DNA of 41,941 nt from Candidatus Omnitrophota bacterium. Its GTDB lineage: Bacteria; Omnitrophota; Gorgyraeia; VGKN01. Each line of letters opens with the position of its first letter. The stretch's first letter is position 1. The stretch spans positions 1 through 41,941 of the forward strand of contig JAGVOB010000163.1 of assembly GCA_020052955.1 (NCBI GenBank), in the 5' to 3' direction. The translations under genes were made by a program, and so were the position numbers. The notes under the pieces are model-generated. The model saw nothing but the letters and a program-made list of their open reading frames with translations, was not told where the DNA came from and searched no databases. Shown one piece after another: positions 1 to 41,941 of the stretch.

Positions 1-90
1 ATAGGATTCGGAACTCCCAACGTCTCTTATGGTCATGCATACGGGCTTCAGATTTGCCGTGGAAATAGTGTTTCTATTACTTATGCGTAA
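1..90 (+). CDS. possible 3' end of a plus-strand gene (29 codons)
   Basis: Frame 1 of the plus strand is open from the window edge to a TAA at 88-90 and reads as a Gly/Tyr/Ser-rich tail ending SVSITYA. I recognise no family. It would converge tail-to-tail with the minus-strand glycosyltransferase remnant, overlapping it by about 10 bases. An open frame this short can arise by chance. It is the only sign of a plus-strand gene in the window and could mark the left boundary of the glycan locus. Confidence 0.2.
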   Translation: MGFGTPNVSYGHAYGLQICRGNSVSITYA

Positions 91-244
91 GTCAGTAATC
101 TTTCCTTGCTAAGCTTATCTTTTACATATCCCTGCATGGCCTTAGTTAAAGTTTTCCTTATATCTTTATTTCTAATACGAATGTCAAGGCTTTCGCAAAT
201 CCTTGGGCATCATTAGACTTAACCGCAATTCCCCCCAATTTGCT
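81..244 (-). pseudogene. C-terminal remnant of a GT4-type glycosyltransferase, frameshifted
   Basis: Read on the minus strand, one frame gives LGGIAVKSNDAQGFAKAL then TFVLE. A second frame gives NKDIRKTLTKAMQGYV followed by KDKLSKERLLTYA and a TAA at 81-83. Joined, the two make a typical GT-B group-1 (GT4) C-terminus: the GGI(A/P)V loop, an acidic/Asn turn, and the last two helices ending in a charged tail. The join lies near 165-172 and one extra A would restore the frame. An in-frame TAA (245-247) closes the upstream side, so only about 50 residues remain. I see nothing coding between 245 and 362. It is downstream of the other broken gene in this corner, so decay is likely, although a base-calling error could explain the inner frameshift. 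Confidence 0.5.
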
Positions 245-362
245 TTAATTATCAAAATAATAATATTCTACCTACCCGCCTAACTAACGGGACATTTTAC
301 TAATTACGGCGTTTATCTAACTTATGGAGTTAAACCATAATTTTCTCTTAATTTATAAACAC

Positions 363-1887
363 TCATCCCTGTTTTCTTAGAAATAATTTATTTATCGCCG
401 GTAAGTAAAATGCTTTTATGATTTTAAAAGTTCGCAGCAGCCTAAAGTCGTTGGAGTTAAAAACTAACCAGAGGTATATAAACGGTTCCACAATCATAGA
501 TAAAATAAAACAAATTATAGCCGCTATTTTCCCCAACATAGTTTTTCTGCATCGGACTAGTAAGCGAACTAAAGAAGATGGTAAAGTGGCGCTCATCCGG
601 ATATAGCGGTTAATCATCTTTGGCTCTGGTTCTGTATAAGATTTCATTCCTACTTCGGGAACCAATAAACCATCCTCTATTGCCTTATGCCGCAATTCAG
701 TACCAGGAAAATAGTCCAACGAAAACAGATCAAGTTGAAATGGCCGTGGAGTACACAAGAGAATATCAATAGTCATGAGATGGTCAGTTTCTGTTTCGTA
801 AGGATTATCAAGAATTACATCATACCAAGAAGAAATTTTTAATTCTGATACGGTCTTTGCTGCCCTGATAAAATCCTCAGAGGTTACATCCCGGCCATAA
901 ACCTCTCTATTTATACGGTCACTGCCGGTCTGAAGCCCCATAAAAACCCAACTTAATCCTGCCTTCTTTAATAAGACCAACTTATCCTCATTGATATGCT
1001 TCGGGGTAGTCCTGATTATAAAAGGGATATTAATTTCTTTTAAATACTGCTCAGAAAATTCAGTAAACCAAGTTCAATAATGAAGTGCAACACTTAGGAT
1101 GCATCATAAAACAATCATCCTGAAAATTAACATATAATATGTTACCAAAATCATGTATTTCATTAATAATCTCATCAATCACAAATCTTGCGGATCTGCT
1201 GCGTAAATTATTTTTACCGTACAATGACCTCAACATTGAATTAGAGCAGTAGTGACACGAAAAAGGGCATCCCCTGGACGATAAAACAGAAAGAAAAACA
1301 CCCCGATATCGTCCATATTTTCTATACATTACAGGTTTCTTAATAGACAGTATTTCGCCTTGATGAACCACGTACATATATTCAGGTAGATGTCTAGGAT
1401 AAGGTAAAGCATCTAAATTCTGGATAGGCTGCCTCACTGTATTATTTACCACTCGATCGTTTTCTCTGAATGAAATGCCAGCGACTTGTGTAATTTTACC
1501 CGATTTACTGCCATCTAAAATCCGAAGCAATTCTAGTAGTGTTTCCTCACCTTCTCCTCGGACAACAATATCTGAAACCGTTAAACAAGACTCTGGATCG
1601 GCGGTAGCATGAATACCTCCAAAGAAAAACGGAACAGTTGTAAGCTTGGTTCTAAGAAGATTAGCGAAGTCTCGTGCCCTCCTAAACTCATAACTCATTG
1701 CGCTAAAACCAAGCACGTCTGGCCTGCATTGAATAATATAATCAATAGCTGCTCTAATATTATTAGTTTTTGTGTTTGGAATAAGCATGATTGAGCTATC
1801 ATACCCCTTAGAAATTATATAGGCATGCAAATATTTTACTCCGATGATATCGCTATTCTCTTGAAAAGAAACAAAAATTACTTTCAT
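363..1887 (-). pseudogene. B12-binding-type radical SAM protein, split by a frameshift
   Basis: The first part (ATG at 1887, stop at 1060) has an N-terminal cobalamin-binding-like domain (GGIHAT near 90, RGEGE near 110-114) and a radical SAM cluster motif with C207, C211 and C214 (RGCPFSCHYC). It stops after LLNLVY. The second part reads on in the next frame from about 1073. It continues the TIM barrel (FTEFSEQYLKEINIPF, GLQTGSD, VILDNPYET) and ends with a hydrophobic helix and a basic tail at 363. The two join with a +1 shift at about 1062-1073, so this was one protein of roughly 480 residues, the usual size of this class. The 91 bases between it and the upstream GT2 gene hold no gene. The family uses SAM, a 4Fe-4S cluster and often cobalamin; the substrate here is unknown. 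It may be a true pseudogene or a sequence error. Confidence 0.75.
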
Positions 1888-1978
1888 TTAATATTTATTC
1901 TTTTTATCAGTTTTATCATGGCAATTGATACTTTTTATTACCCCTTTATTTTCAAAGCCTTATATGAATTCCTCCAGA

Positions 1979-2734
1979 TTATTTACAAAAAAAATCCTTT
2001 TCCTCTTTATAGGCTATACCTATGGGCGTGTTTCTGCGGACAACCAATTCGTACCATAACCTAAAAATATTCACCGCTGTTTTAAATAACCTTTTAAGAT
2101 TAAAAAACTGCGACCTGCCATAGCTGCGATTGTAGTGATGAACCGGAAAGTCCACAAAACGATAACCGGCCAGTTCTAATTTCTTTACCAGCTCCAAACA
2201 GATAACTCCGCTATTGTGATGGAGTTTTATATGTTCAAAAACGCGGCGATGGATAAGACGGAAGTCGCAATCCACATCGCGGGTATGAAAGTTAAAAAGC
2301 AAACGCATAAGCCGGAGATAAATAATCCCTATGATTATCCGGTGAAAAGGATCACTTCTTCCTATCTTGTAGCCATTCACAACATCAACGCCATCCTGCA
2401 TAACCTTAAAGAACTTGCGCAATTCAAATATATCATACTGACCATCACCGTCCGTGTAAAAGATCAGGTCCTTAGTAGAATTCATAAAACCGGAACACAA
2501 AGATGCGCCATAACCCATATTAGCCTTATGAAAAATCAGCCTCAGTTTCGGGTATTTATCTTTTAAGACCTGAAGTAATTCCCGGCTGCCATCCGTTGAA
2601 CCGTCATCAACCACCAGAATTTCATAATCAACAGTAAATTCACCGGCCACTACATCAGCTTCAGCAACCAAAGTAGCTATCGTCCCGGCATCATTATAAC
2701 AGGGGAAAAAGATAGAAAGGCTGTTTTTACTCAT
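1979..2734 (-). CDS. GT2 glycosyltransferase, polyprenyl-phosphate sugar synthase type
   Basis: This 251-residue GT-A enzyme begins LSIFFPCYNDAGTI and carries VVDDGSTDGS (41-50) and the metal-binding DGDGQYD (95-101). The DGDGQ form is typical of DPM1-like synthases that move a sugar from a nucleotide donor to undecaprenyl/dolichyl phosphate. There is no C-terminal membrane hairpin, so it is probably cytoplasmic or peripheral. It overlaps the 3' end of the upstream GT-C membrane gene by 8 bases, which suggests translational coupling. Such a synthase commonly supplies lipid-linked sugar to GT-C enzymes like the two just upstream (inference). The actual sugar cannot be read from the sequence. 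Confidence 0.85.
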   Translation of the reverse strand: MSKNSLSIFFPCYNDAGTIATLVAEADVVAGEFTVDYEILVVDDGSTDGSRELLQVLKDKYPKLRLIFHKANMGYGASLCSGFMNSTKDLIFYTDGDGQYDIFELRKFFKVMQDGVDVVNGYKIGRSDPFHRIIIGIIYLRLMRLLFNFHTRDVDCDFRLIHRRVFEHIKLHHNSGVICLELVKKLELAGYRFVDFPVHHYNRSYGRSQFFNLKRLFKTAVNIFRLWYELVVRRNTPIGIAYKEEKDFFCK

Positions 2735-4460
2735 ATTTCTCCAATTTGTATAAGGAATATAACCCTTTATTATATCTCAAGTTAAGTATTTTTGCAATTT
2801 TATTATTTCCCAAAATACGCCCCTGGCCTTGCACATTCAACATAACATAATCCACCCGGTATCTTCTCAAAAGAGATAGCGGGTCATGGCCGGCTAATTC
2901 CAGGTACCGCTGCTTTAAGGCGTTAATGTATGCGTCGTTCTTTTCCGCTGTCCCTCCATAGCGTGGATGAACCTGCATGCCTTTAAAAAGTCCGCCATCC
3001 ATAAATTTAAACAGTTTTTCCGCTTCTGAAGCGCTATAGCCGAAAAAATATAAGGCAAAAAGATACCTCTCTTCCACCTCCTTATCCTTCATTGCCGAAG
3101 TGATAAAGAAAGAGTCGGATATATAAGGGTAATTTTTAGTAAAGACACTGATCATCCGTTCCTCTTCCAGGTTAAAAGGATCAGTTAAGATTACCGCGTC
3201 CGCGGGGATTTCCTTATGGATATCCCGTAAAATTCCTCCCATGCCCTGCAAGCCACGGAAGACGCCGCTTCTGGCGGAATAATATAAGTTTTGCTGTATT
3301 GTACCCAGAGCCAAAAATAAAAAACACGCCGGATAAAATAAAAAAGCGAAGTTGAGTAACCTTGCTTTTTTATTTTTCAATATAAATGAAGCGCAGGTAA
3401 AAAGGCAAATAATAATAAATGCTTTATTGGTATAGCTTTGCCAATGCATCGGCTCGACTGTTTTTCCGGTGATAACCTGCTGGTTAAGGCAAATTAATCC
3501 TCCGGCCGCGAAAGAAATCATATAATAGAGATACTCTTTTTTTTCTTTAAAAACAAAACGCATGATGACTAAGAAAAATAGAGTAATAATTTCCATAATG
3601 GGTAACATATGCTGATGAGTATACAAGCCGCCGCCGCGCAAGAAAATTTCGGAAAAATAAGGAAGGCTATTAAGGGCCGCCGCGCTCAAGAGATATGGAA
3701 TACCGGCTATGAATGAAATAATATAGATAAACAGGAAATTCTTTGCGTGATCAAGCCTTTTCCGAAATAATTCAATAATCAATAGTGCGAATAATCCGGC
3801 ATAAATAAAAGTCCAATAATAAACACTGGTATAAAATAATAATCCTGCCAATATTCCGGACGGCACAACAAAAACATAATCCTTTTCTATGCAAACCTTA
3901 GAGATAAAATACAATGTTAAAATAAAAGGAATAAAATGGAATTGCGGACTAATGGGACGGACAAAAAACAAGGCCTGGTTAAAATAACCGGGCGATAAAC
4001 TGAAAATTGCCCTGAAATCGGGGGTAATCCAATAATAACCCAGGGTAACCGAAAGCGATACCAAAATTCCGGTTTTAAACGAACTGCCAAGGTTTTTAAC
4101 CAGAAGATAAATAAGAAAGCAAAGTAAAACAGGAAAGAGAAAAGTTGCCGCTATATCAACCTGCCAGGCATTTAAACCAAACGCCTTCCCTAATAAACCC
4201 TCAACAACTTCTGCCAGAGGAGGCTGGAATACGGGGTCGTTCTGATGCCCGTAAACCCCGACGTTTGCCAAACGCAGGTCATTGCGATAAATTACGCCAG
4301 CAATCCGGCTTAAGTATACGCTTTCATCGGACGCGCCCATAAGAGGGATGCCTTTAAAATTATGGCCTAATTCACAGATGAATCTGATGTCGGGATAAAC
4401 ATGAACCAGCCCCACAGCGATAAAAAATATAGACAAAAACAATACTTTTCTTTTATCCAT
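2727..4460 (-). CDS. multi-pass membrane protein, probable GT-C glycosyltransferase
   Basis: 577 residues. An N-terminal membrane helix (about 5-22) is followed by a loop with an acidic pair, MGASDESVYL (D45, E46), the place where GT-C enzymes carry their catalytic DxD/DE. About ten more hydrophobic segments follow. The last 150 residues are a soluble domain (VILTDPFNLEEE, then MLNVQGQG). GT-C proteins use lipid-phosphate sugars on the outer face of the inner membrane. ATG start at 4460 with GGGA just upstream. It lies 10 bases after the neighbouring GT39-like gene and overlaps the following GT2 gene, matching a donor-synthase/transferase pair. It could instead be a YfhO-like or other uncharacterised membrane glycosyltransferase. 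Confidence 0.6.
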   Translation of the reverse strand: MDKRKVLFLSIFFIAVGLVHVYPDIRFICELGHNFKGIPLMGASDESVYLSRIAGVIYRNDLRLANVGVYGHQNDPVFQPPLAEVVEGLLGKAFGLNAWQVDIAATFLFPVLLCFLIYLLVKNLGSSFKTGILVSLSVTLGYYWITPDFRAIFSLSPGYFNQALFFVRPISPQFHFIPFILTLYFISKVCIEKDYVFVVPSGILAGLLFYTSVYYWTFIYAGLFALLIIELFRKRLDHAKNFLFIYIISFIAGIPYLLSAAALNSLPYFSEIFLRGGGLYTHQHMLPIMEIITLFFLVIMRFVFKEKKEYLYYMISFAAGGLICLNQQVITGKTVEPMHWQSYTNKAFIIICLFTCASFILKNKKARLLNFAFLFYPACFLFLALGTIQQNLYYSARSGVFRGLQGMGGILRDIHKEIPADAVILTDPFNLEEERMISVFTKNYPYISDSFFITSAMKDKEVEERYLFALYFFGYSASEAEKLFKFMDGGLFKGMQVHPRYGGTAEKNDAYINALKQRYLELAGHDPLSLLRRYRVDYVMLNVQGQGRILGNNKIAKILNLRYNKGLYSLYKLEKYE

Positions 4461-4470
4461 TTAAATCCCG

Positions 4471-5985
4471 CTATTCCATCAAAATAACTCTTATATTATG
4501 AAATTCTTTAGTGCTGATTTCCTTCAGGCCGCAGCGATTGAGAAAATCATAGGCAATTTTATTACCTCCGAATATCTCCGCGTTTCCGTAACAACGGATA
4601 AACCATATTCTTTTAAATCCTCTCAACTGCTCCTTTACTTTATCCGTATCGCTCTCCGGCATAATATAATATCCCGAAGTCAGGGGATCCCTTTTTAAAA
4701 GATTATCATGAATGCTAAAATACGGTATACCCAAATTCTCCCTACCCGGCAGGCGCTCAAGCATAACAGTGCAATCTCCGTCCTTTATATTTCTGCTTAA
4801 ATATTCCAATGCCTCATTGCCCTCATATATCGCAGTGACCGCCATAGGTATCCTCGCGCCATACAGAAAAATAAAGAAAACTAATAGGGTTAACCCTGTT
4901 TTTTTGTATCTTGCAATTAAGTTATAAAAAAAATAGGCAACCAGGATTAGAAAAACCGCGTGCGGCGCCGCGAGATACCTTGCGTTAGGCAAGGTCTTTA
5001 AAATTTTGGCTATTGCCCAGGAAAAAACGACGGGCATTAAAGAAAAAAACGGCAGGAACCATGCAATCTTGGGATCAAAGTGAAATTCACGCTTGAGCCA
5101 TTTTATGCTAAATAACAGAAACAAAAATAGCGCTGCTATCGTCAGAATAAACATTAAAATAAGCACTGGCAAACTAAAATGATTCCTGATCCCTTCCGGA
5201 TAAACCATAAAGAAATAATCCATCCCGAATAGGGAAGAAATATTGCGCGAGTATATGCCGAGGTCGAATCCGGCTATCTTAAAGCTAATCTTTTCCCAAT
5301 GCAAGGATAACGAAGAATTTTTGTTGGAGAATTGTAAAACGAAATTTTTTATCCAGGGAATAAACAATATAAAAATATAGCACTGGACAAATACCCACTT
5401 TTTAAGTACACCTTTTTCCTTTAAATTAAAAATAAACACATAAATTGACTGACAGAGAATTAGAATGAATGAAAAATAAAAAGTGTAAATACTGAATACT
5501 GCTGATAGAAAATATCCGTGCCAGGCCAGTTTTTTGCCTTTATTTTTGATTATTAAAAGCAAAAAATAATTAGATAAAAGCATCCAGAAGGCTGAATCAA
5601 TATAATTGCGGATAAACTGCGATAGAGAAATAAGCATCGGTGATATCGCTCCCAAAAACAATGCCAATAAGGCGACTTTCTCATTAAGGCATTCCCTGGC
5701 GATAAGATAAATCATCAAAAGCGTACCCATCCCAAAAATAATAAAATAAAGCCTGATAAAAATCTCATTCCTGCCTACCTTCATCCAAAGATGAAGAAGC
5801 AATGAGGTCAATGGCGGATTCGCGTCATTTTTAACCAGGCTGGGGATAATGTCAGTAAGCTGTTTAGAAGCTGAACTCATGGTTATCGACTCGTCGCCAA
5901 AAAAACCCCTCTCTAAATTGAATACCCTTAAAGAAATGGCCAACAAGAACAAAGCCAATATTATAAGGTGAGTTTTATTTTTCAT
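4471..5985 (-). CDS. GT39/ArnT-like membrane glycosyltransferase
   Basis: 504 residues. After the first membrane helix comes LERGFFGDESIT (D31, E32), then a second short motif, NDANPPLTSLLLHLWM, about 55-70. This spacing is the signature of the PMT/ArnT (GT39/GT83) superfamily: an acidic pair in external loop 1, then an amphipathic NPPL segment. Ten or more hydrophobic helices follow up to about residue 370, with a soluble tail. The family transfers a sugar from a polyprenyl-phosphate donor to a glycan, lipid or protein acceptor outside the inner membrane. It is separated from the FAD oxidoreductase gene by 5 bases. Donor and acceptor are unknown. Confidence 0.75.
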   Translation of the reverse strand: MKNKTHLIILALFLLAISLRVFNLERGFFGDESITMSSASKQLTDIIPSLVKNDANPPLTSLLLHLWMKVGRNEIFIRLYFIIFGMGTLLMIYLIARECLNEKVALLALFLGAISPMLISLSQFIRNYIDSAFWMLLSNYFLLLIIKNKGKKLAWHGYFLSAVFSIYTFYFSFILILCQSIYVFIFNLKEKGVLKKWVFVQCYIFILFIPWIKNFVLQFSNKNSSLSLHWEKISFKIAGFDLGIYSRNISSLFGMDYFFMVYPEGIRNHFSLPVLILMFILTIAALFLFLLFSIKWLKREFHFDPKIAWFLPFFSLMPVVFSWAIAKILKTLPNARYLAAPHAVFLILVAYFFYNLIARYKKTGLTLLVFFIFLYGARIPMAVTAIYEGNEALEYLSRNIKDGDCTVMLERLPGRENLGIPYFSIHDNLLKRDPLTSGYYIMPESDTDKVKEQLRGFKRIWFIRCYGNAEIFGGNKIAYDFLNRCGLKEISTKEFHNIRVILME

Positions 5986-5990
5986 CTCAA

Positions 5991-7280
5991 TTAAAAGAAC
6001 TGACCCACTAACCTACCGGCATATTCCACCGAGGCATTTAATACTGTGGGCTCAGGATAAATCTGGGCAGTACACATTAGATAAAGATTCTGGACTGGAG
6101 ATTCAAAAGACGGAATTAATTTAGCATAATTAAGCGAATGCAGCGGTTCAACATTTGTTTTCCTGGTAAGGCTGATATCTAAAACCAGTTTTTTATCAAA
6201 GCCAGGGCAAATCTTCTTTAAATAAGGTATGTAATAATCTAAAAGCGATTCTTTATCAATATTTAAAAAACTATCTCCCTTTAACAGATACTTGCTGATA
6301 TAAAGCACATACCCTTTGCCAAAGTCTTCAGGCGGGTATAAGGCATCAGCCCCGATAATGCCGGTAAAGGGAAAACCGGCTTCAGCAATATTAAGCTGAT
6401 AATAAGGGCTAAACCGCTCTTTTAGCCTGAGTATCAGAGAGATATTATCAAGGTACCTTATTCTGGACAGGGCATTGGCATATTCCCCGCAATCTTCCGG
6501 CAGAAGATTATGAAAATCAGCCAAAGCTATGGTGGAAATTATCTTATCGCAAACTAATCTTTCCCTGTTATTTAAAAGTATGCCGGATACGCGGTTCTTA
6601 TCGGTTTCGATTTTCTCTATCTTGGAGTTTTTAAGAATCTTTACCCCATCCAGGATAAGCCTCTTCTCCAGGGCATCAAAAAAAACCTTGAGACCGCCCC
6701 TCATTGAATACACGCTTGAGCCGGTGTTTCTATTGCGCAAAGCGGACAGCCGGTTAATACGAAACCACATATCCGTAGCAACTACCTCGTTGCTGGCCGG
6801 GCCAAACTTAGCATTCATTATGGGTTGCCAGATTTTTTTGTAATTTCCTTCGCCGCTTGTGCGCGTCAGCCATTCTGCGGCAGTAATCTCGTCTAATTTC
6901 CGCCAGTCCCTGATAGCCTTGCTTTGGAGTATCAACATGCCCAGCCTGAAACGCTCGCCCCAGGAAAGCGGTGGAAAACTTAAAAATTCTTTCGGGGTTG
7001 ATATAGGATAGAGTTTCCCCTTTTGAAAAAAACCCATTTTTGTGTTTATCGCTAATAGCTTATCCTCTATTCCCAGCTCTTTAATCAAGTTCAGGAGACA
7101 AGCATCCCTATTGGTTACGACATGATAAAAGATCCCAACATCAAATTCTCCTAATTTGGTCCAGGAGGCATTACCTCCTAATTGGGCATCTTTTTCTATT
7201 ACCGTAACTTTATGGCCTTTTCTTTTAAGGAAATATGCCAGGGTAAGCCCCGTAATACCTCCCCCGATTATGGCTATCAT
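5991..7280 (-). CDS. FAD-dependent amine-oxidase/protoporphyrinogen-oxidase-like protein
   Basis: 429 residues beginning with the dinucleotide-binding motif IIGGGITGL (5-12). The acidic end of strand 2 follows (VTVIEKD), then LGGNASW and a late FAD-contact segment (LMCTAQIYPEP) near the C-terminus. This is the layout of the amine-oxidase/UDP-galactopyranose-mutase/HpnE-like flavoprotein superfamily. In glycan clusters such proteins are found beside radical SAM and polyprenyl-sugar genes, but their reactions are mostly unknown. It sits 16 bases after the radical SAM gene and 5 bases before the GT39-like gene, so it probably acts on the same sugar or lipid intermediate (inference). No membrane segment is evident. 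Confidence 0.75.
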   Translation of the reverse strand: MIAIIGGGITGLTLAYFLKRKGHKVTVIEKDAQLGGNASWTKLGEFDVGIFYHVVTNRDACLLNLIKELGIEDKLLAINTKMGFFQKGKLYPISTPKEFLSFPPLSWGERFRLGMLILQSKAIRDWRKLDEITAAEWLTRTSGEGNYKKIWQPIMNAKFGPASNEVVATDMWFRINRLSALRNRNTGSSVYSMRGGLKVFFDALEKRLILDGVKILKNSKIEKIETDKNRVSGILLNNRERLVCDKIISTIALADFHNLLPEDCGEYANALSRIRYLDNISLILRLKERFSPYYQLNIAEAGFPFTGIIGADALYPPEDFGKGYVLYISKYLLKGDSFLNIDKESLLDYYIPYLKKICPGFDKKLVLDISLTRKTNVEPLHSLNYAKLIPSFESPVQNLYLMCTAQIYPEPTVLNASVEYAGRLVGQFF

Positions 7281-7296
7281 ATCAAATATCCTCTTC

Positions 7297-8748
7297 TTAT
7301 TTATAAACGAATGATTTCTTAATGATCTTGGCTATTGATTTAAAACCGGTAAAGTATTTTTTAGCGTCCGAAAATGAGCGGATGCGTAAAAGAAATCTTA
7401 AAATTGTAGCCGGGGAAAGGTAAAATGACCTTACCGCGTAATTATATAGCTCTACCATCCTCTCTTTGCCGATTTTAGGATTAACATATAAGGGATTGGT
7501 CTGGTCCATCCACTGGCGGTAATCCTGCCATTTGATTTTTTCTACCAACCCGCCTTCTTTTTTGCAGATATCGTAAAGTTCAGTCCCTGGGAAAGGAACG
7601 GGAAGGAAAAATACCACGGTATCAAGTTTAAGTTTTTTGGCAAATCTGATGGTATTTTTTACCATCTTCTCATCTTCGCCGGGAAGGCATAAAATAAAAG
7701 AGCCAATGACCTGTAAACCCGCCTTTTTAGTCATCCTTACCCCTTCAATATTCTGTTGTAAGGTAACTCCTTTGCGAATTATTTTCAGGCTCTCTTCATT
7801 GCCTGATTCCAAACCAAAAGCCACTCCCCAGCACCCGGCCTTTTTCATTAAGGACAAAAGGTCAGGGTTAATCCGATCAACCCTGGTATAGCAGGTCCAG
7901 GATAAATTTAATTTCTCGTCTATTAACCTCTGGCATAATTTTTTGGCAAAATCCATATCTATAGTAAAAGCGCTGTCGTGGAATAGAATCCCCTTCATGC
8001 CATATTTTTCCACCAAATAACGAATCTGGGAAATACTCTTATCAATACCATCATGGCGCACTTTTTTACCGTGGATACGGGAATCGCAATATACGCAAGC
8101 GTAGGGACATCCCCGCTGGACCAATAATCCGTAAGTCGGCAGGTCCCGGTAATTAGACGGCGGAGGCACATAACGCTCAACCGGCAACAAATCAAACATT
8201 AATTCCGGCAGCTGACTTAAATCTTCTATCAATGGCCGAGGAGGAGCCTGATATGACTGGTTGTCTTTCCTAAAAACTATACCTTTAATATTTTCGTAAT
8301 CAAACCTGCCGGCCTGGATAAATTCCAGCAATTCCCTAAAGGTATATTCGCCTTCACAAAAAACTACAAACTCCGCTTCCGGGCAGGCCTTTAGCGTTTC
8401 GCTCGGAAAAAGCGTGGGGTGAATACCGCCTAATACTATCTTACAGTCAGGAAGGATCTTGCGGCAGATCTTGGCAGTCGCGAATACCAAATGGGCTAAT
8501 GCGGTATAACAATTTCCCAGGCCTATAACATCAAACTTTTCAGCCTTGAGATAATCCGCGAATTCATCTTTAGACATCCCCAAAGTAGAAGCATCGCAGA
8601 TCTTAACATTGAAACCGCTCTTAATACTAACACCGGCTATGGAAAGCAGGCCCAGCGGCATATAAGCCCCTGCCCCATCTTTATACTGGCCCCATAATTC
8701 TTCCGCAGTCGCGACCGGAGTAGCTAAAAGAACTTTGATCTTCTTCAT
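7297..8748 (-). CDS. B12-binding-domain radical SAM protein
   Basis: 483 residues. The first 140 form the Rossmann-like cobalamin-binding-type domain (MPLGLLSIAGV about 30-40, GGIHPTLFPSE about 108-117, FCEGEYTFREL). The canonical 4Fe-4S motif follows at C214, C218 and C221 (QRGCPYACVYC). Barrel motifs GLESGNEE and LCLPGEDE are present and the C-terminus is helical and basic. ATG at 8748 has a good ribosome site (AAGGA, 7 bases upstream). The class performs methylations, ring or carbon-skeleton changes and lipid modifications; homology does not tell which. It lies 2 bases after the zinc-ribbon methyltransferase gene. It is one of three radical SAM genes of this type in the window. Confidence 0.85.
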   Translation of the reverse strand: MKKIKVLLATPVATAEELWGQYKDGAGAYMPLGLLSIAGVSIKSGFNVKICDASTLGMSKDEFADYLKAEKFDVIGLGNCYTALAHLVFATAKICRKILPDCKIVLGGIHPTLFPSETLKACPEAEFVVFCEGEYTFRELLEFIQAGRFDYENIKGIVFRKDNQSYQAPPRPLIEDLSQLPELMFDLLPVERYVPPPSNYRDLPTYGLLVQRGCPYACVYCDSRIHGKKVRHDGIDKSISQIRYLVEKYGMKGILFHDSAFTIDMDFAKKLCQRLIDEKLNLSWTCYTRVDRINPDLLSLMKKAGCWGVAFGLESGNEESLKIIRKGVTLQQNIEGVRMTKKAGLQVIGSFILCLPGEDEKMVKNTIRFAKKLKLDTVVFFLPVPFPGTELYDICKKEGGLVEKIKWQDYRQWMDQTNPLYVNPKIGKERMVELYNYAVRSFYLSPATILRFLLRIRSFSDAKKYFTGFKSIAKIIKKSFVYK

Positions 8749-8750
8749 GT

Positions 8751-9710
8751 TTATCCTTTTTTAGCCACAATAGCCACGGGCAGGTCAAGCACTTCTATAT
8801 CCATAAATCCTTCCTGACGATACCACTCGGAGACTTCTTTATTGGTATGGTGGGTCTGATATTTTGGTGAATACCAGTCATAGATAACCTGAGCGCACTG
8901 ACTCCAGGAATTCTTGGGAAAACTGGTTTTGCTGAAAGTCGGCACAACTGACAAAAGAGGCACTGCCAGATAACAAAAAAATTCCAGCAAGCCTGCCGGC
9001 ATCCGGGTAGTAAAAAATCTGATAGACTTCTGGGAGATCTCCCATAAAAAACCCTTCTTAGGATAAAGCCAAATATCCAGATATCCACCCTTCTTAAGTA
9101 TTTCTGCCAGCCGGGTGAATGCCTTGCGGGTATCAGGCGTATGATGAATTACCCCATTACTCCAGATATAATCAAAAACCCCTCTTTTAAACGGAGGATT
9201 TATAATGTCACCCTGGACTATACAGGCGTTAGAATATTTTTCCACCCTGTATCTCGCTATCTCAACCCCGCTGCCTAAATCCAAGCCTACTGAATAGGCT
9301 CCAAATTCAGCCATAATTTCGGCAAACCTGCCGTGCCCGCATCCGCCGTCTAAAGTAAATTTTCCCTTGAGATACCCTGGATTAATCTTTGAGCCCGCGT
9401 AATCAAGAAAGAATTTCTTACTCTCTTCTCTGGTCCTACCGAAAATAACCTCATCCCTGCCCCATCTCTTCCACTGGTATTCGAATCTCTGCTGGACCTG
9501 ACTGGACTTTACATCTTTACCTTCAGTTTTATCCAGACGATAGTTATCAAGAAATCTGGGCACAGCGTTTATAATCGGGTAGATAGCACCACAAGAGCAG
9601 TTAATTTTACCAGAAACTATTTCAATATTGTTTTTCTCTTCTATTGTAAGTTTTAAAGACCCTTTTCTGCAAGCAGGGCAATCTAACAACGTCATCACAA
9701 ATTCTCTCAT
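8751..9710 (-). CDS. SAM-dependent methyltransferase with N-terminal Trm112-like zinc ribbon
   Basis: 319 residues. The first 55 carry paired cysteines C11/C14 (LDCPACRKG) and C38/C40 (NCSCGAIYPI) ending in the YPI-x-NAVPRF segment usual for Trm112-like ribbons fused to methyltransferases. The class I methyltransferase core begins with motif I, DGGCGHGRF (121-129), then GLDLGSG (motif II) and WSNGVIHHTPD. The start could be ATG 9710, or the second Met five codons later, which has GAGAGAA upstream. Proteins of this build in O-antigen and capsule loci are presumed sugar or lipid-intermediate methyltransferases. It lies between asnB (12 bases upstream) and a radical SAM gene (2 bases downstream). 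Confidence 0.85.
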   Translation of the reverse strand: MREFVMTLLDCPACRKGSLKLTIEEKNNIEIVSGKINCSCGAIYPIINAVPRFLDNYRLDKTEGKDVKSSQVQQRFEYQWKRWGRDEVIFGRTREESKKFFLDYAGSKINPGYLKGKFTLDGGCGHGRFAEIMAEFGAYSVGLDLGSGVEIARYRVEKYSNACIVQGDIINPPFKRGVFDYIWSNGVIHHTPDTRKAFTRLAEILKKGGYLDIWLYPKKGFLWEISQKSIRFFTTRMPAGLLEFFCYLAVPLLSVVPTFSKTSFPKNSWSQCAQVIYDWYSPKYQTHHTNKEVSEWYRQEGFMDIEVLDLPVAIVAKKG

Positions 9711-9722
9711 TATTCTGCTCCT

Positions 9723-11618
9723 CTATTGATCAATAAACTGCTTAAACCATAATTCTAAGCATAATAATCCCCATATTTGCCGGTCAAACTTCCTCTCTTT
9801 GCTGATTAATCCCTCAATGCCCTTGATATTATAAATACCTCTTCTTTTTGCCTTATTATCCAGCAAGACATCCCTGATAAATGCATTTAATTCCTTTTTA
9901 AACCATTCGGATATCGGCACGGGAAAACCCATCTTATCTTTTCTAAAGAATATTTCCTTCGGGATTACCCCTTTAACCGCTTTTCTGAAAATGTATTTAT
10001 TTAATCCATTTTTAAGCTTGATTCCCACGGGGATAGAGGATACGAATTCAGCTATCCTGTTATCCAGGAGCGGGACTCTGGATTCCAGAGAAAAACTCAT
10101 GCTTGTCCTATCCTCTACATGCAAAAGCGCGGGCAGTAAAGTCTTGAGGTCAAAATGGATCATTTTATTAATATAGGATTTAGTTTGAGGTAAATTAAAC
10201 AACTCCTGATAATCGCCGAAGATATCGTATCTCTTAGCGTTATCCAGCAAATTCGAAGAATAAACCTTCCGGGCATCCTTACCCCTGTTAATTAAATCAA
10301 AATAACGTTTATCCATACTGTCAAAAATACCGCCGCTCCAAAAAGACTGCATTAGCGGTTTGTAATTTTTGAGGACATGCAGGTTAGGCAAGAGCGATTC
10401 AAAGCTTATTAAATCCCCGACTTCTTCGTTACCCTGAAAAATAGACTCTTTAATAGACTGCTCCAGGTAAGCTATCAAATACCTGGCATAACCGCCAAAT
10501 ATTTCATCTCCTCCCTGGCCGCCTAATACAACTTTAACATTCTGGCTTGCAAGTTTTGAGACAAAAAACTGAGGGAACACTCCGGGGCCAGCCAGAGGTT
10601 CATCCATCATATAGATAATTCTGGCTATGCTCTGCTTAAAATCTTCAGCGGTCGGCCGGATTTCAAAATATTTAGACTTTATATAGCGGCTTACTTTTCT
10701 GGCATAGGGTGTCTCATCATAATCCCGGCCATCATCAAAAGCGCCGCTAAAAGTCTTTATCCTGCCGTTTGAATTTTTGGATGCAAGGCAGCTTACCACG
10801 CTGGAATCTAATCCCCCGCTAAGATGAGCCCCCAATGGCACGTCGCTTCTTAATTGCAGCCTAACCGAATCTTTGATAAGCGCTAAAAGTTTATCCGCGA
10901 AATAACTTTCATCATGGCTATGGTCTATATTACTAAAATCCAAATCCCAGTATTTAGTAACCGAGAGCCTGGGCTTACGGTTAATGTTCTCTAAAACCAA
11001 GTAATGCCCGGGCAATAGTTTTTTGACATGCTTAAAAAAAGTCTTGTCGCCTAAGCAGAACTGGAAATTAATATAATCGTATATCGCTTCAGGATTTTCT
11101 TTTTTGCAGGAAGGCCTGATGCCTAAAATTGCCTTTATTTCCGAAGCAAAGATAAATTCGTCTTTATTAAATACATAATAGTAAGGTTTTATCCCAAAAT
11201 AATCGCGGGCAGCAAATACCCTGTTTCTTTTCTTATCGTATATAGTAAAGGCGAACATGCCATTTAACTTAGGCAGCATTTTCTCGCCATATTCCTCATA
11301 GAGATGGATGATAACTTCCGTATCCGAATGGGTCGTAAATTTATATCCGCGGGAGATTAGTCCTGAACGTAATTCAACATAATTATAAATCTCTCCGTTA
11401 TAAACTATCCAAAGGCTTCCGTCCCGATTAGACATCGGCTGGTGCCCGGTTACAAGGTCTATAATGCTTAAACGTTTATGGACAAACCCGACATTCTCTA
11501 AAAGTAAGAAGCCTTCGTCATCCGGGCCGCGGTGGTGGAGTAAATCACCCATTAACTTCAAGCTCTTGGGGTTTATTTTTCTTTTATCGCTGGATATTAT
11601 TCCGGCTATTCCGCACAT
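9723..11618 (-). CDS. asnB: asparagine synthase-like glutamine amidotransferase
   Basis: 631 residues, full length for class II AsnB. The N-terminal Ntn glutaminase domain starts directly at the nucleophile (MCGIAGII, Cys2) and has HHRGPDD (28-34) and YNGEIYNY (73-80). The C-terminal synthetase domain has the PP-loop SGGLDSS (267-273) that binds ATP. All key residues are present, so it should release ammonia from glutamine and amidate an adenylated carboxylate. Inside a polysaccharide locus such proteins often amidate a uronic acid or another glycan carboxylate rather than make asparagine. That is the favoured but unproven reading here. It overlaps the preceding GT2 gene by 13 bases. Confidence 0.9.
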   Translation of the reverse strand: MCGIAGIISSDKRKINPKSLKLMGDLLHHRGPDDEGFLLLENVGFVHKRLSIIDLVTGHQPMSNRDGSLWIVYNGEIYNYVELRSGLISRGYKFTTHSDTEVIIHLYEEYGEKMLPKLNGMFAFTIYDKKRNRVFAARDYFGIKPYYYVFNKDEFIFASEIKAILGIRPSCKKENPEAIYDYINFQFCLGDKTFFKHVKKLLPGHYLVLENINRKPRLSVTKYWDLDFSNIDHSHDESYFADKLLALIKDSVRLQLRSDVPLGAHLSGGLDSSVVSCLASKNSNGRIKTFSGAFDDGRDYDETPYARKVSRYIKSKYFEIRPTAEDFKQSIARIIYMMDEPLAGPGVFPQFFVSKLASQNVKVVLGGQGGDEIFGGYARYLIAYLEQSIKESIFQGNEEVGDLISFESLLPNLHVLKNYKPLMQSFWSGGIFDSMDKRYFDLINRGKDARKVYSSNLLDNAKRYDIFGDYQELFNLPQTKSYINKMIHFDLKTLLPALLHVEDRTSMSFSLESRVPLLDNRIAEFVSSIPVGIKLKNGLNKYIFRKAVKGVIPKEIFFRKDKMGFPVPISEWFKKELNAFIRDVLLDNKAKRRGIYNIKGIEGLISKERKFDRQIWGLLCLELWFKQFIDQ

Positions 11619-12409
11619 GTTTTCTTAAGATATTCCCTAATTTTTTTCCTATACCCGGTTCTCCATCCGCCCCAGGGCCAATAATAAAAAATAGCCAGAG
11701 TGAAATATCCAAAAGTAGTTATACTGCCTACCATTTTACTCTTTGACTTCTTCTGGTCATAGCGCAGGGTAAAGGGAATTTCCGTGAATTTAGCTCCCAG
11801 CATTTTTAATCTGATTAATTTTTCTAAAGTACAGGTAAAACCCAGGCCTTTTAGCTGTATAAAATTATTTCCGAATATATCTATCGCCGTTTTTACAACC
11901 TTTGCCCGGTAAGCCCGGAAACCGCAGGAATACTCCCTGACACCTCTTATGGGAAAAATTATCTTCATGAATATATTCGCGCACAGGGAAACAAAAGCTT
12001 TGTAAACGCTTAAGCCCTTCTGCCCCCCTCCCGGCTGAAAACGCGAAGCAATTACCACGTCAAAACCCTGATCCAACTTGGTGAACAAATCAGAGAAAAA
12101 TTTAGGCTCATGTGTATCATCGCAGTCCATCCTGATGATCACGTCATCAGGATGCGACAGTTCCGCGGCCATCTCAAAAAGGTCTCGCGACGTTTCCCCC
12201 AGGCCGCGGTTTATCTTATGGGTTAATATTTCCAGCGGCATCTTCCCGCAGAATTCCTTCAGGATTTCTCCGGTGTGGTCACGACTGCCGTCATTACAAA
12301 CAAAAAGCCTATAATCCTTTTTGAGTGTTTTAAAAACATGGTTTATCTTCGGCAAAAGCGCAGACAAAGACCGCTCTTCATTATAAGCCGGCAGCAATAC
12401 ATAAATCAT
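11606..12409 (-). CDS. GT2 glycosyltransferase
   Basis: 267 residues. A GT-A fold with an N-terminal LLPAYNEE (5-12), CNDGSRDHT (38-46) and a DCDDTHEP metal site (95-102). A conserved SCGFRAYRA segment is followed by an amphipathic C-terminal region (TTFGYFTLAIFYYWPWGG) that may touch the membrane. This resembles polyprenyl-phosphate glycosyltransferases of the DPM1/GtrB group. The ATG at 12409 overlaps the stop of the small zinc-knuckle ORF (ATATGA), so translation is probably coupled. The 3' end overlaps asnB by 13 bases. The sugar is unknown. Confidence 0.85.
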   Translation of the reverse strand: MIYVLLPAYNEERSLSALLPKINHVFKTLKKDYRLFVCNDGSRDHTGEILKEFCGKMPLEILTHKINRGLGETSRDLFEMAAELSHPDDVIIRMDCDDTHEPKFFSDLFTKLDQGFDVVIASRFQPGGGQKGLSVYKAFVSLCANIFMKIIFPIRGVREYSCGFRAYRAKVVKTAIDIFGNNFIQLKGLGFTCTLEKLIRLKMLGAKFTEIPFTLRYDQKKSKSKMVGSITTFGYFTLAIFYYWPWGGWRTGYRKKIREYLKKTCAE

Positions 12410-12540
12410 ATTTTTACTCCCATCACGGTAATTTTATTCTCGAAAATCTTAATCTCCCGGCCTTCCAGAGCAGCAGCCTTTCGTAGAAGATGGCTTCCAC
12501 ATTCCGGACAAATCAAATAATCCAGTAATTCTTCTTTCAT
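12406..12540 (-). CDS. 44-residue Trm112-like zinc-knuckle peptide
   Basis: A short minus-strand ORF opens with ATG at 12540 and ends in TGA at 12406-12408. The product starts MKEELLDYLICPECGSHLL, the usual first strand and CPxCG knuckle of Trm112-like ribbons. It continues LEGREIKIFENKIT, where full-length ribbons carry a second CxxC and YPI motif, but here it ends VMGVKI. Its start overlaps the stop of the upstream membrane gene (ATGA). Its stop overlaps the start of the downstream GT2 gene (ATATGA). This double overlap is typical of a translated cistron. It may be a functional mini-partner, or the stump of a methyltransferase N-terminus whose body was lost. Confidence 0.6.
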   Translation of the reverse strand: MKEELLDYLICPECGSHLLRKAAALEGREIKIFENKITVMGVKI

Positions 12541-13781
12541 AATAAATCACCTGCCTTTTTTGTCCTTAGCAGATTAGATATAGCCGCCCCTACGGGTATA
12601 GTTAGAATCAGCTCTATCGGCAGCCTGAACCTGAAATCGTAATCTACCAGAGTCAGGGCTATAAGAAATACCTGTGATGCAAGACAAGTCAATATTAAAA
12701 CGGCAAAAGGCCGCTTTTTTACCCATATTAAAATCAGACCCATAATGCTAAAAGTATAAATAAACCCGTAAAATAAAAGATTAAAGATATTGTGCCTTAA
12801 GGAATACTCCGGCACCCAGGGATTAAACAGGGTATAAATCCGGGCAGCCACTAAAGAAATGAATTTAGGTAAATTTTTCCTGAAATAAGAATAGATGTCT
12901 TTAAGCCTGATTTGAACAGGGACATTATCGGCCTTAGGTATGCTTAGGCCCGGCGGTAAGGTAATCCTGGCAGAATAAAACCTGATGTGCCCCTGGCCTT
13001 TTTCCAATTGAGGCATTTGGTCGATATACAAAGACATCTGCAGGAGTTCCTGGGGGTAATCCTGAGCAATAACCTTATTGATCTTAGTGTTGAAATTAGG
13101 CAGGATCATAATGATCGCGGCCAGAATAACGGTATTAATTATAAAAAACAACGCAGCATGGTTTTTTAAAAAAAGTTTTTTAAACCCCAGCCACTCCAGG
13201 CAGAGCAGCATAAAAATCGAGAAAGTTATACCCAAGGGCCTGCTGACAGGCATAAGTATTAAAAATACGATCAATAGTAATAAATACCGGGGTTTTCTTT
13301 TTTTCAAAAACAAACTGAATAAATAAATACTTAAAGACATAATTAAGAGAAACGCCGCTTCGGTAGTGACAAATGGCGTCCAATAGACCAAGACTATCTG
13401 AAACGAAGCAGCCAGGCCGACTATAAATGCCGTTTTCTCCTTAAAAAACAAACGGGTTGCCAAGAATAGAAAAACCACACTCAACGCCCCTAGGAAACAG
13501 TGAAAAATACTAACCGGCCAATAATGATGGCCGAAAAAACGGTAAAATAAAGCCAGGTACCCTAAAAAAGTAAATCTGGTTGCGCTAAGCAGCGAGGTTT
13601 CGGTACTGCTACCAACGGCCATTTTTAAAGCCAGGGGATCATAATAAAAAACCGTGTCGGCTGTAACAAACTTCTGTAGATTTCCGGGAAGATTGTTAGA
13701 GGCGATAAAATAAAATAAAAGCCTTATCGCCAAGGCTATAAAAAACAGCAAAATTACGGTTTTAATCTTTGGCCTGTCCAT
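12537..13781 (-). CDS. GT-C family membrane glycosyltransferase (GT39-like)
   Basis: 414 residues with about nine hydrophobic helices, the first at 7-27. Loop 1 contains KFVTADTVFYYDPLALK with D42 at the position of the GT-C catalytic acid, followed at distance by a pattern resembling PMT proteins (LGYLALFYRFFGHHYWPVSIFH split over two helices). A cluster of prolines and a basic tail close the protein. It should work at the periplasmic face with a polyprenyl-phosphate sugar. It ends in an ATGA overlap with the small zinc-knuckle ORF and begins 4 bases after the next methyltransferase gene. The family assignment is moderate; the substrate is unknown. Confidence 0.6.
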   Translation of the reverse strand: MDRPKIKTVILLFFIALAIRLLFYFIASNNLPGNLQKFVTADTVFYYDPLALKMAVGSSTETSLLSATRFTFLGYLALFYRFFGHHYWPVSIFHCFLGALSVVFLFLATRLFFKEKTAFIVGLAASFQIVLVYWTPFVTTEAAFLLIMSLSIYLFSLFLKKRKPRYLLLLIVFLILMPVSRPLGITFSIFMLLCLEWLGFKKLFLKNHAALFFIINTVILAAIIMILPNFNTKINKVIAQDYPQELLQMSLYIDQMPQLEKGQGHIRFYSARITLPPGLSIPKADNVPVQIRLKDIYSYFRKNLPKFISLVAARIYTLFNPWVPEYSLRHNIFNLLFYGFIYTFSIMGLILIWVKKRPFAVLILTCLASQVFLIALTLVDYDFRFRLPIELILTIPVGAAISNLLRTKKAGDLL

Positions 13782-13785
13782 TATT

Positions 13786-14559
13786 TTAATCTTTTTTTAA
13801 TTCCACGCTCATAAACATCCCAATAAACCTGTTCAAAGGCGATAATATATACTCCAGCCCCTTGACCGGCTGATAGGCCCAGGAAGGCAAAAACTGCCTC
13901 AACGATAGCCCTCCGCTGATTAAATAACGCAGCGGTGTATGTAATTCTATCTTTTTTATCCGCAGTCCAGGAAATTCGTTTTCAAATATTTTTCTATCCC
14001 GGACAAAAATTATCCAGCCTAAAGCGTTATTAGCTGTCGAGAGACGGCCTTGCTTATCCATGTCCCACCCGGCCTTAAGAGCAAAATCTTCGTGATGGAA
14101 TTTTTGGTAAATGAACCGCGACCATAAGGTATTAGCTGGTTCAACCATTAGGATTTTTCCTTCGGCCTTAAGAGAACGGCTTAATTCCCGTAGGAAAAGC
14201 TTAGGTTTTTTGATATGATGCAAGACGTTTAGCATAAAAAATCCGTCAACCGTATTATCCTGAAACGGCAAGCTCTCTGCGGAAAAACATAAATCAATAT
14301 TATCAACCTTTACCACATCGGAAGTAACCACAGTTGGTATAACCTGCTTAATGAAACCTCCACCGCTGCCCAGCTCTACCAGTAAGACATTGCCGAAATT
14401 GTTTTGAATCTTTTTAAATTCTTTGTAAGAATCAAGGTAAATTTTTCTTAAAAAACCTTTGCGCAAAATTATCCCTGAGTGCAGCCGGGTTACCGCGACA
14501 CCATCTAACTCCTTTATTTCTTTAGTTTCCGGTAATTTCAACCAGTCTATCACGCTCAT
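13786..14559 (-). CDS. class I SAM-dependent methyltransferase
   Basis: 257 residues. Motif I is VELGSGGGFI (61-70). The acidic strand-2 end is DLCFSAESLPF, motif IV is DGFFMLNVLHHIKKP, and the post-motif segment is LKAEGKILMVEPAN. The C-terminal 90 residues contain a conserved-looking FHHEDF and an aromatic stretch near LPSWAYQPVKGLE, as in methyltransferases found beside polyprenyl glycosyltransferases. No zinc ribbon is present. It is 3 bases downstream of the next methyltransferase gene and 4 bases upstream of a GT-C gene. An O- or N-methylation of a sugar is likely from context, but the acceptor cannot be read. Confidence 0.8.
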   Translation of the reverse strand: MSVIDWLKLPETKEIKELDGVAVTRLHSGIILRKGFLRKIYLDSYKEFKKIQNNFGNVLLVELGSGGGFIKQVIPTVVTSDVVKVDNIDLCFSAESLPFQDNTVDGFFMLNVLHHIKKPKLFLRELSRSLKAEGKILMVEPANTLWSRFIYQKFHHEDFALKAGWDMDKQGRLSTANNALGWIIFVRDRKIFENEFPGLRIKKIELHTPLRYLISGGLSLRQFLPSWAYQPVKGLEYILSPLNRFIGMFMSVELKKD

Positions 14560-14562
14560 TGT

Positions 14563-15213
14563 TTAAATCTTATTAAATAACATATTAAAATATAACCCCA
14601 TTAGCTTAGGCGCCCAACAAGGCATACTGGTACATTTATTCAAGCTGAATAAACCTTCTGAGGATTTAATAAACTGTTTGTAATCGCTGACGTGATGGGC
14701 TTCTATATTATTGAAACCGATTAAAGTAAAAATCATCTTCATTAAGTTGTCTACCCGCGGTATGCCTACTAATAATTGGCCGTTTTGACGCAAGAAGCCG
14801 GATAACCTGATTAATATCGGCCTTAAATCTTTAATATGTTCAAAGACCGAAATCGCTATGATAAGGTCAAAACTATCCTTAGGGTAATCTACAGTCAAAA
14901 TATCTGCCCTACTCAAATTTGCCCGGACTCCCAAACCGCTTAGGCTGGTAGTTATTTTTTCTGGGTCAGATTTAACATCTACTCCATAAACATTTTTAGC
15001 CAATTGATTAAGCGTCGGCAGTAAAATACCGCTGCCGTATCCTATCTCCAGCACCGATTGATAAGGCGGTTTCAACAGCGAAAGCGCCTGTTTAATCCGA
15101 TTATGGTATAAAACCCCTACTATCGGCCGGTAATAATAATCCAAGGGGTCATCTTTATCAACCGGCTCTAAAACCCCTTTGGGTGGTAAATCAAAAAAAA
15201 ATCTATTTTTCAC
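14563..15213 (-). CDS. class I SAM-dependent methyltransferase, GTG start
   Basis: 216 residues. The start is GTG at 15213, sharing one base with the TAG stop of the upstream fusion gene (TAGTG), so translation is probably coupled. Motif I is VLEIGYGSGI (54-63), followed by VYGVDVKSD, then DLIIAISVFEHIKD (motif IV) and NGQLLVGIPRVDN. It is short for the class and lacks extra domains. Its context between another methyltransferase and a methyltransferase-glycosyltransferase fusion suggests successive modifications of one lipid-linked glycan (inference). Confidence 0.8.
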   Translation of the reverse strand: MKNRFFFDLPPKGVLEPVDKDDPLDYYYRPIVGVLYHNRIKQALSLLKPPYQSVLEIGYGSGILLPTLNQLAKNVYGVDVKSDPEKITTSLSGLGVRANLSRADILTVDYPKDSFDLIIAISVFEHIKDLRPILIRLSGFLRQNGQLLVGIPRVDNLMKMIFTLIGFNNIEAHHVSDYKQFIKSSEGLFSLNKCTSMPCWAPKLMGLYFNMLFNKI

Positions 15214-16625
15214 TATATCATCTTCAATTTCTTAAGCGCAACCGCGGACATTCTTAAAAGCAATAGCCCATGTCTGAAGCGGCTTATCTGAGTAGATCCG
15301 TAGGTGCGGGCGGTATACCTTACCGGTACCTCAACTATCTTGAGATTCTGTTTTGCCGCCCCGAAAATCAGGTCAAAGTCGCCGAAAGGGTCAAAATCGC
15401 CGAAAAATTTACGGTTTTCTTCTATTTTTTGATAATCCCTGCGGAATAAAACCTTAGTACCGCAGAGAGTGTCTTTTATCCTCTGCTCTAAAAGATAGGA
15501 AAATAATGAACTAAAAAATTTATTTCCCAGCAGATTAAGAAACCGCATCGCCCCTTCTCCTACTGAATAAACCAAGCGTGAACCCATAATTAGTTCGCCC
15601 TTGCCTTCTACTAAAGCCTGGTAAAATTTGAGGAGGTCTTCAGGAGGAGTTGTCAAATCCGCATCCAGTATCATCAAAATATCCCCTGTGACCTTAGAAA
15701 ATCCTTTTTTAACCGCATCGCCTTTGCCGATACCATCCTGGACAAAGACCTTTATATCTTTTCCAGGAAACTCCTTTATCTGTTTATTTATCTCTTCTAA
15801 AGTCCCGTCCTTAGAATGCCCTTCCACGAATATTAACTCATTGTGACTTCCTAACTCAGGCATTTTTTCAATAACATGCCGTATATTACCTCTTTCATTT
15901 CTGCAGGGCACTATAATCGAGCAGGCATAATCGTCATTATCATCATTACGGGCGGGTCTGGGCCTGGCGACAACAAACTCGATTAAACATAATTTGGAAA
16001 GTAACGGTAAATTAGCAAGAAATCTATTGAAAAAAGTTGAAATGAAAGGGATATGTTTTGGCAATAGAAACTTGTAGCCCTTCTTTATCACTTCAAAGTC
16101 GCTTAAATATAACAGGTTCTCAATATCGCAAAGAGAGAGCCAATTTTGTAATGGCTGGAGTGTTTTTAATCTTAATTTCTCGGATAGCTTAAGAATAGGC
16201 TCCCACAGATAATTATAATAAGTTATGATCACTCTGGTCTGAGGGCCGGATATTTTCTTTAATTGATTAAAAGTTCTCTGCACATCCAACAAACAACCTA
16301 TTAGATCAGATAGAATAATGTAATCGAATCTTTCTTCGACGGTTATATTTTCCGCGTCTTCAACCCTGAATTCAAGATGTGGAAATTGTCTTTGGGCAAT
16401 CTCTACCATTTTCTGACTAAAATCTATGCCCATTCCCCTTGATGGCTTGACAGAATTTAATAACTCCGCTGTTCCGCAGCCAATTTCTATAACAGATGAA
16501 CTCGGGGGAATTAAAAATCGCAGGTATTTCTCTAATTCCTGATAATAGTACTTATTCCTGGCCTTCCATTTCAATCTATCTTTTGCCGTTTGGTTAAAAT
16601 AATTTATTATATCTTTTTTATCCAT
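15213..16625 (-). CDS. methyltransferase-GT2 glycosyltransferase fusion
   Basis: 470 residues with two domains. Residues about 1-215 are a class I methyltransferase: motif I SVIEIGCGTAELL (44-56), GMGIDFS (64-70), DYIILSDLIG (101-110). After a low-complexity linker (RNDDNDD, 227-232), residues 235-470 are a DPM1-like GT2: SIIVPCRNERGN, FVEGHSKDG, and the metal site ILDADLTTPPED (319-330). A GSRL motif and C-terminal RTYGSTQISRFRHG complete it. The linked pair presumably acts in one pathway, making and/or modifying a polyprenyl-phosphate sugar. Similar methyltransferase-GT2 fusions are known among uncultivated bacteria, though I cannot verify closeness here. Confidence 0.85.
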   Translation of the reverse strand: MDKKDIINYFNQTAKDRLKWKARNKYYYQELEKYLRFLIPPSSSVIEIGCGTAELLNSVKPSRGMGIDFSQKMVEIAQRQFPHLEFRVEDAENITVEERFDYIILSDLIGCLLDVQRTFNQLKKISGPQTRVIITYYNYLWEPILKLSEKLRLKTLQPLQNWLSLCDIENLLYLSDFEVIKKGYKFLLPKHIPFISTFFNRFLANLPLLSKLCLIEFVVARPRPARNDDNDDYACSIIVPCRNERGNIRHVIEKMPELGSHNELIFVEGHSKDGTLEEINKQIKEFPGKDIKVFVQDGIGKGDAVKKGFSKVTGDILMILDADLTTPPEDLLKFYQALVEGKGELIMGSRLVYSVGEGAMRFLNLLGNKFFSSLFSYLLEQRIKDTLCGTKVLFRRDYQKIEENRKFFGDFDPFGDFDLIFGAAKQNLKIVEVPVRYTARTYGSTQISRFRHGLLLLRMSAVALKKLKMI

Positions 16626-16643
16626 TTATTTTTAATAAAAATA

Positions 16644-17576
16644 CTATTCTTTATAATTTTCTCTATACCACCTGTAAGTAGCCTTGAGGCCATCTTCTAA
16701 TTTTACTTTCGCATGCCAACCAAGATTATCCAAGCGGCTTATGTCTAATAGCTTGCGTGGCGTCCCATCAGGCATAGAGGTGTCAAAAACTAAATCTCCC
16801 CCATAGCCTGTTACTTCTTTAACCAATAATGCTAAATCTTTAACAGAAATATCTTCCCCCCATCCCACATTAATAATCTCACTACTCATATAATTATCCA
16901 TTAGATATAGACATGCATCCGCTAAATCATCGACATAGAGAAATTCTCTACGTGCAGATCCTGTCCCCCATACCACGGCAGAGGATAATCCTCTGATTTT
17001 TGCTTCATGAAATTTTCTAATTAACGCCGGTATGACATGCGCGTTCTCGGTATCGAAGTTATCATTTATGCCATATAGATTAGTAGGCATTAATGAAATA
17101 AAATTAGAGCCATACTGCCGATTATAAGATTGACACAGTTTTATACCGGCAATTTTAGCAATGGCATAAGGCTCATTAGTGGCTTCTAACCTGCCAGTAA
17201 GCAAATATTCTTCATTAATTGGCTGAGGGCAATCCCGAGGGTATATGCAAGAACTTCCTAAATACAATAATTTTTTTACGTTACACCTATAACTCGCATT
17301 AATTACATTCGCTTCAATCATCATATTATCGTATATAAATTCAGCGGGAAAAGTCAAATTTGCCTTAATGCCGCCTACTTTGGCTGCGCATAAAAAAACA
17401 TATTCCGGATTTTCTTCCTGCATAAAACTTTCAACCTTATCTGTCCGCCTTAAATCTAACTCTTTAGATGTTTTAAGAATTAACTTCTGGTATCCCTGCT
17501 CTTTTAAGATTCTTAAAATAGCACTGCCAACCATCCCTGAATGACCTGCTATATATATTTTTGACTTTTTGTCCAT
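16644..17576 (-). CDS. fcl: GDP-L-fucose synthase
   Basis: 310 residues, an extended SDR. It has the cofactor motif GHSGMVG (11-17) and AAKVGGIKAN (64-73). The catalytic set matches Fcl/WcaG: S108 in LGSSCIYP, and Y137 and K141 in NEPYAIAK. PTNLYG and the C-terminal MPDGTPRKLLD segment are also typical. It performs the 3,5-epimerisation and 4-reduction of GDP-4-keto-6-deoxy-D-mannose with NADPH to give GDP-L-fucose in the cytoplasm. It begins directly after the gmd stop codon, the standard two-gene arrangement. Confidence 0.97.
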   Translation of the reverse strand: MDKKSKIYIAGHSGMVGSAILRILKEQGYQKLILKTSKELDLRRTDKVESFMQEENPEYVFLCAAKVGGIKANLTFPAEFIYDNMMIEANVINASYRCNVKKLLYLGSSCIYPRDCPQPINEEYLLTGRLEATNEPYAIAKIAGIKLCQSYNRQYGSNFISLMPTNLYGINDNFDTENAHVIPALIRKFHEAKIRGLSSAVVWGTGSARREFLYVDDLADACLYLMDNYMSSEIINVGWGEDISVKDLALLVKEVTGYGGDLVFDTSMPDGTPRKLLDISRLDNLGWHAKVKLEDGLKATYRWYRENYKE

Positions 17577-18623
17577 TTAATCCTTCTTCCACCATTTCAT
17601 ACTTAATTTTTCTTTTATAATCTTATCACCTTCTCCGATAGGTTTTAATCCTTCCTTGCGCATATCGGCATCAACCATAATCTTTACCAAATCGTAAAAC
17701 TTTATTTTGGGCTGCCAACTTAGTTCTTTTCCGGCCTTAGCCGCATCTGCTATCAGGTTGTTCACTTCTGTCGGCCGGAAATAATGCGGGTCGATCTTTA
17801 TGTATTTCTGCCAATCCAGACCGGCATATATAAATGCTGCTTCAACAAATTCTTTTACTGAATGAGATTCGCCTACTCCTATGACAAAATTCCCGGGACT
17901 ATCCTGCTGTAGAATCTTCCACATAACCTCTACATATTCAGGGGCAAACCCCCAATCTCTTTTCGCGTCAAGATTACCCAGATAAAGGCAATCATCTAAG
18001 CCGGCTTTTATCCTTGCTATCGCGCGGGATATTTTTCGGCTCACAAAAGTTACTCCCCGCCTGGGGGATTCATGGTTAAAGAGAATTCCATCCACAGCAA
18101 AGAGCTTGTATCCGTCACGATAGTTACGCACCATCCAGTGCGCGTATGCCTTTGCAACCGCATAAGGGCTTCTTGGATAAAAAGGCGTTTCTTCATTCTG
18201 AGGAGCCGGTGCATTACCGAACATTTCGCTGCTCGAAGCATGGTAAAATCTCGTTTTTATCCCGCTAAGTCTTATGGCTTCCAATATCCTTGTGGTGCCT
18301 AAGGCGGTTACCTCTCCGGTGAATTCCGGCATATCAAAGCTCACACGAACATGGCTTTGCGCTCCCAAATGATAAATCTCATCAGGTTGTATATTATATA
18401 TTAAATTGGTCAACTGTCCGCTATCAATTAAATCTCCATAATGAAGAAAAAGCCGTACACCCTTAGTATGGGGATCAGCGTATAAATGCTCTATCCTTTC
18501 CGTATTGAGGGTGCTTGCTCTGCGGATTAACCCGTGGACGTCATAGCCTTTCGACAGCAAAAATTCCGCTAAATAACTTCCGTCCTGTCCCGTAATACCT
18601 GTAATAAGTGCTTTTTTAGCCAT
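17577..18623 (-). CDS. gmd: GDP-mannose 4,6-dehydratase
   Basis: 348 residues. [12 protein letters not shown] (9-20) is the NADP-binding signature of Gmd. [16 protein letters not shown] and the catalytic segment HASSSEMFG (128-136, with E133) follow, then YAVAK (Y154, K158). The C-terminal YFRPTEVN is family-typical. It converts GDP-D-mannose to GDP-4-keto-6-deoxymannose. ATG at 18623 has GGGAG about eight bases upstream. The product feeds fcl and could also feed the DegT aminotransferase encoded 2 kb upstream. No mannose-activation gene is in this window. Confidence 0.97.
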
Positions 18624-18646
18624 TGTTAATCTCCCGTATAAGATAA

Positions 18647-19765
18647 TTAAGTTCGCGCTATTGAATCAACATACAAATTTATTACTCTTTTTATATAGAC
18701 ACTTGGATTACAGTATTTGCTCACATATTTTCGCGCAGATGATCCCAACTCTCTTCTGAATTTTTCATCAATAATAATCCGCTTTAAAGCCGAGATTAAG
18801 CCATCAAGACTCCTCGGAGGTATCAGTAGTCCTGTTACTCCATCCTCTACAATTTCTCCTATACCACCTACACCCGTAGCTATACATGGTAATCCTATAG
18901 ACATAGCTTCAAGCAATGAAATGGGAAAGCCTTCACTAAGCGAAGGTAAAACGAAAACATCCAAAGCATTAAGAATATCTGCCACGTCATTCCTCCATCC
19001 TGTAAAACGAATCTTAGAGTTGACGCCGATTTTTAGCGAGTATGAGGTTAATTCATCTCTCAATGGCCCATCTCCACTCATAACTAAAAAAATATCGTAA
19101 TCTTTCAATTGAGACAACGCGTCAATAAGAATCCTCTGGTTTTTAATCCAATACAAGGTTGAAACGGTTCCCATCACGATAGCATTAACGGGTATGCTCA
19201 GCTCTCTTCTCATGGCTTCTCTTGATTTCGTTATCTCTTGCCTTTTGTCTTCTATTGGATTCCTCAGAACAATTGTCTTTTCTTCCTTGGCGTTGTAAAC
19301 CTCCTGGATACCATTTTTTACAAAATTACTGCAGCAGAAGATAATGTTACTCTTTTTAACTATATATCTGCCTATGGCACGATAAATAATGTGCCTCTTC
19401 TTTAAATGAAAACTATGCTCACCGTGTTCCTCCGTAATCAAAAATGGAACTTTCGCCCAATTCGCGGCTAAGGCGGAATGATAATTAGCATAAAAAAGGG
19501 AGGAATGAATAATATCAAAATCATTCTTTTTTATGTAGCGGTAGAGCGCGAGGGTTGTGGAAAAATCCCACAACCCGAATGACCTGTTGAATATCTCTAC
19601 CTTATAACCCAAACCCTCGATTTTTTCTCCAAACTCACCCTTTTTCCCTAAACAGCATACCGACACGTCCAGTAAACCTGAATTTAAGTTTTTCAGCAAC
19701 ATATATCGCACAGATTGCGCTCCACCAATATCTAAAGCATTATGCACATATAGCACTTTCAGCAT
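18647..19765 (-). CDS. GT4 (group 1) glycosyltransferase
   Basis: 372 residues, GT-B fold. The N-terminus [17 protein letters not shown] is the acceptor-domain glycine loop. The donor domain holds [32 protein letters not shown] and the ExxxxxxxE-type nucleotide-sugar site ([18 protein letters not shown]), followed by [10 protein letters not shown]. It resembles capsule and O-antigen retaining glycosyltransferases. Its 5' end overlaps the upstream GT2 gene by 26 bases, but the start is supported by the conserved N-terminus. Being next to gmd/fcl, a GDP-sugar donor is plausible but unproven. Confidence 0.9.
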
Positions 19766-20687
19766 TATTCTTCTTTCTTATCCCAATAGAATTGAGGATT
19801 AACTTAAGGCTTAATTTACCCGCTTGAATATTCAATAATTTATTTCTAAACGAATTAACTATGGCACTTAGCACCTGCGAGTAATCATGCACGGATAGAT
19901 AATAAAGCCCTTTTTTGTAATATATCTGCGCTAATCTATTCTTCAAACTTTTCTTATAACGCGTATTAATCTCAGGATCTTTTTTAATCCAGTAATCCAA
20001 TATTGCAAAACTTTCATCAATAAGCTTTCTGTGCTTGGATATTATCGTATTACTCCCATGCACATAGTAAACAGCTAGCGGTTCATTAATATAATCAAAC
20101 TCATAATCCCGTGCTATCCTGAGAAACATCTCAAATTCTTCGTTGACTTCATAATTTGTATTAAAAGGCATAAACTTAACTAGGATATCCCTAGATAAGA
20201 TAGCCGTAAGCAAAGGGACAAAATTATCAGAAAAAAGATAACGGTAAAAAACGCTTCCCTTAGAAGGTTTTCTTTCTTTAAAACACCTGCCGATTATTTT
20301 GTTATTATTCCTTATATACGCATCGGCAAAGACCATCCCCAACTCGGGGTTTTTTTGGAAAAACAGCATTTGTTTCTCCAGCTTTAAATCAAGCCATTCA
20401 TCATCATGATCAATAAAAGCAATAAATTCGCCACGGGCCAAGCTGATTAGACGGTTACGTGTATCCGACAAACCGCGGTTGTCCTGATAATAATATCTAA
20501 TCCTGGCATCTCGCTGCTGCATTAAACGCACAATATCCCCTGTTTTGTCTTTAGAGCCATCATCGAGCACGATGATTTCTAAATTCTTGTAAGTCTGAGT
20601 TAGGACACTCATAATGGTGCGTTGGATAAATTTTTCAGCATTGTAGGCAGGGATAAGAACACTGACTTTTGGTATTTTTTCTTCCAT
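19740..20687 (-). CDS. GT2 glycosyltransferase
   Basis: 315 residues. VSVLIPAYNAEKFIQ, LDDGSKDKTGD and the metal motif FIDHDDEWLDLKLEKQM in the first 120 residues are typical of inverting GT-A family 2 enzymes of capsule and O-antigen loci. The C-terminal third is helical and basic (KSLKNRLAQIYYKKG) with no membrane helix. It begins 3 bases after the aminotransferase gene and overlaps the following GT4 gene. It probably adds one residue to the repeat unit; the sugar is unknown. Confidence 0.88.
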   Translation of the reverse strand: MEEKIPKVSVLIPAYNAEKFIQRTIMSVLTQTYKNLEIIVLDDGSKDKTGDIVRLMQQRDARIRYYYQDNRGLSDTRNRLISLARGEFIAFIDHDDEWLDLKLEKQMLFFQKNPELGMVFADAYIRNNNKIIGRCFKERKPSKGSVFYRYLFSDNFVPLLTAILSRDILVKFMPFNTNYEVNEEFEMFLRIARDYEFDYINEPLAVYYVHGSNTIISKHRKLIDESFAILDYWIKKDPEINTRYKKSLKNRLAQIYYKKGLYYLSVHDYSQVLSAIVNSFRNKLLNIQAGKLSLKLILNSIGIRKKNNAESAICA

Positions 20688-20690
20688 ATA

Positions 20691-21821
20691 TTAAGGTTGT
20701 TTAAAGAATTTCTTTATGCTCGCGATTACCCGCTCGACAACATTATCTGTCATATCGCTATATAAAGGCAGGGTAAGTATCTCCTGCCAGACTTTTTCCG
20801 TAACCGGCAAAGAAACCGCATAACGTTTAAAAAAAGGCTGAAGGTGGTTAGGTATATAGTGCACCCCAGAATCGATCCCTTCTTTCTTCAAAAACTCCAT
20901 TAAGCCGTCCCTGCCTTTTTTGACTTTTACGATATAATTAAAGAAGGCTGTATTTTTATAATCGCGCTTTAAGACTTCGATCCCTTTAATCCTTTTAAAT
21001 TCCTTATCGTATATTTTAACTATCTTCTTCTTTTTCTCCAGAAACTCAGCCATTTTTTTAAACTGGGTTAATCCTATAGCCGCATTTATATTGCTCATAT
21101 GGTATCTGAAACCCAAAGTAGTGACATTATAAAACCAATCCCTCTTGTGTTTATAGCGGCTCCAGGTATCTTTATCAATGCCTAGAATCCTTTTTTTATA
21201 AATCAGCTGGGCAAGTTCATCATCGGGCGTAGTGATTGCCCCGCCCTCTCCGCAAGTGATATTTTTAATGGGGTCAAAACTAAAACAGGTCAAATCTCCA
21301 AAAGACCCAATTTTCTTTCCTTTGTAACTTGAGCCAAAGGCATGAGCAGCATCTTCTACGACTTTCAGATTATTCTTCCTGGCTATATCTAAAATAGCGT
21401 CCATATCGCAGGGCAGACCGCAGTAGTGCACCGGCATAATGGCCTTTGTCCTGAGGCTGATCTTTCTTTTTATATCCTTAACATCCGCGTTTAAGGTATC
21501 GGCGGATACCTCACAGAATACCGGCCTGGCCCCGCAGAGCATAATTGCCTGAATTGAAGCGGCAAAGGTTAAAGAAGGGACAATAACCTCATCGCCGCGT
21601 TTTACCCCTATCGCATCCAGAGCCAGATGAAGCGCGGTAGTCCCGGTATTTACCGCGATAGCATTCTTTGCCCCGGTAAAACCTTTAATTACGTTCTCAA
21701 ATTCAAAGACCCATTTTCCCAAACCCAGCCATCCGGTTTTAAAGACTTCATTGATTTCCGATAGCTCATCCTGGCCTATCGACGGCCTGGATACCGGTAT
21801 TAATTTCTCATAGTTTGACAT
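20691..21821 (-). CDS. DegT/DnrJ/EryC1/StrS sugar aminotransferase
   Basis: 376 residues from ATG at 21821, which has GGTGA 5 bases upstream and lies 4 bases after the previous stop. A longer frame from a TTG at 21854 adds eleven unlikely residues. The PLP lysine is K186 in SFDPIKNITCGEGG. NTGTTALHLAL, the EDAAHAFGS aspartate segment and a C-terminal GVHYIPNHLQPF are family hallmarks. These enzymes transfer an amino group from Glu to a 3- or 4-keto nucleotide sugar. With gmd nearby, GDP-perosamine-type synthesis is one possibility; a UDP- or dTDP-keto sugar is another. Confidence 0.92.
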   Translation of the reverse strand: MSNYEKLIPVSRPSIGQDELSEINEVFKTGWLGLGKWVFEFENVIKGFTGAKNAIAVNTGTTALHLALDAIGVKRGDEVIVPSLTFAASIQAIMLCGARPVFCEVSADTLNADVKDIKRKISLRTKAIMPVHYCGLPCDMDAILDIARKNNLKVVEDAAHAFGSSYKGKKIGSFGDLTCFSFDPIKNITCGEGGAITTPDDELAQLIYKKRILGIDKDTWSRYKHKRDWFYNVTTLGFRYHMSNINAAIGLTQFKKMAEFLEKKKKIVKIYDKEFKRIKGIEVLKRDYKNTAFFNYIVKVKKGRDGLMEFLKKEGIDSGVHYIPNHLQPFFKRYAVSLPVTEKVWQEILTLPLYSDMTDNVVERVIASIKKFFKQP

Positions 21822-21825
21822 ATTT

Positions 21826-22616
21826 TCACCATTTTTTAGAATGCAAAATTGCAACGTATTGATAAGGATGAACTGACATTTCTTTGTGTATTATAAATCC
21901 CGCTTTTCTATACAACCTTCTTAATTCTCCTCTGGTCCGTCCCCACCCATGGAATTTACCACGATATTCTTTATTAACAGGCAATTTACCAAAAATCCTT
22001 CTGACTAGAGTTGATTCCTTAGTAGGCAATATACAAAACATTGTAATCAATTTCTTTATACTTATGTATCCACCATGAAAATCTATAATCTGTCTAACTC
22101 CCAGCTTCTTCAACTTACGAAAAGTGTCTATAAATAATACATCGTCCATTACATAACTAGCGCCAAAAAAAATTACCATATCGATACCCCCCCCGCAACA
22201 TCTAATAATCCTACTATATTGTCATTAAAGAAGTCAAAAACAACCGGGGTAATGCTCGGAAATAGAAATTTAGCTTTTTTAATCATATAAGCATCAAAAT
22301 CTGCCGCTATTATTCTTGTCTTTGGAGGAACGGCGCAAGATAGTAAATACTCAAGAACGCAATGCCCTGCCCCTAAAGATAAAATACTGTTCAGTTTATT
22401 ATCGTTTATATAACGAATTAAGAAAGCGAGAGAATTTAGTTTTTCCGGATTCCTGGAAAGATACCAGTATAGAAGCAACTCTTTATTCCTGAATATATCG
22501 CTAAATTCGTTTTCGATAACATAGGCGTGTTCCTCGGCGGTAAACTGCCTGCCATTATTATCAACGTCTTTAAGTAAGTCTAATTTGTGGCTTTTAGTAT
22601 AGAGTTTTATTTTCAT
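21826..22616 (-). pseudogene. class I methyltransferase split at a G8 tract
   Basis: Two ORFs make one methyltransferase. The first (22616-22173, 147 residues) has motif I NSILSLGAGHCVLEYLL and IIAADFDAYMIKKAK, and ends DVAGGVSIW. The second (in frame from the tract; its own ATG at 22179, stop 21826, 117 residues) continues GIDMVIFFGASYVMDD and ends with a normal methyltransferase C-terminus (GFIIHKEMSVHPYQY). The break is exactly at eight consecutive Gs. One extra G, or two fewer, restores a single protein of about 263 residues. The second ORF's ATG overlaps the first stop by 7 bases, so reinitiation could also make two pieces. Phase variation, pseudogene or homopolymer sequencing error are all possible. 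Confidence 0.75.
22187..22194 (-). repeat. G8 homopolymer at a reading-frame break
   Basis: Eight Gs on the coding (minus) strand lie where the methyltransferase changes frame. A T8 run follows 14 bases further on (22165-22172). Poly-G tracts of this length slip during replication and switch surface-glycan genes on and off in other bacteria. Confidence 0.7.
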
Positions 22617-22628
22617 CTTGTTTATTTT

Positions 22629-24104
22629 TTAACTCTTTAACGCTATAACGCATTTACGGATCATACTTACGGGGTCACTGAACATTTTTTCTGATATTTT
22701 TTTCGCCAAAAGGACCGGATGCTCCGCATAAAAAGCCTTCTGTAGGTACAACCACCCCGCTTCGAAAACTTTCTTTAACTCTTCACCGTTCCAATCCTGG
22801 GTTGAAATACTGTAGCTTCCGATATACAAATCGTCAAACGAATAATCTGGCTTGATATACCCCTTATCCAGGCATATTTTATACAATTCAGATCCGGGAT
22901 ACGGGGTAGCGATGGAAATAAACGGCTGGTACATCTTAAGGCTCCTGGCAAATTTAAATGTATCCCACATCTGCTTAATAGTCTCTCCGGGCATGCCCAG
23001 TATCAGGAAGATGCCGACATTAAGGCCTACCCCCCTAGCATATTCAACCAAAGGCTTTATTTTTTTCAGGTCCAACGGCTTTTTAATCACATTCTTTAAA
23101 ACATCGGGATTCCCGGATTCAATAGCCAGGTTTAACTGATAACACCCGGCATCCTTCATTTTTCTGATAAGCGGCTCATTCAGGGAAAAAGCAGCTACCC
23201 CATTAGGCGTATCCCACTCAAAACCTAATTTCTCCTCTACCATTAAATCAAAGATTCTCTCGGCCCGTCCGATATCCAAAGTTACATTGTCATCTTCAAA
23301 CATCAATTCCTTAATGCCGTAGTCATTCTTCAGTCGCTTCATCTCGGCGATTACATTCTCAGGGGAACGCCTGCGGTATCCTCTGCCCCAGACATGATGC
23401 GCAGTGCAGAAAGTACAGCCTGCAGGACAGCCACGGGAGGTAATAATGGGGGCGAAACACCTATGCCTTCTCTTGCCATGCGAAGACTCTAAGCCAAAAT
23501 ATTTCGCAAAATTTAGCAAATGCCAAGCAGGAAAAGGCAAAGTATCCAAGTTTTCTATGAACCTGGTTTTGGGTATTATTTTAACGCTGCCGTTTATGCG
23601 CATGGCAATGCCATCAATCTCATCTATACTTTTTTGCCCTTCCATGTATTCTATTAAATCTTTCGCCGTATTTTCCCCTTCGCCCAAAACGACAAAATCA
23701 ACGTTATTATCCTGCATAACCAACTCCGACATCACCGTAGGGTGCGCTCCGCCGGCAACTGTTATAATATTAGGGTTTACCTCCTTAACCAAGGCATAAA
23801 TGCTGTGGGCATTCTTTCTTTGCCTGGAAAATAGATTATTAACCCCTACAAGATCTGGGCCAAAATCGGATATCTGCCGTTTAACTTCCTCAGGCGTTAC
23901 CCCTATTTGGATGATTTCTGGGTTAATCTCTCTCCTGTTATTCCAACCCTCTATAAGGCAATCATAAATCTTGACCTCTATCCCCATCTTCTCAAGCACA
24001 GCCGCAATATAAGCCAACCCTAGAGGCGGTAAGGGATTTATATCTAAGTTATCCTTAAAAGTAAATGCAGGAGGATTAAATAACAAAACCTTTTTTATTT
24101 TCAT
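22629..24104 (-). CDS. B12-binding-domain radical SAM protein
   Basis: 491 residues from ATG at 24104, one base after the upstream stop, with GGGAA six bases away. The upstream GTG at 24137 would add eleven residues not typical of the family, whose proteins begin KKVLLFNPP. The B12-type domain covers about 1-190 (NPLPPLGLAYIAAVLE, GGAHPTVMSE, LGEGENT). The cluster motif is C226, C230, C233 (SRGCPAGCTFC). LAIESGNPD and ILGMPGET lie in the barrel. The C-terminal 60 residues are helical (KAFYAEHPVLLAKKISEKM). Its substrate is unknown; the broken methyltransferase follows by 12 bases. Confidence 0.85.
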   Translation of the reverse strand: MKIKKVLLFNPPAFTFKDNLDINPLPPLGLAYIAAVLEKMGIEVKIYDCLIEGWNNRREINPEIIQIGVTPEEVKRQISDFGPDLVGVNNLFSRQRKNAHSIYALVKEVNPNIITVAGGAHPTVMSELVMQDNNVDFVVLGEGENTAKDLIEYMEGQKSIDEIDGIAMRINGSVKIIPKTRFIENLDTLPFPAWHLLNFAKYFGLESSHGKRRHRCFAPIITSRGCPAGCTFCTAHHVWGRGYRRRSPENVIAEMKRLKNDYGIKELMFEDDNVTLDIGRAERIFDLMVEEKLGFEWDTPNGVAAFSLNEPLIRKMKDAGCYQLNLAIESGNPDVLKNVIKKPLDLKKIKPLVEYARGVGLNVGIFLILGMPGETIKQMWDTFKFARSLKMYQPFISIATPYPGSELYKICLDKGYIKPDYSFDDLYIGSYSISTQDWNGEELKKVFEAGWLYLQKAFYAEHPVLLAKKISEKMFSDPVSMIRKCVIALKS

Positions 24105-24105
24105 T

Positions 24106-26166
24106 TTATTTCCCAAAATCAATATCGAATAAATCACTCAAAACAGGCCTATCACATACAAGATAGCTGGCCTTATCCCTGTAAGACGGGTAAACTTTAG
24201 CATTATGGGCAAAAAGCGCCAACTTCAAAAAATAATCCATAGCCCCAGTTTCAATTCCAGACTTGCTGCAATAATCTACCAGATGTCGGTTAATTAAATC
24301 TACCCCTCCTACCTTCTTTAAATATCCGCCGAAACCAATATCCCGAGTACGGCTTTTATAGTCCATAAGGAATGGATGAAAAATCAAAGTAGCCAAGTCA
24401 AAAGTCGGCAGCCCCTCCTGTTCAAAATGCTCGAAATCTACAACTCGAATCTGATTATATTCACCGCGCATTATATTAGAATAAAAATCAAAATCCCCGT
24501 GAATAGCGCACATTTTCAGCTTAAGCCCTGCAAATTCTGCCTTCCTTGTAAAATATTGACTCATCTTTCTTTTAAGTAAATCATCCTCGATACCCTGATC
24601 TTTTCCTTTTAAGCCAGCCAGATAATCACGGACAGAAAGTTCCCGGGTAAAGGTGCTACGCTGAAAATCTATCAGGAAATCAAGGCTCAATTTTACGGCC
24701 TGGTTAAATACATTACAATTGCGCCTGGAAACATTTCTAACCTTAAATGCCTGGCAATCAAGGTAATTTGTAACCAAGAAACTTATGCCGTCAATGCTAC
24801 CGTAATACAAAACAGATGGTATCTTATTCCTTAGTCCGATATCGGTTAAAAGTTTATTTACTGTCAAAAGGTTTTTAGATTCATCATCCAAAGCCTCCGC
24901 GCAACCCTTGCTGCGGGATATCTTACAAAAAAATAAAGGTTTACCCGCATGCCTATCATAAATCAGGCAGTTTAACGGTAGGCCATCACCAGACCTATTC
25001 TTTAATAAAATTGGCTCAATTCCGGCTTCCCCTGCTTTTAAAACACCCGCTTTTTTAAGCAAACTAATAATTCTGGGGTCCGAAATTTCTCCGGAGTCTT
25101 TTTTAGCGATAGCAATGAGGCTCGGAGAAAAGAATTTCATTATTGAACGCGGAACAATACTGAAAAAAATCTTCACCCGCTTGCCGCCGCAGGAAATAAT
25201 AAGTTTTTTAAAATTGGCGATTAAATCAAAACAGACAATCCTGTTGGGAGATATGTAATGAGGAAACGCGCCGTACATTTTTAGTCCGGCATACCCGGCC
25301 TTTTTTAATATATTTTTGCAGCCCATACTTGAATATATATAAGTCCTGTAACTATGCCCCTTCTTAAGCCTAGTTATTAAATCGGCTATAAACCGGGGCA
25401 GAAAAGGAACAAACCTGATATTTACATGGTCGTCAGGATAACCCATAAGGTATTGACAACCTATCCGGTTCTCTATCGCCAGAAAAAGATAGCCGCAAGG
25501 CTTAGTAACTCTTCTTAACTCTTTCAAAACCGCTACCTGCATAGAAAATGGATTCTTCGGGTATTTCTTGTTGCCTGACACCCTGTTGTTCCATTGCCTT
25601 TCCAGTATTACATCCTGTCTAAATGCCGCCCATTCCAATACTCCATTAAGTATTACTAAATCAAAATAATTATCAAGAAAAGGCAGCCTGTCCAGAGTCG
25701 CGGCCATAGGATATATATTATCAAAACCCATCTGCCGGGCGCGTATATTCAGAAAAGAAAGAGTTTCTACGGTTTTATCTACAGCAAATACCTGTCTGAC
25801 AAACTGGGCAACAGGAATTGTCAATCCTCCCCACATACTCCCGGCATCCAATACTCGCGCCTGGGCATCAATAGGCCAAATAAACTGAGCATCCGCCCTG
25901 TCAAAACTTTCAAAATGCTCCAGGTACTCTGGGATAACCGACTTCGCTGCTGACTGCCAATCATTCATTTCACGGGCCTTGTGATTCAATAGCTGCATTT
26001 TATCCCGGGAAACATTACACCAATATTCGTCATTTCTCCTAAAATCCGGGATATTGTCTATAACCGGATATTCTTTCCTACAGATAGCACAGGAAAAGGC
26101 GTTTTCCTTTTCCGTGATATCACTATGACAATCAGGACAGACTAACTTATGATTTTGAGAAAACAT
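24106..26166 (-). CDS. methyltransferase fused to an APH/choline-kinase-like domain
   Basis: 686 residues. The N-terminal zinc ribbon has C10/C13 (VCPDCHS) and C26/C29 (SCAICRKEYPV). A class I methyltransferase follows with motif I VLDAGSMWGGLT (105-116) and FAVDKT. From about residue 360 the protein changes to a protein-kinase-like phosphotransferase fold of the APH/LicA group. The catalytic loop is HGDFDFYSN (556-564, one residue longer than the usual HxDxxxxN) and the metal-binding loop is VVDFEH (D577). The kinase family phosphorylates small alcohols such as choline, ethanolamine or sugars. It is 3 bases downstream of the CDP-alcohol transferase gene, fitting a phospho-alcohol pathway (inference). 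I do not know this fusion as a characterised enzyme. Confidence 0.75.
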   Translation of the reverse strand: MFSQNHKLVCPDCHSDITEKENAFSCAICRKEYPVIDNIPDFRRNDEYWCNVSRDKMQLLNHKAREMNDWQSAAKSVIPEYLEHFESFDRADAQFIWPIDAQARVLDAGSMWGGLTIPVAQFVRQVFAVDKTVETLSFLNIRARQMGFDNIYPMAATLDRLPFLDNYFDLVILNGVLEWAAFRQDVILERQWNNRVSGNKKYPKNPFSMQVAVLKELRRVTKPCGYLFLAIENRIGCQYLMGYPDDHVNIRFVPFLPRFIADLITRLKKGHSYRTYIYSSMGCKNILKKAGYAGLKMYGAFPHYISPNRIVCFDLIANFKKLIISCGGKRVKIFFSIVPRSIMKFFSPSLIAIAKKDSGEISDPRIISLLKKAGVLKAGEAGIEPILLKNRSGDGLPLNCLIYDRHAGKPLFFCKISRSKGCAEALDDESKNLLTVNKLLTDIGLRNKIPSVLYYGSIDGISFLVTNYLDCQAFKVRNVSRRNCNVFNQAVKLSLDFLIDFQRSTFTRELSVRDYLAGLKGKDQGIEDDLLKRKMSQYFTRKAEFAGLKLKMCAIHGDFDFYSNIMRGEYNQIRVVDFEHFEQEGLPTFDLATLIFHPFLMDYKSRTRDIGFGGYLKKVGGVDLINRHLVDYCSKSGIETGAMDYFLKLALFAHNAKVYPSYRDKASYLVCDRPVLSDLFDIDFGK

Positions 26167-26169
26167 AGG

Positions 26170-27057
26170 TTAATTTTTGCCAATAGTAATATCATCTTTA
26201 TATAAATCACTTCGCGCATGCACTGTTATTTTAAGTCTGTTTAACTCCTCTTCCGCCCATCCGCCGCGGTATAAAATAAGAAGCCGCATAATAAAAATGT
26301 AGGCCTGCCAGAATAGAAAAGAAAGATAATATACCCATAAAATAGAAACCGAAAAAATAATTTCTATCACCAATAATAAACAAATTATGTCAATTGTACG
26401 CGCGTTATGCTCGAAGATAGCGTCGATTTTATTTTTTAAAAGTGTAAGCTTTGATTTACGGAGATCATTACCGATTACGTCCGCTGACTCCTGCTTATTG
26501 CCTGCGTAGGATGCGTTATATTCCTGCAGTTCATTCTTAGATAAGTAATGGTAAATAAACCGCTGTCTGGCTATGGAGTAGATATCCACCGCGAAGAAAA
26601 AAGGCGAGAGCGGACAAAGAATATAGAATAAATGGTGCACTGTGCGCCCTAAGTAAATCCCCATGCCAACCCAGAGTGCGGCCCATCCCAGATAAGCCCC
26701 ATAAGAGTCTAAAATATCTCCGGTGATTGACGTCTGTTTTAATTCCCGGGCTAGCGGCCCATCCGCCCAGTCCAGAAAAGGGCGCAGATAGAGTAACAGC
26801 ACTGCGGTTAAGACTGCCTTTTGAGAAGGAATAGCCAGAAAAACACCGGACAAAAGACCCATAAGAAGATACATAAATGTTACTGCGTTTGGCCTTATTT
26901 TTAGCTTTAGAAATAGCTGGATAAGCACAGCGCAGACGTTTACATAGACTACGGTTTTAATTTTTCGGTATGAGTATGGCTTCCAGAGGGCAATATAACT
27001 GTAATATTTATAGATATAGTCGTATTGATCCTGTTTTAATTCTCGTATGCTTTTCAT
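26170..27057 (-). CDS. CDP-alcohol phosphatidyltransferase family protein, motif variant
   Basis: 295 residues with about six membrane helices. The family motif D-x2-DG-x2-AR-x8-G-x3-D-x3-D is recognised at 96-121: LDWADGPLAR (D96, D99, G100, A103, R104), then G113 and D117. The last Asp, the proposed general base, is replaced by Ala121 (GDILDSYGAY; codon GCT). Canonical members transfer a phospho-alcohol from a CDP-alcohol to a second alcohol at the membrane. With the base missing it may use another residue, have a different acceptor, or be inactive. It is 6 bases after the nucleotidyltransferase-DUF2284 gene. Confidence 0.8.
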   Translation of the reverse strand: MKSIRELKQDQYDYIYKYYSYIALWKPYSYRKIKTVVYVNVCAVLIQLFLKLKIRPNAVTFMYLLMGLLSGVFLAIPSQKAVLTAVLLLYLRPFLDWADGPLARELKQTSITGDILDSYGAYLGWAALWVGMGIYLGRTVHHLFYILCPLSPFFFAVDIYSIARQRFIYHYLSKNELQEYNASYAGNKQESADVIGNDLRKSKLTLLKNKIDAIFEHNARTIDIICLLLVIEIIFSVSILWVYYLSFLFWQAYIFIMRLLILYRGGWAEEELNRLKITVHARSDLYKDDITIGKN

Positions 27058-27063
27058 TTTTCG

Positions 27064-28314
27064 TTACCCTACCAGCAAAAGGCCTATACGGTAGAATTTA
27101 TTGGCCACGGGAAATTTCAGTTCTATGCCTAATTTTGCCACAGTCTTTACCACATCAACACCTACAGCTTCCAGCGGTATCCGCGCAAGATTGGGGAACC
27201 GGCACTTAGCGGCGCATTCATTGCATAATTTACAAGAACCTCCGATAAAAGACTGCGCGAAATGATAACTATGAGTAAACGCGAATTTCTCCAAATCCAA
27301 AAGAATGCGGTGTAATTTAACCGTAGATTCCTGTTTTATCTTTTTCCAATCTTCTCCTATTGCAGATTGTAATGCCACGATTAACCCTTTCTTGTAGCTT
27401 AAAAACATTTTTTGATAGTCAAGTTTCGGTATGTGCGGCGGACAGGTTAATTTTTTATTGTGATTAACGCAGTTATAGCAAAAGAGTTTCACCTTGGGAT
27501 CAAAAACGATATCCTTAGGATTAATAGGTAATACCTGTGTGGCCCCCAGGCTAAGAGCATGCTCCTTTAGTTTATCAAGCGCGCTAAAGATGTTGTTCAT
27601 TCTCTTAAACTCTTCAATACTATCAACCTCCATCCAGTTGAATCCATAAGTCGACACTGCGCGAAAAATATACTTAGGCAAAAGCTCATCAATGACATCT
27701 TCGTAAATAATCTTTCTCTTACCCATCTTCACCAGTTCACCCATTCTCTTTATAAAATCATTATTGCCTGCGCTTATCTTACCGATACCGATTGAACGGC
27801 CAAAAATCCCCTTGGCCGATAAAGGAACGTTTCTTCCTATGCGCACAATGCGGTTATGCGCAACTTTGACTTTATTCTCGCGCGGACTGACGTTATAATC
27901 AAAATCGACCAAAAGAAGGTTTTCCTTTGAACTCTTTGAATGGATAAGCTTCTCCAGTAATTCTTTTTCGCAGATAATATCACCGTCTATCAGGAGAAAA
28001 GGCTTAAGCAGGTATTTACGGCACAACCACAAAGAATATATTACGTTTGTAGTTAAAAAATCTTTATTCTCTATGCAAATTATCTCCCTAAACCATACTC
28101 TTTTTTTAATCTCCTTTAACTCCTTAAAGACCAGCTCTTTTTTATGCCCAACAACAATTATGATCTTTTCAATTTTTTTTAAGGATACCAGTTTTTCTAC
28201 CATATTTTCCAAGATAGTCTGATTATCTGCCAACCGGAAAAGGCACTGGTGCATCTGATTAGTATAAGGTAAAAGCTTCTTTTCCTTTCCCGCTACAAGT
28301 ATTATGGCATTCAT
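27064..28314 (-). CDS. degenerate nucleotidyltransferase fused to a DUF2284-like Fe-S domain
   Basis: 416 residues. Residues 1-240 are an NTP-transferase fold similar to LicC-type cytidylyltransferases (FLTTNVIYSLWLC, LLIDGDIICE about 108-115). The signature loop is altered: the usual AAGxGxR...PK is here AGKEKKLLPY...MHQ, so the G-x-R and active lysine positions hold E11, K13 and Q23. From about 245 the sequence matches the DUF2284 pattern: SLGATQVLPINPKDIVFDP, then C279, C282 and TCPPHIP (C291). It ends with a ferredoxin-like C361-x2-C364-x2-C367-x3-C371 and EAVGVDVVKT. DUF2284 is a predicted metal-binding family without a settled function. The gene lies between a canonical paralogue and a CDP-alcohol transferase. 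Confidence 0.75.
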   Translation of the reverse strand: MNAIILVAGKEKKLLPYTNQMHQCLFRLADNQTILENMVEKLVSLKKIEKIIIVVGHKKELVFKELKEIKKRVWFREIICIENKDFLTTNVIYSLWLCRKYLLKPFLLIDGDIICEKELLEKLIHSKSSKENLLLVDFDYNVSPRENKVKVAHNRIVRIGRNVPLSAKGIFGRSIGIGKISAGNNDFIKRMGELVKMGKRKIIYEDVIDELLPKYIFRAVSTYGFNWMEVDSIEEFKRMNNIFSALDKLKEHALSLGATQVLPINPKDIVFDPKVKLFCYNCVNHNKKLTCPPHIPKLDYQKMFLSYKKGLIVALQSAIGEDWKKIKQESTVKLHRILLDLEKFAFTHSYHFAQSFIGGSCKLCNECAAKCRFPNLARIPLEAVGVDVVKTVAKLGIELKFPVANKFYRIGLLLVG

Positions 28315-28316
28315 AG

Positions 28317-29015
28317 CTATTTTTTTGTAATCTTCTTTAGGCTGACCAGGTCTTCGGGGGTATCAATCTCATGCCAGAAGAATGAATTAATGAGTATAGG
28401 CTTAACCCCGAACCCTTTGCCGGCCATTTCGCTTACCACATCTTCATACCAATCATTCCATCGTCCTTGCTCCAGCCATTTTTCTAACATCCTGCCGAAC
28501 AATTTAAGGTAGTTATAACTTATTTTTGTGATCCCTGAATATACCCCAAAAGTCAACTTATCAGGAATATCCATAGCCATTTTTATTATCCTGCCTCTAT
28601 TAAGCCTTACCCGATATCCGCCTTTCTCCCTCTGCTTTACCAATACCGAAAGATTAGCCTTGTCTTTAATTATCTTCTTTAATAACGCGGATTCCAGAAT
28701 TATATCGCTGTTCATAAAAATCAAATCGCCATTCCACTTGCTCATAGACAACCATACCGAGATAATACTGTTGGAATGGGCGTAAAAGGGGTTGAAAATA
28801 ACCTCAACCCCTTTAAATCTTCGGCAAAATAATTTCACCTTCTTGGCCTGAAACCCGCAAACTATCAGGATATCTTTTATGCCGCAGGAATTTAAAAGCC
28901 CTATCTGCCTTTCCAAGAGAGCCTTACCGCCCACCTTTACCATGCACTTTGGCAAGTTTTGTGTATATGGCTTCAAGCGTCTGCCCATACCCGCGGCAAG
29001 TATTATCGCCTTCAT
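28317..29015 (-). CDS. LicC-like nucleotidyltransferase
   Basis: 232 residues, a complete single-domain NTP-transferase. AAGMGRRLKPYTQNLPK (7-23) has the glycine loop, Arg13 and the PK lysine (K23). SNSIISVWLSM and MNSDIILE are close to the NN-x-YSL and D-containing motifs of CTP:phosphocholine cytidylyltransferase-like proteins. The C-terminal part carries FFWHEIDTPEDL. It should join a phosphorylated alcohol or sugar to CMP (or another NMP), releasing pyrophosphate. It overlaps the HisC-like gene by 4 bases (ATGA), a tight coupling that suggests shared substrate flow. Confidence 0.85.
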   Translation of the reverse strand: MKAIILAAGMGRRLKPYTQNLPKCMVKVGGKALLERQIGLLNSCGIKDILIVCGFQAKKVKLFCRRFKGVEVIFNPFYAHSNSIISVWLSMSKWNGDLIFMNSDIILESALLKKIIKDKANLSVLVKQREKGGYRVRLNRGRIIKMAMDIPDKLTFGVYSGITKISYNYLKLFGRMLEKWLEQGRWNDWYEDVVSEMAGKGFGVKPILINSFFWHEIDTPEDLVSLKKITKK

Positions 29016-30073
29016 CGGGAAAAATATCCTTTCAATGCGCGTAATACGATCTCCATTTTCTCCTTAGGCCCGGTGGTAATCCGCAGATAATCCCGCAGGA
29101 ACGAATCCTCCGAAGGCAGGTAAATCAATACGCCTTTTGATTTTAAATAAGCATATACGTCTTTTCTCTTACCGTATACCTTTGCTAATACAAAATTAGC
29201 ATGCCCTTTAATAATTTCTAAACCCATCCTCTTTAAACCTGCCGCGAGATACTTCTTGCCTTCAGATTCAACTTTAACATAATTCTGGATATGCTTTGGA
29301 TGGTCAAGGATATATTCCGCGACTTTTAAAGCAAAGGTATGCGCCTCATACATCGGCCTAACTTTAAAGAAAGCCTCGATGGTATCCGGATGGCTTACCG
29401 CATATCCCAGACGTATGGATGCCGCACCTAAGGCCTTGGAAAATGTTCTCAGCACTATGAGGTTATCAAAACGTTGTGTCAATTTGAGGACAGTATGAGG
29501 ATAAAAATGAAAATAAGCTTCATCAATTAACACCGCTATACCCAACCGATTAGCCTTACGGATAATCTCCCTTAAAAAATCGAGCTCTAATACAGTGCCG
29601 GTCGGGCTATTAGGATTAGCCAGAGCGATAAGTTTAGTTCTTTTTGATACCGATACCGTCAATTTCTTCTTATCAACGCTGAAATCATTTTTAAAACCAA
29701 CTCCTATTTTTCTTGCTCCAAAAATCTTAATATATATATCATACATTGCATAGGTGGGATCCAGAACCACAACCGAATCCCCGGGTTCAACAAAAACCTC
29801 AAAGGCGCTTTTAATACCGCCATCGGAACCATTGGTAAGCAATATCCGTTCCTCGGGAACCCCCAGGTATCCGGAAAGTTTCTTGTAAAGGCGGCAAGGC
29901 TCAGGATACATTGAAAACTCCTCGGGCCTGATAGAGCTATATATGCAGGACAACGCTTTTTTATCCCAATCCAGCATACCTTCATTCTTATCCGCCCGAA
30001 CATAACCTATCCGCGATTCATTAACTCTGGGGAAACGATTTAATTTCCTTATTCTTTCTTTAATTTTTATCAT
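29012..30073 (-). CDS. HisC-like PLP-dependent aminotransferase or decarboxylase
   Basis: 353 residues, fold type I. TNGSDGGIKSAF (80-91), ANPNSPTG (152-159), the pyridine-binding D184 in LIDEAYFHF, and the Schiff-base K213 in RTFSKALGAASIRLGY are all present. Closest by eye are histidinol-phosphate aminotransferase and the related CobD/CobC-type amino-acid phosphate decarboxylases. No other histidine gene is nearby, and a nucleotidyltransferase overlaps it by 4 bases. A role in making an amino-alcohol phosphate for activation by CTP is therefore plausible (inference). A simple HisC duplicate remains possible. Confidence 0.8.
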   Translation of the reverse strand: MIKIKERIRKLNRFPRVNESRIGYVRADKNEGMLDWDKKALSCIYSSIRPEEFSMYPEPCRLYKKLSGYLGVPEERILLTNGSDGGIKSAFEVFVEPGDSVVVLDPTYAMYDIYIKIFGARKIGVGFKNDFSVDKKKLTVSVSKRTKLIALANPNSPTGTVLELDFLREIIRKANRLGIAVLIDEAYFHFYPHTVLKLTQRFDNLIVLRTFSKALGAASIRLGYAVSHPDTIEAFFKVRPMYEAHTFALKVAEYILDHPKHIQNYVKVESEGKKYLAAGLKRMGLEIIKGHANFVLAKVYGKRKDVYAYLKSKGVLIYLPSEDSFLRDYLRITTGPKEKMEIVLRALKGYFSR

Positions 30074-30083
30074 GTATTTAAGT

Positions 30084-31613
30084 TTATTTTAATTTATTTA
30101 AATGCAATTTAGCTTTTACAAGGGCAGCACAGTAGTTAACACACTCCTTTATCACCTTGTTAATCTTATCTCTCGAAAAGTATTTTCTATAAAATAGAAA
30201 TATTGTGCAACTCCATACCACTATCTGAGTAAACAAGGAAACAACCCCTACCAACCAGAAGCTCCTTACTTCGCGTATTAGATAGTTATGAAAGAAAGAA
30301 AAAGCTACGCTTAATACGCAAGGAATGCCCGCCAACTTTATAAAAACAAGCAATTCTTGTTTGTTCTCGAATATATAGCCTCGGACAAAATAGTAATTAA
30401 TCAGGGTGACTAAACCCTGAACCGAAACATTTATTAAGGCGATGGCTTTAATCCCGTATCCCATACGTATAGCAGTTAGATTAAAAATAACATTTAAGAT
30501 AAACCCGGCGATATAACTATTCAAGGAAAGAGCTTGTTTATTCACAGACGAACATTGCAAGATTAAAGCCGGGATTATAAGAAGGGCAATCATATAAAGA
30601 TTGCAGGAGAGTATAATAAATATTGCTATGCTGTCTATAAATTTTCTGGTCACTAATTCTGTCAGGAAATAAAAACAAATTTGTAAAAATGGTATCATTA
30701 TAGCGGCAGCTAACGCTAGATAAATAATTATCCGTTTGCTATCGTAGAATATATGCGCACGATGCTGGGCCTGGCCTGCCTTAGTCCAAAGGACAGGGGC
30801 AAGTACGTTTCCGAAATCCCTTAAGAATATCGAACCGAGGCTGGTATAGACTGCGGCATACGAATAGATGCCTAATACATTAAGGGGCAAAAGGCTAGCG
30901 ATGGTTGTTCGGTCGATAAGCTGATACCCCCAATAGACTAAGGCCAGTGAACTAAAGGTAATACCTACCTTAAATAACCGTTTAGTCTCTATCCAATCAA
31001 ATGAAAAACGGTAATTAATCCTCCCCTTTTTCCAGTAGTATTGGGCGGCAAGAAAAGCCCCTATAATAGGCGCAAGCAATACCGCATAAATTTTCAGCCA
31101 GTATATAAAAATTATAACTGCTGAAGTCGTAGCCACAGCCTGGATTAAATCGGATTTAGCCACCAGGTTAAACCTCTGGCGCACAAAATTCACCCCTCGC
31201 CAACATGCGGCTAAATGACTTATGGCAAAGGTGCATGCGGTCAAAAGAAAGCCTATTTTTAAAGTTCGGTCGGTAAAAAATAAGGAAGCGGCTGTGATAA
31301 CCGCAAACGGCAGCAAAGAATATAGCAAATCTGAAGTAAGAGAAATATTTTGCAACCGGATAGCCTCACTATCATTATTATTTCCTATTAGATGCGCCAT
31401 TTGCCTATTACTTGCTGATAATAACCCCGGATTAATCAGGGCAGCATATGTAGACCATAAACCTAAAAAACTTATAATACCGTAATCCTTGGGAGCCAGA
31501 ACCATAGCTATAATAATTGACTTAGGTATAGATAAAATATTAGAAATAATGCCTACCAGATTAAATTTTCCGGATTGCTTTAATATATCGACTACGCTAA
31601 TTTGCTTTGTCAT
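30084..31613 (-). CDS. Wzx-like polysaccharide flippase (MOP superfamily)
   Basis: 509 residues, hydrophobic throughout with about 12-14 membrane helices. It starts with a short amphipathic stretch and FNLVGIISNILSIPKSI, the first helix typical of RfbX/Wzx exporters. A charged QAQHRAHIFYDSKR loop separates two halves of similar layout, as in MOP transporters. It should move undecaprenyl-linked glycan across the inner membrane. It overlaps the upstream transferase gene by 17 bases. No Wzy polymerase or initiating sugar-phosphate transferase was recognised in the window, so those would be elsewhere. Confidence 0.85.
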   Translation of the reverse strand: MTKQISVVDILKQSGKFNLVGIISNILSIPKSIIIAMVLAPKDYGIISFLGLWSTYAALINPGLLSASNRQMAHLIGNNNDSEAIRLQNISLTSDLLYSLLPFAVITAASLFFTDRTLKIGFLLTACTFAISHLAACWRGVNFVRQRFNLVAKSDLIQAVATTSAVIIFIYWLKIYAVLLAPIIGAFLAAQYYWKKGRINYRFSFDWIETKRLFKVGITFSSLALVYWGYQLIDRTTIASLLPLNVLGIYSYAAVYTSLGSIFLRDFGNVLAPVLWTKAGQAQHRAHIFYDSKRIIIYLALAAAIMIPFLQICFYFLTELVTRKFIDSIAIFIILSCNLYMIALLIIPALILQCSSVNKQALSLNSYIAGFILNVIFNLTAIRMGYGIKAIALINVSVQGLVTLINYYFVRGYIFENKQELLVFIKLAGIPCVLSVAFSFFHNYLIREVRSFWLVGVVSLFTQIVVWSCTIFLFYRKYFSRDKINKVIKECVNYCAALVKAKLHLNKLK

Positions 31614-33519
31614 ACGATTTCATAAGCGCTCTTGTAATGTTATCTTTCGGATCGCCTTTATACACGCAATACTTCTCCATAAATTCTGTATTATTTAAAT
31701 CTTTTATCTCGCGCCTGCCCTTCATAAAATCCTCAACCTTATTCAGAAAATCCTCAATAGTATTACAAACTATCGCCCTCTTCTGCAACAGAAAGGCGGC
31801 CTCATCTGTAAGGCTTAAAAACATACTGTCGTTATATACCAAAATATGGCTCTTAGTAACAAGAGACTCATTCAAGGGGGTGCTTTGCTGCTCTATCAAA
31901 ACTAAGTCCGGATTATATATCTCCAGTGATTTCTTAAAAGAAATATTATCAATAACGGTAAACTTATCCGGATACCGGGCTTCAATATACTGTTTCAGAT
32001 AATGGTTATCGTAAGTACCGCAAAGAAATTTGAGCACTATTCTGCACTTAGGAAAACTTGCTAATTTATCAATTATCTTAGTTTGCAGCTTATAAATTGA
32101 CGGGATGGTGAACTCCGAAGCGAAAAATATATTTTCAAATGTTACCCCTATAAGGTATAAAATATTTACGTGTTTATTTTTATTTCCCTTAGAATTATAA
32201 CTTTTCGCGAAATCAGATATCGCAACAGAGCCAACCGGAATTACTACCGGTATTTTCTTTTCAGCCGGGTATCTTCTTTCAATAACATCGCGGCCGAAAC
32301 CGTATGAAAAATAATAATCACAATGATTCAGGTCTAAATCATAAAAAGCTTGGCCCATATAATTCGATCCATACACCCCTCCGTGCTGCATGCCGAACCG
32401 CGGCACATTATTCAGACGGAAAAACTCATTAACTATGCCGGCAGGATATCTATGGGGAGGATTACCCCAACAAACCATATCTATCGCAGTAGTATTATGC
32501 AACTCTTTAGCTGCTTTCCAATAATTCAGAATATTGGGCATTTTTCTTTCATAGAAACGCTTAATAAGAGGCACTAGATAAGAGTAAAGGTTTATAGCGT
32601 TATTATCGTTATTTTTCAGTATTTCATTATCAAAATTTAATTCATGCAAATTAAATTCGCCTTCATTTTTTTTATGTCCGTCTTTGTCTAGAAAGAAATC
32701 GCTAATGGGCTGCTTCTGCAAAAATTCCGGATTCATATTGTTATCTATATCCCAGAAAATTAAATTGAATTTCTCTTTAATCTCATTTGACGATGCAACA
32801 AAATCTAAATCGTAAAGCGGCTTCATAAAAAGGATATTCTTTTTACCCGCCGAGTATGGCAACATGGCTTCATGCCTTTTTTTAGCATAATGCCTAAGGG
32901 CCCGATAAAACACCTTAATTTTATTCATAAGATATTCAAATTTATAGGCATTTTTATGCCGACAAGGATTATTAGCCGTTAAATTAACTTTTAATGCTAG
33001 AATCGGCGGCTTTTTGTTATAATTCCAGGATTCCAACAATTTCCAGGTAATATTATCCGGGAAGAAAAAGGCGTTTTCTCTACTGTTGCCGCATAAGTCA
33101 ATCGGATTACCATTGTGCGGATAATTTAAACTAGCTATACTTTCGTGCTCTGTTATAGCTTCCAGGCCTTTTATCAGCCTAAAACTTCCAACTACAAACC
33201 TCTTAAATAAATAATTCATAGATACATAGAAAAAATTTATATCTTGTCTGCCAAATATTTGGCCATATACTTTTCTATTGTTCTCATCAAACCAGACAAT
33301 CGACTTATCCACCAACTCTGAAGCTTCCCGCGTAATCTTGTCTATTTCTTTATTCGGAAGATAATCAAATATACCTATGGCAGAAATACCTCTCTCCTTT
33401 TCAAGAAAAGAACGAATATAGGCGCTGTACGCAACAGGTATATATCTATGCTTAAGCTCAGCAAGAAAATAATCTGCATAACCAATGTTGTCTAAAAGAA
33501 GACAATCTTTTTTTTGCAT
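31597..33519 (-). CDS. putative surface-carbohydrate transferase (LIC12162-like)
   Basis: 640 residues, soluble. The middle holds NNVPRFGMQHGGVYGSNYM followed by YYFSYGFG and PVVIPVGSVAIS. A later block is DLVLIEQQSTPLNESLVT. The QHG histidine and a late donor-binding glycine/serine block are reminiscent of GT-B folds such as TagB/TagF and capsule transferases. The length and block order fit the uncharacterised LIC12162 family of Leptospira O-antigen-type loci; I make that match from memory and with reservation. Encoded one base after a methyltransferase gene and overlapping the flippase gene, it probably acts late in assembly, perhaps adding the nonulosonate (inference). Confidence 0.45.
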   Translation of the reverse strand: MQKKDCLLLDNIGYADYFLAELKHRYIPVAYSAYIRSFLEKERGISAIGIFDYLPNKEIDKITREASELVDKSIVWFDENNRKVYGQIFGRQDINFFYVSMNYLFKRFVVGSFRLIKGLEAITEHESIASLNYPHNGNPIDLCGNSRENAFFFPDNITWKLLESWNYNKKPPILALKVNLTANNPCRHKNAYKFEYLMNKIKVFYRALRHYAKKRHEAMLPYSAGKKNILFMKPLYDLDFVASSNEIKEKFNLIFWDIDNNMNPEFLQKQPISDFFLDKDGHKKNEGEFNLHELNFDNEILKNNDNNAINLYSYLVPLIKRFYERKMPNILNYWKAAKELHNTTAIDMVCWGNPPHRYPAGIVNEFFRLNNVPRFGMQHGGVYGSNYMGQAFYDLDLNHCDYYFSYGFGRDVIERRYPAEKKIPVVIPVGSVAISDFAKSYNSKGNKNKHVNILYLIGVTFENIFFASEFTIPSIYKLQTKIIDKLASFPKCRIVLKFLCGTYDNHYLKQYIEARYPDKFTVIDNISFKKSLEIYNPDLVLIEQQSTPLNESLVTKSHILVYNDSMFLSLTDEAAFLLQKRAIVCNTIEDFLNKVEDFMKGRREIKDLNNTEFMEKYCVYKGDPKDNITRALMKSYDKAN

Positions 33520-34395
33520 CTATTTCTTAATAGTCCATACCGCAGTAATCATATTGCCCCAAAAGGGCACGGAATCTTTAATAATGTCTCTGCGCCCTTT
33601 CGCGATTAATAAAATATCTCTTTTCATTTTTTCATAATCCCTGGGCAGATTAGCATAGGGTGTCTCTTCATAAAAATATTTTTTTTCCACTAACTCAAAC
33701 CCAAAAGGATGCAATATCTTATCTAATAAATCTACACTAAAAAAATGTAAATGCTCAATGGGAGTGAACAACCTCCATTTTTCCCGATATACTTCTGCGC
33801 AGAAAGATTCAATATTCGGCGTAGCTGTTATAAAAAGCATACCTTTATTTCTTAAAATAGAGGCACATTTTTTAAGATAACTTCCTGGTTCAATACAATG
33901 CTCTATAACGCCCCTTAAAACAACTAAATCAAATTTCTCCTTGCCTAAATCTAAATCTGAGAAATCTCCCTCAATTACTTCTATGCCAAATTTTTTCTTT
34001 GCATAATGCGCTGCGTTCGAATCTATTTCTATTCCCTTACGCTTCCACTTCCGCCGGTCAAACTCGTTTAAGAAAAACCCTCCTGAACAGCCTAAATCCA
34101 ATACGCTTCCCCGGCTTATAAATTTATTTATAAACTCATATTCCAACTTATACATTATCTTCCTATCATGGCACAGGACCTTATTCTCAAAGCGATTCCT
34201 GAGGTATGTGCCGTAAAAGATTTTAAGCCCATCTTCATTTATATGGGGATTTACCGAAACCATCCCGCATCCACGGCACCTAAGGGCTCCCAGATAATAC
34301 AGCCTGCCCCATAAATAAAACTTATTACTTCCGCAGATAATACAATTCCTTTTCTTATCGATATACTTCTTTAATCTCTTATAGACTTCTTCCAT
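33520..34395 (-). CDS. class I methyltransferase with N-terminal zinc ribbon
   Basis: 291 residues. The zinc site is C18/C21 (CIICGS) and C40/C43 (LRCRGCGMVSVNP), the form common in capsule and O-antigen methyltransferases. Motif I is VLDLGCSGGFF (98-108), then KGIEIDSNAAHYAKK, RGVIEHCIEPG and NKGMLFITATPN. Residues such as EHLHFFSVDLLDK near the C-terminus are typical of sugar C- or O-methyltransferases of this group. It lies 4 bases after the Rossmann dehydrogenase gene and directly before the putative transferase. Confidence 0.85.
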   Translation of the reverse strand: MEEVYKRLKKYIDKKRNCIICGSNKFYLWGRLYYLGALRCRGCGMVSVNPHINEDGLKIFYGTYLRNRFENKVLCHDRKIMYKLEYEFINKFISRGSVLDLGCSGGFFLNEFDRRKWKRKGIEIDSNAAHYAKKKFGIEVIEGDFSDLDLGKEKFDLVVLRGVIEHCIEPGSYLKKCASILRNKGMLFITATPNIESFCAEVYREKWRLFTPIEHLHFFSVDLLDKILHPFGFELVEKKYFYEETPYANLPRDYEKMKRDILLIAKGRRDIIKDSVPFWGNMITAVWTIKK

Positions 34396-34399
34396 TAAT

Positions 34400-35452
34400 T
34401 TAAACTGTTAGGAAAATACTTTTAATCTTTTTGATCTTCTGTATATCTTCTTCGCTGATATTTCTTATTATATCCCCCATCCCATCCGCTATTCCTAAAC
34501 ATCTTGTCGGTTGAATAATATTATCTACTATAACATCCCCGTGCCTACCCATCATTCCACCCGCAACAATGTTTATCCCTTCCACTGTCCTTCTGCCAAT
34601 GACCTCACTAAGCAACTTTTCGGTTGCTAGAATATTCGCAACAACACCCTCAAAACCCGCCCTTATGTCCAATCTTAATACGGTATGGCCATGCCTCTCT
34701 GCAAAGGCAATTGCATGTTTAAAAATACTGCCTTTACCTACATCGACAATTAATGCATTTTCATTTAACAGTTTTACCATCTCGGTATTAACCGCCGGCT
34801 CACCCGCTGTAGCCGCAATAAGAATGTCAGCGTTCTTCACAGCTTCCCGGTTTGATTTAAATGCCTTCACAATAGCTAGAGTCTGCGCAGGTTTAATTAA
34901 ATTTAAGGCTTTTGCAATAGCAAACGCTTTTTTGTAATCTCTCCTCGCAATATTAACCCAAGCACCTCTTTCAACCAAACGAAGAGCAATTTTGGAGCCT
35001 ATATTCCCTACGCCTATAATGGCTACTTTTTTCCCGCCTATCTTATATACAAATTGCGCCAGCAGCATATCAATAGCATCTACTGTAAGATCATTAGCTT
35101 TGAATGTAAAAACCTTGGATTTCTTAACTGTTTCTTTAACCAGGCGTTCTATATTACCGCCTATCCAATCTCCATATTCACTCTGGATTATCTTCTTCTC
35201 GGCATCAACTAGAATATATTCCACCTTGCCGTCTACATAACCGGCAATCTCTTTGGCTTGTTGCGGATTATATACAATCGCATTACCGGCAATGGCAAGC
35301 CTAGTTACCCTTAGGGGCGGGAAATATAAGCCTTCTCTATCGAGCTTTCTAGTATTGGCGATAGTAAACATTGTATGTTTGCCGCCAACAGCATGATGCT
35401 TTATATCGCGTAAGATTAAATCTATTTGCTTCTTAAGATCTTTTTTAGACAT
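34400..35452 (-). CDS. Rossmann-fold dehydrogenase-like protein of unknown substrate
   Basis: 350 residues. The N-terminal 120 residues match nothing I know (FPPLRVTRLAIAGNAIVYN). After LTVDAIDMLLAQFVYKI comes an NAD(P)-binding motif VAIIGVGNIGSKIALRL (143-159). ADILIAATAGEP and ALIVDVGKGS follow, as in shikimate, alanine or ornithine-cyclodeaminase-like dehydrogenases. A C-terminal glycine-rich IVAGGMMGRHGD is striking. The 8-base overlap with the FAD-NeuB gene suggests linked function in nonulosonate formation, for example reduction of a keto or imino intermediate (inference). No confident family name. Confidence 0.65.
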   Translation of the reverse strand: MSKKDLKKQIDLILRDIKHHAVGGKHTMFTIANTRKLDREGLYFPPLRVTRLAIAGNAIVYNPQQAKEIAGYVDGKVEYILVDAEKKIIQSEYGDWIGGNIERLVKETVKKSKVFTFKANDLTVDAIDMLLAQFVYKIGGKKVAIIGVGNIGSKIALRLVERGAWVNIARRDYKKAFAIAKALNLIKPAQTLAIVKAFKSNREAVKNADILIAATAGEPAVNTEMVKLLNENALIVDVGKGSIFKHAIAFAERHGHTVLRLDIRAGFEGVVANILATEKLLSEVIGRRTVEGINIVAGGMMGRHGDVIVDNIIQPTRCLGIADGMGDIIRNISEEDIQKIKKIKSIFLTV

Positions 35453-37820
35453 CGTTCCAGGTAATAGGATGGTCTTTAGGCACAGCCCGTTTTACTTTCC
35501 TTCCAATGACTAAATCAATATACTTAGGCATAATCCCATGGCCGGGGCCTTTTATGTCTATCTTATCCGAATCTAGGAGCTCGCCGATAGCCAAATCCTT
35601 AGCGGCAAAAATACTCTTTCTGAATTTATTAATCGTTTCAAATTCAGCCGGCCGAATAACTTTTACTCCATCTCCTAGTATCTGTAAAATTTTCGAAGAA
35701 TTACTTACCAATTCAGCCATTTCGTCAGGGTCAGAAGACAGTATATGGTCCGGTCCTTCCAAGTACTTATTAAGCGTAAAATGCCTCTCGATAACATTAG
35801 CGCCCAAGCCAATAGCCAAATTAGCAGTCAGTAGACCGATACTATGGTCAGAATAACCAACAGGCAACTTAAATGCCGTTTTTAATGTACTGATAACTTT
35901 CAGGTTTGCATCTTCCATATGCATAGGATAATCAGATACACAATGCAAAAGTATAACATTTTTATTCCCGGTTTTGGTGATAACCTCTAAGGCCTCTTCT
36001 ACCATAGCTAAATTAGACATGCCTGTAGATAAAATAATCGGTTTCTGCTTAGAGGCTGTATAACTTAAGAGCCTATGGTTAACTAAATCAAAGGAAGAAA
36101 TTTTATAGCATCCGACCCCCACCATCTCAAGAATATCCACATCTTCTTCGCTGAAGGGGGTTGAAAAAAAAGGAATACCATTTCTTTTTGAATATCGATA
36201 TAGTAACTTAAATTCATTTTCCGTAAATTCGAGCCTGGAAAACATATCATAATAGTTCTCTTCCATGCTTAATGTCTTTTCAAAATAATTTGCGCTTTTT
36301 ACCTTAGAAGATACTCTTTTTTCGGCTTTAAAAGTTTGAAACTTAACCGCATCACAGCCTGCTTCTTTGGCCTTCCGTATCAATTCTTTGGCTATCCTGA
36401 TGTTTCCATTATGGTTTAAGCCTGCCTCTGCGATGATAAGCGGTTTATAGCCATCCCCCACTAACTTACCCAAAATATTAACTACGCTGTTAAAGCCAAA
36501 TTTATACCCTTGCCTGATATTTATATTCTTAGAATAGTAATCACTTGAAATCAATTCCGCAAGGTCAACGCCTTTGGCAAACAATATCTGGATATCCGAG
36601 TAATGAAACTCAGCTAAAGAACCACAATTATATAAGTTTATCAATTTGGATAAAGCGCTGTTTATGTTTGATAATTCAACTTCGTAGCCATAGAAATACT
36701 TCGGATATACTTCATCAATACGCTGTATCATACCAGAGACAAAATCATCGCGGTTTACAAAACCTAATTTCACGAATTGAAGTAAGGTTTCTGCGATTAA
36801 ATGGCTGTTTTTATTTTTGTATAACGGCTCATCCTTATCGCATGCGATTTCAAAACAAAGGGTTGTGGTATCTTTAGAGAGGCCTTCGGAGGAAAACCTC
36901 TTCTGTTCGGTAACCCTATGGAAAATTATGTTAGGGTCATCAAAATATAACCAGTCAAACTTATCTTGAAAAACCAACGGTTTTTTAAATTTCAGAAAAA
37001 CAAAAATGATACTCCGGAACTTCAAATTATTTTTTATTCCCAAAAACCGCGTAAGATGATTTAGGGGAACTGTAGAGATTAAAATACTATCTTTTAAATC
37101 AATGGTCCTTTTTTTATTTATTACTAAAGATAAAACACTGTCTTCATTAGTATTTATCGAAGTGACCTCGGAATTAAGCATTATGTTCCCGGACATCTTC
37201 ACTATCTTTCTTTTCAGGACATCTACAATCTGCCCGCTGCCCCTTCGGCATACTGCACACCATTGGTTACAATAAAAGGCTTCGTATTTCTTTCTTAATT
37301 CTATTCTCTTGGGCGCCCAATTCGTTATCATATCTGCTGTTTTCATGCCCCATATTTTTTTGGGATAATCCTCATAGAATAATTTTTGCAGGGTTGGGCC
37401 AACCAGGGATTCGACATATTTCTTATAATTTGTGGCTATTGCCCTCTTAAAAGGATCAACAGCCTCTAACTCCTTGCGGATTTGATTTTGCAGGTCTGCG
37501 GGAAACTCCTTTATAGTGGAAACGGCTAAAGGATAATCATAAAGTTTGCCGTTTTTGAAATTCTTGCACCAAAACTGTTTCTCCAAAAATATATCCGGAG
37601 ATAATTTCTTCCAATACTTAACAATATTTTTGTTAAAAGAATGGAATAATTTCGGACCAAGATCCACATAATCCCCTTCAAAATCCAAAGTCCTTAAAAG
37701 ACCCCCGGGATTGCCAAGTTTTTCAAGAATAGTCACATTGATGCCTTTTTGCAATAATTCATATGCGGCAACTAAACCGGTGATGCCTGCACCAATTATG
37801 TAAACGTTTTTATCTTTCAT
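35445..37820 (-). CDS. neuB: FAD oxidoreductase-NeuB (nonulosonate synthase) fusion
   Basis: 791 residues without a frame break. Residues 1-about 445 are an amine-oxidase/UDP-galactopyranose-mutase-like flavoprotein: VYIIGAGITGLVAAY (6-20), LEKLGNPGG, YVDLGPKLFH, and CGSLAEFHYSD late in the domain. From 459 the sequence is NeuB: PLIIAEAGLNHNGN (460-473), AVKFQTFKAE, FFSTPFSEED, YKISSFD, YSDHSIG (656-662, H659), IERHFTLN (H680), EGPDH. Residues about 733-791 form the SAF domain (RKSIFAAKDLAIGE, GPGHGIMP). NeuB condenses phosphoenolpyruvate with ManNAc or a related 6-carbon sugar. The flavin domain may oxidise, isomerise or reduce a sugar in the same path; its role is unknown. It lies 1 base after the Gfo/Idh gene. 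Confidence 0.88.
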   Translation of the reverse strand: MKDKNVYIIGAGITGLVAAYELLQKGINVTILEKLGNPGGLLRTLDFEGDYVDLGPKLFHSFNKNIVKYWKKLSPDIFLEKQFWCKNFKNGKLYDYPLAVSTIKEFPADLQNQIRKELEAVDPFKRAIATNYKKYVESLVGPTLQKLFYEDYPKKIWGMKTADMITNWAPKRIELRKKYEAFYCNQWCAVCRRGSGQIVDVLKRKIVKMSGNIMLNSEVTSINTNEDSVLSLVINKKRTIDLKDSILISTVPLNHLTRFLGIKNNLKFRSIIFVFLKFKKPLVFQDKFDWLYFDDPNIIFHRVTEQKRFSSEGLSKDTTTLCFEIACDKDEPLYKNKNSHLIAETLLQFVKLGFVNRDDFVSGMIQRIDEVYPKYFYGYEVELSNINSALSKLINLYNCGSLAEFHYSDIQILFAKGVDLAELISSDYYSKNINIRQGYKFGFNSVVNILGKLVGDGYKPLIIAEAGLNHNGNIRIAKELIRKAKEAGCDAVKFQTFKAEKRVSSKVKSANYFEKTLSMEENYYDMFSRLEFTENEFKLLYRYSKRNGIPFFSTPFSEEDVDILEMVGVGCYKISSFDLVNHRLLSYTASKQKPIILSTGMSNLAMVEEALEVITKTGNKNVILLHCVSDYPMHMEDANLKVISTLKTAFKLPVGYSDHSIGLLTANLAIGLGANVIERHFTLNKYLEGPDHILSSDPDEMAELVSNSSKILQILGDGVKVIRPAEFETINKFRKSIFAAKDLAIGELLDSDKIDIKGPGHGIMPKYIDLVIGRKVKRAVPKDHPITWNDV

Positions 37821-37821
37821 A

Positions 37822-38787
37822 TCATTTGCCTTTCTCGGCAGCCTCTAAAGCAATCCTTAAGACTTCTATGCCTTCTTTTAACGGTATTAAGGTTTGCTTC
37901 CTCTTTTTTATACAATATAGGAAATGTTTGAGTTCGCTTATAAACATACCATTCCTTTCAAACCCTCGGGGGTTCCTCCTGATATATTTTTTACCATTTC
38001 GGCTTTCACTTATCAATATTCCCTCATGGCAATTCCAATAAATTCTTCTTTTCTCGGCTACAATTAACAAATCATGCACTCGGGGCTTTTGAAAATAATC
38101 AACGTGTACATGTCCGATAACCTTATTATTAAATCCCAGTGTGATTTCCGCTATATTTTCCACATCGGTTTTTAAGCCGGGAAGCCTGTCATGAATACAC
38201 GTAACTCTAGAAACCCCGCCAAAAAGCCAATACATATAATCAATCGGATGGATAAGTGTTAGAATAACGCCGCCGCCTAATCTTTTCAAAGCGCTATAGC
38301 CCTTGCGATAATCTTCCCATGGATGCCAATCTGGCAAATACTCCGCCCATCTGGCACTTGCATAAATAACTCTCCCTAATGCCTTATTCTTAACCCAATA
38401 TTTTATAGTTTGCAGGTGCGGATGAAACCGGAACTGACAACCGATAAAAGTAATTAGTCCTTTTTTCTTAACCAAAGAATGTAATTCTTGCAAATGCACC
38501 AGATTATGAGAGACGGGCTTTTCGATAAAAAGGTTGCAGCCGGCTTTTGCACATTTCAATGCAACTTCAACATGCAAAGAAGTGGGATTGGCAATAATTG
38601 CGACATCCGGTTTCTGTGCAAGGGCATCATTAATATCATGATAGGCCGGTAATGAAGAAAATTTATTTATATCCTTCATTACGCTTTTTTGGGTCCTGTA
38701 AAGAATTATATCTTTATATCCTAAACTTATAAGATTAGAGAGATGCCTTGAACCAACTGATCCCAAACCTATAACTAATATTTTCAT
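37822..38787 (-). CDS. Gfo/Idh/MocA family sugar oxidoreductase
   Basis: 321 residues. IGLGSVGSRHLSNL (6-19) binds NAD(P). The conserved catalytic-lysine motif is FIEKPVSHN (EKP, 89-91). A GGGVILTLIHPIDYMYWLFG segment (split in two strands) holds the expected Asp/His of the family. Members oxidise or reduce nucleotide or free sugars, often at C3. In a cluster with NeuA/NeuB-type genes it probably works on a nonulosonate or its 6-carbon precursor (inference). It abuts the fusion gene by 1 base and follows neuA by 6 bases. Confidence 0.88.
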   Translation of the reverse strand: MKILVIGLGSVGSRHLSNLISLGYKDIILYRTQKSVMKDINKFSSLPAYHDINDALAQKPDVAIIANPTSLHVEVALKCAKAGCNLFIEKPVSHNLVHLQELHSLVKKKGLITFIGCQFRFHPHLQTIKYWVKNKALGRVIYASARWAEYLPDWHPWEDYRKGYSALKRLGGGVILTLIHPIDYMYWLFGGVSRVTCIHDRLPGLKTDVENIAEITLGFNNKVIGHVHVDYFQKPRVHDLLIVAEKRRIYWNCHEGILISESRNGKKYIRRNPRGFERNGMFISELKHFLYCIKKRKQTLIPLKEGIEVLRIALEAAEKGK

Positions 38788-38793
38788 TTTATA

Positions 38794-39516
38794 TTATCTG
38801 TTTTTTAGCCTATCTGAAGCACTTAAAAGATCTTTCTGCTCATCGATATCAATCATATCTGCTGCGCTTATTATCAAAGGTAATACATTCTTGCCGGATA
38901 TCGAATTTTCTTCCAAAAGAGTCTTTCTTCTAGTCATTTCCAGGTCGCCCGTCTGAAAATAAACATCCGGGAGCTTTTGTCTGGGAATGTTATAAGGTTC
39001 AAAGATGCTATCATTTAATACAGGAACTATAAAATCCCCCTTTATTTTAAACATCCGGTAAGGATGCTGTCTGCACAACGCAACCGTTCTGACTGAATTA
39101 GCATCTGGATATTTTTTAAGAAGACGATGCCCCTTTTCTATTAGTCCCTCCGGCCTCAAAGGCGAGGTTGGCCGTAATAATACAAAAATATCAAACATTT
39201 TGTGTTCATATTTTTCCAGCCAATCTGCGGCGTGCTTAAAAACAGGATAATCAGGCGTACCATCTTGAGCGTATTCTGCCGGTCTTATAAAAGGGACATC
39301 CGCACCGTATTTCTTGGCGATATCAGCTATTTCTAAATCATCTGTTGATACAATAGTCCTTTTTACTAAAGGGCATTTTAAGGAATACTCAATCGCGTAT
39401 GACAATAGGGGTTTCCCATTTAAAAGGCTTATGTTCTTTTTCTTTATACCCTTACTCCCACCTCTGGCTGGGATAATAGTAACAATGCGCACGTCACGCT
39501 TCTTAGCTACCAACAT
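38794..39516 (-). CDS. neuA: CMP-nonulosonate (N-acylneuraminate) cytidylyltransferase
   Basis: 240 residues. The nucleotide-binding signature is IIPARGGSKGIKKKNI (14-29). TIVSTDDLEIADIAKKYGA, FIRPAEYAQD, LLRPTSPLR and a late YFQTGDLEMTRR are typical of NeuA/LegF/PseF enzymes. It activates a nonulosonic acid with CTP, giving the CMP-sugar used by the transferases. The exact acid (sialic, legionaminic, pseudaminic) cannot be read from the sequence. It overlaps the SDR gene by 10 bases, similar to SDR-NeuA pairs in flagellin-glycan loci. Confidence 0.92.
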   Translation of the reverse strand: MLVAKKRDVRIVTIIPARGGSKGIKKKNISLLNGKPLLSYAIEYSLKCPLVKRTIVSTDDLEIADIAKKYGADVPFIRPAEYAQDGTPDYPVFKHAADWLEKYEHKMFDIFVLLRPTSPLRPEGLIEKGHRLLKKYPDANSVRTVALCRQHPYRMFKIKGDFIVPVLNDSIFEPYNIPRQKLPDVYFQTGDLEMTRRKTLLEENSISGKNVLPLIISAADMIDIDEQKDLLSASDRLKNR

Positions 39517-40286
39517 GTAAAGCCCCCATCGACTATCAAATTATGCCCAGTAACGTATTCTGAGGCATCGGACGATAGATATACTAATGCTCCACTCAAC
39601 TCTTTTGTAAGTCCCATCCTTCTAAGAGGCGTCTTATAAGAATAATTTCTTATAAACTTTTCTAACTGTTTATTAAAAATTCCTCCGGGACTAATACAAT
39701 TCACTCTTATATTATACTTACTTAGATAACACGCCAAATATTTAGTAAGCTGTATAACCGCAGCTTTGCTCATAGCATATACCTCCGAACAATTTCTTCC
39801 GGAATCAGCATATATTCTTTGATCAGGCGCGACTAATCCATAAATCGAGCCTATATTTACTATGTTCCCTTTTCTTCGCTTAATCATGCTTTTAGAAACA
39901 ACCTGAGAACAAAGAAAAGCTCCTTTTGCATTAATAGCCATTATTTTATCGAACTCCTCAGGTGTCCTTTTTTCAAACGGCGTAAATACACCCATGCCGG
40001 CATTATTCACGAGAGTGTCTATCTTCTTGAAATGTCTCAAAACTTTATCCACGCATTTTTCAATAGAGCCTTTATCTGTAACATCCATCTCTAACGATAT
40101 AGCTTTCCCGCCAGATTTGCATATTTTACTTTCCGTTTTTCTACACGCATCAATAACCTTATCGGTGAGTACCAGGTAAGCGCCAAATTCTGTTAATGTT
40201 TGGGCTATTGCCCTACATAGCTGACCATTGGCACCAGTTATTAATATAACTTTTTTATCTAGACTAAATAATTTACTTGCAGACAT
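39507..40286 (-). CDS. short-chain dehydrogenase/reductase
   Basis: 259 residues, classical SDR. ITGANGQLCRAIA (16-28) is the cofactor loop; the position usually held by a third Gly is Cys24. NNAGMG (94-99), catalytic S147 (NIGSIYG), Y170 and K174 (VYAMSK) and a C-terminal VTGHNLIVDGG are present. Paired with NeuA it may act like PtmA-type SDRs of legionaminate pathways, which handle an amino-sugar intermediate (inference); a FabG-like role is less likely. It is the first intact gene after the IS, with AAAGGGG about 11 bases before the ATG. The 86 bases up to the IS hold no clear promoter. Confidence 0.85.
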   Translation of the reverse strand: MSASKLFSLDKKVILITGANGQLCRAIAQTLTEFGAYLVLTDKVIDACRKTESKICKSGGKAISLEMDVTDKGSIEKCVDKVLRHFKKIDTLVNNAGMGVFTPFEKRTPEEFDKIMAINAKGAFLCSQVVSKSMIKRRKGNIVNIGSIYGLVAPDQRIYADSGRNCSEVYAMSKAAVIQLTKYLACYLSKYNIRVNCISPGGIFNKQLEKFIRNYSYKTPLRRMGLTKELSGALVYLSSDASEYVTGHNLIVDGGFTCW

Positions 40287-40369
40287 AGTAGAATAACCCC
40301 TTTATTATTGTTCGAATGTGCATAATTAACAGACTCTATTATTCTATTTCTTCTTAAAAAGCCACCAAG

Positions 40370-40372
40370 TAG
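40370..40372. repeat. IS target-site duplication, left copy
   Basis: TAG immediately outside the left TG end; the same TAG follows the right CA end at 41638-41640. A 3-bp duplication is normal for IS3-family insertion. Confidence 0.8.
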
Positions 40373-40401
40373 TGCTCTTCCCCTCTTTAGTGGACAAATT
40401 G
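40373..40401. repeat. IS3 terminal inverted repeat, left
   Basis: Imperfect repeat of the right end, sharing TCTTCCCC and AGTGGACA. The orfB stop codon directly abuts it. Confidence 0.85.
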
Positions 40402-41238
40402 TTAAGATTGTAAAGAGCGTTTTTCATACTCAAAAAGGCTTAGGTAACCGAGCGTTGAATGCGCCCTTTTGCGGTTGTAGTACATCTCAACGTACTCAAA
40501 GATCCTTCTTTTTGCCTCTTCCCGTGTTTTGAACTTTGTCCGGTGAATCAGCTCCACCTTAAGCGTATGAAAAAAACTCTCAGCTACGGCGTTATCCCAG
40601 CAGTCGCCTTTTTTGCTCATGCTGCCTACGAATTCATTTTGGGCCAATAACGCTTTAAAATCATTAGCGGCATATTGAACACCCCTGTCAGAATGATAAA
40701 CAAGCCCTTTAGGGGGAGAACGCCGTAGGATTGCCTGTTTTAACGCCTGAAGCGTCAAAGTCTCGGCAATTGTTTTATCCATAGCAAGCCCAACGATTCC
40801 TCGTGAAAACAAATCGAGTATCGCCGCCAGATAGAGCCAGCCCTCATACGTCCAAATATAGGTTATATCCGATACCCAGACGGCGTTCGGTTTTTCTACC
40901 GAGAAAATCCGGTTCAAGACATTAGGCCACACAGGATAATCATGCTTCGAGTTTGTTGTCACCCTGAACTTGCGCCTCTGTATGGCAACCAGGTTACTAA
41001 GGCGCATAAGGCGGGCGATACGATTCAAAGAACAAGGAATCTGCTCTTTATTACGCAGTTCGTTCCATACCCGCGGGCTGCCGTAATTACGGTTATTATC
41101 CCAGAATACCCGCCTTATTTCAATGAGCAGATTGTCGTTATTGATTCTGTTTAGGCTTTTAGGCCTTGTCTTAAACGCGTAATAACCGCTCCTGGATACT
41201 TCCACCGCGCGGCACATCTTCTCAAGCGGAAAGACCAA
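40402..41238 (-). CDS. IS3-family transposase OrfB (DDE integrase)
   Basis: 278 residues counted from a TTG. The real product is probably OrfAB made by frameshifting, since this frame is open upstream through TDRERFEFIDLNR into orfA. It has the MCRAVEVSRSGYYAF start region and HTH_21-like segment, then the rve catalytic core. The three acids lie in WVSDITYI, YHSDRGVQ and AVAESFFHTLK. The C-terminus is RAHSTLGYLSLFEYE. It performs the cut-and-join steps of transposition. Confidence 0.93.
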   Translation of the reverse strand: MVFPLEKMCRAVEVSRSGYYAFKTRPKSLNRINNDNLLIEIRRVFWDNNRNYGSPRVWNELRNKEQIPCSLNRIARLMRLSNLVAIQRRKFRVTTNSKHDYPVWPNVLNRIFSVEKPNAVWVSDITYIWTYEGWLYLAAILDLFSRGIVGLAMDKTIAETLTLQALKQAILRRSPPKGLVYHSDRGVQYAANDFKALLAQNEFVGSMSKKGDCWDNAVAESFFHTLKVELIHRTKFKTREEAKRRIFEYVEMYYNRKRAHSTLGYLSLFEYEKRSLQS

Positions 41239-41249
41239 ACGGTTTAAGT

Positions 41250-41558
41250 CTATAAATTCGAACCGTTCTCGGTCGGTTTTGAAAATATGCCGACTGCTTT
41301 TTTTAGTATTTCTATCTCCATTTCGGCGTTGCGCAGCTTACGCCGCAAGGCGACCATTTCCGTTAAATGCCCCTTGCCTACAAACGCTTTATCGCCATCC
41401 TGGGCATACTTCCTTTTCCAATTATAAAGCACATTGGCGTGGATTCCCAAAGAGCGGGCTACTTCCGAGGCTTTTTGGCCTTCTTCGGTAATCATTTTGA
41501 CCGCTTGAACCTTAAACGCCTTGTCAAAACGTTTCATTTGGACCTTTTCCCCATCCAT
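41250..41558 (-). CDS. IS3-family OrfA (helix-turn-helix DNA-binding protein)
   Basis: 102 residues with a strong ribosome site (AGGAGGT) 5 bases before ATG 41558. Residues 10-50 form a transposase_8-type helix-turn-helix (SEVARSLGIHANVLYNWKRK). It is followed by a leucine-zipper-like coiled coil (about 67-88) for multimerisation. OrfA alone binds the ends and modulates transposition; a -1 shift near codon 87 gives the OrfAB transposase of about 385 residues. Confidence 0.93.
   Translation of the reverse strand: MDGEKVQMKRFDKAFKVQAVKMITEEGQKASEVARSLGIHANVLYNWKRKYAQDGDKAFVGKGHLTEMVALRRKLRNAEMEIEILKKAVGIFSKPTENGSNL
41298..41304 (-). promoter_or_regulatory. A7 slippery site for -1 frameshifting
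   Basis: In the orfA frame the run reads as A AAA AAA followed by G, the canonical X XXY YYZ heptamer of IS3-family elements. After a -1 slip the frame stays open into orfB. Confidence 0.75.
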
Positions 41559-41608
41559 CGGACACCTCCTAATTAAGAGCTGGCTTTTATGCTAACCACC
41601 AACTCTTC

Positions 41609-41637
41609 ATTGTGTCCACTTTTTCGGGGGAAGATCA
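41609..41637. repeat. IS3 terminal inverted repeat, right
   Basis: Reverse complement begins TGATCTTCCCCC and keeps AGTGGACA like the left end. Confidence 0.85.
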
Positions 41638-41640
41638 TAG
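41638..41640. repeat. IS target-site duplication, right copy
   Basis: TAG next to the CA end, matching 40370-40372. Confidence 0.8.
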
Positions 41641-41842
41641 CGCCTACTTCACAGCCGACATCAAGGACCTTTTCTCCCTTGTTTATATCTAAAAGATGCA
41701 ATACATAATCCTTGTGTTTTATGGCGCCGATATCCCGGTATGCCCTCCTAGACTGCATATCACCGCATTTAATGTCTTCTTCTACGGCATAGAAATACCC
41801 TTTTAGCCACCCGTCTTCAGGGTATTTATCAACTAGGTCATA
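41641..41842 (-). pseudogene. N-terminal part of a SAM methyltransferase caught between two IS elements
   Basis: In one minus-strand frame the segment reads YDLVDKYPEDGWLKG, then YAVEEDIKCGDMQSRRAY and ends with motif I, KGEKVLDVGCEVGA. That is the start of the SAM-binding core. The IS3 copy cuts it just after this motif. When the IS is removed in thought, the joined frame runs only a few residues (TWWLFKKK) before a TAG, so the gene body had already been lost or shifted. On the other side, coding sequence begins right at the end of the second IS. No start codon of the original gene is left. Confidence 0.7.
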
Positions 41843-41941
41843 TGAACTTGCCCTACTAAAACGGACACTTAATTAACCCCATTTCTTCGTTCATACTCCA
41901 CCGGACTGACATAGCCAAGAGTTGAATGCAGTCTCTTGCGA
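41843..41941 (-). mobile_element. end of a second IS3-family element, continues past the window
   Basis: An outer TG at 41843 begins TGAACTTGCCC, followed by a GGACACTT stretch resembling IS3-family terminal repeats, then the 3' end of an orfB. The sequence differs clearly from the neighbouring complete IS, so it is a different member of the family. Confidence 0.75.
41869..41941 (-). CDS. IS3-family transposase OrfB, C-terminal 23 residues (partial)
   Basis: The frame open from the window edge gives RKRLHSTLGYVSPVEYERR and ends GVN before TAA at 41869-41871. The HSxLGYxSPxEYE motif is the conserved C-terminus of IS3-family integrases. The rest of the gene lies outside the window. Confidence 0.9.
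   Translation of the reverse strand, partial: RKRLHSTLGYVSPVEYERRNGVN

Follow-up and report, generated by a model that had tools for sequence, protein, structure and literature searches.

A candidate route to CDP-activated amino-alcohol phosphate in a surface-polysaccharide gene cluster of an Omnitrophota bacterium

The question raised by the locus described here, which lies inside a surface-polysaccharide gene cluster of an Omnitrophota bacterium, is whether five adjacent genes encode a route for making, activating and transferring an amino-alcohol phosphate, as a first-pass annotation of the sequence had proposed. Phosphocholine, phosphoethanolamine and similar groups alter the charge of the cell surface and the way host lectins and phages recognize it, and the known bacterial routes to them depend on environmental choline, phospholipid donors or phosphonate synthesis. 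The window, namely the whole stretch of 41,941 nucleotides that was analyzed, contains the following features of relevance:

30084..31613, minus strand: polysaccharide flippase directly upstream of the HisC-like gene (Polysacc_synt_3 PF13440, 1e-8)
29012..30073, minus strand: HisC-like PLP enzyme, first in transcription order, 353 aa (Pfam Aminotran_1_2, E=1e-44)
28317..29015, minus strand: LicC-like cytidylyltransferase, second, 232 aa (NTP_transf_3, 2e-12; NTP_transferase, 1.5e-9)
27064..28314, minus strand: degenerate nucleotidyltransferase (NT)-DUF2284 fusion, third, 416 aa (NTP_transferase, 7e-9; DUF2284, 7e-34)
26170..27057, minus strand: CDP-alcohol phosphotransferase-like (CDP-OH) membrane protein, fourth, 295 aa (CDP-OH_P_transf PF01066, 7e-11)
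24106..26166, minus strand: fusion of a Zn-ribbon/SAM methyltransferase with an APH-like kinase, fifth, 686 aa (Methyltransf_11, 3e-10)
9723-11618: asparagine synthase-like gene

The five adjacent reading frames all lie on the minus strand where the first-pass annotation had placed them, with a 4-base overlap between the HisC-like and LicC-like genes followed by gaps of 2 bases (LicC-like to NT-DUF2284), 6 bases (NT-DUF2284 to CDP-OH) and 3 bases (CDP-OH to methyltransferase-APH). This tight spacing is genuine but not specific to the five genes, since most of the approximately 35 ORFs of the window run in the same direction with similar gaps. The expectation that the five families would be conserved together failed in our survey, for they never co-occur elsewhere in the genomes and loci searched; no relative was found in the viral collection.

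The product of the first gene scores 254.1 bits with the HisC model TIGR01141, under the cut-off of 276.55, and the true HisC of the genome is encoded elsewhere (at C80; 369 bits, over the cut-off). Plain CobD identity is also ruled out, because the score with the CobD model TIGR01140 is far under the cut-off (147 vs 290.55 bits) and two true CobDs exceeding it are found at C145 and C50 (scores of 310 and 301), one of them in a cobalamin cluster. Phylogenetic trees split the 92 subfamily members, picked by similarity to the HisC-like protein of the window, from 8 housekeeping HisCs with SH support of 0.97, bearing out the earlier suspicion that this enzyme is not a plain HisC. Its PLP-site residues N153, D184, Y187, S212, K213, R221 and R331 are all intact, and its sister is a natural CTP_transf_3-HisC fusion in genome G249 (SH 0.92). 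Residue Y318, at the position equivalent to R322 of E. coli HisC, seemed diagnostic in a first small alignment and was then dropped because K, R, H or G fill most of that column in the 92 sequences. The HisC-like enzyme would make an amino-alcohol phosphate, by either decarboxylation or transamination, both of which fit its sequence.

To survey the genomic surroundings of this subfamily, 80 loci were taken from GTDB genomes of many phyla and 79 HisC-like genes in them were scored. A cytidylyltransferase lies within four genes of the HisC-like gene in 66/79 cases, the partners being CTP_transf_3 (31), TagD-type (22) and LicC-like (14) proteins, and LicD accompanies 18 of the 79. The two genes are adjacent or fused in 37 of the 79 cases, whereas 2000 random placements within the same loci gave 21.4 such cases on average and 34 at most, and two distinct cytidylyltransferase-HisC fusions are present, that of G249 (equivalent to loci L112/L134) and another in L136. 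The association of the HisC-like subfamily with cytidylyltransferases spans phyla. Firmicutes have LicD-HisC-LicC operons, and in gut Firmicutes the pair of HisC-like and LicC-like enzymes recurs with this different attaching enzyme, LicD. Two Cohnella loci encode, between LicC and HisC, a methyltransferase with a phosphomethylethanolamine N-methyltransferase as its sole PDB match. The closest HisC-like relatives within Omnitrophota are paired with a different family of cytidylyltransferase than that of the window. The TagD proteins linked to HisC carry a fused GFO-type oxidoreductase domain, a feature that counts against our model because an ethanolamine route has no need for such a domain.

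The protein encoded by the second gene has LicC (1jyk, E=2.9e-17) and PntC (6pd1) as its closest PDB relatives by sequence, and Foldseek comparison of its AlphaFold model (pLDDT 96) returns LicC 1jyk as the best match (TM 0.87/0.88) and PntC as the second, with 4mnd and 4jd0 also among the matches. It clusters with all HisC-linked Firmicutes LicCs, a grouping of moderate support (SH 0.84), and shares with HisC-linked LicCs the pocket signature NxD / NPFYxxxNSIxS(L/V)W / W(W/Y)E. Pocket residue N102 is at variance with E104 of PntC and with the Y of phosphoramidate-type LicCs. The view of this protein as a canonical LicC-like nucleotidyltransferase stands for its grouping and fold but not for the conserved lysine, since M148 (codon 28574-28572) occupies a position that is K or R in most relatives and corresponds to Lys153 in PntC, the change of which to alanine reduces activity to under 10% (PMC6697681). 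We infer that the LicC-like protein would combine CTP with an amino-alcohol phosphate to produce a CDP-amino-alcohol.

In the class, 11 further genomes have a CDP-OH gene next to a LicC-like one, and no CDP-OH gene lies within four genes of the HisC-like gene in any of the 80 GTDB loci. The signature motif of CDP-alcohol phosphotransferases, DxxDGxxAR-8-GxxxDxxxD, appears here as DWADGPLAR-8-GDILDSYGA, with the fourth Asp changed to Ala and all other positions kept; the family model is matched over its cut-off despite this change. The same substitution is found in the full-length homologue of genome G065 and the loss of the fourth Asp is common among CDP-OH proteins of Omnitrophota glycan clusters. 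As the first-pass annotation had noted, neither LicD nor PEP mutase is detectable, PF04991 and PF13714 being unmatched in the whole genome, and the CDP-OH protein would be the transferase, taking the place that LicD has in Firmicutes.

The third gene was correctly described as a nucleotidyltransferase-DUF2284 fusion, Pfam matches defining an N-terminal NT domain (~1-242) and a DUF2284 predicted metal-binding domain (~264-414), but its reading as an active enzyme is not supported, the nucleotide-binding motif being lost. In the NT half AGKEKKL replaces AAGxGxRL and HQ replaces PK, so that both GxGxR and the PK lysine are gone; this second nucleotidyltransferase is, on its sequence, probably inactive. 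The fusion was found nowhere else in 384 genomes of the class, and genome G228 has separate DUF2284 genes on either side of a LicC-like gene adjoining LicD. The protein may perhaps have an accessory role, and one could speculate about mutual complementation of the two nucleotidyltransferases, as one has lost its nucleotide loop and the other its lysine.

The methyltransferase-kinase fusion had been considered a LicA-like or N-methylating partner of the other enzymes, a role that its relatives do not favor. The APH half is too divergent to match a Pfam family, either alone or within the full protein, but shows the motif IHGDFDFYSN...VVDFEHF; a fused homologue (L254) matches APH (E=1.4e-9) and Choline_kinase (1.6e-8), a split one (L062), directly after the methyltransferase, matches APH at E=0.001, and the fused homologue with the Choline_kinase match also has a choline kinase match in the PDB (E=0.002). 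Within the class, 18 further genomes have relatives of the methyltransferase, several of which are fused to an APH-like gene or followed by one, and in G065 CDP-OH, methyltransferase and APH are three genes in the same order as in the window. No LicC-like or HisC-like neighbor was seen in the neighborhoods examined, and in G057 the methyltransferase precedes close homologues of the radical-SAM (666 bits) and DegT (357 bits) proteins encoded downstream in the window; assigning it a LicA-like or N-methylating role is therefore guesswork. The fusion probably modifies the glycan as a separate unit, one that goes with these downstream genes. WbdD also combines a terminal kinase with a methyltransferase, and a WbdD-like role was considered and set aside, no solved relative being found at useful significance. 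The AlphaFold model of the fusion (pLDDT 54) was left unused.

In the reading that we prefer, with a probability of roughly 55%, the HisC-like and LicC-like enzymes would form a two-enzyme unit producing a CDP-activated amino-alcohol phosphate. The HisC-like enzyme would either decarboxylate phosphoserine to ethanolamine phosphate or transaminate dihydroxyacetone phosphate to serinol phosphate, a role for which the capsule PLP enzymes Cj1436 and Cj1437 provide precedent (PMC12409886). The LicC-like protein would then join the product to CTP, and the CDP-OH protein would transfer the phospho-amino-alcohol to a lipid or lipid-linked glycan of the surface-polysaccharide cluster, as LicD would in Firmicutes; the flippase would carry the decorated lipid-linked glycan if decoration precedes export. 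The NT-DUF2284 protein would be an accessory or altered subunit and the methyltransferase-kinase fusion a separate modification. Of the original proposal, this retains the making, activation and transfer of an amino-alcohol phosphate and abandons the five genes as a unit. It is the best reading because the HisC-like subfamily is separate and linked to cytidylyltransferases, and because the LicC-like protein has the grouping, signature and fold described above. The LicC-like/CDP-OH adjacency in the 11 further genomes and the Cohnella methyltransferase also speak for it. We counted against it that the five genes are not together elsewhere, the pairing of the closest Omnitrophota HisC-like relatives with another cytidylyltransferase family, M148, the missing fourth Asp of the CDP-OH protein, the 0/80 loci with a CDP-OH gene and the moderate SH support of the LicC grouping. 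The computations establish gene order, family assignments, the exclusion of HisC and CobD, the conserved HisC-cytidylyltransferase linkage and the LicC grouping, and from these the reactions, the alcohol, the acceptor and the use of CDP-OH as transferase are inferred.

An unlikely alternative is that the two enzymes act on an amino-sugar or amino-acid derivative, the HisC-like one aminating a keto compound, with the LicC-like protein as an ordinary sugar-phosphate nucleotidyltransferase and CDP-OH unrelated. The best NCBIfam score of the LicC-like protein is indeed with an archaeal sugar-1-phosphate nucleotidyltransferase model (82.6 bits vs a cut-off of 292), and most HisC-like relatives of Omnitrophota adjoin CTP_transf_3 enzymes and some GFO oxidoreductases, as in sugar pathways; yet both Foldseek and sequence place the protein with LicC and PntC, and LicD adjoins HisC-linked LicCs. 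The conserved adjacency of HisC-like and cytidylyltransferase genes, together with their fusions, argues against a route like that of Campylobacter jejuni HS:2, with amidation linking the amino-alcohol phosphate to a uronic acid and the LicC-like protein here activating something else. We hold this to be decidedly unlikely, even if the products of Cj1436 and Cj1437 serve amidation rather than CDP derivatives (PMC12409886) and the window includes the asparagine synthase-like gene.

The altered residues of the CDP-OH, NT and LicC-like proteins could also signify a partly decayed module making little or no decoration, a situation that appears quite improbable given that every reading frame is intact, that the CDP-OH change recurs in G065 and in Omnitrophota glycan clusters, that the HisC-like active site is preserved and that the LicC-like model is confident. 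Very improbable is an inositol-phosphate product of the LicC-like and CDP-OH proteins, following IPCT-DIPPS logic with the HisC-like gene as a bystander: the three relevant proteins match the fused IPCT-DIPPS model NF041135 weakly (67.9, 40.6 and 22.6 bits; cut-off 580) and the fold matches include 4mnd and 4jd0, but LicC is the top one and inositol-phosphate synthase (PF07994) was not detected in the genome. Equally slim are the chances that the head group is a phosphoramidate or the phosphonate 2-aminoethylphosphonate. Among solved relatives PntC ranks second, and two relatives carry modules of the phosphoramidate type that include related LicC and CDP-OH genes; against this, PEP mutase was not found in a genome that is 95% complete, no glutamine-kinase or amidohydrolase genes were seen among the window genes scanned, and N102 fits neither type.

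We found no published account of a module combining HisC, cytidylyltransferase and LicD in the open-licence literature, and the data point to a decoration route for which we found no published description, with a core enzyme pair present also in gut Firmicutes. A HisC-like enzyme feeding CDP activation would constitute a self-sufficient source of phospho-amino-alcohol and would account for HisC-like genes in polysaccharide clusters of gut Firmicutes. Tentatively, the route could be widespread, the HisC-like enzyme producing an amino-alcohol phosphate from central metabolism, one of three cytidylyltransferase families activating it and interchangeable transferases attaching it to surface glycans (LicD in Firmicutes, CDP-OH lacking the fourth Asp here), in some lineages following N-methylation, a step that would provide choline-independent phosphocholine-like decoration.

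Among known systems, Lic-1 (LicA-LicB-LicC-LicD) similarly has a LicC-fold cytidylyltransferase and a CDP-activated phospho-alcohol for surface glycan. Here, in contrast, no LicD is detected and CDP-OH stands in its place, no LicA-like gene is clearly a choline kinase, and the precursor is apparently the product of a PLP enzyme instead of being taken up; of the window genes to which Pfam was applied, none encodes a LicB-type choline transporter. IPCT-DIPPS, in which an inositol-phosphate cytidylyltransferase and a CDP-alcohol phosphotransferase are fused, also has a cytidylyltransferase of NTP_transferase fold working with a CDP-OH enzyme, whereas our locus has separate genes, a LicC-type fold match and no inositol-phosphate synthase. 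HisC and CobD share fold and PLP-site residues with the HisC-like protein, which falls below both curated cut-offs. Compared by described function, Cj1436 (phosphoserine decarboxylase) and Cj1437 (serinol-phosphate aminotransferase) are likewise PLP enzymes for amino-alcohol phosphates of surface polysaccharide, but their product ends up bound to glucuronic acid through an amide and without its phosphate, and CDP activation plays no part (PMC12409886). The Pnt pathway requires PEP mutase, has Glu at PntC position 104 where the LicC-like protein has N102, and partners PntC with a class V aminotransferase rather than a HisC-like class I enzyme; its PntC-AEPT fusion nevertheless couples a cytidylyltransferase to a PLP enzyme (PMC6697681), just as the two fusions found among relatives of our proteins do.

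The five genes in question follow one another on the minus strand, in transcription order:

29012-30073, minus strand, HisC-like PLP enzyme
28317-29015, minus strand, LicC-like nucleotidyltransferase
27064-28314, minus strand, nucleotidyltransferase (NT)-DUF2284 fusion
26170-27057, minus strand, CDP-alcohol phosphotransferase-like protein (CDP-OH)
24106-26166, minus strand, methyltransferase-APH (choline-kinase-type) fusion

Their positions, domains and spacing, as described in the first-pass annotation, are borne out by ORF coordinates and Pfam; the APH-like half of 24106-26166, the sole domain among the five genes without a Pfam call, gains support from its APH motif and from homologues scored as APH/choline kinase. 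Because almost the whole 42-kb contig is given over to surface-polysaccharide genes read in one direction (glycosyltransferases, NeuB fusion, CMP transferase, GDP-mannose dehydratase-type gene and flippase), close gene spacing alone carries little weight. The NeuB sialic-acid-synthase domain is fused to a flavin amine-oxidase-like domain (35445-37820), and a transposase bearing an rve integrase core lies at the cluster edge (40402-41238). As far as searched, the five-gene set as such is confined to the source genome. The proposal that these genes together make, activate and transfer an amino-alcohol phosphate, perhaps N-methylated, is right in kind for the HisC-like and LicC-like enzymes, which are better supported than could be known at first reading; CDP-OH is a plausible addition, and the two fusions are unsupported.

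The PLP enzyme is not a plain HisC. It falls short of both curated models, at 254 bits for HisC (cut-off 276.55) and 147 bits for CobD (cut-off 290.55), while the source genome has a true HisC on contig C80 (369 bits) and two true CobDs on contigs C145 and C50, one of them in a cobalamin cluster with CbiB, CobS, CobT and CobU. Across 384 genomes of the class, a separate HisC-like group (at least 185 bits) is distinguished from ordinary HisC (at most 162 bits), and the alignment of most of its members starts at the first residues. Phylogenetic analysis places 92 members of this subfamily apart from 8 housekeeping HisCs (SH 0.97), in a set picked for its resemblance to the window protein, a choice that favours such a split; one more putative housekeeping sequence (locus L106), having landed within the subfamily, was excluded. 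The PLP-site residues of the window enzyme are intact.

Within the class, the link to CYTIDYLYLTRANSFERASES is seen in 16 of 23 HisC-like genes (22 loci): a CTP_transf_3 cytidylyltransferase lies no more than five genes away, and in the closest relative of the window enzyme the two proteins are naturally fused. A scan of GTDB genomes yielded 80 HisC-like loci, 79 of them usable, from Omnitrophota, Nitrospirota, Chloroflexota, Bacteroidota, Pelagibacteraceae and many Firmicutes. A cytidylyltransferase lies within four genes in 66 of the 79 (CTP_transf_3 in 31, TagD-type in 22, LicC-like in 14, two kinds sharing one locus), and LicD is present in 18. Adjacency or fusion occurs in 37 of the 79, above every one of 2000 random placements confined to those loci (mean 21.4, maximum 34), the loci not being independent since many come from related Lachnospiraceae. 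The TagD-type partner is fused to a GFO/IDH/MocA oxidoreductase domain, as in three Firmicutes loci (L164:9082-10440, L170:3955-5271 and L191:6180-7517), and operons of the L160 type encode LicD, HisC-like and LicC-like proteins, in that order, with overlapping gene ends. Two Cohnella loci (L199:5621-9044 and L207:5662-9041) have LicD, LicC-like, methyltransferase and HisC-like genes consecutively, the methyltransferase having a single PDB match, phosphomethylethanolamine N-methyltransferase (E=6e-6); this gene content suggests a de novo phosphocholine-like decoration.

The AlphaFold model of the LicC-like protein (pLDDT 96) best matches LicC (1jyk, TM 0.87/0.88), with PntC second. Among LicC-like proteins, tree building places it (SH 0.84) with that of locus L075, the LicC beside LicD in Omnitrophota genome G228, and every HisC-linked Firmicutes LicC. 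The window protein and the HisC-linked group share NPFYxxxNSIxS(L/V)W, W(W/Y)E and an N-x-D motif, whereas LicC has D-A-D, PntC E-S-D and phosphoramidate-type LicCs Y-S-D. This grouping and the shared motifs are the best evidence that the HisC-like and LicC-like enzymes of the window would function jointly. A caveat is M148, which occupies a position that is K or R in most relatives and is equivalent to PntC Lys153, which matters for activity (PMC6697681).

The CDP-OH protein retains the complete family motif except for the last aspartate, replaced by Ala; its full-length homologue in genome G065 has the same change, and this position also varies in most CDP-OH proteins of the class's glycan clusters. 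No CDP-OH gene was seen near the HisC-like gene at the other HisC-like loci examined. The absence of LicD and PEP mutase noted at first reading holds for the source genome (2.38-Mb assembly, 95% complete), where neither was detected. A LicC-like match lies within 400 bases of a CDP-OH match in 11 further genomes from the class (G036, G056, G066, G082, G091, G103, G116, G120, G133, G143 and G215); the pairing is thus a recurrent one. Given this and the lack of a detectable LicD in the source genome, CDP-OH is a reasonable, though inferred, transferase.

The NT half of the NT-DUF2284 protein is probably not an active nucleotidyltransferase, because it lacks the PK lysine as well as the nucleotide-binding loop, and this fusion was found nowhere else in the genomes searched. 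Genome G228 (L261:3650-7330) encodes, in order, class V aminotransferase, DUF2284, LicC-like, DUF2284 and LicD; therefore, the DUF2284-LicC link may be real. The window methyltransferase has relatives in 18 further genomes from the class, several of them with an APH-like gene fused to it or following it, and no LicC-like or HisC-like gene adjoins them in any neighbourhood examined. In G065 the methyltransferase comes after CDP-OH; in genome G057 it is followed, one gene on, by a close homologue of the window radical-SAM gene (666 bits) and then DegT (357 bits), in the same order as the window. We treat methyltransferase-APH as a separate modification belonging to the downstream cluster genes. 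The conserved order methyltransferase(-APH), B12-binding radical-SAM, DegT spans 20691-26166 in the window and L262:3267-8396 in G057; in the window, the radical-SAM frame and the methyltransferase-APH gene have 32 bases in common.

No published account of a HisC-cytidylyltransferase-LicD module was found in the open-licence literature, and no inositol-phosphate synthase in the source genome. Two other Omnitrophota genomes (L076:9110-16482 and L077:5454-12624) carry APS-kinase, LicC-like, class I amidotransferase and PPDK/PEP-utilising enzymes adjoining a CDP-OH gene and a gene that weak similarity marks as a methyltransferase; these sets resemble phosphoramidate modules of the Cj1415-Cj1418 type. 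Two C. jejuni enzymes supply amino-alcohol phosphates for the capsule, Cj1436 (ethanolamine phosphate, by decarboxylation of phosphoserine) and Cj1437 (serinol phosphate), but these products go into amidation without CDP (PMC12409886); precedent for the CDP logic is provided by LicC/LicD and PntC (PMC10434233, PMC6697681).
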